The notes under the pieces were generated by a model that was not told where the DNA came from, did no database searches, and saw nothing but the letters and a program-made list of their open reading frames with translations. From Nitrospirota bacterium (GTDB lineage Bacteria > Nitrospirota > Nitrospiria > Nitrospirales > Nitrospiraceae): a stretch of 43,523 nucleotides of DNA. This document shows positions 1-43,523 of the stretch, piece by piece. Every line of letters begins with the position of its first letter. Positions within the stretch are counted from its first letter, which is position 1. The DNA is taken from contig JAHRHE010000008.1 in NCBI GenBank assembly GCA_020027965.1, forward strand, positions 1-43,523, given 5' to 3'. A program made the translations under genes and the position numbers.

Positions 1-80
1 GACCGCTATTCCGGCGTGATGTTTGTCTCCGACGTGGCGGTGAGTCGACAGGAATATTTTGGCACGAAGGCCGCCGGTTC

Positions 81-353
81 GTGACTTTGCCGATGTGGCC
101 GAATTTCGTGGTCGAGGCGATTCCGGCGCAGATCAACGCCATTGTCCAGCGCCACCGAGCGGGCGTGATGATGCTGGAGTATATGGGCTGGGGCGAGGCG
201 GCTCGCCTGATCGAGAAGAGGATGGCGAAGGCCATCAACGCTGGGACCGTCACCTACGACTTCGACCGGCTGATGAAGGAAGAGGGTCGTACTGATGTGG
301 AGGAGATCAAGTGCTTGGCATTTGGGAGTGAGATCATCAACAACATGGCATGA
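81..353 (+). CDS. icd: C-terminal part of NADP-type isocitrate dehydrogenase (5' end cut or frameshifted)
   Basis: The last ~60 residues read like the C-terminus of prokaryotic isocitrate dehydrogenase (isocitrate to 2-oxoglutarate, TCA cycle): [20 protein letters not shown], then [10 protein letters not shown], and a closing [11 protein letters not shown], matching the family's MML-MGW-EAA, TVTYDF-RLM and FG-AII-NM pattern. Upstream of about base 165 the match fades. This frame has no obvious family motif there, while frame 1 (bases 1-84) is open but ends at a TGA. The GTG at 81 is therefore only the first usable start in this frame, not a convincing gene start. Either the gene enters from outside the window and has one or more frameshifts, or this is a decayed copy. 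The identification of the C-terminus is good; the state of the gene is uncertain. Confidence 0.6.
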
Positions 354-372
354 CGGGCGCACCCCGCAGCGC

Positions 373-747
373 CTATCCTCCTCCCGATGGCACTTGCACC
401 CGTTGCCAGGAGGTGACCGCGCCGTCTTCGAAATAGACCCGAAACTCAGCCGTGTCGCAGGGATTCCTCCCGCCGGGAGGATAGAGCCACACTTCGACGG
501 GCCTGCCTTGGTACTGAATGGTTTTCTTGCAGATGGGTTCGCCGAACACCAGGTAGACCTGGTCATGATCCATGCCATGCACAGGGTAGCCTTGGTCGAT
601 GGCTCGCTTGATGTGCTCGGGGTAGGCGGGATACTTCTCCTTCATGAGCCGGCTTCGTTCCAGGTCACAGCCGGCCAGCGCAGCCAGCGTAACGAGCGCC
701 ACCACCAGCGTCCTTAAGCCTGTACTTCGTACCTTGTGCGTGCTCAC
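373..747 (-). CDS. Small lipoprotein, BamE/SmpA-like fold suspected
   Basis: A 124-residue exported lipoprotein. The GTG at 747 was chosen because a GAGGTG ribosome site (755-760) lies 7 bases upstream and the N-terminus then has a short basic region, a hydrophobic stretch (LVVALVTLAALAGC) and a lipobox Cys near residue 24. The open frame extends to 864, but that extension is proline/arginine-rich and lacks a leader. The mature part carries GMDHDQVYLVFGEP, then a strand-rich VEVWLYPP and FRVYFEDGAVTSW. The pattern of helix, 'VFGEP', then beta strands resembles the BamE/SmpA/OmlA superfamily found in envelope assembly and uncharacterised lipoproteins. It faces icd tail to tail. The exact function is not known. 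Confidence 0.7.
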   Translation of the reverse strand: MSTHKVRSTGLRTLVVALVTLAALAGCDLERSRLMKEKYPAYPEHIKRAIDQGYPVHGMDHDQVYLVFGEPICKKTIQYQGRPVEVWLYPPGGRNPCDTAEFRVYFEDGAVTSWQRVQVPSGGG

Positions 748-963
748 CTGCTCGCACCTCGCTAGCCAGAATCTTTCTCTTCTCTCCCTTGCGCCTGGTC
801 GATGTTGGTCCAGGTGTCCCGGAGGAGTCAAGCATCTTTCCGGGGGTGCGAAGGCGGGAGACATTCTCGGGCCGAGTCCTTTGATTCTCGCGGCACGCTC
901 GGATCATCCCACCGGCCTCAACACCCTCGGACGCACGCGGCTCTTCCAGTCCGGTTCGTCTCA

Positions 964-992
964 TTGAAATCCCGCAGACCCTGTGATAAAGT
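964..992 (+). promoter_or_regulatory. Promoter of the disrupted tRNA-Glu copy
   Basis: TTGAAA (964-969), a 17-base spacer and TAAAGT (987-992), ending 43 bases before the tRNA start. It is a near copy of the promoter at 2093-2121, with the same boxes, same spacer length and same distance to the tRNA, so promoter and gene were duplicated together. Confidence 0.65.
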
Positions 993-1035
993 GCGGCCCC
1001 ATTCGACAGATCCCCCTCTCAATCGAAGACCGGCT

Positions 1036-1276
1036 GGTCCCATCGTCTAGCCTGGCCCTGCCCGGATGAATCACGAACATCTACTGCGGCAGCCGATCCT
1101 CTCGCCCGGCGCGACTGTTCTCGCTCAGCCTCCTCGACGTACTGCAGAGAGTACGCCTGCGTCGTCCTCGCCTGCGAGCAGCCGCTGAGGCCTTCGGTCT
1201 CCGCTGCCTCGCGACGACGTTCCTGATTCATCCGGGCTGATCGGGCCCTCTCAAGGCCCAAACACGGGTTCGAATC
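1036..1276 (+). pseudogene. tRNA-Glu(CUC) pseudogene interrupted by a palindromic element
   Basis: Bases 1036-1057 are identical to the first 22 bases of the intact tRNA-Glu at 2166. Bases 1243-1276 match its anticodon arm, variable region and T arm up to TTCGAATC, where identity stops, so the 3' T stem and acceptor strand are missing. Between the two halves lies a ~180-base element with perfect 14-base inverted ends, replacing about seven bases at the D-arm/anticodon junction. With neither D arm nor acceptor stem complete, no functional tRNA can form. The flanking promoter is preserved. Confidence 0.8.
1060..1237. repeat. Palindromic insertion element, copy 1
   Basis: Ends are a perfect 14-base inverted repeat: GCCCGGATGAATCA at 1060-1073 and its complement at 1224-1237. 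The inside contains CATCTACTGCGGC after the left end, CTGCGTCG..CTCGCCTGCGAG in the middle, and CCTCGCGACGACGTTC before the right end. The same blocks in the same order occur in the copy at 10514-10760. There is no coding capacity, so it is a MITE- or REP-like non-autonomous element. No clear target-site duplication is visible inside the tRNA. Confidence 0.7.
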
Positions 1277-1310
1277 GTCCGCTCCTCCCAGGCAGGCGCT
1301 CGCGAACAGT

Positions 1311-1339
1311 TTGTGATGGCGGTTCAGTTGGTGTAAAGT
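1311..1339 (+). promoter_or_regulatory. Putative promoter of the toxin-antitoxin pair
   Basis: TTGTGA (1311-1316), a 17-base spacer and TAAAGT (1334-1339). An inverted GTAA/TTAC pair (1333-1346) overlaps the -10 box and could be an operator for the antitoxin. The -10 box is the same TAAAGT as in the tRNA promoters. Confidence 0.4.
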
Positions 1340-1380
1340 AGGTTACCTCTGCCAAGTGTTGAATAAGGAGAAATCTTCTT

Positions 1381-1635
1381 ATGGGGCGAAAAGGCGCTGA
1401 CGCATCCAAGCTCGTTCTTGAAGTGCCCGTGGAATTGAGCGCTATCTTAAAACGTCATCGCGAGATCCCGTGGACGCGTGTGGCGGAGCAGGCCTTGTGG
1501 CAGTATGCGCGCAAGGTGCAGCTCACAGACCGACTGGCCTCTCGGAGCGCATTGACCGTTGAGGCGGCCAAAACGATCGGGCGGGAGGTCAAGGCCGGGC
1601 TACGTCGTCGGTACGTCAAACGCAGCACGCGATGA
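1381..1635 (+). CDS. Antitoxin of a PIN-domain toxin-antitoxin pair
   Basis: An 84-residue basic protein with an AAGGAG ribosome site (1365-1370) ten bases upstream. Its stop overlaps the toxin start as ATGA (1632-1635), the usual translational coupling of type II pairs. The N-terminal ~45 residues contain KLVLEVPVELSAILKRH, a strand followed by a helix, then WTRVAEQALWQYARK. This layout resembles a ribbon-helix-helix DNA-binding antitoxin of the VapB class. The C-terminal part is basic (GLRRRYVKRSTR) and would be the toxin-binding tail. Antitoxins of this kind neutralise the toxin and repress their own promoter. The assignment rests on position, size and fold pattern, not a diagnostic motif. 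Confidence 0.65.
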   Translation: MGRKGADASKLVLEVPVELSAILKRHREIPWTRVAEQALWQYARKVQLTDRLASRSALTVEAAKTIGREVKAGLRRRYVKRSTR

Positions 1636-2048
1636 GGTTGATCCTTGATACGAATGTCCTGATCGCCGCCTTAATGAAAGATTCTCTGACCAGGGAAATT
1701 CTCCTATTCCCTGGCTTCGAACTTCTCCTCCCCGAATACGCCCTCGAGGAAATCACCAAGCACCGGACAAAAATTGCTCGGCATGCACGTCTGCGAGGAG
1801 AAGAGATTGACTTACTACTCACTATCCTCCTCGAGTCCATTTCCGTCGTACCGAAAGAGGAGATTAGATCCCATATGCAGGCGGCAGAAGAGCTGATCGG
1901 TGGTGTTGATCCGAATGATGTGCCGTTTGTGGCCCTGGCGCTTGCTCGTGAGAATGATGGGATCTGGTCCAACGACCAGGCCTTTGATGGAATACCAGGC
2001 ATTCGGCGATGGACGACCGCGGATATCAAGGCCTATTTGCACCTTTGA
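1632..2048 (+). CDS. PIN-domain ribonuclease toxin (VapC-like)
   Basis: A 138-residue PIN-domain protein. The acidic metal-binding residues of the family are all visible: D6 in LILDTNVLIAAL, E39/E40 in EYALEEITKH, D96 in GVDPNDVPFVALALA and D115 in IWSNDQAFDG. PIN toxins use Mg2+ or Mn2+ to cut RNA, often tRNA or rRNA, when the antitoxin is lost. The start overlaps the antitoxin stop (ATGA). Lower GC and a more AT-rich codon choice than the neighbours suggest acquisition by transfer. It lies between two copies of a tRNA-Glu gene. The 'D-PND-PF-ALALA' form is closer to the PIN_3/COG1569-type subfamily than to classical short VapC, so the exact substrate cannot be stated. Confidence 0.85.
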   Translation: MRLILDTNVLIAALMKDSLTREILLFPGFELLLPEYALEEITKHRTKIARHARLRGEEIDLLLTILLESISVVPKEEIRSHMQAAEELIGGVDPNDVPFVALALARENDGIWSNDQAFDGIPGIRRWTTADIKAYLHL

Positions 2049-2092
2049 GGGAGCGATAACCCACTCACGCTCTCTCCGGTGGTATGTCCGCG

Positions 2093-2121
2093 TTGAAATC
2101 CCATACCCCTTGTGCTAAAGT
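2093..2121 (+). promoter_or_regulatory. Promoter of intact tRNA-Glu
   Basis: TTGAAA (2093-2098), a 17-base spacer and TAAAGT (2116-2121), with the tRNA starting after a further 44 bases. The same arrangement upstream of the broken copy supports the assignment. Confidence 0.65.
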
Positions 2122-2165
2122 TCACTCCCTCCGCAAAGCTCTCTTCGCGGTAATCACGACCGGCT

Positions 2166-2243
2166 GGTCCCATCGTCTAGCCTGGCCTAGGACGGGGCCC
2201 TCTCAAGGCCCAAACACGGGTTCGAATCCCGTTGGGACCACCA
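2166..2243 (+). tRNA. tRNA-Glu (anticodon CUC), CCA encoded
   Basis: The acceptor stem GGTCCCA (2166-2172) pairs with TGGGACC (2233-2239), followed by discriminator A and an encoded CCA (2241-2243). The anticodon stem GGGCC/GGCCC encloses loop CTCTCAA, giving anticodon CTC, which reads GAG. The T arm is ACGGG-TTCGAAT-CCCGT. The D arm is GTC..GAC around TAGCCTGGCCTAG. All arms fold, so the gene looks functional, unlike the copy at 1036. Confidence 0.93.
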
Positions 2244-2252
2244 TTCGACGCG

Positions 2253-2287
2253 CCCTTCGATGGACTCAGGGCTTGCTCATGGCAGGC
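2253..2287. repeat. Single copy of a 'CCTTCGA..CTCAGGG..GGCAGG' repeat
   Basis: Just 3' of the tRNA, CCCTTCGATGGACTCAGGG is followed by TGCTCATGGCAGG. It belongs to the same short repeat family as the cluster at 21778-22013. It is non-coding. Confidence 0.4.
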
Positions 2288-2474
2288 CACCCTTTGTTCT
2301 ACAAATTCCCGGGCGTCGAATAGTGCCACAAGCCAGGTCGAGGGGCCCATGGCAGGCCAGTTTGAGCCTACCCCGCGCTCGCGAAGTCGAGCGCCAAGTC
2401 ATTTTTCTTGCCGTGAGAGTAAGACACCGCTGAGCTGTTTTCCCTCGAGGAAGGCGAGCGGGCTGGAAAGGATC

Positions 2475-3503
2475 TCATGGGCCGTTCCGCAACCCCTGTG
2501 AGCCCTGCTCTCGCGTGAAGCTTAGTTTTGGTACATCGAACGCAAACCGGAGTTGCACAGCCCAGTATTCCTGCACCAGCGTGCCTGGATGGTCCAACGA
2601 GCGATCCTGTTCCCGGTACACACTCAATTCATAATGGTCCTTCCAGCGAAACGCGAGGCCCAAAATCCAATCTAATTCGGTGGGGCTGAGCTTATTGTCC
2701 AACTCTCGGTCCGTGAACATATTTATGTCTCCAAAGAAGACAACCAAATTCTTGTAGAGGTCTGCGTCCAAATGCGCCACATACCGGAACAGGGCTCTGC
2801 CGGTGTTATCCGGTCGCGCGAAATAGTTGCTGTTGTGAAACAACCAGCCGAACCCGGCGTAGGCATTAAGATTCTGATTCGGAAACCGTTGCCGCCACCA
2901 GGAAAGATCATCAGCGGCTTGAAAGCGGCCGGTCAGTAGGGCATCGGCATAGATTTGTTTGAGGCCACTCCGATCGAGCGGCGCATCGCGCTCATACTGG
3001 ATCCGCCAGCCCCAACGATCAATCAACCCGGTGAGGGCGTAGGTCATATCCCACTCGGTGAGTATGATCCAGCCCTCCTTGCGATCGGAGAAGAAATTCT
3101 GATCGGTGTAGAAGGTGAGATACTGTTTGTACAGGTCCGTTTCCAAATGAAGCATGTGGCGCAATCCGACGAGGCCGGTATTGTCGGGCCGAGCTGCAAA
3201 CGTCGGGTTCGAGACAAATACGCCGGTCAGGAAATAGCCTCCGAACAATGTTTCCTCCGCCTCCCTGGCCGTGTCCCCTTGCTCCTCGAGGGAAGGAAGC
3301 GGCCGACCATATTTCTCCAACGCGAACGCTGGACCTAGGAGCCAGGCCCATACGGCAAGCCCGGCCCCGATGGACAGGAAGACCCTCCGGGCAGGAGCCG
3401 CCCCTGAGATCTTGAATATGAGGCTACTCTGCTTGATGGTGAAGATGGCCACGATGTCGCCCTTCCTCGATCCGCCCTGCGTGGACCGAACAAGAGCCGC
3501 CAC
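2475..3503 (-). CDS. Exported outer-membrane-like protein with internal duplication
   Basis: A protein of up to 342 residues. A signal-peptide-like stretch RRVFLSIGAGLAVWAWLLG followed by PAFALEK lies around residues 40-63, so the long N-terminus before it may not be translated; an in-frame GTG at 3452 gives a shorter leader. The mature part is rich in alternating aromatic strands (WIILTEWDMTYALTGL, ELDWILGLAFRWKDHYELSVYREQD) and ends in a strand, as in beta-barrel proteins. A motif occurs twice: ARPDNTGLVGLRHMLHLETD..YTDQNFFSDRKE and ARPDNTGRALFRYVAHLDAD..FGDINMFTDRELD. That gives two homologous halves. No named family is recognised, and the role is unknown. The flanking genes are a tRNA and a lipoprotein. 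Confidence 0.7.
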   Translation of the reverse strand: MAALVRSTQGGSRKGDIVAIFTIKQSSLIFKISGAAPARRVFLSIGAGLAVWAWLLGPAFALEKYGRPLPSLEEQGDTAREAEETLFGGYFLTGVFVSNPTFAARPDNTGLVGLRHMLHLETDLYKQYLTFYTDQNFFSDRKEGWIILTEWDMTYALTGLIDRWGWRIQYERDAPLDRSGLKQIYADALLTGRFQAADDLSWWRQRFPNQNLNAYAGFGWLFHNSNYFARPDNTGRALFRYVAHLDADLYKNLVVFFGDINMFTDRELDNKLSPTELDWILGLAFRWKDHYELSVYREQDRSLDHPGTLVQEYWAVQLRFAFDVPKLSFTREQGSQGLRNGP

Positions 3504-3799
3504 CGAGCCAATTGGGTCAGGCGATGCGGCGGGCGCTTGAAACGGGAATTCTGGACGCGCAGGACTCCCTAAGCAGGCATGTCGCTAAAAAGGATTGCCT
3601 ACCACCGGGATCCACGGGCTACCTCCACGCAACGGTTCCCTTCTCGCGCTCGCTCCAGTATTTCACGGGAGCGAAAGCCGCGGAGCCGCGAATGACCTTG
3701 TACAGTCGGGATGAAGGTCTGTCCAGCGAAATCTTCCAGGAGCGAGACTCTTGCCTGCTCAGCTCGGCTGGAGTCTCCAACAGGACCGGCCCATGATCA
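3504..3799. other. Intergenic stretch without a recognised gene
   Basis: This lies between two minus-strand envelope genes. Short frames exist on both strands but lack ribosome sites and recognisable protein features. I see no tRNA, clear terminator or repeat. Confidence 0.4.
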
Positions 3800-4231
3800 C
3801 TATGGATTACAGGCTGCAAAGATGGCTTCACAGTGGTTCAGGGCGTCGATAGTACTCGGGACGGATTGATAGCCGATGTCCGAGACCTGATCTCCTTCCA
3901 GAAGCACACTCGCCCAGCAGCCATGGTGAGGCCGTGGAAAACTTCCTTTCGATCCCGGAAAAGATTCCTGTAGCATCTGAGCCTCTTTGTAGTAGAGGAA
4001 AATGACACTATGGCCCTCGACCGTTTGACGGGTCGGTTCACCGGCACAGGCCAACAGGGCTTCTTTGCTCTTTCCAATGGTGGCGTCCCGATTCGGTAAC
4101 ACGGTCACCAGCCCCTGTGTCGCGCACCCCACGAGGTAACACAGACCCATGACGAGGAGCAGTCCTACTCTCCAATCGGGCGCCCGGCGCGCATGAGGCG
4201 GTCCGCTCTTGTTTATTTGTCGGCAGTCCAT
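3800..4231 (-). CDS. Small lipoprotein of unknown function
   Basis: A 143-residue protein with a hydrophobic leader VGLLLVMGLCYLVGC whose Cys36 sits in a lipobox (L-V-G-C). It is therefore probably lipidated and anchored in the envelope. After it come PNRDATIGKSKEALLACAGEP, VIFLYYKEA, CWASVLLEGDQVSDIGYQ and a Cys-containing tail CEAIFAAC. The pattern 'G..KE.LL.CAGEP......V..Y' resembles a recurrent family of small periplasmic lipoproteins with a BamE-like topology. The four cysteines after the lipid anchor could form disulfides. The ATG at 4231 gives a basic N-region; a GTG at 4168 is a possible shorter start. Function is unknown. Confidence 0.65.
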   Translation of the reverse strand: MDCRQINKSGPPHARRAPDWRVGLLLVMGLCYLVGCATQGLVTVLPNRDATIGKSKEALLACAGEPTRQTVEGHSVIFLYYKEAQMLQESFPGSKGSFPRPHHGCWASVLLEGDQVSDIGYQSVPSTIDALNHCEAIFAACNP

Positions 4232-4517
4232 CGCGACACTTCCGCCGAGACGATTGAGCGCATGTTACCTCAATTAAATCTCTTGATGCAAAGCGATTCA
4301 GTCAAACTCTGCGGAACCGTGCTCAACGCGAGACACTCACGACGTGATGCCATAGGCACAATGAATCGAGAATCCTCACCGAGACGCGAGCCTATTCGAC
4401 CGAGGCGAGCGTATGACACCTCGCGGGACTGACGAGCCAGTGTTGTTGGACCGCCGAGGTCTTACTCGACAGACATGTGTTCACGCGCGGACATGCGGTG
4501 CGGTGAGGCTGAGACGA
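4232..4517. other. Divergent intergenic region with an imperfect direct repeat
   Basis: No gene is recognised in this stretch between a leftward lipoprotein gene and a rightward synthase gene. GAGACGATTGAGCGCATG (4247-4264) recurs almost exactly as GAGACGATTGACGCGCATG at 4511-4529, where it overlaps the -35 box of the downstream promoter. The pair could be binding sites for one regulator, but nothing more supports that. Confidence 0.35.
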
Positions 4518-4547
4518 TTGACGCGCATGAGAGCGGTTGTGTATAAG
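4518..4547 (+). promoter_or_regulatory. Sigma70-type promoter for the deoxyhypusine-synthase-like gene
   Basis: TTGACG (4518-4523), an 18-base spacer and TATAAG (4542-4547), 48 bases before the ATG at 4596. Confidence 0.55.
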
Positions 4548-4595
4548 TAAGTCGTGCGAAACGTGAGTCCGTGTGTCTAAGAGGGCAGGTGTGGG

Positions 4596-5696
4596 ATGCA
4601 ACCACGCGAATTTCACGACGGCGCCCAGGATGGGCTGGAGCCGTTAGAGCCGCTCGACCCTGAGAAGATTCGGTCCTTCTCGGATCTCCTGGTGGCGATG
4701 GGGAAAACCGCCTTCGGCGGCCGGCGCCTGGGAGAGGCCTATGCGGTGCTGTCGGAGATGATCGGCGACCCGGACTGCGTGGTCGTGATGAGTCTGTCGG
4801 GCGCGATGACCATCGCGAAGATGGGGAAGATCATCAGCGCGATGCTGGATCTCGGTATGGTCCAGATCGTCGTGTCGACCGGCGCATTGGTCGCGCATGG
4901 GCTCACCGAGTCGGTCGGGAAGGTCCACTATCGCCATCACCCGTCCATGAAGGACGAAGAGCTGTTCCGCAAAGGGTACAACCGGGTCTACGACACGCTG
5001 GAGATGGAAGCGAACCTGAACTATGTCGAGCACGTCGTCTCGCAGACCCTCAAGCGGCTGGGCCATCAGGCGCCGCTGTCCTCGGAGCTGTTGATGCGAG
5101 AGCTGGGGCGCACCCTGGTGGATGAACACGAAGGTGGCGGCATTCTCAAGAGCGCCTTTCTGAAGGGTGTGCCGGTGTATATTCCCGCCTTCACGGACTC
5201 AGAGATGGGCCTCGACGTGGCGACGTGGTCAATGGCGAGCAATCTCGACTGGGCGCGGAGCCAGGGCCGGGATGGAGATCTCAGCGTGTTGCGCGCCCTG
5301 CATCAGCACCTGCCCACTTTCAACCCCTATTTGGATCTCAACAGCTATACAGAACGATTGCTCACGGCCAAACGGCTGGGCATTTTTACGATCGGGGGAG
5401 GCGTCCCGAGGAACTGGGCTCAGCAGGTACCTCCCTACATCGAAATCGGCAACATTCGCCTGGGATTGAACGTGAAGCCGCCGCGCTTCCAGTACGGAGT
5501 ACGCATCTGCCCGGAGCCGGACTATTGGGGCGGGCTCAGCGGGTGTACCTATAACGAAGGGATCTCTTGGGGAAAGTTTGTCACACCGCAGGAAGGTGGC
5601 CGCTACGCCGAGGTCCTGAGCGATGCGACGGTCGTCTGGCCGCTCCTCATGATGGGGCTGCTTGAACGGTTTCGTCCAAAAACCTCGCCGCCCTGA
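4596..5696 (+). CDS. Deoxyhypusine-synthase-family protein, candidate homospermidine synthase
   Basis: A 366-residue protein of the deoxyhypusine synthase (DHS) fold. Visible family features are MSLSGAMTIAKMGKIISAML (NAD-binding start), VSTGALVAHGLTESVG, GGGVPRNWAQQ, and near the C-terminus CTYNEGISWGKFV. The last contains the EG-SWGK signature whose lysine forms the enzyme-butylamine imine in eukaryotic DHS. Bacteria lack eIF5A. Published work on bacterial DHS-like proteins shows that some transfer an aminobutyl group to putrescine to make homospermidine, with NAD as cofactor. The pyruvoyl arginine decarboxylase and agmatinase genes 3-5 kb downstream supply a putrescine route, supporting a polyamine role. 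A strong promoter precedes it. The family is certain; the acceptor substrate is inference. Confidence 0.88.
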   Translation: MQPREFHDGAQDGLEPLEPLDPEKIRSFSDLLVAMGKTAFGGRRLGEAYAVLSEMIGDPDCVVVMSLSGAMTIAKMGKIISAMLDLGMVQIVVSTGALVAHGLTESVGKVHYRHHPSMKDEELFRKGYNRVYDTLEMEANLNYVEHVVSQTLKRLGHQAPLSSELLMRELGRTLVDEHEGGGILKSAFLKGVPVYIPAFTDSEMGLDVATWSMASNLDWARSQGRDGDLSVLRALHQHLPTFNPYLDLNSYTERLLTAKRLGIFTIGGGVPRNWAQQVPPYIEIGNIRLGLNVKPPRFQYGVRICPEPDYWGGLSGCTYNEGISWGKFVTPQEGGRYAEVLSDATVVWPLLMMGLLERFRPKTSPP

Positions 5697-5726
5697 CCCG
5701 GTCGTGTTCCGACTCCCCGGCCGATC

Positions 5727-6113
5727 ATGAGCCGCAGGATGAAACCGGCTCACCGGATCTCGGAGCCTCCGTACCACACCGACCGCGCCATGCTGGAGCG
5801 CGAAGTCGTGATGGAGGCCTTCCGGACGGGCGGGCCAGGCGGGCAGCATCGGAACGTGACCGACTCCGCGGTACGCTTGCTCCACCCGCCGTCAGGCGTG
5901 CGCGTCATTGCGGCGGATTCGCGCTCCCAGCACCGGAATCGAGAGACGGCCTTCGCGCGGCTGATCAGGCGGCTCCAGAGCCTGAACCGCGTGTCCCCTC
6001 CGCGAGTTCCGACGCGCGTGTCCAAGCGGGCCGTTGAGCGCCGCCTGGCGGAGAAAAAGCGGTCCCAGGCTATCAAACGCTTGCGCGCGGTGGTGCGAGA
6101 CCAGGATGACTAA
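5727..6113 (+). CDS. Release-factor-like GGQ protein (ArfB/PrfH-type)
   Basis: A 128-residue protein built around the class I release factor catalytic domain. TGGPGGQHRNVTDSAVRL contains the GGQ tripeptide (residues 38-40) that enters the ribosomal peptidyl transferase centre and hydrolyses peptidyl-tRNA. It is followed by HPPSGVRVIAADSRSQHRNRETAFARL, typical of RF-1 domain proteins, and a highly basic C-terminal helix (ERRLAEKKRSQAIKRLRAVV), as in ArfB, which enters the empty mRNA channel. There is no stop-codon-recognition domain, so it is a stalled-ribosome rescue or related factor rather than RF1/RF2. Its stop overlaps the start of the next gene, suggesting co-translation. Confidence 0.88.
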   Translation: MSRRMKPAHRISEPPYHTDRAMLEREVVMEAFRTGGPGGQHRNVTDSAVRLLHPPSGVRVIAADSRSQHRNRETAFARLIRRLQSLNRVSPPRVPTRVSKRAVERRLAEKKRSQAIKRLRAVVRDQDD

Positions 6114-6804
6114 TCTCGTGGGGATGACACGTGAGAGACGACGCGCCACCGTCGGGCGTGCAGGGGTCGTCTGGACCTTTGCATGGCTGATGGCGCTCCT
6201 GCTCGTCACGGACTCGCTTGGTGGAGAGAATCGTCGGGACCTGGCGCGAGATGACGGGCGATCACGAGGCAGCCCGCGCGCACCGGTCACACTGATCGAA
6301 TATTCCGATTTCACGTGCGGATTCTGCGTGCGGTTCTTCCGGGAGACCTGGCCCCGGATCCGCGCGCACTATGTCGATTCAGGCAAGGTCCGATTCGTCT
6401 ACCGGGACTACCCGCGTGCCTCTGAGGGACCCGGCCTGGAGGCCGCGCAGGCTGCGCGCTGCGCGGGAGACCAGGGCCAATACTGGCAGATGCACGACCG
6501 GCTCTTCGGTTCTGACGGGACATTGGCCACGCGCGAGTTTCAGCAGCATGCGACCACCCTCGGCCTGGATCGTGATGCCTTTGCCGCGTGTCTGCGGGAC
6601 GCCCCGTACACGCGAGAGATCTTCCTGGATCGGAAGGAAGGCTACAATCTCGGCTTCCGAGGCACGCCCGGCTTCGCATTAGTGAGAACAGGCGAGAGCC
6701 GTGAGGAATCCCCCATTCTCCTTCCGGGCGCCCTTCCGTTCGAGGTGTTCCAGGAACAGATTGAGAGTCTCCTGAAACGAGTGAAGGGCGAGCGGGAGGG
6801 TTGA
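6106..6804 (+). CDS. DsbA-like thiol oxidoreductase, exported
   Basis: A 232-residue thioredoxin-fold protein of the DsbA/Thioredoxin_4 group. After a basic N-terminus comes one hydrophobic segment (VVWTFAWLMALLLVTDSLGG), a signal peptide or anchor. The mature part starts VTLIEYSDFTCGFCVRFF, with the active-site pair C71-G-F-C74. It continues with VRFVYRDYP, EAAQAARCAGDQGQYWQMHD and the cis-proline loop FRGTPGFALV. All are features of DsbA-type disulfide oxidases or DsbC-like reductants in the periplasm. The ATG at 6106 overlaps the previous stop by 8 bases; ATG 6124 is an alternative. Upstream in-frame ATGs lie inside the preceding gene and are unlikely. An extra Cys (RCAGD) is common in the family. 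Confidence 0.88.
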   Translation: MTNLVGMTRERRRATVGRAGVVWTFAWLMALLLVTDSLGGENRRDLARDDGRSRGSPRAPVTLIEYSDFTCGFCVRFFRETWPRIRAHYVDSGKVRFVYRDYPRASEGPGLEAAQAARCAGDQGQYWQMHDRLFGSDGTLATREFQQHATTLGLDRDAFAACLRDAPYTREIFLDRKEGYNLGFRGTPGFALVRTGESREESPILLPGALPFEVFQEQIESLLKRVKGEREG

Positions 6805-6935
6805 ATTCCTCAGAGCAGGAGCCTATGCTTGAGCCTTGTCGAGCGAAGAGCAAATAGCCAAGAGCAGACAGCGCCGAACTTCTAGCTACCAGCTACACGC
6901 TACCAGGTACTCGCTACGCGAGAGGGAAGGGAACC

Positions 6936-7214
6936 ATGGCAAGCGAACAACCGTTCTGGCCGGTCGAATGCGGAGAGGGTGAGCCGGATCTGATGGTGTG
7001 CATGTCATGCTTGAGCGAGGTGTTCCGGAGCAAAGTGCCCATGCCGGACTGCCCGTCCTGCCACCGCGTGTCCACCTACGAGTCGTTTACGCTCGAATCT
7101 ATTCGTGACTGGGGTACGGAAGAACTGATTGCCAAAGCTGAACAGGCCCACGCCTTCGTTGAACAGCCGCCCGTCCAGGCAGACGAGATTCCGGAACCCA
7201 CCCCACCCGCGTAA
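6936..7214 (+). CDS. Small zinc-ribbon-like protein
   Basis: A 92-residue protein with a GGAAGGG ribosome site just before the ATG. It carries two CxxC knuckles, VCMSC (residues 21-25) and DCPSC (residues 38-42), which could bind one Zn2+. The second half is acidic and proline-rich (FVEQPPVQADEIPEPTPPA). No signal peptide or transmembrane segment is seen, so it is probably cytoplasmic. Zinc ribbons of this size often act as adaptors or nucleic-acid/protein binders, but no family was recognised and no function is proposed. It ends 19 bases before the aldehyde dehydrogenase start and is probably co-transcribed with it. Confidence 0.75.
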   Translation: MASEQPFWPVECGEGEPDLMVCMSCLSEVFRSKVPMPDCPSCHRVSTYESFTLESIRDWGTEELIAKAEQAHAFVEQPPVQADEIPEPTPPA

Positions 7215-7233
7215 CCCACACGAGAGGCTCGGC

Positions 7234-8673
7234 ATGACCGCGGCCCGTCCATTTCTCATCGGTGACCGGTGGCGCCAGAGTTCCGCGACGGCCTCGGTCG
7301 TGAACCCCTACGACCGGAGTATCGTGGCGGAAGTCTGCCTCGCGGGCAAGTCCGATGCGGAGGAGGCCATCCAGACGTCGGTCACAGCCTTTGCGACCAT
7401 GAGACGGCTGCCGGCCCACGTCCGGGCGACCGCGCTGAGCACGATCGCAGCGGGGCTCACCACGCGACGTGACGAGATCGCGCGGACCATGACGGCAGAG
7501 TCGGGCAAGCCGATCACCGACGCGCGGCGAGAGGTGACCCGTGCGATTCAAACCTTCACGGTGGCCGCGGAGGAAGCCAAGCGCATCCCGGGCGAGGTGG
7601 TCCCGCTGGACCTGACGCCAGGGCTCGACACGTACCTCGGGATCGCACGCCGGTTTCCCATCGGGCCGGTGCTGGGCATCACGCCGTTTAACTTCCCTCT
7701 GAACCTCGTGGCGCACAAGGTAGCCCCCTGTCTGGCCGCCGGGAATCCAATTGTGGTGAAGCCCGCCCCGCAGACGCCGCTCACAGCCCTGATCCTGGGA
7801 GAGGTCATTCTGGAGTCGGGCCTTCCAGCGGGGGCCATCAGCGTCCTGCCGTGCGACAACCGCGTGGCCGAGGAGATGGTGGCGGATCCTCGGTTCAAAC
7901 TCCTCAGCTTCACCGGCAGCGCCGCCGTGGGGTGGATGCTCAAAGCCAAATGCGGCAAGAAGCGAGTCGTGCTGGAACTGGGCGGTAACGCGGGTGTGAT
8001 CATCGAACCGGATGCCGATCTGGAGCTGGCGGCCCAGCGGTGCGCGACCGGGGGATATGTGTATTCCGGGCAGACCTGTATCTCCGTGCAACGCATCTTC
8101 ATTCAAGAGACGGTCTATGACCGGTTTCTGGAGCAGTTCCTCAGTCGAGTCTGGGCGCTCCGGACGGGAAACCCCAAGGACGAGGAGACGGTGATCGGAC
8201 CGCTGATCGACGAGCGGGCGGCCCGTCGCGTCGAGGAGTGGATCGGGGAAGCCGTCGCGCAAGGGGCCAAGGTCCTGGCCGGCGGGAAGCGGTCCGGAGC
8301 GGTCGTGGATGCTACGGTGTTGGCCGACGTCACGCCGGCCATGAAGGTCTCGTGCCAGGAGGTCTTCGGCCCCGTCGTGACCGTGAGCCGCTATAGGCGG
8401 CTTGAAGAGGCGATTGCCGCGTTGAATGATTCTGACTACGGCCTCCAGGCCGGGCTGTTCACCCAAGACGTAGACCGGATCTTTGCGGCCTATCGTAACT
8501 TGGACGTCGGGACGGTCCTGGCCAACGAGATCCCGACCTTTCGGGCCGACCACATGCCCTATGGCGGTGTGAAGGATTCGGGCCTCGGCCGGGAGGGAGT
8601 CCGGTACGCCATTGAAGAGATGACCGAGGTGAAGCTCCTGGTGTTGAACACAAAACCTCCCGAGCGCGTGTGA
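7234..8673 (+). CDS. NAD(P)-dependent aldehyde dehydrogenase
   Basis: A 479-residue member of the aldehyde dehydrogenase superfamily, which oxidises aldehydes to acids (or acyl groups) with NAD(P)+. Catalytic residues are visible: E248 in VVLELGGNAGV and C282 in YSGQTCISVQRI, with the family's usual 34-residue spacing. Other hallmarks are TPFNFPLNLVAHKVAPCLAA, FTGSAAVGW, and the C-terminal QEVFGPVVTVSRY. The ATG at 7234 was chosen over an upstream in-frame ATG at 7129, which overlaps the zinc-ribbon gene; a GAGAGG site lies just before 7234. The substrate is not fixed by sequence. The 'RAATRREVTRAIQTF' region resembles lactaldehyde/glyceraldehyde-3-phosphate-type ALDHs. The polyamine genes nearby make an aminoaldehyde such as 4-aminobutanal another possibility. 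Confidence 0.93.
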   Translation: MTAARPFLIGDRWRQSSATASVVNPYDRSIVAEVCLAGKSDAEEAIQTSVTAFATMRRLPAHVRATALSTIAAGLTTRRDEIARTMTAESGKPITDARREVTRAIQTFTVAAEEAKRIPGEVVPLDLTPGLDTYLGIARRFPIGPVLGITPFNFPLNLVAHKVAPCLAAGNPIVVKPAPQTPLTALILGEVILESGLPAGAISVLPCDNRVAEEMVADPRFKLLSFTGSAAVGWMLKAKCGKKRVVLELGGNAGVIIEPDADLELAAQRCATGGYVYSGQTCISVQRIFIQETVYDRFLEQFLSRVWALRTGNPKDEETVIGPLIDERAARRVEEWIGEAVAQGAKVLAGGKRSGAVVDATVLADVTPAMKVSCQEVFGPVVTVSRYRRLEEAIAALNDSDYGLQAGLFTQDVDRIFAAYRNLDVGTVLANEIPTFRADHMPYGGVKDSGLGREGVRYAIEEMTEVKLLVLNTKPPERV

Positions 8674-8760
8674 GCGCTCGGCCTGCTGTCCATCCCGGCG
8701 CTGGTGTCGCTGCCCGGGACCCGCCCGGCTCCCCCCGAAAAAAAATCTCGCGTGACCATA

Positions 8761-8789
8761 TTGCGGAAAAGCCGGCAAATTGGTACAAC
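8761..8789 (+). promoter_or_regulatory. Putative promoter for the arginine decarboxylase gene
   Basis: TTGCGG (8761-8766), a 17-base spacer and TACAAC (8784-8789). A large palindrome (8803-8843) lies immediately downstream in the presumed leader. Confidence 0.4.
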
Positions 8790-8802
8790 TGCGACGGCGT
8801 CG

Positions 8803-8843
8803 CACGGGGACAGTCCCCACGCGGGAGGGGGACTGTCCCCGTG
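8803..8843. repeat. Perfect 16-base inverted repeat (hairpin) in the leader of pdaD
   Basis: CACGGGGACAGTCCCC (8803-8818) is the exact complement of 8828-8843, with a 9-base loop. Each arm is itself partly palindromic (GGGGACAGTCCCC). There is no T-run after it, so it is not a standard terminator. It could be a mobile palindromic repeat or an RNA structure in the 5' leader. Confidence 0.6.
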
Positions 8844-8936
8844 GGATGCAAAGCGACAGGTGGTGAGAGGCAATCACGGCACGATCCCTGAGAAGGCCAC
8901 GCTCCGGGGAAGCGCTGTGCGGCCAATGGAGGCACG

Positions 8937-9530
8937 ATGGTTCCAACCCACATGTTTCTGACGAGAGGCGTCGGGGTGCACCGGGAGAAGCTGGCATCGT
9001 TTGAGGAAGCGCTGCGCGGCGCGGGGATCGCGTACTGCAATCTGGTCAGCGTGTCGTCGATTCTTCCTCCCGCCTGCAAGATCATCCCGCGTAAGATAGG
9101 GGAGGCGCTCCTCAACCCGGGCGAGATCACCTATTGCGTGATGGCGCGGAGCGAAACCAACGAGCGCAATCGTCTCATCTCCGCCTCCATCGGGCTCGCG
9201 ATCCCGACCGACCGGCACACCTACGGGTACCTCTCTGAACACCATGCCTACGGTGAGACGGACGAAGAATCGGGCGAGTACACGGAAGACCTGGCGGCTC
9301 AGATGCTGGCGACGACACTGGGGATCGAATTCGATCCCAACATCGCGTGGAAGGAGCGGGAACAGGTGTTCAAGATGGGCGGGAAGATCGTCCGCACGTT
9401 GAACATCACCCAGTCGGCGATCGGGAAAGCGAATCGGTGGACGACCGTCGTCGCCCTGGCGGTGTTCATCCCTCTCGAGAACGTCCCGAAAAAGCTGCGG
9501 CTCCGAGGCCAGACAAAGTCGCAGGAATAG
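8937..9530 (+). CDS. pdaD: Pyruvoyl-dependent arginine decarboxylase
   Basis: A 197-residue enzyme that converts arginine to agmatine and CO2. The proenzyme cleaves itself between two serines, and the second becomes the pyruvoyl cofactor. The site is visible as [11 protein letters not shown] with S40-S41. Other family features are [23 protein letters not shown], the ASIGLAIP segment and SEHHAYGE. Length and layout fit the archaeal/chlamydial PdaD family. A GGAGG site lies 4 bases before the ATG. The next gene is an agmatinase-family hydrolase, giving arginine to agmatine to putrescine. A deoxyhypusine-synthase-like gene lies 3 kb upstream. This route replaces the usual PLP-dependent SpeA. Confidence 0.93.
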
Positions 9531-9584
9531 CGAGTCAGCGTATGGGAAGGGTTGCGGTCGCATGATCGGCTTCAGAGGGAGGGC

Positions 9585-10517
9585 ATGACGCTCCCTGACG
9601 GATGGCTCGGCGCGGAGCAGAATTTTCTCGGCATCGAGGAGCCCTGGTGCCACCCGGAGCACGCGGGGGTCTACGTGCTGCCCGCGCCTTACGAGCACAC
9701 TTCCAGTTATGTGCAAGGATCGGATCGCGGGCCATCGGCGATCATTGAAGCGTCCCGCCAGGTAGAGCTTTATGACGAAACTCTCGGCTCCGAAACGTAC
9801 CGTGAATGGGGTGGGGTGGCCACGCGAGCACCGCTAGACCTGGCGGGGAAAATCGACCGGGAGGCCGTCCACGCAATCGAGAAGATGGTTCAGCGCCACG
9901 TGGACCCGGCTCGGTTTCTCGTCACGTTGACCGGCGAACATACGGGAGCGCTCGGGGCCATCCGGGCTCATGCCAGACGGTTCCGTGATCTGTGCGTCGT
10001 GCAGGTTGATGCGCACGGAGACCTCCGGCAGGCCTACCAGAACAACCCGTACAGCCATGCGAGCGTGATGGCGCGTGTCGTGGAGGACGGCCTTCCGCTG
10101 GTCCAGGTCGGCATCCGATCCGTATCACCCGAAGAAATCGATCTGATCCGTCGCACCAAGACCATCGCGACGTTTTTCGCTTCGCAAATTCTGGATCCGT
10201 CCGGACCCTACGAAGGCCGTGCCGCGCGGTGGGTCCCGGAGGTGGTCAAGGCCTGCAGGGGCCCGGTCTATCTGACGTTCGACTGCGACGGCCTGGATGC
10301 GTCACTCGTGCCGGCCCTGGGGACCCCGGAGCCCGGAGGGCTCGGCTGGTACGACACCCTCGCGATGGTGACGGCGCTGGCTGAGGGGCCGGGCATCATC
10401 GGCATGGATGTGAGCGAGATCGCTCCGATCGAGGGCCTGGTCGCGCCCCAATTCGCCATTGCGAGGCTCATCTACCGGATTCTGGGCCGGGTGCGGGCCG
10501 GTCGTCGCGTCCACTAG
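9585..10517 (+). CDS. speB: Agmatinase / ureohydrolase family protein
   Basis: A 310-residue arginase-agmatinase-fold hydrolase. Metal ligands are visible: H119 in LTGEHTGALGAI, D142-A-H144-G-D146 in QVDAHGDL, and D233-C-D235 in LTFDCDGLDAS. These bind the two Mn2+ ions that activate water on the guanidinium group. The usual GGDHS is changed to TGEHT and DP to DAS after the DxD, common in divergent agmatinases. The ATG at 9585 is favoured by AGGGAGG just upstream; a TTG at 9552 is in frame but lacks a site. Directly following the arginine decarboxylase, it most likely converts agmatine to putrescine and urea. The TAG stop lies in the left end of a palindromic element. Confidence 0.88.
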   Translation: MTLPDGWLGAEQNFLGIEEPWCHPEHAGVYVLPAPYEHTSSYVQGSDRGPSAIIEASRQVELYDETLGSETYREWGGVATRAPLDLAGKIDREAVHAIEKMVQRHVDPARFLVTLTGEHTGALGAIRAHARRFRDLCVVQVDAHGDLRQAYQNNPYSHASVMARVVEDGLPLVQVGIRSVSPEEIDLIRRTKTIATFFASQILDPSGPYEGRAARWVPEVVKACRGPVYLTFDCDGLDASLVPALGTPEPGGLGWYDTLAMVTALAEGPGIIGMDVSEIAPIEGLVAPQFAIARLIYRILGRVRAGRRVH

Positions 10518-10760
10518 CCCGGATCGTCCATGAATATCTACTGCGGCATCCGATTCTCTCGTGGGGTGCCCATTGCTCCCAGAAATGCAATGGGCCATGC
10601 GCTTTTCTCAGTACTGTATGTGGTCACCGTACCGATCACCCGTTGCACTTCAGGGAGCAACGGGTCCCCGGTACGCCTGCGTCGGCCTCACTTGCGAGAA
10701 GCACCGGCGGACTTCGGCCTCGTTTGCCTCGCGACGACATTCATGCATAATCCGGGCTAG
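10514..10760. repeat. Palindromic insertion element, copy 2
   Basis: Ends are an 11-base inverted repeat: CTAGCCCGGAT at 10514-10524 and its complement at 10750-10760. CATGAAT follows four bases further in on both sides. Shared with copy 1 (1060-1237): ATCTACTGCGGC after the left end, CCTGCGTCG and CTTGCGAG in the middle, and CTTCGG..CCTCGCGACGACATTC before the right end. This copy also carries two similar hairpins, CCCATTGC/GCAATGGG (10569-10594) and CCCGTTGC/GCAACGGG (10639-10664), absent from copy 1. The element supplies the stop codon of the upstream gene. It is non-coding. Confidence 0.7.
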
Positions 10761-10798
10761 CCCCCGACTTTCACCAACATTGCCAGCGTCACCATCGT

Positions 10799-11635
10799 AT
10801 GCCTTCGGCTCGAGTGCATCAGCGCCTCTCTAGCCGGTCCTCGGCAACCGGGAGCCGGTCTGTGCCAGCCGGTGCGGGTCAGGGAGCGTCCATCCGCATC
10901 AACAAGTTCTTCACCCGGCAGGGCGCCTGTTCGAGACGAGAGGCCGATGCCTTGATCGAAGAAAAGCGGGTCCGGATCAACGGGCGCCTGGCTGTGCTGG
11001 GCGACCGGGTCGGGCCGCAGGACGTGATCACGAAGGATGGGGTGGTGGTGCCCTGGGGCAATCCGCCCGTCTACATCAAATTTCACAAACCCCTTGGGGT
11101 GACTACCACCACGGAATTGGGCGTGCCCGGCAACATCATCGCGTATGTGGGACATCCGCAGCGGATCTTTCCCATCGGCCGGCTGGACAAGGACTCCTCC
11201 GGCTTGATGTTGTTGACCAACGATGGGGACATCGTGAATGAGATCCTTCGCGCCGAGCATCAGCATGAGAGGGAGTATCTCGTTCGGCTCGACCGGCCGT
11301 ATGAGGAGACCTTTCTGGCATGCATGGCGCGCGGCGTCGTGATCCTGGGCAGGCTCACGCGCCCGTGCCGCCTCACTCGCACCGGGCCGCGTGAGTTCCG
11401 GATCATCCTCACGGAGGGTCGCAATCGGCAGATCCGGCGGATGTGCCAGGCGCTGGGCTATCGGGTCACCGCGCTGCACCGGACCAGGATCATGAGTATT
11501 GCGCTCGGGCGGTTGCCGGTCGGGCGGTGGACAAACCTGTCCGACCAGGAGCGTGCCGAGCTGTTCAAGGCCTTGCGGCGTGTCTCACAGACGATCACCC
11601 CGACCACGCAAGGAGGAGCTGGCCGTGATGCATGA
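10799..11635 (+). CDS. rluF: 23S rRNA pseudouridine synthase, RluF/RsuA family
   Basis: A 278-residue protein. An S4 RNA-binding domain (about residues 33-80: IRINKFFTRQGACSRREADALIEEKRVRING) precedes the catalytic domain. The catalytic Asp is D130 in FPIGRLDKDSSGLMLLTNDGD. The C-terminal block EGRNRQIRRMCQALGYRV..L.RTRIMSIALGRLPVGRW closely follows E. coli RluF, which makes pseudouridine 2604 in 23S rRNA; RsuA and RluB are related alternatives. The first ~30 residues are Ser/Arg-rich and not part of the fold. Its stop overlaps the start of the next gene by 8 bases. Confidence 0.9.
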   Translation: MPSARVHQRLSSRSSATGSRSVPAGAGQGASIRINKFFTRQGACSRREADALIEEKRVRINGRLAVLGDRVGPQDVITKDGVVVPWGNPPVYIKFHKPLGVTTTTELGVPGNIIAYVGHPQRIFPIGRLDKDSSGLMLLTNDGDIVNEILRAEHQHEREYLVRLDRPYEETFLACMARGVVILGRLTRPCRLTRTGPREFRIILTEGRNRQIRRMCQALGYRVTALHRTRIMSIALGRLPVGRWTNLSDQERAELFKALRRVSQTITPTTQGGAGRDA

Positions 11636-12485
11636 AGGCCACGTCCTTGTCCGGGTCTTCGCGGTGGCGGCTTGGGCGGCGTTGGCGGCGCTCAGTCTGA
11701 ATGGGTGTACGACCCTGCAGGACCTGATCCGGAGACCCACGGTCAAGAGCGTATCCATGCACGTAGTCGGCGTGGATTTTCAGACGCTAAAGCTGCGCTT
11801 CGACGTGGGGGTGGAGAATGGCAGCTCAGGAACCCTGATGATTGCAGGGTATGACTACGACCTGCACATCGAAGGGCGCCCATTCCTGAACGGCATGTCG
11901 GACGAGGGGATCGAGCTGAAACCCCGCTCGGTCACGACCATCCCGGTTCCCGTCGTGATCCCATTCTCGGACCTTGTGAAGACGCTGGATTCGCTGAAAC
12001 CGCGCCAGGACGTCGCGTATGACCTCGCGGTCGCCCTGATGGTCAAGACGGGGCTGGGAAACTTCCGATTGCCGTTGCAGAAGGAAGGACGCCTCCCTGT
12101 CCTCACGCTGCCCCAAGTGCGGTTGCAAGGCGTCAAGATGGATGCGCTGACGTTGAAGGGCGCCTCCCTCGAGGTTGCGGTCGAGATTGCGACCTCGCCT
12201 CAACCGGCCATCGCCTTGACCAACCTCACGTACGCGCTGACGTTCAACGAGGCGAAGGTGGCGGCCGGCACGGTCGCGCCGGAGCCCGCGACAGGCAAGG
12301 GTGCGCAACTCGTTCGGATTCCTGTCCACCTGGACATCCCGAGCGTACGGTCCATCCTGGGATCCGGCTCATCGGGGCAGGAGCGGGTCACCGTCAAGCT
12401 GACCGGGGAGGCCAACTTCACGTCTCCCTATGGCACGCTTACCTTGCCGTTTACGCAGACGGGAAGGCTCCTCCCGAGCAGATAG
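11628..12485 (+). CDS. LEA14/WHy-domain lipoprotein
   Basis: A 285-residue lipoprotein. The leader VRVFAVAAWAALAALSLNGC ends at a lipobox Cys (residue 28). Two repeats of a beta-sandwich follow, each beginning with a strand plus 'LKLRFDVGVENGSSGTLMIAGYDYDL' or 'LEVAVEIATSPQPAIALTNLTYAL', the hallmark of late-embryogenesis-abundant LEA14 (WHy) domains. In bacteria these often sit on periplasmic lipoproteins of unknown, possibly protective, role. The start is fixed by AGGAGGAG (11611-11618); ATG 11628 or GTG 11625 both fit. The gene overlaps the end of the pseudouridine synthase gene, so translation is probably coupled. Confidence 0.85.
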   Translation: MHEGHVLVRVFAVAAWAALAALSLNGCTTLQDLIRRPTVKSVSMHVVGVDFQTLKLRFDVGVENGSSGTLMIAGYDYDLHIEGRPFLNGMSDEGIELKPRSVTTIPVPVVIPFSDLVKTLDSLKPRQDVAYDLAVALMVKTGLGNFRLPLQKEGRLPVLTLPQVRLQGVKMDALTLKGASLEVAVEIATSPQPAIALTNLTYALTFNEAKVAAGTVAPEPATGKGAQLVRIPVHLDIPSVRSILGSGSSGQERVTVKLTGEANFTSPYGTLTLPFTQTGRLLPSR

Positions 12486-12510
12486 GCGTCCGCTGAAGAA
12501 TGCCGAGGTG

Positions 12511-13296
12511 TTAGTCGCGCCGCAGCAGGGGGTCGGTGGGCTCCATCGGGAGCTGGACGGGCGATTCTCGCTCGGGGTGCTCGTCCCGACTGGAGGGCTG
12601 CGGGCCTGACGCCCGCTGCGCCGGCGCCCTGGTGATGAACAGATTGAGCAGCGCGATCAGGAAGCCTACGACGATCAGCGCGGCACTGTTTGTACGGATG
12701 ATCTTCGTCCCCTCATCCCGCTTGTCCTTGGCGACTTCAGCCACGGTCTCCAGCAGGTGGTCCAGGGCGAGACTGACCTGAATCAGCTTCGACCCCCCAA
12801 TCTCGGCCGCATTGAACTCAGCCTTGATTCGAAGCTCCGTGGCTTCCTGCGGGGTGGCGGCGACCCACAACTGGTTGAGCAGCGCGATGGTCCGGCTGGC
12901 GGCTGAGAAGTAGGCATCGAGACTGTCCCGCACCGCCTGGATGTCCTCGGGTTCGCTGCGGCCGCTCCGGGAGACACGTAAGCTGGCGGCGGCGTACCGG
13001 TCCACGGCGTGCTGGATGCGGGCGCGCTGGTCCGGCAAGGAGGCGGTGATCAGCTCGTAATCCTGCTTCGTCTGGGCTTCCACGGCCCGGAGCACGGTGT
13101 TCCGGTACCGCATGACATCCGCGGTAATGTGGGCCAAGTCCACGGCGCCAAGGGTATACTCTGTATAGATGATGCGGAGGTCCTGATCCACCTGGCTCAG
13201 GGCCTCCGCGCTCCAAATCCCAAGCCCGGCCACCAGAACGCTGACCACGATCTGGCCCAGACTGGGCCGAATGTTCAGTCTAAATCGAGCCGCCAC
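12511..13296 (-). CDS. Membrane protein with four-helix-bundle sensor-like domain
   Basis: A 261-residue protein. A transmembrane segment near residues 14-32 (QIVVSVLVAGLGIWSAEAL), a ~170-residue all-helical periplasmic region, and a second transmembrane segment near residues 205-224 (SAALIVVGFLIALLNLFI) leave a short cytoplasmic tail. The helical region (ITADVMRYRNTVLRAVEAQTKQ, AVRDSLDAYFSAASRTIALLNQL) resembles the 4HB_MCP ligand-binding domain of chemoreceptors. No HAMP, methyl-accepting, kinase or cyclase output domain follows; the tail is proline/charge-rich and ends PLLRRD. It is therefore either a truncated sensor or an accessory membrane protein. It is convergent with the LEA lipoprotein gene. 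Confidence 0.65.
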   Translation of the reverse strand: MAARFRLNIRPSLGQIVVSVLVAGLGIWSAEALSQVDQDLRIIYTEYTLGAVDLAHITADVMRYRNTVLRAVEAQTKQDYELITASLPDQRARIQHAVDRYAAASLRVSRSGRSEPEDIQAVRDSLDAYFSAASRTIALLNQLWVAATPQEATELRIKAEFNAAEIGGSKLIQVSLALDHLLETVAEVAKDKRDEGTKIIRTNSAALIVVGFLIALLNLFITRAPAQRASGPQPSSRDEHPERESPVQLPMEPTDPLLRRD

Positions 13297-13474
13297 CGAC
13301 GGCCCTCCACCGTGACAGGCGATCCCTCGCCTGCAGCCATCCCATCCTGTTCGCCCCTGGAGTCTAGCAGATCAGCCGGTCCGAGAGAAGCCCCATCGGG
13401 AATGCTCACGCCCGGATGCCTAACAAGCCGAACGCAAAATCAGGGTCTTCAAGGAACCCGGGCTAGCTCACTCT

Positions 13475-13560
13475 GACCCCTTTTCCGATTTCGACCCCTT
13501 TTCCGATTTTCTCGACGACCCCTTTTCTCGACCGCGACCCCCTTTTCTCGATGACCCCGA
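13475..13560. repeat. Short tandem repeats of GACCCCTTTTC(C/T)CGA type
   Basis: Four to five units of about 18-22 bases each start with GACCCC(C)TTTTC and then CGATT or TCGA (13475, 13493, 13517, 13536, with a decayed unit at 13553). The array ends two bases before the stop codon of the minus-strand gene at 13563. It is not CRISPR-like because there are no unique spacers. It may mark the recombining downstream edge of the RHS tip/immunity locus. Confidence 0.6.
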
Positions 13561-13562
13561 CT

Positions 13563-14432
13563 TCACACGCGTGGAACCAGGATGCAATTTCTCAATGAAA
13601 TACCTGCCTGCTTCGGCTCCGAGAGCGACCATTGCTCTCTCTTAAGCGAACACTCTATCGTAAACAGTTTCTCGCCAGAACCTCTGCTCCATTCTGGATG
13701 TATATCGTAGCACGTCATCAGGAGCTCTCCCCTTCGAAGGCGAACATCCTCCCAGCGTCCCGTGATGCCAGTCGTTAACAAGATCTTACGCAGCCTTTTC
13801 CACGTTGCTGTGTTTTTAGACAACGAGCTGCGCATCAGACCCTGCGCTATTCTGGGCGCACGGCTCCCAAGTTTACGAACAACGATCTGTGACAGCAAGC
13901 GAGCAACAACCACGGCCTCGCGGGCTTGGTCGCGAACGGTGATTGCCCCCATATAGCCGTCGTGGATGTGACAGCCGACTGTCGATCCGAGTTCTACAGG
14001 CAAGGACGGGTCGCCGTAGACAAATTCAATGTTTTTCTTCTTGAACCCGTCGAACAGTTTGTAGGGGGGCATAGCACGGCTGTTTAGAAAATCGAGGGTC
14101 CCAACCCGGAGGGCCTTACGAATGCGCCTTTCGAAGCGAGGGAAATCACTCCCCGCCAGCGCAGCGTAACCACTGACCAATCGCTTGTAGTTAATGCCGG
14201 TCTTGCTCAAGTACTCGTATGCTTTCTTGCGGCGCTTCCACCCTCCCCCTTCCACGTCGCACTTGGTTATTATCACACATTGCCTTTCGATCTCTTCCCA
14301 CATCACGGAAAGGATGTCGCCTAGCGTTAGGGACCAGAAACCAATACATGATCCTGACTCAACAGGGATCAGCCCAACTCCATAGACTTGAACGCGCTTC
14401 CTCGTGGTCACTTGCCTGTCCGACATACACAT
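13563..14432 (-). CDS. Unrecognised protein downstream of the RHS tip; candidate immunity protein
   Basis: A 289-residue protein starting at ATG 14432 (or 14426), 22 bases after the RHS stop codon; the frame is open further upstream but would overlap the RHS tip. No signal peptide is present, so it is probably cytoplasmic. It is helix-rich with basic stretches (GGWKRRKKAYEYLSKTGINY, FPRFERRIRKALRVGTLDF) and a Cys/His pair (GCHIHDGYMGA). No family was recognised. Base composition is lower in GC than the flanking genes, like the RHS tip itself. Known RHS loci place the cognate immunity gene directly after the toxic tip on the same strand, so position suggests immunity. At 289 residues it is long for that role, and other functions are possible. 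Confidence 0.55.
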   Translation of the reverse strand: MCMSDRQVTTRKRVQVYGVGLIPVESGSCIGFWSLTLGDILSVMWEEIERQCVIITKCDVEGGGWKRRKKAYEYLSKTGINYKRLVSGYAALAGSDFPRFERRIRKALRVGTLDFLNSRAMPPYKLFDGFKKKNIEFVYGDPSLPVELGSTVGCHIHDGYMGAITVRDQAREAVVVARLLSQIVVRKLGSRAPRIAQGLMRSSLSKNTATWKRLRKILLTTGITGRWEDVRLRRGELLMTCYDIHPEWSRGSGEKLFTIECSLKREQWSLSEPKQAGISLRNCILVPRV

Positions 14433-14454
14433 CGCCGCCTGGATTCTGCTTGCT

Positions 14455-14871
14455 TCACAAACTGTTCGGGTCGCGGCCGCAGGTATCGACAAAGAAATTT
14501 CCTGTTATCGGATCGTAGTAGAAGCAACTGTCCCTGGGCTCTGGCAGTTGTTCTATCGAATTCGCCAATTCAAGAAAGTCCAAAAAAGCCAAGCAGACAT
14601 TGAGTCTCTTGCCAATTCTCTGCAATAGCTGCCGGTAGCGTTCACGGAGTAAAGGGTCTAACTGCTCCTTGTGACGGTTCTTTATTGAACCGTAGTTCTC
14701 CTTGAGTGGTCCCTCGGGGTTTGTTTTGTCAATCTGCACTCGACCGATATCGTTCCCGCGCTTATTAAGAATGTGCGCATTTGGATACTCGGTAATTTCC
14801 GTTCCCTTTGAGTTAACAGCCCCCTTGTCTATTCGAGCGGTATGTCGACTATCAAGGCGAACTCGTTCAGT
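14455..14871 (-). other. Variable C-terminal tip of the RHS protein (putative toxin domain)
   Basis: This encodes residues 2264-2401. In RHS proteins the part after the DPxG motif is an exchangeable effector domain. Here it begins TERVRLDSRHTARIDKGAVN and includes TEYPNAHILNKRGNDIGRV, NRHKEQLDPLLRERYRQLLQ and a Cys-containing end. The charged H/R/K/D content would suit a nuclease, but no catalytic motif is recognised. GC content drops compared with the YD-repeat region, fitting separate acquisition. Confidence 0.55.
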
Positions 14872-17800
14872 CCCTGTTGGATCTATGAAGTAAGTCGGTC
14901 TGTTGCTCACATACGAGTAGAGAGTCGTATCCCCACCGCTGAATCCAATGGGATCTTTGTTTAAGAACCGCCCAACCACTGGATCATAATACCGCGCGCG
15001 GTAGTAATAGAGCCCTGTCTCCGGATCAAACTCCCGCCCCGTGTAGGTGTAGGGATTCTCCAGGTTGCCGGTCTGCTGCACGATGTTGCCCCAGGCGTCG
15101 TAGACGTAGCTCTGCGCGGTGGTGCCGGTCCCCTCGGTCAGCTCCGTCACCGTGCCGAAGCCATCCTGAAGATAGAAGAAGATGCTCCCGCCGCGCGTCA
15201 TGGCAATGGGCTCATCAATGCCCGGGCCGTGCGTGTAGCGAGCCAGCAGCGTGTTCGTCTCGTCGTATTCCAGCAGGATGTCTTCGCCGTCGTAGATGAA
15301 GCGGCGAGTGAGCCCGTTGCCCACCTTCTCGATCCGCCGGCCTAGACCATCGTAGCGGTATGTTGAGGTCGCCGTCGGCACCGTCGCCCCCGCTGCGAAC
15401 TCCTCGACCTTCACGAGCCGGTTTTCCGCGTCGTAGGTGTAATCGGTGTGCACGCCGCTGGCCTTGACGGTCTTGCGAATGAGATTGCCGTTCGCGTCGT
15501 ACTGGTACGTGAACCCGCTGTCTTCGGTTAATTGGTTGCCCGTATTGTGCTGGCTGCTGTTGGTCGTCCGGTTGCCGACCGGATCATAGGCGAACGTTTG
15601 ATCCAACGTCAGCGGGTGCGTGGCGGAGGTCAGCCGATCCAGCGCATCATAGCTGAATGATTGCGTCCCGCGCTTATCACCGAGACTCGTTCTGTTCCCG
15701 ACGTTGTTGTAAGTGTACGTGGCCTCGTTGATCGGCGCGTTGGTCGCCGTGATCTTGTGCAGGATATTCGTGACCTGGCTCGCCGGATCGTAGGAATACG
15801 TGGTCTGCGTCCCATTGGGCAGGCTCATCGAGGTGCGGCGGCTCAGCGTATCGTAGGCGTAGGTCGTGGTCCCGGCCGGACTCGTGAGCGAGCTGAGGCG
15901 GTTCAGGGGATCGTAGCTGTAGCTATTGGTCCCGGTTGGGTTGGCCAACATCAAGCGATTCCCATTCTTGTCGTAGGTGTAGCTCAGCGCGACGGCTGGC
16001 TGGTTCGGCGAGCCAGTGGTCGAGACGATGGTCAGGCGATTGGCCAGATCATAGGTCATGGCCAGCACACTATCGGGATCGGTGACGCCACTCAAGTTGC
16101 CCACACTATCATAGGCGTAGCTGGTCACCAGGTTCCCCGGTAGCGTCTTGCTCAGCAATTGATTGACCGCATCATAGACGAACGTGATGGTCTCGTTCCT
16201 GGGCGTGACCCGCGTGGTCAAGTTATCGGCCCCATCGTAGGTATAGGTCTCCGTCTTGCCCAGCGGGTCGGTGGTCGACGCCAGCCGGTTGAGCGCGTCA
16301 TAGGCATACGTCGTCACCTGCCCCTTCGCATCCGTCACTGTCACCAGATTGCCATTCCCATCGTACGCATAGCGCGTCACTCCACTGGCCGGGTCGGTCA
16401 CCTGCGTCAGGCGATTCAGCGGATCGTACGTGAACCGCGTCACTCGGCCCAGGGCGTCCGTATTCGTGGCCACATTCCCCGCCGCATCATACGCCAGCGT
16501 TGTGGTCCTGCCAAGAGGATCGGTGGTGGTAAGCAGGCGGCCGAGGCTGTCGTAGGTAAAAGTCGTCGTTTGGCCGAGCGCATCGGTGGTTGTGGTGAGC
16601 AAGCCGCGCGGATCGTAGGCCAGTGTGGTGACTTTGCCGTCGGCATCCGTGATCTGTGTGGGATTGCCCTTGGCATCATAGCCGATGGTCGTGGTGTTGT
16701 TCTTCGGATCTTGAACGCTGGTCACCTGATTGAACGTTGGCTCATAGGTGAACGTGGTCGTGGCCGCAATGGCCTGCTCGTTCGTGGTGAGCAGGTTGCC
16801 CTTGGCATCGTAGGTCATCGTCGTGACGGCGCTGTTGGGGCGGGTGATTCGCGTGGGATTCCCCTGGGCATCCCGCTGGATAGTGGTCGCCCGGTTCAGC
16901 GCGTCCGTCTGCTTGCTCACGCGGGACAAGGCGTCCAGTTCGAACACCGTGGCATTGCCCCGCGCGTCGGTGAAGCGGGCCGTATTCCCCGCGGGCGCGA
17001 GTGGCGCGGGGTTGGCCTGGGTCCCCTCACCGGCGGCGAGATTCGGCACGGCGGCGAGTTGGGAGGGGGTGATCTTTCGCACCGCGCCCGTGGGCAGGGT
17101 GACTTGGGTGAGCCGGCCGGCGTGGTCGTACTGATAGTGCGTCACCTGGCTCCGGGCATCGGTGCGCTGGGTCATGCGGCGTTGCGGATCGTAGACGAAC
17201 TGCTGGGTCGTGCTGTCCGCATAGGTGACGCGCGTGAGATTCCCGTCGCCGTCGTGCTGGAGCTGCGTGACCCGCCCGGCAGGATCGGTGATGGCCTGAA
17301 GCCGCCCGCCGCTGTAGCTGAAGGTGGTGATGAGGCCCACCGGGTCGGTGATCCTGAGCAGGCGGCCGTCGGCATCGTAGGCATAGGTCGTCTGGTTGCC
17401 GTTCCGGTCCGTGACGGTGGTCTGGAGCCCTTGGGCGTTGAAGTCGTAGCGGGTCCTGTCCTTGAGGGTGCGCGTGAAGGTGCCGTCGGGGTTCTTGGTG
17501 AGGGTCGAAAAATCTCCCGGGGGGCCTGTCAACGTGCTGCTGCTCCCGGGCGGAGCCGGAGCGGGCCGAAACCCCGGCGCCTCGGCTAGGAAGGCCATGG
17601 TGTTCAGGAACAGGGTCCGGTTGACGCTATAGTAGTTGGCCCAGGGGCCCGCGAGATTGCTGCCAAAGATGTCTTCATCGCCAATCAGGACCGCGCGGCC
17701 GGTTCCTCCGAAGCCCGGCCCCGGTTGGAGCAGGAGCAGATCGGGCCCCGCGCCATTGGTGGCGACCGCGGTCGTGCTACCGGTGAGCGTATAGGACCAG

Positions 17801-20800
17801 TTGCAGCCCATGAACAGCGTTCCGGCTGGCGCGGTCCCAAACGGCCCCTGCCGCAGCACCGAGGTCAGCCCAACGCCGGTGTAAGTGGAAAACCCCACAC
17901 AGACTAAGCCGCCGAGATCGGTCCCCAGGATCGGGGGGTCGAAATCGTTGAAGGCGCCCAGTTGCAACAGCGCGCCGCCCTCTTGGAGGAACTCCTCCAG
18001 CCCCACCGCCTCGGTGGGGGTCAACGGCGAGGAGAGGGGGCCGTAGATAATGACATCCACGCCAGCCAGGGCAGCCGTCGTGATCGTCTGCAGGCCCGAG
18101 CGGAACTGGACAGGGCGCCTGACGATCCCCGTCGGCCCGAAGTTGGCAGGATCCAGCAGATCGTTCTTCGCCGCGCCATAGCCGGTCCCGCCGAGAAAAC
18201 TGAAGGTGGTCGCGGGATCTGCCGTGACCCCGCCGGCCCGGCCGACGCCGACGCTCTCGATGACGAGCGGCCGGGCGGCGGGCTCAAACACCGCGAGGGC
18301 GCCCTCCCCGCTGGCCAGCAGCACCGCTCCGTCGGGCTGGGGCAGGACACGGTCGAGCCCGGCCAGCAGCCAGCCTGCCCCGAGGGAGCTCTCGCGCTCA
18401 TTCCGCACGAGCACAAGGCTGCTGAGGCCGCCGCCGATGCTGGACTGGGGATAGTTGGAGAACAGCATAGCCTCATACCGGTAGCGCCCGGTGGGGAACT
18501 GGCTCGCGTCCCATGGCAGCCCGAGGCGCGAGACGGAATTCGCGTCCTCGGGCAGACCGGCCGCATTCCAATAGAGGTCGCCCCCCTGCTGGAGGCCCCC
18601 GACGGTCAGCCGCGCCGAGAAGGTCTGCGGCACCGCCGCGACCACCGGCAGGCTGGCATCGAGCGGCAGGATCGGACGCACATCCGCGGTGGTGGAGCGG
18701 TAGTGGAGCCGGAGATCGCGGCTTACCCCCACCGAGCGGACGCTGGCGAGGGGGAGATCCAGGCTGAGGGCGCCTTCTTCCAGGTCGCTCTGGGAGCCGG
18801 TGGTACAGGCGGTGCAGGTGCCTGTCTCTCCTTTTCGGGCAAAGACCGGGGCGGGGCCGGGCGCCAGGGCGAAGTGCCAGGCGGTTTTGCGCACGCCCCC
18901 GCTGATGGTTTCAATCCGTTGTCCATCCGCGCTCACCCGCATCACGCCCACCTGCAAGAACGTGCCGGTGTCCGGGGAGAGCGACCAGAGGTCCAGCTCG
19001 TTGCCGGGGGCCATTCCGTCCACGTTCGGAAAGGTGATCGGCACCGGGGGATCGAGCACGACGCCGGCCGGCTGAATGGTGATCGAGAGTCCCGGCCGCA
19101 GCTCCGCCGGCCGGGATTCCACGCGGCCGTACTCGGGCACCGGGCTGATCGTGAGCACCCCTGTGTACTCCGTCCCATCCGCGTTCTTGGCGGTGTGCGG
19201 CGGAATGGTCACGGCCACGTTCAGGGTGGTGCTCTGCACCACCGTGGCGGCGTTCGGATTGACGGGCACCGCGGTGGTCATGTCCACCGGCGGCAGCGTC
19301 AGCGGTTGCGGCAGTTGATTCGTGACGTTGGCGATGAGATCCACCGGAGCGACGAGGTTGGCATAGCCCTGAGTAAAGCCCGTGACCACCACCTGCTGGC
19401 GCCCAACCTGCGTCTCCGGGATGCCGGTTAGGGTGAACTGCCCCTGCGCATCGGTGAGCGTACTCAGGCTGGTCCCTTTCAGGGCGACAATCACCTGAGA
19501 GACGGGCTGGCGCGCGGTATCATCCACCCGGCCAGTGAGGGCGGTCGCGCCGCCCGGCGGCGCACCGGGCACGGTGAGCGTGATGGTTTCGGACGACATA
19601 TGCGCGCCGTCACTGGCCACAATGGTCACCATGAACGTCCCGACCTGCGACGCGTCCGGCGTGAACATGAACTCGCCAGTCTGGGCGTTGAACGCCGCAT
19701 GGGCCGGCAAGGGCACCGGTGTCACTGCAAAGGTCACCAGGTCACTCTCAGGATCGGTTGCCGCCACCGTGAAGGCCAGCGTGCTCCCCAACGGGACAGT
19801 CTTGTTCCCGATGGGCGCCAACACGGGCGCCGCATTGGTGACGATAAACGGTGCGGCACTGGTGGCGCTCCCTTGCGGCGTCGTCACCGTGATGAGGCCG
19901 GTCGTGGCGCCTGCCGGCACGGTGGCGGTGAGCGCGGAGGGGCTCGTGACCGAAACGGTCTGAGCGGGCACGCCGCTCAAGGTGACCGACTGGACGTTCA
20001 CGAAGTTCGTGCCGGTAATCATGACCGGCGTCCCCACGGGTCCCTGCGCCGGCGTGAAGCTCGTGATCGTCGGCGCGGTGAGCACGGTGAAAGGCGCGGC
20101 GCTGCTCGCTGTGCCGCCCGGCGTTGTCACAGTCACAGGGCCGCTGGTCGCGTCGGGGGGCACCGTGGCCGTCAGCGCAGTGGGACTTGAGACCGTGAAG
20201 GACGACGCGGGGACGCCGTTGAAAGTCACCGACTGGACATTCACGAAATTTGTGCCCGTGAGCTGGACGACCGTCCCGATCGGCCCGCTGCTGGGCGTCA
20301 CCCCGGTGAGGGTCGGCGCCGGAAGAACCGTCGCGAACGAGCTGGTGAACGTGAGCAGCGGATTCCCGGCTCGATCCGTAAGCCCGCTCAGCCGCAGTGT
20401 GTAGGTGGTGCCTTCGGCGAGGGGAGCCGCGGGCACAAAGAAAGCCAAGAGGCCGGATTCGCCCGGACTCACAGTACCAGGGACCGGGCCCTGCGGCCCT
20501 GTGAGCGTCAGCGTGGCGCCGGTGAGGGTGGTCACCCGGATGGGCTCGGAGAACCGGATCGCAACGAGCGGCGTGCGTGAGATGCCGGTGGCGTCATTGG
20601 CCGGCGTGACCTCCAGCACCGTGGGCGGCGTCGTGTCCTGCCCCGGCTGGGAATACAATTCAGTGTCCCGTGTCGGATCTTTGTCGTCATCGTCCCGGCC
20701 TCCGGCAATCAGGATGTCCCCGGCCGGGAGCACGGTCGCCGTATGATTGAATCGCCCCTCGCGCAGCTTGGGCCGAAGTGTTGCGAAGGTCTGGGCGGCC

Positions 20801-21660
20801 GGATCAAAGACCTCGACCGAGTCGAGGGCATCTTTCTTGGACCGCCCGCCGGCGGTCAGCACACGCCCATCATTCAGCAGGCTGGCGGTGTGTCGCAGAC
20901 GTCCAGTCTGAAGATGGCTGTCGAGCAGCCGGCTCTCCCCCGTGGCCGGGTCGACCAGCTCAGCCGAGTCTAGGATCTCGTCGTCCTGTCGCCCACCCAC
21001 CACGAGCACCTGGCCCGTCGGCAGCAGGGTCGCCGTGTGATTGTGCCGCGGCACGGCCAGAGCATGGGGCAAGAGAGTCACGTGTCCGTTGCGTGGATCG
21101 TAGAGCATGCCGGTGGGCACCTCGAACGACTCCCCTGACTCCAGCGCGAGACGAGACGCATCCAGCCCGCCGAGAATCAGCACCCGGCCGTCGGGCAGCA
21201 GGGTGGCGGTGTGCCCGGCCCGCGGCACCTGGACCGTGGCCGGAAGGGGATGAAAGCTGCCGTCCCGCTGAAACAGTTCAGTGGTGAAGAGCACCCCGGC
21301 CGTATCCCGGCCACCGGCCAGCAGCGTCTCGCCGGTCGGCAAGAGCGTCGCCGTGTGCTCGGTGCGGGGGACGCTCAGCTCGGCTGACAGCAGCGTGCTC
21401 CGCAGAGTCTGGGGATCAAACACCTCGACGCTGTCCAGGATGTCGTGGTCCTTGCGCCGGCCGCCCGTGATCAGGACGGTGCCGTCGGCGAGCAAGGTGG
21501 CAGTGTGCCCCGCCCGCGCCTGCGCGAGTTTGCCGGTTCGCATAGATGGGGAATTGGCCCAGAGGCTGGAGCTCAGGGACAGGAGGCAGGCGGACCAGAG
21601 GACAGCCCCGGCGAGCCCTCGCGCAGTCCAGGCCATGGCTGGCTTGCCCGCAGTGCTCAT
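14455..21660 (-). CDS. Giant secreted kelch/Ig-like/RHS-repeat protein with variable C-terminal tip
   Basis: A 2401-residue protein. After a signal peptide (residues ~12-36) come kelch-type beta-propeller repeats (~40-335; repeated 'HTATLL.DG.VL..GG'). Then come a Big_5 Ig-like domain (~342-440; PPTVLEVTPANDATGISRTP), two IPT/TIG domains (~443-605; SSGPIGTVVQLTGTNF), a putative-Ig/cadherin-like domain (~607-690), a carboxypeptidase-regulatory-like domain (~705-780), a linker, and an N-terminal RHS region (~950-1250). Many YD repeats (~1400-2200; e.g. TYAYDADGRLLRITDP) form the RHS shell. The RHS core ends TGREFDPETGLYYYRARYYD..GRFLNKDPIG (D2236). The last ~138 residues (after DPTG, residue 2263) are unlike the rest and of lower GC, the usual polymorphic toxin tip. 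A terminator at 21737-21760 separates it from the upstream secretion operon. Confidence 0.9.
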   Translation of the reverse strand: MSTAGKPAMAWTARGLAGAVLWSACLLSLSSSLWANSPSMRTGKLAQARAGHTATLLADGTVLITGGRRKDHDILDSVEVFDPQTLRSTLLSAELSVPRTEHTATLLPTGETLLAGGRDTAGVLFTTELFQRDGSFHPLPATVQVPRAGHTATLLPDGRVLILGGLDASRLALESGESFEVPTGMLYDPRNGHVTLLPHALAVPRHNHTATLLPTGQVLVVGGRQDDEILDSAELVDPATGESRLLDSHLQTGRLRHTASLLNDGRVLTAGGRSKKDALDSVEVFDPAAQTFATLRPKLREGRFNHTATVLPAGDILIAGGRDDDDKDPTRDTELYSQPGQDTTPPTVLEVTPANDATGISRTPLVAIRFSEPIRVTTLTGATLTLTGPQGPVPGTVSPGESGLLAFFVPAAPLAEGTTYTLRLSGLTDRAGNPLLTFTSSFATVLPAPTLTGVTPSSGPIGTVVQLTGTNFVNVQSVTFNGVPASSFTVSSPTALTATVPPDATSGPVTVTTPGGTASSAAPFTVLTAPTITSFTPAQGPVGTPVMITGTNFVNVQSVTLSGVPAQTVSVTSPSALTATVPAGATTGLITVTTPQGSATSAAPFIVTNAAPVLAPIGNKTVPLGSTLAFTVAATDPESDLVTFAVTPVPLPAHAAFNAQTGEFMFTPDASQVGTFMVTIVASDGAHMSSETITLTVPGAPPGGATALTGRVDDTARQPVSQVIVALKGTSLSTLTDAQGQFTLTGIPETQVGRQQVVVTGFTQGYANLVAPVDLIANVTNQLPQPLTLPPVDMTTAVPVNPNAATVVQSTTLNVAVTIPPHTAKNADGTEYTGVLTISPVPEYGRVESRPAELRPGLSITIQPAGVVLDPPVPITFPNVDGMAPGNELDLWSLSPDTGTFLQVGVMRVSADGQRIETISGGVRKTAWHFALAPGPAPVFARKGETGTCTACTTGSQSDLEEGALSLDLPLASVRSVGVSRDLRLHYRSTTADVRPILPLDASLPVVAAVPQTFSARLTVGGLQQGGDLYWNAAGLPEDANSVSRLGLPWDASQFPTGRYRYEAMLFSNYPQSSIGGGLSSLVLVRNERESSLGAGWLLAGLDRVLPQPDGAVLLASGEGALAVFEPAARPLVIESVGVGRAGGVTADPATTFSFLGGTGYGAAKNDLLDPANFGPTGIVRRPVQFRSGLQTITTAALAGVDVIIYGPLSSPLTPTEAVGLEEFLQEGGALLQLGAFNDFDPPILGTDLGGLVCVGFSTYTGVGLTSVLRQGPFGTAPAGTLFMGCNWSYTLTGSTTAVATNGAGPDLLLLQPGPGFGGTGRAVLIGDEDIFGSNLAGPWANYYSVNRTLFLNTMAFLAEAPGFRPAPAPPGSSSTLTGPPGDFSTLTKNPDGTFTRTLKDRTRYDFNAQGLQTTVTDRNGNQTTYAYDADGRLLRITDPVGLITTFSYSGGRLQAITDPAGRVTQLQHDGDGNLTRVTYADSTTQQFVYDPQRRMTQRTDARSQVTHYQYDHAGRLTQVTLPTGAVRKITPSQLAAVPNLAAGEGTQANPAPLAPAGNTARFTDARGNATVFELDALSRVSKQTDALNRATTIQRDAQGNPTRITRPNSAVTTMTYDAKGNLLTTNEQAIAATTTFTYEPTFNQVTSVQDPKNNTTTIGYDAKGNPTQITDADGKVTTLAYDPRGLLTTTTDALGQTTTFTYDSLGRLLTTTDPLGRTTTLAYDAAGNVATNTDALGRVTRFTYDPLNRLTQVTDPASGVTRYAYDGNGNLVTVTDAKGQVTTYAYDALNRLASTTDPLGKTETYTYDGADNLTTRVTPRNETITFVYDAVNQLLSKTLPGNLVTSYAYDSVGNLSGVTDPDSVLAMTYDLANRLTIVSTTGSPNQPAVALSYTYDKNGNRLMLANPTGTNSYSYDPLNRLSSLTSPAGTTTYAYDTLSRRTSMSLPNGTQTTYSYDPASQVTNILHKITATNAPINEATYTYNNVGNRTSLGDKRGTQSFSYDALDRLTSATHPLTLDQTFAYDPVGNRTTNSSQHNTGNQLTEDSGFTYQYDANGNLIRKTVKASGVHTDYTYDAENRLVKVEEFAAGATVPTATSTYRYDGLGRRIEKVGNGLTRRFIYDGEDILLEYDETNTLLARYTHGPGIDEPIAMTRGGSIFFYLQDGFGTVTELTEGTGTTAQSYVYDAWGNIVQQTGNLENPYTYTGREFDPETGLYYYRARYYDPVVGRFLNKDPIGFSGGDTTLYSYVSNRPTYFIDPTGTERVRLDSRHTARIDKGAVNSKGTEITEYPNAHILNKRGNDIGRVQIDKTNPEGPLKENYGSIKNRHKEQLDPLLRERYRQLLQRIGKRLNVCLAFLDFLELANSIEQLPEPRDSCFYYDPITGNFFVDTCGRDPNSL

Positions 21661-21736
21661 GGGACCGTGCGCCTCCGACAGGGTGACGACATGCCGGACA
21701 ATGGTCTGGCGGGTGTATCATGGCTGTTTAAAAAAA

Positions 21737-21760
21737 GCTACCCCTCCTTAAGTAGGGGGT
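21737..21760 (-). terminator. Rho-independent terminator between the secretion operon and the RHS gene
   Basis: Read on the minus strand, ACCCCC (21755-21760) and GGGGT (21740-21744) form a GC stem around CTTAAGGA. AGC follows, then seven T residues (complement of 21730-21736). It would stop transcription coming from the ABC exporter gene before the RHS start at 21660. A similar C5/G5 repeat occurs near 31908, so it may have arrived as a repeat. Confidence 0.5.
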
Positions 21761-21777
21761 GAGACGGTCTGAGGGGG

Positions 21778-22013
21778 CCCTTCGACCCGTTCGGCAGGCT
21801 CAGGGCAGGCGGGCTCAGGGTTGGCAGGGCGGGAACTTCGACCAGGGCCTGTCATGAGCTTGTCCCTCGACCGAGCTCGGGACCCTGAGCTTGTCGATGG
21901 GTCGAATCACGAGGCTGAGGGCAGGCCCTTCGACGAGACTCAGGGCAGGCCCTTCGACCCCTCGACTTAGCTCGGTGTGGTGAGCCTGTCGAATTACGAG
22001 GCTCAGGGCAGGC
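21778..22013. repeat. Cluster of 'CCTTCGAC..CTCAGGGCAGGC' repeats
   Basis: At least five direct or inverted copies of a ~25-base unit (e.g. CCTTCGACGAGACTCAGGGC at ~21929; inverted forms with GAGCTTGTC and GAGCCTGTCGAATTACGAGG). They fill the gap between the RHS start and the ABC gene. A single copy lies at 2253. The type is a REP-like extragenic palindromic repeat. There is no coding content. Confidence 0.6.
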
Positions 22014-22055
22014 TGGGGGTGAGGATGGTGTCGGTCGGGGGCCGACGGGGCGACG

Positions 22056-23783
22056 TTATTCCAGGGTCAGGCGGCGGTCGACGTGGGCGGTCAGGGTGGG
22101 ATCGTTGGAGACGAAGATGACGGACCAGGGTTCCTCTTTAGAGCACAGCCGCCTGAGGATGGTGTCGCGGGTGGCCGGGTTCATGCTGTGCAGGGTGCCG
22201 TCCAGGATGAGAATGTGCGGCCGGGACACGATCGCGCGTGCCACGAGGATTCTCAGCACCTGGCTGGTGGTGAAGGTTCTGCCCCGGGCTCGAATCGACG
22301 TCTTCAACCCCTGGGGGAACGCGTCGACTTCTTCCTCCATCTCGACGTAGCGAAGCGCCCAGAGGATATCCTGATAGTCCACCTTGGGACGGCCAAGCGT
22401 GATGTTCTCTTCCAGCGTGCCTTCGAACAGGGTGAGCTGCGAGTCCAGCACCAATCCCCGGCACGCATTCAACGCTTCCATGCTCACGTGGCGCAGGTCC
22501 ACTCCATTGTAACGGACGACCCCGGAGGTGGGCGTGTAGAGACCAGCCAGCACTCGAGCCAGGCCGGTCTTCCCGCTGCTGCTGCCGGCAAAAATCGCCA
22601 CCTTCTCCCCCGGCGACACTTCCAGATCGAAGTTCTCGAAGACCGGCGCGCCTCCCGGAGTCGCCAGCGAGACCTCCTTGCATGTGAGCCTGATCCCGTA
22701 GAGCGCCGGGTCCGGCAGCGGGACCGCCACCGTGGTCCTGGCGATATCCTTGGGAAGGGAAAAGAGGTAGTCCAGCTCGACCAACGAGGTGCAGAAGTAG
22801 TACACATGGGCCATGCGCTTGACCACCGCATCAAAGTTCAGGAGGATCGTGCTGACGATCACCTCCGCGGCGACCAACTGTCCCAAGGTGAGCTGGCCCA
22901 TGGCCAGCAACCACCCCGCCGTCGCGATCAGTCCGCTGTGGCCCACGGCCTGCCATCCCACCGAGCCCAGATACTGGCGCATGAGCACCTGGAAACGAGT
23001 CCGCCTGGCTTCCAGGTAGGCCTTGATCTGCTCGTCGGTTTTCTTCATCAGCAAGGGCGTGCTCGCCGTGGATTTGAAATGCATCAGGTTGTTCGCGATC
23101 TCCTGTATCCAGTTCACGGTATCGTACTTGGCCTGAGACATGGCGATCGTCGCCGCCAGACCGCCGTGTCCCAGCATGAAGACCACGACCCCGAACCCTA
23201 CCAGGAGGGCCGCGTTGAACGCCAGAAAGTAGGGGTGGTAGAAGACCAGGATCGTCATCCCCACAATGCTGCCGATCACCACGTTGATCAGATCCACCAG
23301 GAACACCGAGAGGGCCCGTTGCATCAAGACCGACTCAAAAAAATAGTTCGCATACTTGGGAATGAAGGCCTGGTCCTGGAAACAGGGCGTTTGCTGGGTC
23401 ATGGTGAACGCGATCCGCGCGAAGATCCGGCGTTCCAGTATCTCCACGGCGAAAAACTGGAGCGCCCGGAAGGCGCCCACGAACAGGAGGGTCAGCGCCA
23501 TGATGGCCGCGAGGGTCACGATCGTAATCGGCTGGATGGCGAAGGCGAAGGTGTTGACCAATTCCTGCACGGTCAACGGCACAATGAGGGAGAATAAGGC
23601 GATAGCGAGGGAGTAGGAGACGACGAGGCCGAACACCCGCCGCTCGACCCGGAAGAAGAGACCGATCAGGGCGGCCATGCGCTGAATGAGGCCGATGTTC
23701 TGTTGCGCGCCGGTCATGCCGGCGCCGGGCGCATCCATACCCACGCTCCCTGCCAGGGCCATGCTCGCGCCGACCGGTCTCAA
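22056..23783 (-). CDS. Type I secretion ABC exporter with degenerate ATPase motifs
   Basis: A 575-residue ABC half-transporter. An N-terminal membrane domain (about residues 35-330, six hydrophobic segments such as VVSYSLAIALFSLIVPLTVQ) is followed by a nucleotide-binding domain. Walker A is intact: GSSSGKT, residues 400-406. A Q-loop (LVLDSQLTLFEGTLEENI) is present. Other ATPase motifs are altered: FTTSQ (504-508) replaces LSGGQ, the Walker B aspartate D528 is followed by G529 instead of Glu, and the H-loop residue is N560 (VIFVSNDPTL). ATP binding may persist but hydrolysis by this protein should be weak or absent. It lacks a C39 peptidase domain. It is third in a minus-strand operon after HlyD-like and TolC-like genes, so it would be the inner-membrane part of a type I secretion channel. 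Confidence 0.88.
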   Translation of the reverse strand: MRPVGASMALAGSVGMDAPGAGMTGAQQNIGLIQRMAALIGLFFRVERRVFGLVVSYSLAIALFSLIVPLTVQELVNTFAFAIQPITIVTLAAIMALTLLFVGAFRALQFFAVEILERRIFARIAFTMTQQTPCFQDQAFIPKYANYFFESVLMQRALSVFLVDLINVVIGSIVGMTILVFYHPYFLAFNAALLVGFGVVVFMLGHGGLAATIAMSQAKYDTVNWIQEIANNLMHFKSTASTPLLMKKTDEQIKAYLEARRTRFQVLMRQYLGSVGWQAVGHSGLIATAGWLLAMGQLTLGQLVAAEVIVSTILLNFDAVVKRMAHVYYFCTSLVELDYLFSLPKDIARTTVAVPLPDPALYGIRLTCKEVSLATPGGAPVFENFDLEVSPGEKVAIFAGSSSGKTGLARVLAGLYTPTSGVVRYNGVDLRHVSMEALNACRGLVLDSQLTLFEGTLEENITLGRPKVDYQDILWALRYVEMEEEVDAFPQGLKTSIRARGRTFTTSQVLRILVARAIVSRPHILILDGTLHSMNPATRDTILRRLCSKEEPWSVIFVSNDPTLTAHVDRRLTLE

Positions 23784-23861
23784 ACCGGCCTCCGTGGCGG
23801 CCCATCTCGATAATCTGCTTACATTATCACGAGGTTGAGAGAAAAAGCCACCGTCCTTGTG

Positions 23862-25340
23862 CTACTTGGTGGGACGGTAATTCACCGGCGTCACGGCCGC
23901 CGGGGCTTTCGCCCAAGCTCCAATGGCCCACTGATAGAGCGCCAGGGACTTCTGGTAATCCGCCTGCGCCCTGATCCACTGGTTCTCCGAATCCACCGCA
24001 TTCCGCTCGCGCAAGTTCACGAACAGAACGCTGGTGGCGCCCAGGGTAAAGCGAAAGCGCTCTCCCTCCTCGAGGGTTCTGGCCAGTTGCAGGGACTGCG
24101 TGGCCGCCGTGATCCGCTGTTTGGCTCGCTCGATGGCAGAGAGGGCATTATCCACGTCGACCACCACCTGCTGTTCACGGAACTTCTGGACGAGCACGAA
24201 GCGGTCCGCCTTGCCCTGGGCCTCCAGCACCTCGCCGCGCGCGCGGCGCTGCAGGAACGGAATCCGCATCTCAATGCCGAACCGGTAACCCAATCCGAGC
24301 ACGAATTCCCCGGGCTTTCTTGACGGCTCCGCTTCGGCATCCAGGCGGGGCAGAAGGTTGTTCTTCGCGAGCTCCAGGTCAATGTTGTTGAGCTTCGCCT
24401 CGATCGCCACCTCACGGACTTCCGGGCGCACCGACTTGGCCGCGACCTTGTCCGCCTGGACCACCTCGGGTGACGGCAGCTCGACCGGCTTCGGGAGGTC
24501 GGGAACCCGCTCGCCGGGCGGGGTGGCGGGCGCGTCTCCATCCCAGAGGAACAGGGACAGCTTGTACTGTTCCTGCTCGACGGCCCGCTGAGCGGCGATC
24601 AGCGTCTCTTTCCGGCGCTGCACTTCCTGATTGGCCTCGACGACGTCCAGCGGCGCCACCGCCCCGGCCTTGGCGCGTTGCTCCACCTGCTTGGCCCGAT
24701 CATCCGCGACTCGGACGGCCCGCCTCTGTACATCCACCAGCTTCCAGGCCGCGACCCAATCCCAGTATTGCATCGCCGCGCCCAGGAACAGCTCCTGCCG
24801 GCTCTGCGCGATCTGAATATCGGCTCGCGGGTCGGCCAATTCGGACCTCTTCAACTCGGCATTCTCCGGATTGATCATGAACCCTCGCAGCAGCGGAAGG
24901 AACAGGCCCATGATCGGTTGATTCGACTCGCTGGGGCCGATGGCGAGGTCGGCGATTTCGATCGGACCGATGCCGGCACGGAACCCTCCGATGGCCCTGG
25001 CCCCCCAGGGGTGTCGCACATCCAGAAAGGTGTCGTTGAACCCGACGCTCACGGTCTTTCCAGACTTGACGAGCCGTTCAAGCTCGTAATCGTTGACCAA
25101 GGTCGGCTCAAAGGCGCCCAAGGCTTTCAGCAATTTCCCTCGGGCGACGATTTTTTCCGTCCCGGATCCCTTCAGCAGCGGGTGCGAGCCATCCACCCAG
25201 GCGAGCACCTCGGCTAGCGTCAGAGGAATCGGCGGAAGGGCTTTGGACTTGGGCTCCTCCGCCGCGACTCCCACGGCGGTGTTGGTCAGACAGAGGATGA
25301 TCACAGCAACCGTCGCGGCCAATGGGTGCAGTCGCATCAT
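23862..25340 (-). CDS. TolC-family outer membrane channel protein
   Basis: A 492-residue protein with signal peptide LAATVAVIILCLTNTAVGVAA. Long coiled-coil helices follow, including QSRQELFLGAAMQYWDWVAAW, DRAKQVEQRAKAGAVAPLDVVEANQEVQRRKE and AKQRITAATQSLQLARTLEEGERFRFTLG. They contain the TolC-type 'G.....V..A' turn (KAGAVAPLDVVEA) and beta strands between. The ATG at 25340 is preceded by AAAGGAG; a second ATG follows directly. It lies between the HlyD-like gene upstream and the ABC exporter gene downstream, completing a tripartite secretion apparatus. At 492 residues it is in the usual TolC size range. The exported cargo is not encoded within the operon itself. Confidence 0.88.
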   Translation of the reverse strand: MMRLHPLAATVAVIILCLTNTAVGVAAEEPKSKALPPIPLTLAEVLAWVDGSHPLLKGSGTEKIVARGKLLKALGAFEPTLVNDYELERLVKSGKTVSVGFNDTFLDVRHPWGARAIGGFRAGIGPIEIADLAIGPSESNQPIMGLFLPLLRGFMINPENAELKRSELADPRADIQIAQSRQELFLGAAMQYWDWVAAWKLVDVQRRAVRVADDRAKQVEQRAKAGAVAPLDVVEANQEVQRRKETLIAAQRAVEQEQYKLSLFLWDGDAPATPPGERVPDLPKPVELPSPEVVQADKVAAKSVRPEVREVAIEAKLNNIDLELAKNNLLPRLDAEAEPSRKPGEFVLGLGYRFGIEMRIPFLQRRARGEVLEAQGKADRFVLVQKFREQQVVVDVDNALSAIERAKQRITAATQSLQLARTLEEGERFRFTLGATSVLFVNLRERNAVDSENQWIRAQADYQKSLALYQWAIGAWAKAPAAVTPVNYRPTK

Positions 25341-25475
25341 GGTGTCAGCTCCTTTCTTCGGTCCTTCCCCGCTCCACACGGGGGACCTCAGGCTTGTTCG
25401 CTGAGGAATGATGACGCGTGAAAAAAGGGCAGGCAGACGGAGTCCCGCCGGCAGGCATCAAGCGGGCGAGCGGCT

Positions 25476-26915
25476 CTACTTCGCACCTCGACCGGCTTTG
25501 GGGAGAAGAGTGTCGAGCAGGCTGGGCGGACCTTCCTGATAATCCGGCGGGAACAGGTTGAACCGCCGCCAGAGTTCATACCACAAGGGCACGCGATTCA
25601 GGATGACCCATCCCATGATCTTGCTCCCCTGCCTCACATGACTTTGCTCGGGCCACGGTCGTTCCTCGGGGTCCGGCACGACCCAGAAGCGGAAGTTGCC
25701 TTTCCCGTTATCCACCTGGTCCACCACCTTGATCACCCCGCCGTAGGTCCCGGCCATCAACTCGGGCCAGGCGGGCAGAGGAATGGCGGGGATGCCGTAG
25801 AAGAGCAGACGCACCTTGCGGCCGACATTCAGCAATGGGGCGTCCAGCCCGTCCGCGACCAGCTCCGCGGCCTTATCCGCGCTCGTGGGGGAGATGCGAA
25901 TCAGCGTGTCGCCGGGCCTTACGGTTTGGCCGGGGCCCACCTCGGCCATGCGCACGACGGTGCCATCGATCGGCGCGAACACCCGGCTGGCGATTCTCCG
26001 CTGCGTGGCATTGGAGAGGCGCAGCTGGAGCGCGGCCAACTGATCGGTCGCGCGTGCGGCCTCTGCCAGCGCGCCGGCCCGCGCGGCCTCGGCTTCCAGC
26101 AGACGCTGAATCACGTCGGCGCTGATCTGATCGCGGCCGAAACTCAGGGCCCGCATGCCCTGCTTGGCTTCGTTCAAGGCGGCTTCGGCCGCCTGGTACT
26201 CGGCTTTGCTCGCGATGGCGGCCTGGATCGTCAGCTCCAGTTCCCGCTGCGACACCAGGCCCCGCTCCGCCAGTTGGCGATGCCGCCCGACGTTCAACTC
26301 GGCGGTGTCCACGGCGATCTTGGCCGCGAGCAGGTTCTGCTCGGCGCCCCCGACCTTGTTCGCGGCCTCCATGACTCTGGCTTCGGCGGAGGGCACGGCG
26401 GCGCGCACCAACTTGTCCATTTCCTTGATGCGCCGGGTGAGCTGATCGGCGCGATCGAGGGCCGCCTTGCGGGTCTGCACCAGGGCCGCATTGGATTGCT
26501 CGAGCAGGGCCAGCAGGTCGGGCGCCATGAAATTGGGGTCCACATCGTCCATCTCGAGGATCAAATCGCCCTTTTTCACCCGCACCCCCTCCAGCACGTG
26601 CCATTTCTTGATGCGGGCAGCGATCTGAGCTTCCATATCCTGCGGCCGCTCGTAAGGCGAATAGGCGGACAGCGCCCCGGTCGCGGTGATGGTCTGGGTC
26701 CAGGGAACAAAGGCGATTCCGAGGCCGAACAGAAGGATGAGCTTGACGGCAAGCCTAGCCGAGAAACGCAGCCGCTCCGGAATCTGAACCGCTTCCCAGG
26801 ATTGGAGCTTGGTGGAGGTGGCGAGGTGATCGATCTGAATATCGTCCAGGCCCGTCGGCTGATTGACGAGCGCCAGCATCTTGCCCTTCATGGTGTCGGT
26901 CAGACGACGACGCAT
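25476..26915 (-). CDS. HlyD-family membrane fusion protein of a type I secretion system
   Basis: A 479-residue protein with one transmembrane segment (LAVKLILLFGLGIAFVPW, residues ~53-75). The periplasmic part starts with a biotinyl-lipoyl half-motif (IAARIKKWHVLEGVRVKKGDLILEMDD). A long coiled-coil hairpin follows (~130-310; LTRRIKEMDKLVRA.., LAERGLVSQRELELTIQAA). The second lipoyl half is VFAPIDGTVVRMAEVGPGQTVRPGDTLIRI, then a beta-barrel domain. These are standard for adaptor proteins linking the ABC exporter to TolC. ATG 26915 was chosen because AGGAGG lies 7 bases upstream; an ATG at 26945 is in frame. First gene of the operon, divergent from purE. Confidence 0.9.
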   Translation of the reverse strand: MRRRLTDTMKGKMLALVNQPTGLDDIQIDHLATSTKLQSWEAVQIPERLRFSARLAVKLILLFGLGIAFVPWTQTITATGALSAYSPYERPQDMEAQIAARIKKWHVLEGVRVKKGDLILEMDDVDPNFMAPDLLALLEQSNAALVQTRKAALDRADQLTRRIKEMDKLVRAAVPSAEARVMEAANKVGGAEQNLLAAKIAVDTAELNVGRHRQLAERGLVSQRELELTIQAAIASKAEYQAAEAALNEAKQGMRALSFGRDQISADVIQRLLEAEAARAGALAEAARATDQLAALQLRLSNATQRRIASRVFAPIDGTVVRMAEVGPGQTVRPGDTLIRISPTSADKAAELVADGLDAPLLNVGRKVRLLFYGIPAIPLPAWPELMAGTYGGVIKVVDQVDNGKGNFRFWVVPDPEERPWPEQSHVRQGSKIMGWVILNRVPLWYELWRRFNLFPPDYQEGPPSLLDTLLPKAGRGAK

Positions 26916-27026
26916 CCGCGTGCCTCCTGAGCCAAACACTCTCACTATACGGGATTTTCCGGTGCCAGGTCAAATGGCCCGGGCTGGATGAGGCCGGACG
27001 AGCGCCCCCCAGCCGCCTGTCGGCCC

Positions 27027-27056
27027 TTGACCCCTCTGCAGGAGAAGGACTATGGT
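27027..27056 (+). promoter_or_regulatory. Putative promoter for purE-purK
   Basis: TTGACC (27027-27032), an 18-base spacer and TATGGT (27051-27056), about 85 bases before the purE start. Confidence 0.4.
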
Positions 27057-27141
27057 AACGCGCATTGCACCAGCAAACAGCGCGCAGCGAGTAGCTCAGA
27101 GCTAGGAAGTGCTGGCGAGTGGCGATTTGCGAGGAACGGTG

Positions 27142-27726
27142 ATGCCGTCTCAGCGGCGGGGCCCATCTAGGCGCACGATGACGGCGGTGAAGCGGGCGAT
27201 GACTGGGGGGACGCGCGGGGCGCCGCTCGTCGGGGTTCTGGGTGGCAGCAAGAGTGATTTCCCGGTGCTCGAGAAGACGGTCGCGGTCCTCACACAACTG
27301 GGGGTGCCCTGCGAACTGCTGGTTGTCTCGGCGCACCGGACGCCGGATCGCCTCTTCGAGTACGCCGAACGGGCGGCGGCGCGTGGCATTGAAGTCATCG
27401 TGGCCGGAGCGGGAGGGGCGGCCCACCTCCCGGGCATGCTGGCGGCCAAGACCCACCTGCCGGTCATCGGCGTTCCCATTCCTACCGAAAGCCTGAAAGG
27501 CCTGGACTCGCTCCTCTCGATCGTTCAAATGCCCCGTGGGGTGCCGGTCGCCACCGTGGCGATTGGCGGGGCTGAAAATGCCGGGGTGCTGGCTGCCCAG
27601 ATTCTGGCCGGGCGGTACCGAAGGATCCGTGATCGCCTGCTCCAATTTCGCGCCAACCAGACGCGCGCGGTCCTTGGAGACAGGACGGAGAAAATTCGTG
27701 TCAGCCGGGGGATACGCAGGAGGTAA
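27142..27726 (+). CDS. purE: N5-carboxyaminoimidazole ribonucleotide mutase
   Basis: A 194-residue protein; the conserved part begins at [17 protein letters not shown] near residue 30. Hallmarks of class I PurE are GSKSD (phosphate binding), [15 protein letters not shown] (catalytic His), [27 protein letters not shown] and the C-terminal [10 protein letters not shown]. It moves the carboxylate from N5-CAIR to C4 in purine synthesis, using the product of PurK, whose gene follows 13 bases later. ATG 27142 has GAGGA six bases upstream; ATG 27178 is an alternative with a more typical N-terminus. The basic extra N- and C-terminal tails are unusual but not part of the enzyme fold. Confidence 0.93.
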
Positions 27727-27739
27727 GAGTTCACTGCAA

Positions 27740-28972
27740 ATGGCGCGATACATCGAGCCAGGCGCGGTCGTCGGTGTCCTGGGCGGGGGACAGCTCGGCG
27801 CCATGTTCGCCGCGGCCGGGCGGCGCCTCGGCTATCGGATTGCGGCCTGGGATCCGGACCCCGATGCGCCCGCGCTGAAAGTCGTGGATCATCCCCTGCG
27901 GGCTGCCTTCACCGATGCCGACGCGCTGGAAGGCTTTGTGAGCACGATCAGCGCGGCCACCTACGAATGGGAGAACGTCCCGGTCGCCTTGACCGAGGCG
28001 TTAGACCGGCTGGTGCCGGTCCGCCCGGCGCCTCGAATTTTGTCGCTGCTTCAGAATCGGCTTGAGGAAAAGACCTTCCTTGCGCGCCAGGGCTTCCCCG
28101 TTGCTCCCTTCAAGCCCGTTTCCACCCCGAACGAGCTGACTGTGCCGGATGAGATCGGGTTCCCCAGCCTCTGCAAGACCGCGACAGCGGGGTATGACGG
28201 GAAGGGGCAGTGGCGCCTGGCGGGCCCGGGTGAGGCGCGGGCGCTGCAGGAGCGGCTCCGGCAGACTGATCAGAAAGGGCCGTGGATCCTGGAGCAGTTC
28301 CTCTCCTTTGCCAAAGAGCTGTCGGTCGTGGTGGTCCGTGCGGCCGACGGCGACCGCCGTGCCTATCCGGCGGTGGAGAACCTGCATGAAGCGGGCATCT
28401 TGAGAGCCAGCCGCGTGCCTGCTGCGGTCGAGCCAGGCATCGCGGAGCGGGCGGCCGGCCTGGCCCTGGCGGTGGTGGAGGCGTTGGAGGGGGTCGGTGT
28501 GTTCTGCGTGGAGCTGTTTCTGATGCCGGATGGTCGCTTGTTCGTGAACGAAGTCGCGCCGCGCCCCCACAACTCGGGACATTACACCCTGGATGCCTGC
28601 ACGGTCTCGCAGTTCGAGCAGCAAGTGCGGGCCGTCTGTGGCCTCCCGCTCGGTGAAGTGCGACTGCTCTGTCCGGCCGTGATGATCAATCTGATTGGCG
28701 AGGATCTGAGGCGGATCGGCTCGGGCGAGGGTCTTCTCAGCCTCCTGCGGCTTCCCGGTGCCAAGCTCCACGTCTATGGCAAGCGAACGATCCGTGCGGG
28801 GCGGAAAATGGGCCACGTCACGTTCTTGCGCGAGAAGGTTGAGGATGCCTGGGAGACCGCCGTGGCCTTTCGGAGCCTTCTCAAAGACGGTGATGCGCCG
28901 CCGTCGCCGAAGCCACGCGAGAAGGCGGAAAGCTCTGGCCGACTGGTCGGTCGACGAAGGCCGAAGTCTTGA
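27740..28972 (+). CDS. purK: N5-carboxyaminoimidazole ribonucleotide synthase
   Basis: A 410-residue ATP-grasp enzyme that joins AIR and bicarbonate to N5-CAIR. Family features are the N-terminal VGVLGGGQLGAMFAAAGRRLGYRI, TYEWENVPV, CKTATAGYDGKGQWRL (ATP binding), ILEQFLSFAKELSVVVVRAADG, and VNEVAPRPHNSGHYTLDAC (Mg/ATP site). The ATG at 27740 gives the expected N-terminus; AGGAGG lies 16 bases upstream, longer than usual, so a CTG at 27734 cannot be excluded. An open frame runs further upstream but overlaps purE. The C-terminal ~25 residues (PPSPKPREKAESSGRLVGRR) extend past the domain. Confidence 0.94.
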   Translation: MARYIEPGAVVGVLGGGQLGAMFAAAGRRLGYRIAAWDPDPDAPALKVVDHPLRAAFTDADALEGFVSTISAATYEWENVPVALTEALDRLVPVRPAPRILSLLQNRLEEKTFLARQGFPVAPFKPVSTPNELTVPDEIGFPSLCKTATAGYDGKGQWRLAGPGEARALQERLRQTDQKGPWILEQFLSFAKELSVVVVRAADGDRRAYPAVENLHEAGILRASRVPAAVEPGIAERAAGLALAVVEALEGVGVFCVELFLMPDGRLFVNEVAPRPHNSGHYTLDACTVSQFEQQVRAVCGLPLGEVRLLCPAVMINLIGEDLRRIGSGEGLLSLLRLPGAKLHVYGKRTIRAGRKMGHVTFLREKVEDAWETAVAFRSLLKDGDAPPSPKPREKAESSGRLVGRRRPKS

Positions 28973-28991
28973 CGAAGGCGGGTGATGGGTG

Positions 28992-31067
28992 ATGAAAGCG
29001 ATGGAGTGGCTGAGAGGAGCCGCACCCCTGTGGTTTCGTGGGGCCGGCCTCGGCCTCTGCGTGGTGCTGGTGTTTGTCCTGGGCTTCCTCGAGCCGCTAG
29101 AACGCGCGTGGTTGGATCTTCAGTTCACCCTCAGAGGGGCTGAGCCCCCACAGACCCCCGTCGTCCTGATCTCCATCGGTGAAGATTCCTTCGACGAGCT
29201 TCACCAGCGCTGGCCGTGGCCCCGCGCGCTTCACGCCCGGTTCCTGGACATACTCAGCCGCGGGCATCCGGCCGTCATCGGGTTGGACGTCGTGTTTCCA
29301 GAACCCTCGCCGTTCGGACCGCAAGATGATCTCGCCTTGGGGCGGGCGGTGCGACGGGCGGGCAACGTCATCCTGGCCGCGACCCTGACACTGGCCCAGG
29401 GGAGCGTGGGCGAGAAACGAGACATGAACCCCCCCATCACCCCCATTCGAGAGGGGGCAGCCGGCTACGGCCCCGTGGACTTCGAGCCCGATGATGACGC
29501 CTTCGTTCGCCGAGCGCACCTGAATTGGATCCACCAGGGGAAGGTATATCCCAGCTTCGATCTGCTCGTCTATCGAGCTGCTGCCAAGGCCGGCATCCAC
29601 ACGAGGCCCGTGCAGGGGACGAGCCTGCTGATCAATTTTCGGGGCGCGCCAAGAACCTTCACCACGATTCCCTACTATCAGGTCCTCCGCGGCGAGATCT
29701 TGCCGGAAGAGTTTTCGGGGAAGATCGTGCTCGTCGGAGCCACGAGCCCGGTGCTCCACGATCAATTTCCGACGCCCTTCGCGCCGCATGGGGACATGCC
29801 GGGCGTCGAAATCCACGCCAACGTCCTGGAGACGCTCATCCGTGGCATTCCGCTGGTGCGGGTCCACGGACTGCTCGCGGTGGCGTTCATGCTGGCTGCC
29901 TCCTTGTTGGCGGTCTGGGCAGGCAACCGGATGCGCCCCCTCGTCGCCCTGGGGACGGTCGGCCTGGTGGCGGGGCTCTCGCTCGGCGTCGGGTTGGTCG
30001 CGTTTGTGCAGGGTCGCCTGTGGGCGGACGTCGCGGCCGTGCAGGTCGCGCTGGTCCTGGGGTACGGCGCCTCGGTGGTGGAGAACTTCATCCGGGAGCA
30101 GCGCGAGAAGAAACGGCTGGCCCGGTTTTTTTCACCGGCCGTCGTCACGGAGATCATCCGGCACCGGAAAGACGAGATGATGGGCAGCGCACGCCGGCGG
30201 ATCACGGTCCTGTTCTCCGACATCCGGGGGTTTACGTCGCTGTCAGAAAAGCTTCCTCCCGAACAGGTCGTGGAGATCCTGACGGAGTACCTCACGGACC
30301 TGACCGAGGTGGTCTTCCGGCACGGAGGTACCGTGGACAAGTACGTGGGTGATTGCATCATGGCGCTCTACAACGTCCCCCTCGCGCAGCCGGACCATGC
30401 GGCCCGGGCGGTGCGGACCGCGGTCGAGTTTCAGCAGCGGATGCGCGCGCTGTCGGCCCGCTGGGAGGCGAAGCTGGGTGGGCCACTCCGGGCCGGAGTC
30501 GGCATCAACACCGGAGACGCGGTCGTCGGGACGATGGGCGCCCGGCAACGTCTGGAGTACACCGCCATCGGTGACACGGTCAACCTGGCGTCCCGGCTCG
30601 AGAGCATCACCAAAGAGTTCCATACGCCGATCATCATCGGGGAGACGACCTACCAGGACATCCGAGGACAGTTCCGCACGCGCCTCCTGGGAGAGGTGAC
30701 GGTGAGAGGAAAGGAGGTCCCGGTGAAAATCCACGCGGTGGTGGAGAAGGACCTCCGCGAGGATTCGCGGGTTCCAATGGAGATCGGCGTGGGCATTACC
30801 GACGGAGACATCACGCTTCACGGCTCGATCACCGATCTGAGTTGCAGCGGGGTGGCCGTATGTCGCCTGCCGACGGAGTTGACCAAGGACCGGCTCGTGC
30901 AGCTCCGGTTCGACCTGCCCGCGTCAATGAGGCCGGTCACGGTCACCGCCCAGGTGGTCTGGAGTGTAGACGACAGAGCCGGCTTCATGTTCCTCGATGT
31001 CAAGCCTGATGATCACACGGTCCTGGAGGCTTTCGTGGCCCGACAGGGGACCTCCCGTAAGAATTGA
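28992..31067 (+). CDS. CHASE2-adenylate/guanylate cyclase with C-terminal PilZ domain
   Basis: A 691-residue membrane receptor. After a first transmembrane helix comes a CHASE2 extracytoplasmic sensor (~40-280; VVLISIGEDSFDEL..WPWPRALHARFLD, AVIGLDVVFPEPS, GKIVLVGATSPVLHDQFPTP). Three transmembrane helices (~285-375) and a class III nucleotide cyclase (~395-585) follow. Metal-binding aspartates are D410 (VLFSDIRGFTSLSE) and D454 (GTVDKYVGDCIMALYNVP), with EYTAIGDTVNLASRLE closing the site. The last ~100 residues look like PilZ: RxxxR is met by R589-EDS-R593 and DxSxxG by D615-LSCSG. PilZ domains bind c-di-GMP, so this enzyme may make cAMP or cGMP under c-di-GMP control. It starts 19 bases after purK; GTG 28989 is an alternative start. 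Confidence 0.92.
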   Translation: MKAMEWLRGAAPLWFRGAGLGLCVVLVFVLGFLEPLERAWLDLQFTLRGAEPPQTPVVLISIGEDSFDELHQRWPWPRALHARFLDILSRGHPAVIGLDVVFPEPSPFGPQDDLALGRAVRRAGNVILAATLTLAQGSVGEKRDMNPPITPIREGAAGYGPVDFEPDDDAFVRRAHLNWIHQGKVYPSFDLLVYRAAAKAGIHTRPVQGTSLLINFRGAPRTFTTIPYYQVLRGEILPEEFSGKIVLVGATSPVLHDQFPTPFAPHGDMPGVEIHANVLETLIRGIPLVRVHGLLAVAFMLAASLLAVWAGNRMRPLVALGTVGLVAGLSLGVGLVAFVQGRLWADVAAVQVALVLGYGASVVENFIREQREKKRLARFFSPAVVTEIIRHRKDEMMGSARRRITVLFSDIRGFTSLSEKLPPEQVVEILTEYLTDLTEVVFRHGGTVDKYVGDCIMALYNVPLAQPDHAARAVRTAVEFQQRMRALSARWEAKLGGPLRAGVGINTGDAVVGTMGARQRLEYTAIGDTVNLASRLESITKEFHTPIIIGETTYQDIRGQFRTRLLGEVTVRGKEVPVKIHAVVEKDLREDSRVPMEIGVGITDGDITLHGSITDLSCSGVAVCRLPTELTKDRLVQLRFDLPASMRPVTVTAQVVWSVDDRAGFMFLDVKPDDHTVLEAFVARQGTSRKN

Positions 31068-31119
31068 TCCATGATGATATGAACCAATAAACAAATTCTT
31101 CTGAGGAGGGGGGATTCCG

Positions 31120-31614
31120 ATGCGGATGGTGACACTGTTGTCGGTCAGTCTCATTGCGGGGCAAGTGGCCTGTGCCCATGCGGCCACTCCGACTCCGGAC
31201 GCCCCTCCGGTGTCGCCTGCCGGGGCCGTTCCCCAGGCGGGTGCTCCGGCGCCCTCCTCCACTTTGAGCGGGCGGTTTCAGCTCGTGGTGGTCCCCGGCC
31301 ATCCAGGCAGTCCGTTTCTGATCGATACGATGTCCGGATGCGTCTGGCACCAGATCCAGAGCCAGGACACCAAACGCACGACGTTCGTCGAGGTGGATGT
31401 GGAGAATTTACACTGGGGTTGGGGTACTGGGGCGCAGCAGCTCCTGGCGGGGCGGATCGATGCGGCGAATCTCGCCGATGAACAGAAGCGGGCGTTGAAA
31501 GACAACCTCCAGAGGACTGCCTGCGGGCTGTCCAGCATCGTGCTGACGCCGGGCCTCCGCCCGGGCGCGGGCTTGCCGTCTTCTCAGCCCTCCGCTCCGG
31601 CGACACCGAAATAG
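31120..31614 (+). CDS. Small exported protein of unknown function
   Basis: A 164-residue protein with GAGGAGG before the ATG. The signal peptide MVTLLSVSLIAGQVACAHA is followed by a proline/alanine-rich linker (TPTPDAPPVSPAGAVPQAG). A compact domain then has FQLVVVPGHPGSPFLIDTMSGCVWHQIQ and a second Cys in LQRTACGLSSIVL. It ends in another Pro-rich tail. 'FLIDT.SG.VW' strands are typical of small periplasmic proteins that resemble a single beta-propeller-like blade, but no family is recognised. The two mature cysteines could pair. The cyclase gene precedes it by about 50 bases, so they may be co-transcribed. Confidence 0.75.
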   Translation: MRMVTLLSVSLIAGQVACAHAATPTPDAPPVSPAGAVPQAGAPAPSSTLSGRFQLVVVPGHPGSPFLIDTMSGCVWHQIQSQDTKRTTFVEVDVENLHWGWGTGAQQLLAGRIDAANLADEQKRALKDNLQRTACGLSSIVLTPGLRPGAGLPSSQPSAPATPK

Positions 31615-31957
31615 CGGCCGCCGGCAGTGTCCAAGTCGGCTGTCTTGACCTGGGCTTGACAGGAGCTTCGTGACCACCCCGTTTCTTTATCTCGAAACAC
31701 GCAGTTACCTCTCGTGTGGTCAGCCGGAGGTCGGCAGGATCGGCCGGTGTGCGCCTAATCCTGTGACCCGGCCGCGAGGCGTCTCTTGATGCGGCCCGTT
31801 TTTGCCCTCCGATGAATCTTTTCCTTACCTCGCTTCACCCCGCGGCTCCGCTCGACACAGTTGCGGTATGCGGTATAAAGACCATAAAGGTCGTCAAGAT
31901 GCGTCACACCCCTACTTTTGGAGGGGGGACCCCCTACTAAAGAAATGGGCAAATTCG
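31615..31957. other. Intergenic stretch before the FecR-domain gene
   Basis: No gene is supported here. A 65-codon minus-strand frame (31755-31952) has a plausible basic composition but no ribosome site or known motif. The segment 31908-31936 contains ACCCCTAC..GGAGGGGGG and ACCCCCTACT, related to the terminator-like repeat at 21740. Confidence 0.4.
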
Positions 31958-31986
31958 TTGACAGGAGTCAGGCTCGGGTGTAGCAT
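31958..31986 (+). promoter_or_regulatory. Strong sigma70-type promoter for the FecR-domain gene
   Basis: A consensus TTGACA (31958-31963), a 17-base spacer and TAGCAT (31981-31986). The leader to ATG 32102 is about 110 bases. Confidence 0.55.
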
Positions 31987-32101
31987 CTCACTTCTGTAGT
32001 GAAGCTCCATCAGATCGCTTCTGCCCCCTGCTTTGTGCCAATTGCGACGTCATGCGAGCGAATTCCTTCGCCGAGACCACTTGATGAAAGGACCAGGCTA
32101 T

Positions 32102-34948
32102 ATGAATCACCGGATGGCTCGGTTGTTTCTTCCTCTCCTTCTGTTCTTCGCACCTCCACTCTGGAGTTCGCACGCTTCGGCCGACACCCCGCGCGGAGCC
32201 GGGATCGTGACAGCGGTCTCCGGGCAGGCGACCGTGACGAAGTTTGCTCGTCCGCAACCGATCGCGCTCAAGTTTCGTGACGAGGTCTATCGAGGCGACA
32301 AGATCAGCACCGGCGAGCACTCGCTGGTGCGCGTGTTGCTGGACGGGAAGGCGCTCGTCACGGTAAGGGAACTGTCGGATTTCACGATTACCGAAGAGCA
32401 GGGCCGTCCCACCCTGGTGGAGATGGTGAAGGGAAAGCTGGCGATGGCCGTGGCGCGCCTACGAATGCGCCCGGGCGAAGTGATCGAGGTACGGACTCCC
32501 AACGCGGTGGCCGCGGTGCGTGGCACCGTGCTTATCGTGGAGGTCACACCGGCATCCAGCGGGCTGTTCTCGCTGGGCTCGGCCGCCGTGACGACCACCA
32601 TCAGCGTGCTTAAGGGTTTTGTGGAAGTGACGCCCCGCGACTCGCTGGCCAGGCCGGTGACAGTGGGTGCGTTCCAGAGTGTCAGCGTGACCGGGGCGAC
32701 GATGGGGCCGCTCCGACAGCTCCCTCCTGTGGCCGTCGACACGCTCCGGCAGATGGGGAAGGCCCCGCTCCAGCACACGGAGTCCTCTGAGGAGTTCAAG
32801 AAGGGAGCCAGTGAGAAGGAAGTGGGAAAAGCCACGGCGCTCGCGATGCTGCTGTCACCGGGGGAGCCGAAGCCTGAGCAAAAGCCGAGTGAGACCGCCA
32901 AGGAAAAGCCGAAGGACGGACGGGCTGACCCGGAGCTTGCCGACGCGTCCTCGCCGCTGGTCCAGCAGGCGGCCAACGCCTCGACCAGTGTCGCGGCCCC
33001 GACCAAGACACCAGGGAACCCCAACGGAGCGCCCGTGGCTTCCACCACGAACCCTGAAGGTGTGGCTCAGGGTCAAGGCGTGCCGGATGTTCAAATCAAC
33101 GGCGCATCCATGGTGCTCGGTTCGGGAGAGAGTCTGAAAACCTTCAGCGGAACCAGCGTCCGTCTGGGTTCTTCCCCCGTGGTCCAGATCACGAATGCGA
33201 CGGTGAGCCAGTCTGCACCCGACAGCCTGATCACTGTAGTGCCCGGAGCCGACGCGACCATTCAGGGCGCGCTCCTCAACGTGAGCAACAGCACGCTGAC
33301 TCCAGGGTCTGCGGTGGTCTCGGTTCAAGGCGGACTCACTCAGACAGGGCCGGACAGCCTGATCGAAGTCGGTGGTCCGGTCACCGTCAACGGCCCCTTG
33401 CTCGTTGCCACGAACGGTCTGCTGACGGTCCCCACGAGCAAGCCGCTGCTGGATCTGGCTGCCGGCGCCACGCTGTCAGTCGGCGGGTCCCTCCTGGATC
33501 TGACGAATACGCCTCTTAATCTCGGCAACCAGAGTCTGGCGCAATTGAGCAGCGGAAGCTCCTTGAGCATGACGGCGGGCCCGGCTCTCCGGATCAACGG
33601 TGGCTCCCTCACACTCGATGCCCTGTTTCAATCTGCCGGTCCCGGAAACACCATCCAGATCACGGGCAGCACGCTGGATCTTTCCGACGCCACGGTCACG
33701 ATGGGGTCGCTGGTTGGGGGCACGGCGCCGACGCTCCAGCGGACGCTGGCGGCCGGCGAGCCGGCCATACGCCTGACGAGCAGCACCCTGAACCTGACCC
33801 GGTCGAATGAGCCGTTGGTCATGTTCGAGGGCACCGGCATGAACCCGTCAGGCGGGTCCGGGGTCGCCGTGATTGCAAGCGACAGTACAATCAACACCAA
33901 CGGACCGCTACTCCAGCTCTCCGGCGGGAATCTGGGGTTGACGCTGACGGATACGTCCCCACAGATCCAGCTCGCGGGAACCACGGTCTGTACGAGCTGT
34001 CCGGCGGGTCCGAATCACAATCTCATCGAGGTTTCCGGGTCCAGTGGCGTGCAGGTTGCCGGCCAGCTCTTGAACGCCGTCAACAGCACGATCACGATTC
34101 CGGGCAATAATGTCGGGTTGCTCGAGATCCCCACCGGAGTCTCGCTGACCGCGACGTCCCTCAATCCACTGTTCTCATTGTCCGGCGGCTCGCTGACCGC
34201 CAGCACCCTGTTCGATTTCCAAGGCAGCCCGGCGAACCGTGCCTTTGATCCTGAGACCGGGCAGAATCAGGCCACCGACCGGCCGCTGAAGGGTGCGGGC
34301 GTCTGCCCATCCTGTCCCGTTCGGGCATCCCTCATCGAAGCCTCCGGTGCGTCAATTGGGTCCGACGCGGCTCCGATCCAGGAGGCGATCAGTATCGACG
34401 CGGCCCTTCTGGAAGCAACGATGCCGCTGATTAGCGCGATGGCTGCGACCCGCATTGTTTCCGCTGGGGATCTGATCGGCCTCGCCCGATCGGCCAAGGT
34501 CACCAGTGTGGGGCCCGTCCTGACTCTGAATGGCAGCTCGATCTCTGTCTTAACTGGCTCCTTAATCAATCTGGCGGGCGGCAGCTTTCTGAAGGTGACC
34601 GGCGATCTGATGGTCCTCAGCAATGGGAGTCTGATCAATATCCAGCACGCAAACAGCGGATTCCTGATCGCAGCGTCCGGCGGGTCTGTCCTGAACGTAT
34701 CAGGGGCCCTGGTGGCCTTCGGCGGATCCGGCGGCAATAGCATCGTGGTGAATAACACTGCGCGTCCGAGCGCAACGATTTTCGGGATCCCCATCAGCCT
34801 GACCGGTGGGGCTCAACTTGACCAGGTGAGCATTACCGGCACGCCCATCAAAGGCTCCGGTCTCGGAACGATCTCCTTCCCCAATGGCGGCAGCCTCATC
34901 GAGGTTCATGGGCCCCAAACCCGTGTCACGATTACCGGGTTGCCGTAA
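32102..34948 (+). CDS. Large FecR-domain surface protein with repeat-rich passenger
   Basis: A 948-residue exported protein. The signal peptide LFLPLLLFFAPPLWSSHASA is followed by a FecR domain (~30-150): GIVTAVSGQATVTKFA, FRDEVYRGDKISTGEHSLVRVLLDGKALVTV, and VIEVRTPNAVAAVRGTVLIVEV. In known systems this domain is a periplasmic signalling or binding module; here it lacks a TonB-sigma context. A Lys/Pro-rich linker (~215-300) leads to ~650 residues of low-complexity Ser/Thr/Asn/Gly/Leu repeats such as SLINLAGGSFLKVTGDLMVLSNGS and SNSTLTPGSAVVSVQGG. These suggest a beta-helix or adhesin-like passenger. There is no autotransporter barrel, sortase site or RTX motif, so export needs a separate machine. 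ATG 32102 is preceded by AAAGGA; ATG 32084 is in frame. Confidence 0.85.
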   Translation: MNHRMARLFLPLLLFFAPPLWSSHASADTPRGAGIVTAVSGQATVTKFARPQPIALKFRDEVYRGDKISTGEHSLVRVLLDGKALVTVRELSDFTITEEQGRPTLVEMVKGKLAMAVARLRMRPGEVIEVRTPNAVAAVRGTVLIVEVTPASSGLFSLGSAAVTTTISVLKGFVEVTPRDSLARPVTVGAFQSVSVTGATMGPLRQLPPVAVDTLRQMGKAPLQHTESSEEFKKGASEKEVGKATALAMLLSPGEPKPEQKPSETAKEKPKDGRADPELADASSPLVQQAANASTSVAAPTKTPGNPNGAPVASTTNPEGVAQGQGVPDVQINGASMVLGSGESLKTFSGTSVRLGSSPVVQITNATVSQSAPDSLITVVPGADATIQGALLNVSNSTLTPGSAVVSVQGGLTQTGPDSLIEVGGPVTVNGPLLVATNGLLTVPTSKPLLDLAAGATLSVGGSLLDLTNTPLNLGNQSLAQLSSGSSLSMTAGPALRINGGSLTLDALFQSAGPGNTIQITGSTLDLSDATVTMGSLVGGTAPTLQRTLAAGEPAIRLTSSTLNLTRSNEPLVMFEGTGMNPSGGSGVAVIASDSTINTNGPLLQLSGGNLGLTLTDTSPQIQLAGTTVCTSCPAGPNHNLIEVSGSSGVQVAGQLLNAVNSTITIPGNNVGLLEIPTGVSLTATSLNPLFSLSGGSLTASTLFDFQGSPANRAFDPETGQNQATDRPLKGAGVCPSCPVRASLIEASGASIGSDAAPIQEAISIDAALLEATMPLISAMAATRIVSAGDLIGLARSAKVTSVGPVLTLNGSSISVLTGSLINLAGGSFLKVTGDLMVLSNGSLINIQHANSGFLIAASGGSVLNVSGALVAFGGSGGNSIVVNNTARPSATIFGIPISLTGGAQLDQVSITGTPIKGSGLGTISFPNGGSLIEVHGPQTRVTITGLP

Positions 34949-35181
34949 TAGCTGGTCGCGGTGCGTCTGCGCCCTGAGCCGTTCCTCTGAGATGGGATTG
35001 AGCGGCAGCGCTTCTGGGCGCAGTTCAGCTCTAGCCTGACCATGTCTCCATTCTCCAGGCGCTAGCCTTCCGACTGTATCCGCACGCCGAGGCCGTTGGG
35101 TCCCCGCCTGATCATCTCCAGTTGACGTGTTCGAGTTGTGGACGTTCGATTTGATTACAATTGAGAACGGTCCGCTACGGC
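34949..35181. other. Intergenic region between convergent genes
   Basis: It lies between the ends of the FecR-domain gene and the TPR/barrel gene. I see no convincing stem followed by a T-run and no coding frame. Confidence 0.35.
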
Positions 35182-36789
35182 TCAGAACTGCCAGGCGAGA
35201 CTCAGCGTGCCGACGAACCGGTTATAGTTGAAAATGACCGGGATGTTGGAGTGACTGAGGGTGGCCTGGAAATCCGCCGCCACGGTGAAATTGTAGGGGA
35301 GGGGTTTCTCCACTCGGGCGACATAGTTCTGCTCCGTGACGTTTTGCTTGACCGTGCCCGGAGCGTTGGTCGGAAACACCGCGTTCGGAAACGGGTACTT
35401 CCTGAAGTGGACATCGAAATCTAATTTGAGGCGAGTGTCTCCCCACGGGAGGGTGTACTGGAGGCCGGCGAGGAGCCGGTTTCCCCGATAGTACCAGTCT
35501 TGTCCCTCGGCATCTTCGAGGTCGTACTGGTAGCCGATCCGGATCAGATGCCGGTCGTTGGCGAACCGGAAGAGGTGCGTGATGCCGACCATCCAGTTGG
35601 TCGCGCTGCGGTTCTCCTCAGGGATGGTGCCTCCGCCGATCAGGAACTGATCCGCAAAGTCTTTCCCCTGGACCCGGCCCTGCAGGGTGGTCAGGTGGCC
35701 TGAGTTCTCCACGAGCGTGCCGAAGAGGGTGGCGGTCAGGCGATTGAGGAACTGGTCGTTGCCGAGCGTCATGTCATCATAGGCAAGCTGCAGGCCGACC
35801 TGGAACGGCATGAAGGCGACGAGGCCCCGGTAGTAGCCGGACAGCGTGCCCAGGTGATCCCGCACGTTGAAGCTCGGGATGGCATTGTTGAGCGTCTGGA
35901 AAAAGGTATAGCCGGCCGTGGCCTCCCAGGGCCCGGCTCTGAGAAACGCATATTCGAGGTGTGCCGCCGCCAACTCTCCCGGCGAGTCCGACTTTCGACC
36001 GCGGAGCGCTTCCGCCGTTGGGTCGCCGCTCGGCAAGGGATTGACGGTCACGTTGCTGTCATAGAATCCGCCGAACCGGAGCTCGCCGTGGAACCGTCGC
36101 TCGCGGTCGCGGACGGTCAGGAGCGTGTCGCGCAGTCGGTCGGCCGGGCCGCTCAGCGGGGAGACTGTCCGGATCCTGGTCGCCTCCTCCAACTCGCCGG
36201 CCGCCCGCTCGGGCTCACCGAGGATCGCCAACGCCAGGCCGGTGTAGAAGCGCGTGAGTTGCTGAAGGTTGGGATCTGTCGTGGCGCCGGCGCTGAAGGC
36301 CAGGAGCGCACCTTGGTAGTCCTTGTTCCGGTAGCGGATGAAGCCCAGGTAGTAGCCGAGGCCGTCCGTTTGTGGCCGTTCTTTGAACACAAGGCTCAGA
36401 AGCGGCTCCGCCTTGTCATACCGCTCCAGGCTGAAGTAGGCGACGCCCAGGTGGAAGGCGATGGAGAGGTCGTCCGGCGCCCTGCGTCTGGCCGTTTCCA
36501 GAACCGCTGCGGCTTCGGCAAACTTCTGCTGGGCCATGAACACCAGACCGGTGTAGTAGAGGGCCTCCACATTGTCCGGGTCCATTTCCAGGGCTTCGCG
36601 GAGCCGGGCGAGCGCCTCCTCGTACTTTTTCTCCTCATAGGCCAGCACCGCATGGGCGACGAAGACGTCAGCCTCGGAAGCCTGGGCAGCCGCCACCTCC
36701 GGCAACACGATCAGCGCGACGATCCAGAGTGATGCGGCGAGCGCGAGGTTCCTGGTGTAAGCGGAAGGCAGCACGCCCTGACGTGTCAC
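35182..36789 (-). CDS. TPR plus beta-barrel outer-membrane protein
   Basis: A 535-residue protein. The signal peptide LAASLWIVALIVLPEVAAAQA is followed by five or six tetratricopeptide repeats (~40-240), e.g. AVLAYEEKKYEEALARLREALEMDP and AFHLGVAYFSLERYDKAEPLL. The C-terminal ~290 residues form many alternating strands (FHGELRFGGFYDSNVTVNPLP, HLIRIGYQYDLEDAEGQDWYY). The protein ends TLSLAWQF, with the terminal aromatic residue recognised by the Bam machine. TPR-plus-barrel layout recalls the Slam/DUF560 export proteins and other TPR porins, but family membership cannot be proved by eye. It is convergent with the FecR-domain protein, a possible client. The GTG at 36789 is weakly supported; GTG 36774 is an alternative. 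Confidence 0.82.
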   Translation of the reverse strand: MTRQGVLPSAYTRNLALAASLWIVALIVLPEVAAAQASEADVFVAHAVLAYEEKKYEEALARLREALEMDPDNVEALYYTGLVFMAQQKFAEAAAVLETARRRAPDDLSIAFHLGVAYFSLERYDKAEPLLSLVFKERPQTDGLGYYLGFIRYRNKDYQGALLAFSAGATTDPNLQQLTRFYTGLALAILGEPERAAGELEEATRIRTVSPLSGPADRLRDTLLTVRDRERRFHGELRFGGFYDSNVTVNPLPSGDPTAEALRGRKSDSPGELAAAHLEYAFLRAGPWEATAGYTFFQTLNNAIPSFNVRDHLGTLSGYYRGLVAFMPFQVGLQLAYDDMTLGNDQFLNRLTATLFGTLVENSGHLTTLQGRVQGKDFADQFLIGGGTIPEENRSATNWMVGITHLFRFANDRHLIRIGYQYDLEDAEGQDWYYRGNRLLAGLQYTLPWGDTRLKLDFDVHFRKYPFPNAVFPTNAPGTVKQNVTEQNYVARVEKPLPYNFTVAADFQATLSHSNIPVIFNYNRFVGTLSLAWQF

Positions 36790-36896
36790 GAGTCACCCGA
36801 CATGGGAGAATCTCTCTTCGCCGCCGGCCTCTCCCGGGGAGGCAAGGAGCCGGTGCGGCCCAAGCGGGAGACCGGCAGACCAGATGCAGGACGGCT

Positions 36897-37625
36897 TCAC
36901 CATTCCCACTCGTCGTCTCGACGCGATCGCGGACGGGCTGGGGCGAAGAAGCGGACCTCGGGGCGCTTGAAGAGGCCGATCAAGGCCATGCCGGCAAGAA
37001 ATCCTCCGATATGGGCGAAGAAGGCCACGCCGCCGCCCTCTCGTCCGAGGCTCATGCCTCCGCTCAGAATCTGCAAGACGAACCACAGCCCCAGAACGAC
37101 GCTGGCCGGTACATAGACCATCCTGGTCAACACGCCCAATGGGATCAGCACGAGCACCCTCGCGTGGGGATAGAGCAACAGATAGGCGCCCAGGACACCC
37201 GAGATGGCCCCACTCGCGCCGACCATCGGCATTGCGGAGGACGGATCAGTCAGGGCATGGCTCAAGGCGGCGATGACGCCGCAGGTGAGGTAGAAGACGA
37301 TGAACTTGACATGCCCCATCGCGTCCTCAACATTGTTCCCGAAGATCCACAGGTAGAGCATGTTGCCGATCAGGTGCATCCAGCCTCCATGCAGAAACAT
37401 GCTCGTGAAGAGGGTGCCGAATCCTGCCTGGAACGCGATATCCGGAAGCTGAGTGGGGTGTCCGAACAGCACCGCCGGGATCGCACCGTAACGGTAGACA
37501 AACATCTCTCCCATCCTGTCGGGCAGCGAGGCTTGATAGAGAAAGACCAACACGCACGCGCCGATGAAGGCGATGGTGAGCAACGGGGTGAGCTCGGTGG
37601 GGTTATCGTCGTGGAGCGGAATCAT
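36897..37625 (-). CDS. Rhomboid-family intramembrane serine protease
   Basis: A 242-residue protein with six or seven transmembrane helices. The rhomboid hallmarks are HGGWMHLIGNMLYLWIFG (the conserved H and N near the oxyanion site), the catalytic serine S138 in VGASGAISGVLGAY, and the catalytic histidine H205 in FFAHIGGFLAGMAL. It cleaves transmembrane helices of substrate proteins in the inner membrane. The basic C-terminal tail (ARPRSRRDDEWEW) is cytoplasmic. It starts 47 bases after the DHH gene stop on the same strand, so they may share a transcript. Substrates are unknown. Confidence 0.93.
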   Translation of the reverse strand: MIPLHDDNPTELTPLLTIAFIGACVLVFLYQASLPDRMGEMFVYRYGAIPAVLFGHPTQLPDIAFQAGFGTLFTSMFLHGGWMHLIGNMLYLWIFGNNVEDAMGHVKFIVFYLTCGVIAALSHALTDPSSAMPMVGASGAISGVLGAYLLLYPHARVLVLIPLGVLTRMVYVPASVVLGLWFVLQILSGGMSLGREGGGVAFFAHIGGFLAGMALIGLFKRPEVRFFAPARPRSRRDDEWEW

Positions 37626-37672
37626 GCGGCGCTACAATGCAAAATGGAAAGAGCAGATCGTGATGGGTTGAA

Positions 37673-38590
37673 TCAGCGGGCCGTTCTCTTGCCTGTTCCC
37701 CTTTTCTTCGATTTTGCATCTTGCATTGGTAATTTTGAAATTGGCGCCAGTGGCGAGCCCGTCTTCGAGCCGAGCGGGACTGAGAATCCTGCGGCATGGG
37801 TGTGCCCACCGCCTCCATAGCCCGTCGCGATGGAGGCCACATCCGGCCCGTCGGCGCGTGACCGAAGGCTGAAATAGCGCCGCCCGTCGCGATCGTGCCA
37901 GATCAGGCAGAACGGATGGTCTCTGGAGAGTCGCTCCCCAATCTGGCTGGTGAGCACCGCGCTCTGGACAGCAGGGACCGTTTCTCCATTGAAGGAGACC
38001 AGCACCGCCTCTGCCGCCAGTTTATCCACCAGCTCGTTCTCGTACCGAAGGATCGCCCGCCCCTCCGCCTCGAGTGTCTCCTGCCGAAGTCCGTCCCACA
38101 CGTGGAAATCGAACGGATAGGAGGCCAGGGCCGCGTTGATCTCGCGGCTGGCGGGCAAGGCCCAGTGCCAGAGGTCTTTGTCCTGCACGTACTGGAGCAG
38201 CCAGGGAAGGGGGCTGGTATGGGCCCACTCCCACGCCATCACGGCGCCGGACTTCTTCAGATCGAAGCGGGCGAACGGCAGGCCCACCAGGGCACGCTCT
38301 GCGGTGATGTGGTGATCGAGGACCAGCAGGCTGGCCGAGTCCTGCGCGATGGCTTCGAGGATCGCGCGGGAATAGCTGAAGTCAAGGATCATGATGCGGC
38401 GACCTGCAAGGCCGAGGGGCGGAGGCATCCCGTGCTTGACCGGGAGATAATGGGCGGCGGGAAAGCGCTTCCAGATCGCCCAGGCGGCGCCGAACCCGTC
38501 CGCGCACTCGGCATGGTACAAGACCAGATCGGGAGGAATCACGGCGTCTGTTTGGGCGTGCGCATAGCTCATACGATCGGGGGACAGCAT
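37673..38590 (-). CDS. DHH-family phosphoesterase
   Basis: A 305-residue protein with the DHH/DHHA1 arrangement. HAECADGFGAAWAIWKRFP is the first metal-binding motif, MILDFSYSR the second, and LLVLDHHITAE the DHH triad itself. The C-terminal part has ASIATGYGGGGHTHAAGFSVP, the DHHA1 GGGH motif that binds substrate. Enzymes of this type hydrolyse small nucleotides or short RNA (RecJ, NrnA, NrnB-like). The length and the 'Y-H-A-E-CADGFGAAW' form resemble NrnB-like oligoribonuclease or uncharacterised phosphoesterases; the exact substrate is open. ATG 38590 or ATG 38572 are both possible starts. The last ~20 residues are Lys/Arg-rich and extend past the fold. Confidence 0.88.
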   Translation of the reverse strand: MLSPDRMSYAHAQTDAVIPPDLVLYHAECADGFGAAWAIWKRFPAAHYLPVKHGMPPPLGLAGRRIMILDFSYSRAILEAIAQDSASLLVLDHHITAERALVGLPFARFDLKKSGAVMAWEWAHTSPLPWLLQYVQDKDLWHWALPASREINAALASYPFDFHVWDGLRQETLEAEGRAILRYENELVDKLAAEAVLVSFNGETVPAVQSAVLTSQIGERLSRDHPFCLIWHDRDGRRYFSLRSRADGPDVASIATGYGGGGHTHAAGFSVPLGSKTGSPLAPISKLPMQDAKSKKRGTGKRTAR

Positions 38591-38691
38591 ACCACGATTG
38601 GCGCGCGGGATAACATCAGAATCCCTGGCACTCGGCGGGAGGCGAGGCGACCGCCGGACGTCACACGTCCGACCGTGACAAGTCCGGAGTC

Positions 38692-39780
38692 TCAGACTTG
38701 AGGCCGTTCGACCTGTGCGGTTCGACCGGGCGGCGATGCATCGGCGTTGATGCGGTCAATGAGTTGTCGGAGCCGGCCGGCGCTGCGGCGGTTGTACAGA
38801 AAGACGAGGCGTGGGAGGTCTTTCAGCTCCGGTTCGCTGAGCTCATCCGGCAGCGGCCCGCGCTGTTCGAAGGACCCATTCGCGAGGAGATCGCCGAATT
38901 CGGCGTTGATCTGCTTCAGATGGGCGTCCGACAAGGGGTGCTTGAGGCGGACCGACAGGTATCGGTCCACGAACCGAATCGAGTGATAGGTTCGATAAAA
39001 GGTTTCGATTTCCTCCACCGCGGCGTCCTCCGAGTCCACGATCCTGAAGAGGCTCAGATCCTCCGCGTTGATGAGCCCCCGTGACAGGAGCTGATCAGAA
39101 AAAAAGCTGTTCCATCGGTCCCAGTAGTCGCAGCCCGGCGCCTGGAGGCAGACGATCGGCTGGGGGTTGCTCTTCCCGGTCTGGGCGAGGGTCAAGACCT
39201 CGAACCCCTCGTCGTGGGTGCCGAACCCGCCGGGGAACATGGCCACGGCGTGGGACTCCTTCTGGAAAATCAATTTGCGGGTGAAGAAGTATTTGAAGTT
39301 GATCAGCTTGGGGTCCTCCGCGATCACCGCGTTCGGCCCCTGCTCGAAGGGCAGCATGATGTTGACCCCGAAACTGTTTTCCTTACCCGCCCCTTGCTGG
39401 CTGGCTCCCATGATCCCGTCTGCACCGCCGGTAATGACCATGTATCCACGCTCAACCACGCGCCGTGCGAACCGGAACGCAAGCTGGTAGTTGGGATCGT
39501 CGGACTGGGTCCTGGCTGAGCCGAAGATGCTGACTTTCGGCCTGTTGCGGTAGGGGCGGAACACCTTCAGGGCGTACCGAAGCTCTTTCAGCGTGCGGTT
39601 GAGGATCTTGAGGTCGAGCGTATCGAGGTGGGAGTCCTTGAGCTTGAGGACACCCACGACCATCTCCTTCAACAAGAGCCTCTGCAGGTCCTCGCCTGGC
39701 TCTTCCAACAGAGCCTGGATCTGCTCGAGAATCTCCGGGTTGGTCAACACCGGCCGACCGGGTACGGTGGGGCGTCCCAC
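38692..39780 (-). CDS. LOG-family Rossmann-fold protein (long form)
   Basis: A 362-residue protein. The central region shows LOG/TIGR00730 motifs: VSIFGSARTQSDDPNYQLAF, YMVITGGADGIMGASQQGA, and MFPGGFGTHDEGFEVLTLAQ. The last corresponds to the PGGxGTxxE motif of cytokinin riboside 5'-phosphate phosphoribohydrolases, which release a base from a nucleoside monophosphate. An ~85-residue helical N-terminal extension and ~100-residue C-terminal extension distinguish it from the ~200-residue plant-type LOG. In bacteria, long LOG-like proteins include PpnN-type nucleosidases that degrade purine nucleotides. Function is therefore probably nucleotide hydrolysis, not hormone synthesis. Same strand as the DHH and rhomboid genes. 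Confidence 0.88.
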   Translation of the reverse strand: MGRPTVPGRPVLTNPEILEQIQALLEEPGEDLQRLLLKEMVVGVLKLKDSHLDTLDLKILNRTLKELRYALKVFRPYRNRPKVSIFGSARTQSDDPNYQLAFRFARRVVERGYMVITGGADGIMGASQQGAGKENSFGVNIMLPFEQGPNAVIAEDPKLINFKYFFTRKLIFQKESHAVAMFPGGFGTHDEGFEVLTLAQTGKSNPQPIVCLQAPGCDYWDRWNSFFSDQLLSRGLINAEDLSLFRIVDSEDAAVEEIETFYRTYHSIRFVDRYLSVRLKHPLSDAHLKQINAEFGDLLANGSFEQRGPLPDELSEPELKDLPRLVFLYNRRSAGRLRQLIDRINADASPPGRTAQVERPQV

Positions 39781-39900
39781 GAGTCCTTCCCTCCTGTCCT
39801 CAGGCCACCGGCATCATGTGTTTGCGCATCACATAAAAATCTTAGCAGGTCGACCACGGAAGGTCAAAGCGGCCGAACCCCTTCCGAAAGCAGGACCTGG

Positions 39901-40734
39901 TCACTGCTCTCCAGACTGCTTGTACGAGGTCCGGATGATCCACGAGGCGATTTGCGACTGGTCGGTTCCCGAGATCCGGGAGAACCGCAGTTCCATCCCC
40001 GGGGGGCTGGAGCGAGGGCCGTCACCGGGGGCGTCGCTGGACCGTCGTGCCGGACGGCGGCTTGAGGTCACGGTGGCCTGCGCGACGATCGGACGGCTCG
40101 AGCCGGGAAGGTAGAAGTTCAGACTCAACGCGGTCTCTGGCGGGAGCGGCGTGGGAGTCTCCACGAATGCGCCGAGATGATTCAATTGCGTAATGGTTGC
40201 GACCTGCGTCGCCTCGTCCTTTGCCTCATGGGTCTTCATCGAGGCGGTGATGCGGGACTCTCGCTGGGTGGGCGAAAAGACCAGGTCCCGCGCCGTGAGG
40301 ACTCCGATGGGCCGCGTGGCTTTCGTGACCACCAGGAGCGGGACCCCCTTCGAGGCCATAATGGTCGCAGCGCTTTCGATGGATTGGTCGAACTCGATGG
40401 TTTGGACCGGCATCGACATGATCGTGCGCGCTTCCACCTCGCTGGGATGCAGTCCCTTCACCACGACCTTGTAGACGATGTCCGTGTGGGACAGGAGGCC
40501 GGTGCGGCGTTCCGTGTCCTTGACCAGCAAACAGGGGACATGCTCCTTGCGCAGGAGTCGTGCGGCCTCGAGGACCGAGAGGTCACCAGGAATCTGGACA
40601 ATGCCCCGCGTCATCGCATGGACCACCAGCGGGGGATGGTCCTTGCCCAGACCGAACAGATGATCCTTGGCTTGAATCATAACAGAGCCGATATCTCCGG
40701 CGATGGCCTGCTCTGGTGTGCTGTGGGGGCTCAC
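39901..40734 (-). CDS. CBS-domain pair with PilZ-like C-terminal domain
   Basis: A 277-residue cytoplasmic protein. Two CBS motifs occupy ~38-160: VQIPGDLSVLEAARLLRKEHVPCLLVKD with TGLLSHTDIVYKVV, and VQTIEFDQSIESAATIMASKGVPLLVVTK with IGVLTARDLVF. Such pairs bind adenosine nucleotides and act as regulatory switches. The last ~110 residues (ALSLNFYLPGSSRPIVAQATVTSSRR..GMELRFSRISGTDQSQIASWI) have the strand order of a PilZ domain, but the N-terminal RxxxR and DxSxxG motifs are not clear, so c-di-GMP binding is doubtful. It lies next to the divergent MNIO gene and 9 kb from the cyclase-PilZ protein. Confidence 0.8.
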   Translation of the reverse strand: MSPHSTPEQAIAGDIGSVMIQAKDHLFGLGKDHPPLVVHAMTRGIVQIPGDLSVLEAARLLRKEHVPCLLVKDTERRTGLLSHTDIVYKVVVKGLHPSEVEARTIMSMPVQTIEFDQSIESAATIMASKGVPLLVVTKATRPIGVLTARDLVFSPTQRESRITASMKTHEAKDEATQVATITQLNHLGAFVETPTPLPPETALSLNFYLPGSSRPIVAQATVTSSRRPARRSSDAPGDGPRSSPPGMELRFSRISGTDQSQIASWIIRTSYKQSGEQ

Positions 40735-40836
40735 AAGAAGGCGATATTATAGAATTACTATACCAGATAGATGCCGTGGCTCCTAGCGAAACATCCCTTG
40801 TCAAACAGCGCCCGTCGCGATTACACTGACCCGATC

Positions 40837-42309
40837 ATGACCGCGTGTGACCACGAATTCCGGCGTCGCGTGACACACATCCCTCCCCATGGGATGGGGC
40901 TGTCGGTGGATGTCTATTCGCCTGCCCTGTTTGAGCTCGTCGGCGCGCTCGATGGGGGCGGGCTTCCTTACGGCTACCTGGAGATCTTCCGGGCCCCTGA
41001 ACCTGTCCTCTCGGCGGTACGGAAGGGCCTGCCCTCAGCGCTGTTGGAGTACCACGCTGAGGGGATCTGGGTGACCCAGCCCGGGCTCGAGGCGGACTAT
41101 CCGCTCGGTGCCGAACTGGCCGAGACGGCCGCGAACCTGCGCGCACTGGGCAGTCACTGGCTGAACCACGAATGCGCGAGCAAGCAGATCGCCGGCTATT
41201 CCTTCGGGACGTACCTGCCGCCCCTGTTCACCCGCGCAAGCGCCAACCTCACGGCCGAGAACGCCACGATCGTTCAGCAGCGTCTTGATGATCTGAGCGC
41301 GAAGCCCGGCCACCCGGGGCCCCTCCTGCTGCTGGAATTGCCGCCGCTGACCTATTTTGGAGCGGGCGATCTTCCGGTGGCGGAGTTCTTTCGGCGGCTG
41401 GCCGAGAGGGCTGCCTGCGGGCTGGTGTTGGATGTGGGACATCTCTGGACGGTCTACTGCTACACCGGCGAGTGGCGGCGCCGATCGGTGGAGGCCTTTG
41501 TGGCGGAGTTTCTGGACGCCTTTCCGCTGGAGCGCGTCGTGCAAGTGCACCTGGCCGGCCTGGCCTGCCACCCCGACGATGTCTCTTCCGTGCTGCCGGA
41601 CTCAAGACCGTGTCCGCGGTGGATCGATGCCCATGCGGCCCCGATCCCGGCGGTGCTGTGCGAGATGCTGGCGCAGGTGCTCTCGCACCCCGACCTGAGG
41701 TTTCTCAAGGGCGTGGCCCTGGAGGTGGACACGAAACCGGTCTCCCTGATTCTCTCAGAGTTCGAGCGGGTGCGTGCTCGATTCGGCGAGCTCGTCGAGC
41801 GCCTCTCACAGAGGGTCGCCCCTGCAAGCCTTGCACGCCCGGGCGCCTCGCCCGAGCCACGGTCGGTCGAGCGCGAGCCCAGCGCGGAGGCTCAAGGACT
41901 GCGGGAGCAGTATGAGCTGTACGCTCGCACCGTGACCGGTCGGTCATCGGCGGAGCTGCCCGCGCTGTTCCGAGGCTTCGGCACCGAATCCGAGGCGCTG
42001 AATGCGTATCGCCAGGCCTACCTGCCGCACGAGATCCTGGTCTGGGGAGGAGATCTCCGGGATATGTTTCCGGAGACCTGCCGGGAGCTGGACGCGCGCC
42101 ACATCCCCCTCGGCGGATTCGTCCACTATTGGTTTCGGCAGGCGCGAGCGGTTCTGAGTCCCTACGATTTTTTCCTGCTGAAGTCGGAGCGGTTCTGTGA
42201 GTACGTGGAGGAAGTCCTGCCGAGCGCAGCCTGCACCGCCGCTCGCGAAGCCGCCGAGCTTCGGGCCGCCTATCAGGATGCATGTGTACCCGTCGTTCGT
42301 GAAGCGTGA
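40837..42309 (+). CDS. Divergent DUF692/MNIO enzyme fused to an extra C-terminal domain
   Basis: A 490-residue protein. Residues ~15-320 follow the DUF692 TIM-barrel (MNIO) pattern: H73 in EYHAEGIW, H111 with LPPLFT (LNHECASKQIAGYSFGTYLPP), E167 in LLLELPPLTYF, D199/H202 in LVLDVGHLW, H238 in VVQVHLAGL, D264/H266 in WIDAHAAPI, and E296 in VALEVDTKP. MNIO enzymes bind two or three irons and oxidise cysteines in peptides (methanobactin MbnB, TglH). Two usual Asn ligands are changed here (EN to EL, DVNN to DVGH), so the metal site is atypical. A Pro/Arg linker (~325-365) leads to a ~125-residue domain (YLPHEILVWGGDLRDMFPET, FVHYWFRQARAVLSPYDFFL) not recognised. No precursor peptide is seen beside it. 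ATG 40771 is in frame but less likely. Confidence 0.8.
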   Translation: MTACDHEFRRRVTHIPPHGMGLSVDVYSPALFELVGALDGGGLPYGYLEIFRAPEPVLSAVRKGLPSALLEYHAEGIWVTQPGLEADYPLGAELAETAANLRALGSHWLNHECASKQIAGYSFGTYLPPLFTRASANLTAENATIVQQRLDDLSAKPGHPGPLLLLELPPLTYFGAGDLPVAEFFRRLAERAACGLVLDVGHLWTVYCYTGEWRRRSVEAFVAEFLDAFPLERVVQVHLAGLACHPDDVSSVLPDSRPCPRWIDAHAAPIPAVLCEMLAQVLSHPDLRFLKGVALEVDTKPVSLILSEFERVRARFGELVERLSQRVAPASLARPGASPEPRSVEREPSAEAQGLREQYELYARTVTGRSSAELPALFRGFGTESEALNAYRQAYLPHEILVWGGDLRDMFPETCRELDARHIPLGGFVHYWFRQARAVLSPYDFFLLKSERFCEYVEEVLPSAACTAAREAAELRAAYQDACVPVVREA

Positions 42310-42345
42310 CGCGTGAGGTGTAAGGTGCTGAGACCGGAGCACACG

Positions 42346-43523
42346 ATGGAACAATTCTTGACGTGTCACGAGTCACCGGGACCCATTGCTCAACAGAATG
42401 CAATGGGTGCCCCGCATCACGTTCCGTTCTGGCAGACGCTCCCGCAGCCCATCATCGGGCTGTCCCCGATGGACGGCGTCACGGACGCTGCGTTCAGGCT
42501 GGTGGTCGCCACCCAGGGGCCGCCGGATGTCATGTTTACGGAGTTCACCAGTGTGGGGGATCTCTGTCGCGGGCCAGACTATGTGCTGACCTCGCTCCTG
42601 TATGGCGAAGTCGAGCGGCCGGTGGTGGCGCAGCTCTACGGCAAGGACCCGGACCTCTTCTACCTGGCGGCCCATGCGGTGTGTGAGTTGGGATTTGATG
42701 GGCTGGACATCAACATGGGGTGTCCCTCTCGCAGCGTCGCCTCGTCCGGCTCCGGCGCCGGTCTGATCCGGACGCCGGCGCTCGCTCACGCCATTATGCG
42801 CGCCGCACGCCAGGGCATCCTCGATTGGGCAGCGGGCCAGACTCCTGAAGGGGCAGGCTTGCGTCCGGCGCGCGTGGACCTCATCCGGACGATGAACCTC
42901 AGGCGGAACGGGTCTTCCAGCCCACGGCGGCGGGTCATTCCCCTGTCGGTCAAAACGCGCCTTGGTTATGACTCGGTCGTCATTGAGGAGTGGGTGACCC
43001 ATCTCCTGGAAGAGCGGCCGGTGGCCCTCTCGGTGCATGGTCGCACACTGCAGCAGATGTACCGGGGGGAGGCGGACTGGACGGCCATTGAGCGAGCCGC
43101 CAGGCTGGCCCGGCAGACCGACACGCTGTTGCTGGGCAATGGCGACCTGCATTCCACGCTGGATGTCGTTCACAGGCTCCGCGAGACCTCAGTGCATGGG
43201 GTGCTGGTCGGGCGCGGTGCGCTTGGCAGTCCGTGGTTCTTCCGGGGAAAGGAGACCATGCGGGCGGCCGTAATGGCGCAAGGGGGATGGTTACAACGCG
43301 GCGGCGATCTGGCTGAGGTGCTCACCCAGGAGGCCGATGACCTCTCGCGGCGCTTCAAGGTGATGCTGGAGCATGCCCGCCTCTTCGAGGCCCTGTTCGG
43401 CGTGGAACGCTTCCCGCACATGCGCAAGCATCTGGGCTGGTACTGCAAGGGATTCCGTCAGGCAGCCGCCATGCGGGCGGAGATGGTGCGAGCCTCCAGC
43501 AGCGGCGATGTGGAGCGGATCGT
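42346..43523 (+). CDS. tRNA-dihydrouridine synthase (3' end beyond the window)
   Basis: At least 392 residues, running off the right edge. It is an FMN-dependent TIM-barrel enzyme that reduces uridine to dihydrouridine in tRNA. Family motifs are IIGLSPMDGVTDAAFRLVV, PVVAQLYGKDPDLFYLAA, FDGLDINMGCPSRSVASSGSGAGL (catalytic Cys region), LSVKTRLGYD, VALSVHGRTLQQMYRGEADW, and VLVGRGALGSPWFF (FMN phosphate binding). About 45 residues between the GCPS and VKTRLGYD blocks are an insertion compared with short Dus proteins. The ATG at 42346 places a hairpin repeat (42382-42407) inside the coding region; ATG 42403 is an alternative that would leave the hairpin in the leader. Confidence 0.92.
   Translation, partial: MEQFLTCHESPGPIAQQNAMGAPHHVPFWQTLPQPIIGLSPMDGVTDAAFRLVVATQGPPDVMFTEFTSVGDLCRGPDYVLTSLLYGEVERPVVAQLYGKDPDLFYLAAHAVCELGFDGLDINMGCPSRSVASSGSGAGLIRTPALAHAIMRAARQGILDWAAGQTPEGAGLRPARVDLIRTMNLRRNGSSSPRRRVIPLSVKTRLGYDSVVIEEWVTHLLEERPVALSVHGRTLQQMYRGEADWTAIERAARLARQTDTLLLGNGDLHSTLDVVHRLRETSVHGVLVGRGALGSPWFFRGKETMRAAVMAQGGWLQRGGDLAEVLTQEADDLSRRFKVMLEHARLFEALFGVERFPHMRKHLGWYCKGFRQAAAMRAEMVRASSSGDVERI
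42382..42407. repeat. CCCATTGC/GCAATGGG hairpin, near-copy of one in the 10.5 kb element
   Basis: CCCATTGC (42382-42389) and GCAATGGG (42400-42407) form an 8-bp stem. The loop TCAACAGAAT resembles the loop TCCCAGAAAT of the hairpin at 10569-10594. The two hairpins are almost identical in sequence, so they share an origin. Confidence 0.55.

Follow-up and report, generated by a model that had tools for sequence, protein, structure and literature searches.

Two copies of tRNA-Glu(CTC) around a predicted toxin-antitoxin pair

The window analysed here, 43,523 nt of contig JAHRHE010000008.1 from a Nitrospirota bacterium (genome G000), carries two plus-strand copies of a tRNA-Glu gene with anticodon CTC. 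The right copy (2166-2243) is intact. It folds into a cloverleaf with a CTC anticodon and a CCA end, and of the two copies it is the only one called as a tRNA by ARAGORN and Rfam (58.6 bits, Glu CTC). Upstream, a sigma-70-like site scan found the promoter TTGAAA-17-TAAAGT (2093-2121, plus strand), which is followed by a leader of 44 nt (2122-2165) ending in GACCGGCT; part of this upstream region matches the genome G019 with 84% identity over 38 nt. A terminator-like hairpin on the same strand (2270-2288) does not exceed chance expectation. All tRNA-Glu(CTC) supply should come from this copy.

The left copy (1036-1276) has a promoter of the same form (964-992, plus strand), which resembles both that of the right copy (0 of 2000 shuffles as good) and the tRNA-Glu promoter of G013, and a leader of 43 nt (993-1035), again with GACCGGCT at its 3' end. 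Its nucleotides 1-22 (1036-1057) are an exact repeat of 2166-2187, and nucleotides 30-63, from the anticodon arm to the T-loop (1243-1276), exactly repeat 2195-2228. The 56 tRNA bases that remain, and the 8 leader bases ahead of them, match the right copy without exception, in exact repeats of 30 and 34 nt. The D-loop is cut by a 185-bp palindrome (1058-1242), and the final 15 nt (nucleotides 64-78) are missing: identity drops from 64/64 before a sharp breakpoint at 1276 to about 8/15 after it (Fisher p = 2e-6), and the sequence now occupying this site (1277-1292) is unrelated to the right copy. Neither a relaxed Rfam scan of 940-1360 nor ARAGORN detected a tRNA, and the sequence does not form an uninterrupted cloverleaf in which acceptor and T stems are paired, owing to the 185-bp split and the absent 3' end. 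The left copy is therefore a pseudogene: a MITE-like element interrupts the D-loop, and from the T-loop on the 3' end has been replaced. A tRNA with an intron-like insert was considered and rejected, as the 3' end is gone too and what is inserted belongs to a dispersed mobile repeat.

The initial annotation had described a duplicated promoter, leaders of nearly equal length, a repeated tRNA 5' half and a left copy that is split by a palindromic element and is no complete tRNA. All of this is borne out, with the correction that the last 15 nt are missing as well. Its proposal to align the two regions gave a divided answer. The promoters, the final 8 bases of the leaders and the tRNA align, whereas the remainder of the leaders (1562 of 2000 shuffles as good), the sequence upstream of the -35 box (1182 of 2000) and that past the T-loop (549 of 2000) do not. 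Within 860-2480, the two tRNA promoters were the only sigma-70-like sites found, with 0.6 expected. Since the same promoter architecture is also present in single-copy relatives, it is no mark of recent copying. GACCGGCT is likewise conserved ahead of tRNA-Glu in G013, G018, G019, G030, G011, G021 and G035. The tRNA body variant of both copies is common to G000, G013 and G016, and the left upstream region matches G013 more closely than it matches the right copy. As the leaders no longer align, either the copying lies some way back or one of the genes is of foreign origin; fully diverged leaders next to identical tRNA bodies point to an old duplication that was kept functional, or to copies from different lineages.

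Between the two copies lies, as the initial annotation had stated, a two-gene PIN module (1381-2048, plus strand). It consists of a probable antitoxin of 84 amino acids (1381-1635), which overlaps the next gene by 4 nt, and a PIN_2 domain toxin of 138 amino acids (1632-2048; Pfam PF10130, 4.8e-29), a probable ribonuclease. The probable antitoxin has no match in Pfam, NCBIfam or PADLOC, and the assignment as a toxin-antitoxin (TA) module is a prediction from the PIN domain and the overlapping small upstream gene. A promoter for the pair was located by eye (TTGTGA-17-TAAAGT, 1311-1339); it is weak and falls below the sigma-70-like scan. The two genes are kept together in G034, G080 and G008, there at other sites, away from tRNA-Glu.

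A palindromic repeat of the Nitrospiraceae

The element in the left D-loop (1058-1242, plus strand) has terminal inverted repeats of 22 nt (arms 1060-1081 and 1216-1237) that are 91% complementary, as in a MITE, and folds over its whole length into one hairpin (z = -5.3). A covariance model built for the element scores it at 193.5 bits and finds 6 matches in G000, 75 in G061, 62 in G017, 59 in G081 and 48 in G029. DNA matches were obtained in 45 of 100 relatives, mostly from two families. This repeat of about 180 bp is abundant in the Nitrospiraceae and a sister family (loci L077-L106 and L177-L236). In G000, copies lie at 1058-1242 and 10502-10763 of the window, at C254:2490-2675 and from C66:29019 on. 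The copy at 10502-10763 has a longer centre with an extra inverted repeat (cccattgctccc / gggagcaacggg region) and begins with CTAG right after a gene, where TAG may act as the stop codon; L182 is similar.

The two ends of the element have the consensus sequences CTAGCCCGGACTATTCATGAAT and ATTCATGAATAATCCGGGCTAG. Identical flanking 4-mers (CTAG, TTAA, CTAA) were found in 28 of 81 copies (shuffle mean 17; 0 of 2000 shuffles as good), so that a target-site duplication is apparent for the family. It is degraded in the window copy (CCTG / CTGA), and the exact insertion point in the left tRNA is therefore unreadable. With joined flanks as query, uninterrupted sites corresponding to one G081 copy were identified in four genomes (G029, G100, G106 and G120), each with a single CTAG, TTAG or CTAA, which demonstrates for this one locus that the element inserts.

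In an alignment of 37 diverse copies, 25 of 42 predicted pairs had changed on both sides, and 93% of the cells pair, compared with 31-45% when slid. Because such compensatory changes extend along the whole length, the hairpin of the element itself seems to be maintained, be it as DNA for transposition or as RNA. The element belongs to no Rfam family at the gathering threshold, and a match at the relaxed threshold is due to chance; we thus discarded its identification as an Rfam RNA. A limited literature search on MITEs and palindromic repeats of Nitrospira and on tRNA islands yielded no earlier description. Similar ends are carried by an IS1380-family element (L147 in G064), with CTAGCCCGGATAATTCAGGAC at one end and GTCATGAATAATGTGGGTTA at the other. 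Most IS1380 loci have no such ends, and no IS1380-family transposase was found in G000.

Several copies are associated with tRNAs: there are two independent insertions in tRNA-derived sequence (tRNA-Glu and a tRNA-Lys fragment) and two behind tRNA-Arg. The tRNA-Lys fragment comprises the 3' part from the anticodon loop to CCA and was seen with the repeat inside at L007 960-1203 (C254 of G000), L099 and L192; in G000 it lies about 700 bp downstream of an intact tRNA-Lys(TTT). Being common to G000, G031 and G028, this insertion is old. In L102 (G014) and L106 (G020), repeat copies start directly behind the CCA of tRNA-Arg genes; their ends differ from the consensus and in L102 are still largely complementary. 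These cases suggest tRNA genes as a target of the element, a reading that was not retained, since an excess over the intergenic-insertion baseline is not established and L182 sits at a gene end.

Ancestral gene order and integration hotspot

Upstream of the left copy lies a gene for a small probable lipoprotein (373-864, minus strand). By tblastn, it is found beside tRNA-Glu in G018, G030, G011 and G019 with 54-69% identity. On the other side, a deoxyhypusine-synthase-like (DHS) gene (4596-5696, plus strand; Pfam PF01916) is located downstream of tRNA-Glu(CTC), or of its 3' fragment, in most relatives. G019 has the un-duplicated arrangement of lipoprotein gene, single tRNA, 1.5 kb and DHS gene. 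The ancestral order in the family is thus lipoprotein gene, promoter, tRNA-Glu(CTC), DHS gene. Relative to this order, one tRNA-Glu(CTC) gene has become two in the window, with the PIN toxin-antitoxin cassette between them; the left copy has kept the lipoprotein neighbour, and the right copy is on the DHS side. Two minus-strand genes (2475-3503 and 3800-4231) between the intact tRNA and the DHS gene lack a Pfam match and are without counterpart at this position in the relatives compared; the hotspot may have gained them in addition.

We surveyed the best 80 DHS matches in named genomes, mostly Nitrospira and other Nitrospiraceae, including N. moscoviensis and Ca. N. defluvii. Within the sequence examined, tRNA-Glu(CTC) sequence was present upstream of the DHS gene in 58 of these 80 loci (21 with a full gene only, 25 with a 3' fragment only, six with both and six with two fragments), and two full genes in none. 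Most of the fragments, which were found in 37 of the 80 relatives, begin at nucleotides 31-35 or 46-49 and reach nucleotide 78 or nearby, as would be expected from two kinds of attachment core. Phage integrase genes (PF00589 confirmed) adjoin tRNA-Glu or its fragment in G018, G030, G011, G012, G014, G029, G017 and G016. The tRNA-Glu(CTC) locus is an integration hotspot in the family. More than one integrase class appears to use it in Nitrospira (L107, L108, L109, L112, L123, L128, L131 and L143), apparently with two attachment-core lengths, from nucleotides 31-35 and from 46-49, both to 78.

At the window locus, neither an integrase gene nor an att-like 3' tRNA fragment was found, while relatives carry an integrase together with a 3' tRNA fragment at the far end; that an island occupied this exact place is therefore inferred from the relatives. 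The general expectation voiced in the initial annotation, that islands copy just the 3' end of a tRNA gene, holds for the relatives at this same locus, and the window is the exception. With a 20-nt 5' signature, two promoter-bearing 5' halves on one contig were found in G000 alone among 175 family genomes, for which a single tRNA-Glu(CTC) gene is the norm. G174 and G205 have two copies each; they were not accepted as parallel cases, as their second full copies are on separate contigs and probably reflect mixed lineages.

Origin of the locus

We consider it likely that an integration hotspot survives here as a scarred remnant, in which a single gene was made two and the left one was broken. The duplication of tRNA-Glu(CTC) relative to the ancestral order is shown, with a left copy that adjoins the upstream neighbour and a right copy lying towards the downstream gene. 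In view of the 64 identical bases, both copies would have been functional, or kept alike, until recently, and the redundant left copy broken afterwards. The second copy may stem from an old segmental duplication invaded by the TA cassette, or from foreign DNA with its own promoter and tRNA-Glu. Both the MITE entry into the D-loop and the loss of the 3' end of the left copy are evident, and their relative order can be inferred only. The TA pair is most readily understood as an independent cassette, either inserted at the hotspot or surviving from an island otherwise deleted. Arrival of the pair with the right tRNA was also considered and dropped, since in 0 of 175 genomes it is joined to the right leader.

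The initial annotation had favoured tandem duplication or recombination between direct repeats. The latter is not supported, and neither is a recent tandem duplication, as leaders and flanks show no residual similarity. An older version of that idea, namely segmental duplication of promoter and tRNA, then TA insertion with loss of the left 3' end, and finally decay and MITE entry, is a tentative possibility that we place slightly short of an even bet. It agrees with the same architecture, identical tRNA bodies and similar promoters of the two copies, but the promoter argument is weakened by the single-copy relatives that share this architecture, and the affinity of the left upstream region is to G013 rather than to the right copy.

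Alternatively, an integrating element might have brought a whole tRNA-Glu gene with its promoter, with a crossover in the 3' half, which we regard as unlikely. The native promoter and 5' half would then have been joined to element DNA, giving the dead left copy, the promoter and 5' half of the element would have come to lie on the native downstream flank as the live right copy, and the TA pair would be an element remnant. Such an exchange fits a left copy that still adjoins the native upstream gene and whose sequence breaks off in the T-loop, within the span of the att fragments of the family, and a right copy with an unrelated leader on the native downstream-gene side. However, islands whose far end bears a full copy with promoter were seen in no relative, the att fragments at this locus as a rule extend to the 3' end, so that integration would restore it, the locus has no integrase left, and the tRNA body variant is the same in both copies, namely that of G000, G013 and G016. 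That promoter and complete tRNA-Glu of the element replaced a native gene killed by the crossover, with the TA pair as remnant, we hold to be rather improbable; if it were true, the host would now depend on a tRNA gene from an integrating element.

An assembly artefact fusing two strains is very improbable. The assembly is metagenome-like (263 contigs), and the left copy is near a contig end (the contig starts 1 kb upstream of it, and the wider context is missing), but the copies differ in leader and flanks and therefore do not represent a collapsed or repeated read, and the flanks of both fit one ancestral order. It is hardly credible that the TA pair is kept as a stabiliser of the duplication, as the initial annotation had suggested, or that a spare gene is of advantage because the PIN toxin attacks tRNA-Glu: the position of the pair and the fact that some PIN-domain toxins (VapC) cut tRNAs would suit this, but we found no evidence for such a role, related pairs lie elsewhere in their genomes, and the spare tRNA copy is dead.

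Returning to the scarred hotspot, loss of the left copy was probably neutral, because members of the family typically have just one intact CTC gene and G000 also encodes a tRNA-Glu(TTC) (C254:23311). The initial annotation had equated this loss with that of one GAG-reading tRNA. The left copy is indeed dead, but merely the family-typical single CTC gene has been restored, and the TTC gene is still there.

Comparison with known systems

The locus is a readable genomic scar, not a new system. It provides one readable case of an integration-site tRNA gene that was duplicated with its promoter and whose original was then lost, in relatives of the nitrifying Nitrospira, where tRNA-Glu(CTC) is a heavily used hotspot. 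As a by-product, an abundant, structured, transposon-like repeat of the Nitrospiraceae was obtained, for which neither Rfam nor our limited literature search holds an earlier description.

With the integration hotspots in tRNA genes that islands and phages use through tyrosine recombinases, the locus shares the use of the same tRNA across the family, the 3' att-like fragments and the adjacent integrases of its relatives. It differs in that the second copy in the window is complete and promoter-bearing rather than a 3' fragment, and in that no integrase was found there. Like VapBC modules, the TA pair has a small upstream gene overlapping a PIN-domain gene, but its toxin is a PIN_2 protein (PF10130) and reaches just 20.8 bits with the NCBIfam VapC model TIGR00028, for which the cut-off is 73.6. 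The palindromic element resembles bacterial MITEs with TTAA/CTAG duplication and IS1380-like ends in its complementary ends, 4-bp YTAR duplication and empty sites, with an IS1380-family enzyme as candidate mobiliser; unlike these, it folds over its whole length as one hairpin with covarying pairs. ERIC-type repeats of enterobacteria are intergenic palindromes of about 100-200 bp with tens of copies per genome, and by description the element is like them in size, intergenic palindromic nature and copy number, albeit in a different phylum.

Follow-up and report, generated by a model that had tools for sequence, protein, structure and literature searches.

A conserved MNIO-family enzyme of Nitrospirota with a fused C-terminal helical domain

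The characterized relatives of the MNIO (DUF692) family are iron enzymes that oxidize peptides into copper-binding compounds. The residue that they oxidize is usually a cysteine, and such enzymes are familiar as members of accessory peptide clusters. A gene of this family from a Nitrospirota bacterium raises the question of what such an enzyme does when it carries an additional domain and has no precursor peptide beside it. The window analyzed here is a stretch of 43,523 nucleotides from a contig of a 3.6-Mb draft genome, and the gene occupies positions 40837–42309 of the + strand, on which all of its features given below are located. The reading frame is open from the ATG at 40837 to the stop codon ending at 42309 and encodes 490 residues. 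An alternative, longer in-frame ORF begins at 40771, and the starts of the orthologs cluster near 40837.

PF05114 (MNIO/DUF692) matches residues 98–313 with an E value of 6.7e-13 and 48.9 bits against a Pfam cut-off of 25. The placement of the enzyme in this family is near certain. The scores against the NCBIfam equivalogs of named subfamilies fall far under their cut-offs (ApyH, 37.2 versus 400 bits; BufB, 29 versus 310; HvfB, 18.5 versus 360; ChrH, 15 versus 600). The closest named relative, at 56% identity, is from a Nitrospiraceae metagenome-assembled genome from Lake Baikal. For the comparison of orthologs, 51 of 55 distinct relatives were aligned together with P0001, giving the 52 full-length sequences of alignment A2. 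Two relatives had been set aside before (L049, which is split, and L057, in which the match ends before residue 450), and two were omitted for an in-frame stop (L005) and a disrupted frame (L059). PF05114 matches all 52 sequences at E values up to 5.

The protein consists of a TIM-barrel MNIO domain (about residues 15–318; 40879–41790), a variable linker (about residues 319–349; 41791–41883) that is poorly conserved in alignments A2 and A3, and a C-terminal helical domain of about 135 residues (residues 350–490; 41884–42306). The whole protein was modeled with AlphaFold2 from an alignment of two sequences, and this model is of low confidence (pLDDT 49.7). Its seven best structural rows are nonetheless all MNIO structures, with Z values of 9.9–12.2, whereas other barrels reach at most 8.9. 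The best rows include 3bww (Z 12.2, rmsd 4.3, 207 residues aligned), TglH (Z 11.8, rmsd 4.3, 221 aligned), and MbnB (Z 11.2, rmsd 4.4, 220 aligned).

The ligand positions of the barrel can be compared with those of two characterized enzymes. The ligands listed for TglH are His71, His107, Glu151, Asp184, His216, and Glu258 at iron sites 1 and 2, and Asp184, Asn187, Asp229, and His231 at iron site 3 (PMC10880893). MbnB is described with an equivalent ligand set, and its Asp240 is the proposed general base (PMC8888699). Eight ligand or base positions are unchanged in all 52 orthologs. His73 (41053–41055) is the equivalent of TglH His71 of site 1 and is also a histidine in 21 of 21 canonical MNIOs, whereas Glu167 (41335–41337) corresponds to the bridging residue Glu151 of TglH and Glu135 of MbnB. 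The position of Glu167 comes from aligning the protein to MbnB with HMMER, because MAFFT shifts it by one. Asp199 is the equivalent of TglH Asp184, His238 (41548–41550) of His216, and the two outer residues of Asp264-Ala-His266 (41626–41634) of Asp229 and His231. In Glu296-Val-Asp298 (41722–41730), the glutamate matches TglH ligand Glu258 and the aspartate matches the MbnB general base Asp240, and both are also constant in the 21 canonical enzymes.

Five of the six ligands of sites 1 and 2 are accordingly invariant in the 52 orthologs. The sixth, at the position of TglH His107, falls on His111-Glu112 (41167–41172), one of which stands in for the site 1 histidine, and the alignments disagree as to which. 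A profile-profile alignment pairs His111 with the His107 ligand, whereas the HMMER alignment to TglH places the adjacent Glu112 in register with it, within a low-scoring stretch. His111 is found in 47 of the 52 orthologs and is replaced by Gln or Leu in the other 5, whereas Glu112 is constant. Going by these alignments, iron site 1 may also differ in one of its ligands.

A second difference is at site 3. In Asp199-Val-Gly-His202 (41431–41442) the aspartate is kept and the ligand Asn187 of TglH is replaced by a histidine; Asp199, Gly201, and His202 are constant in 52 of 52 orthologs, whereas the canonical MNIOs have Asp and Asn at the two ligand positions in 21 of 21 cases. The first-pass annotation had noted two replacements, EN to EL and VNN to VGH, and had taken them for the loss of two asparagine ligands. 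Both readings are correct, and an altered metal site is borne out, but the asparagine of EN is not among the listed ligands. The position after Glu167 is variable in the family (M, L, T, I, or V). Since the published ligand lists hold a single asparagine each, Asn187 in TglH (PMC10880893) and Asn168 in MbnB (PMC8888699), one asparagine ligand has changed rather than two, and its replacement is itself a good ligand. The zinc ligands given for an AP endonuclease include Asp179 and His182, a D-x-x-H pair (PMC7076025). Site 3 of the Nitrospirota protein has the same pair, so that the barrel resembles an MNIO whose third site is of the endonuclease IV type.

The C-terminal stretch has no Pfam or NCBIfam family, which upholds the earlier description of the protein as an MNIO/DUF692 enzyme with an unrecognized C-terminal domain. 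Its conservation among the orthologs shows that it is a genuine domain rather than a fortuitous extension. When 295 genomes were searched with a sequence model of only this domain, 105 gave a match, with one copy in each. The open frame bearing it is at least 292 amino acids long in 104 of these genomes and 166 amino acids long in the remaining one, G419. The domain thus occurs solely with the enzyme in 104 of the 105 matching genomes, which ties it to the enzyme.

The structure predicted for the domain alone (pLDDT 72, pTM 0.64) has eight helices. A structural match of the C-terminus to an unrelated domain would have spoken against the reading of the first-pass annotation; Foldseek gave no significant match for the domain model, and the highest query TM-score, 0.46, belonged to TglI. 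When the structures were realigned, two TglI chains ranked first and second of 128, over chain residues 4–159. These rows are weak (Z 5.5, rmsd 7.1, and 121 residues aligned for the first; Z 5.1, rmsd 7.3, and 120 aligned for the second); the Z values are below the trust level of the tool itself and prove nothing alone. A Z of 5.1 is reached by one further chain, which belongs to an unrelated protein, and many helical folds score near 4–5. The match carries weight because TglI is exactly the kind of protein that the partner hypothesis names: in TglI, a helical N-terminal domain that docks on TglH at two loops is followed by a C-terminal RRE. MbnC and NGO1945 (3dee) are absent from the fold lists obtained for the domain, which is uninformative by itself. 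A viral fold library gave nothing significant, and when the sequences of the PDB were searched using the profile of the domain, the best match was an unrelated protein at an E value of 1.

Sequence profiles did not separate the domain from controls when it was compared with the DUF2063 partners of MNIOs. Of 53 domains, alignment A5 has 43 (ten close relatives omitted), and of 22 collected partners, alignment A6 has 18; shuffled, reversed, and unrelated sequences served as controls in the comparisons. With hhalign, E values of 0.01–0.03 were obtained locally and 0.28 with the alignments of the tool, unseparated from the controls, and with a local DUF2063 HMM the shuffled sequences scored as high as the real ones. 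Among 90 profile segments, two DUF2063 profiles ranked 7 and 8, below four segments of the domain's own family and two unrelated ones. The alignment register against DUF2063 is sensible (helix 1, Y-R, F-P), and it is the scores that do not stand out. PF09836 (DUF2063) matches a single one of the 52 orthologs, within the domain at an E value of 0.15, and none of the 43 isolated domains. As for an RRE, no strand is predicted after the helices in the domain model, the chain ends there, and the profile comparison with RRE halves gives E values of 0.37–0.62. A chaperone domain like that of nitrate reductase delta was considered and dropped, with one match at an E value of 0.16 among the 43 domains. 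A DUF2063 partner encoded elsewhere in the organism was likewise rejected, as a search of its own genome found no DUF2063 gene.

One relative carries the two parts as separate genes. In G419 (L049) the enzyme ORF (5976–6917, 314 amino acids) is followed by an overlapping ORF in another frame (6890–7357) that encodes the C-terminal domain. The ATG of the second ORF lies within the end of the first, with GGAG just before it. The gene order is that of classical clusters, MNIO and then partner. This is the only such case seen, and in a single draft genome the split could be a frameshift. Three observations speak against a real split: the G419 barrel nests within the fused clade in the barrel tree described below, two other genomes have broken frames in this gene, and the three genomes of the same family yielded no second case.

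The proposal that the fused domain replaces the separate partner is plausible. The top structural rank of TglI, weak as it is, the split genes of one relative, and the lack of a DUF2063 gene favor it, and the sequence profiles, unseparated from controls, do not. The chances that the domain acts as a built-in MNIO partner are about even.

The gene is flanked in the window by gaps of about 100 bases or less on each side. Downstream, a dihydrouridine synthase gene (42313–43521, + strand; PF01207) is cut by the end of the window. In 17 loci compared, mostly of the same family, such a gene lies downstream in 14 and a Maf-like gene in 13. In two loci of family f4 the enzyme gene follows glutamate synthase genes, in family f22 the genes around it include a CheZ-like one, and in G419 it is placed between sirohaem synthase and Band-7 genes. 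No neighbor is constant across lineages. After the enzyme, dihydrouridine synthase, and Maf genes, 13 of the 17 loci also have a gene for a protein of about 245 amino acids without a Pfam family (L002, 10156–10893, and relatives), and the N terminus of this protein resembles a signal peptide by eye.

Other genes of the window were noted in passing. The product of 39901–40734 (- strand), a gene divergent to the enzyme gene, has two CBS domains and matches PilZ weakly. A 971-residue protein (32033–34948, + strand) has a FecR domain, is repetitive over the long rest of its sequence, and is perhaps a surface protein; a TPR protein is encoded next to it on the opposite strand (35182–36789, - strand). 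The - strand also has an open reading frame of 2401 residues at 14455–21660.

Outside the conserved genes of 35 loci, 582 small ORFs with at least two cysteines were found, and groups of similar ORFs among them were common to three loci at most. The first-pass statement that no obvious precursor peptide lies nearby was supported in this way, as neither the window nor the surroundings of 34 related loci gave a common candidate, and a nearby precursor was discarded as an explanation. An acquired RiPP cluster was also dismissed, as the conserved synteny in the family speaks against it. No separate partner gene adjoins the enzyme in the window or in the compared loci. With no common precursor candidate and with neighbors that change between lineages, the enzyme probably acts in trans, and its substrate is most likely encoded elsewhere in the genome.

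The gene is widespread in its own order, where 190 of 235 genomes have a match at an E value up to 1e-3. Five of these have weak matches alone (E values of 1e-7 to 1e-15), perhaps to fragments or to canonical MNIOs. A wider sample, of 395 genomes from the phylum, gave 142 with a match. Among them, 21 genomes of the distant family f22, which we take to be Leptospirillum-like, match at about 29–41% identity, mostly across both domains. The gene is missing from some clades, for example from 13 listed genomes of genus g28, and broken copies occur in G023 (in-frame stop), G213 (disrupted frame), and G018 (truncated). The viral contigs searched held no copy, the plasmids gave one partial match covering 18% of the query, and a PADLOC run reported nothing. 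Since the gene lies outside any peptide cluster and is kept by most of the Nitrospirales genomes searched, it probably has a basic job.

The fused proteins are separate from the classical enzymes. A PF05114 scan of 240 genomes splits in two, with canonical MNIOs at E values of 1e-97 to 1e-107 and a second group, the fused family, mostly at 1e-5 to 1e-19. Classical DUF2063 partner genes are few (16 of 245 Nitrospirota genomes), and the fused form is widespread. In a maximum-likelihood tree of 78 barrels, the 52 fused proteins and the split one group together, apart from 23 canonical MNIOs, on a branch of 2.9 changes per column with support of 100/100; deeper joins in this tree are unsure because the branches are long. 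A distinct subfamily, as the first-pass annotation had suggested, is thus supported, and the protein represents a conserved MNIO subfamily, distinct from the named ones, that probably acts in trans. Two further MNIO-like proteins with very long branches, L067 942–2006 (G013) and L126 4028–4936 (G071), belong neither to the canonical nor to the fused family, and their neighbors may hold other partners.

Of the known systems, TglHI (TglH with its partner TglI, 3-thiaglutamate) shares with the Nitrospirota protein the barrel family, sites 1 and 2 to a large part, the Asp and His of site 3, and, weakly, the N-terminal domain of TglI as the nearest likeness of the C-terminal domain model. It differs in having two chains, whereas the Nitrospirota protein is one chain, apparently without an RRE domain, with no precursor gene nearby, and with histidine for asparagine at site 3. 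MbnBC, of methanobactin biosynthesis, is similar in its ligand positions and general base aspartate, but the Nitrospirota system has neither an MbnC gene nor an MbnA-like peptide, and the sequence similarity is low. BufBC and HvfBC, the bufferin and oxazolin MNIOs with DUF2063 partners, have PF05114 and the order of enzyme and then partner in common with the fused family, which forms a separate clade. An engineered HvfB-HvfC fusion with the same domain order is reported as active (PMC13419390). An MNIO with an extra domain is also found in MNIO-nitroreductase fusions and in MovX and ChrH, the latter two described with a fused or additional domain (PMC13419390). The C-terminal domain given for MovX is an RRE (PMC13419390), whereas the model of the extra domain here consists of helices and shows no features of an RRE. 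A large survey names the MNIO-nitroreductase fusions and collected about 14,000 MNIOs by Pfam signature; no name beginning with "nitrospir" occurs in its main text, and, given this way of collecting, the fused proteins may well be included without comment (PMC12452194). Our literature search found no paper joining MNIO or DUF692 with Nitrospira.

The reading that we favor, with a little less than an even chance of being right, is that of a single-chain MNIO holoenzyme that has a partner-like helical domain, lacks an RRE, and acts in trans. The barrel would bind two or three ions of a metal that is most likely iron and would activate O2 to oxidize a residue of a peptide or protein encoded elsewhere; oxidase chemistry is likely. 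The C-terminal helical domain would stand in for the N-terminal domain, likewise helical, of the usual partner, docking on the barrel and shaping the active-site cavity. With the leader-binding RRE half of that partner missing, the substrate would probably be recognized without a leader peptide, an arrangement that would fit a folded protein or, in trans, a dedicated substrate. The conserved extra domain in partner order and the genome without a DUF2063 gene argue for this arrangement, and the histidine at site 3 argues against it, as alanine or serine in place of the site 3 asparagine is reported to abolish HvfB activity, even though site 3 may stay unfilled (PMC13419390). It is also possible, if rather doubtful, that the protein is an MNIO oxidase whose C-terminal domain is unrelated to partners and serves in dimerization, membrane or target binding, or as a chaperone-like element. 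That no library names the domain, that no sequence profile links it to DUF2063, and that many helical folds match it about as well would fit such a role. The first two places and the top TM-score of TglI count against it, as does the need of classical MNIOs for a partner in a genome that has no DUF2063 gene.

The barrel itself could alternatively be a non-oxidative metal enzyme, performing three-metal hydrolysis or isomerization at a third site of the AP endonuclease IV type. This is unlikely, although the Asp199-x-x-His202 pair occurs in 52 of 52 orthologs and matches Asp179/His182 of an AP endonuclease (PMC7076025), and although an endonuclease IV structure ranks fourth among the Foldseek matches of the full-length model. 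PF01261 (AP endonuclease IV/xylose isomerase-like) matches 8 of the 52 orthologs at E values up to 5, the best being 2.6e-4, and no PF01261 protein was found in the draft genome of the organism (G000), whereas 13 of 14 control genomes have one. PF05114, in contrast, is found in all 52 with far better scores, MNIO structures outrank all other barrels, and the general base aspartate of MbnB is kept; beyond the D-x-x-H at the third metal, both sequence and fold scores lie much nearer to MNIOs. That the gene is a degenerate or pseudogenized MNIO without catalytic function is very improbable: the three broken copies would agree with decay, but the ligand positions do not vary among the 52 orthologs, and the gene is retained by most genomes of the order.

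The lineage offers a natural experiment on how much of its partner protein an MNIO needs and, with asparagine uniformly changed to histidine, on the third iron site, which is debated. An MNIO that is kept by most of a nitrifier order and by a distant family, without a precursor or partner gene, suggests a basic role in the cell. We put forward, as a speculative proposal, a housekeeping MNIO, single-chain and RRE-less with an endonuclease-IV-like third site, that would modify a core cellular protein rather than a secreted peptide in Nitrospira-type nitrite oxidizers and Leptospirillum-type iron oxidizers. If true, it would mean that an MNIO lineage has moved from RiPP biosynthesis to a conserved cell function.
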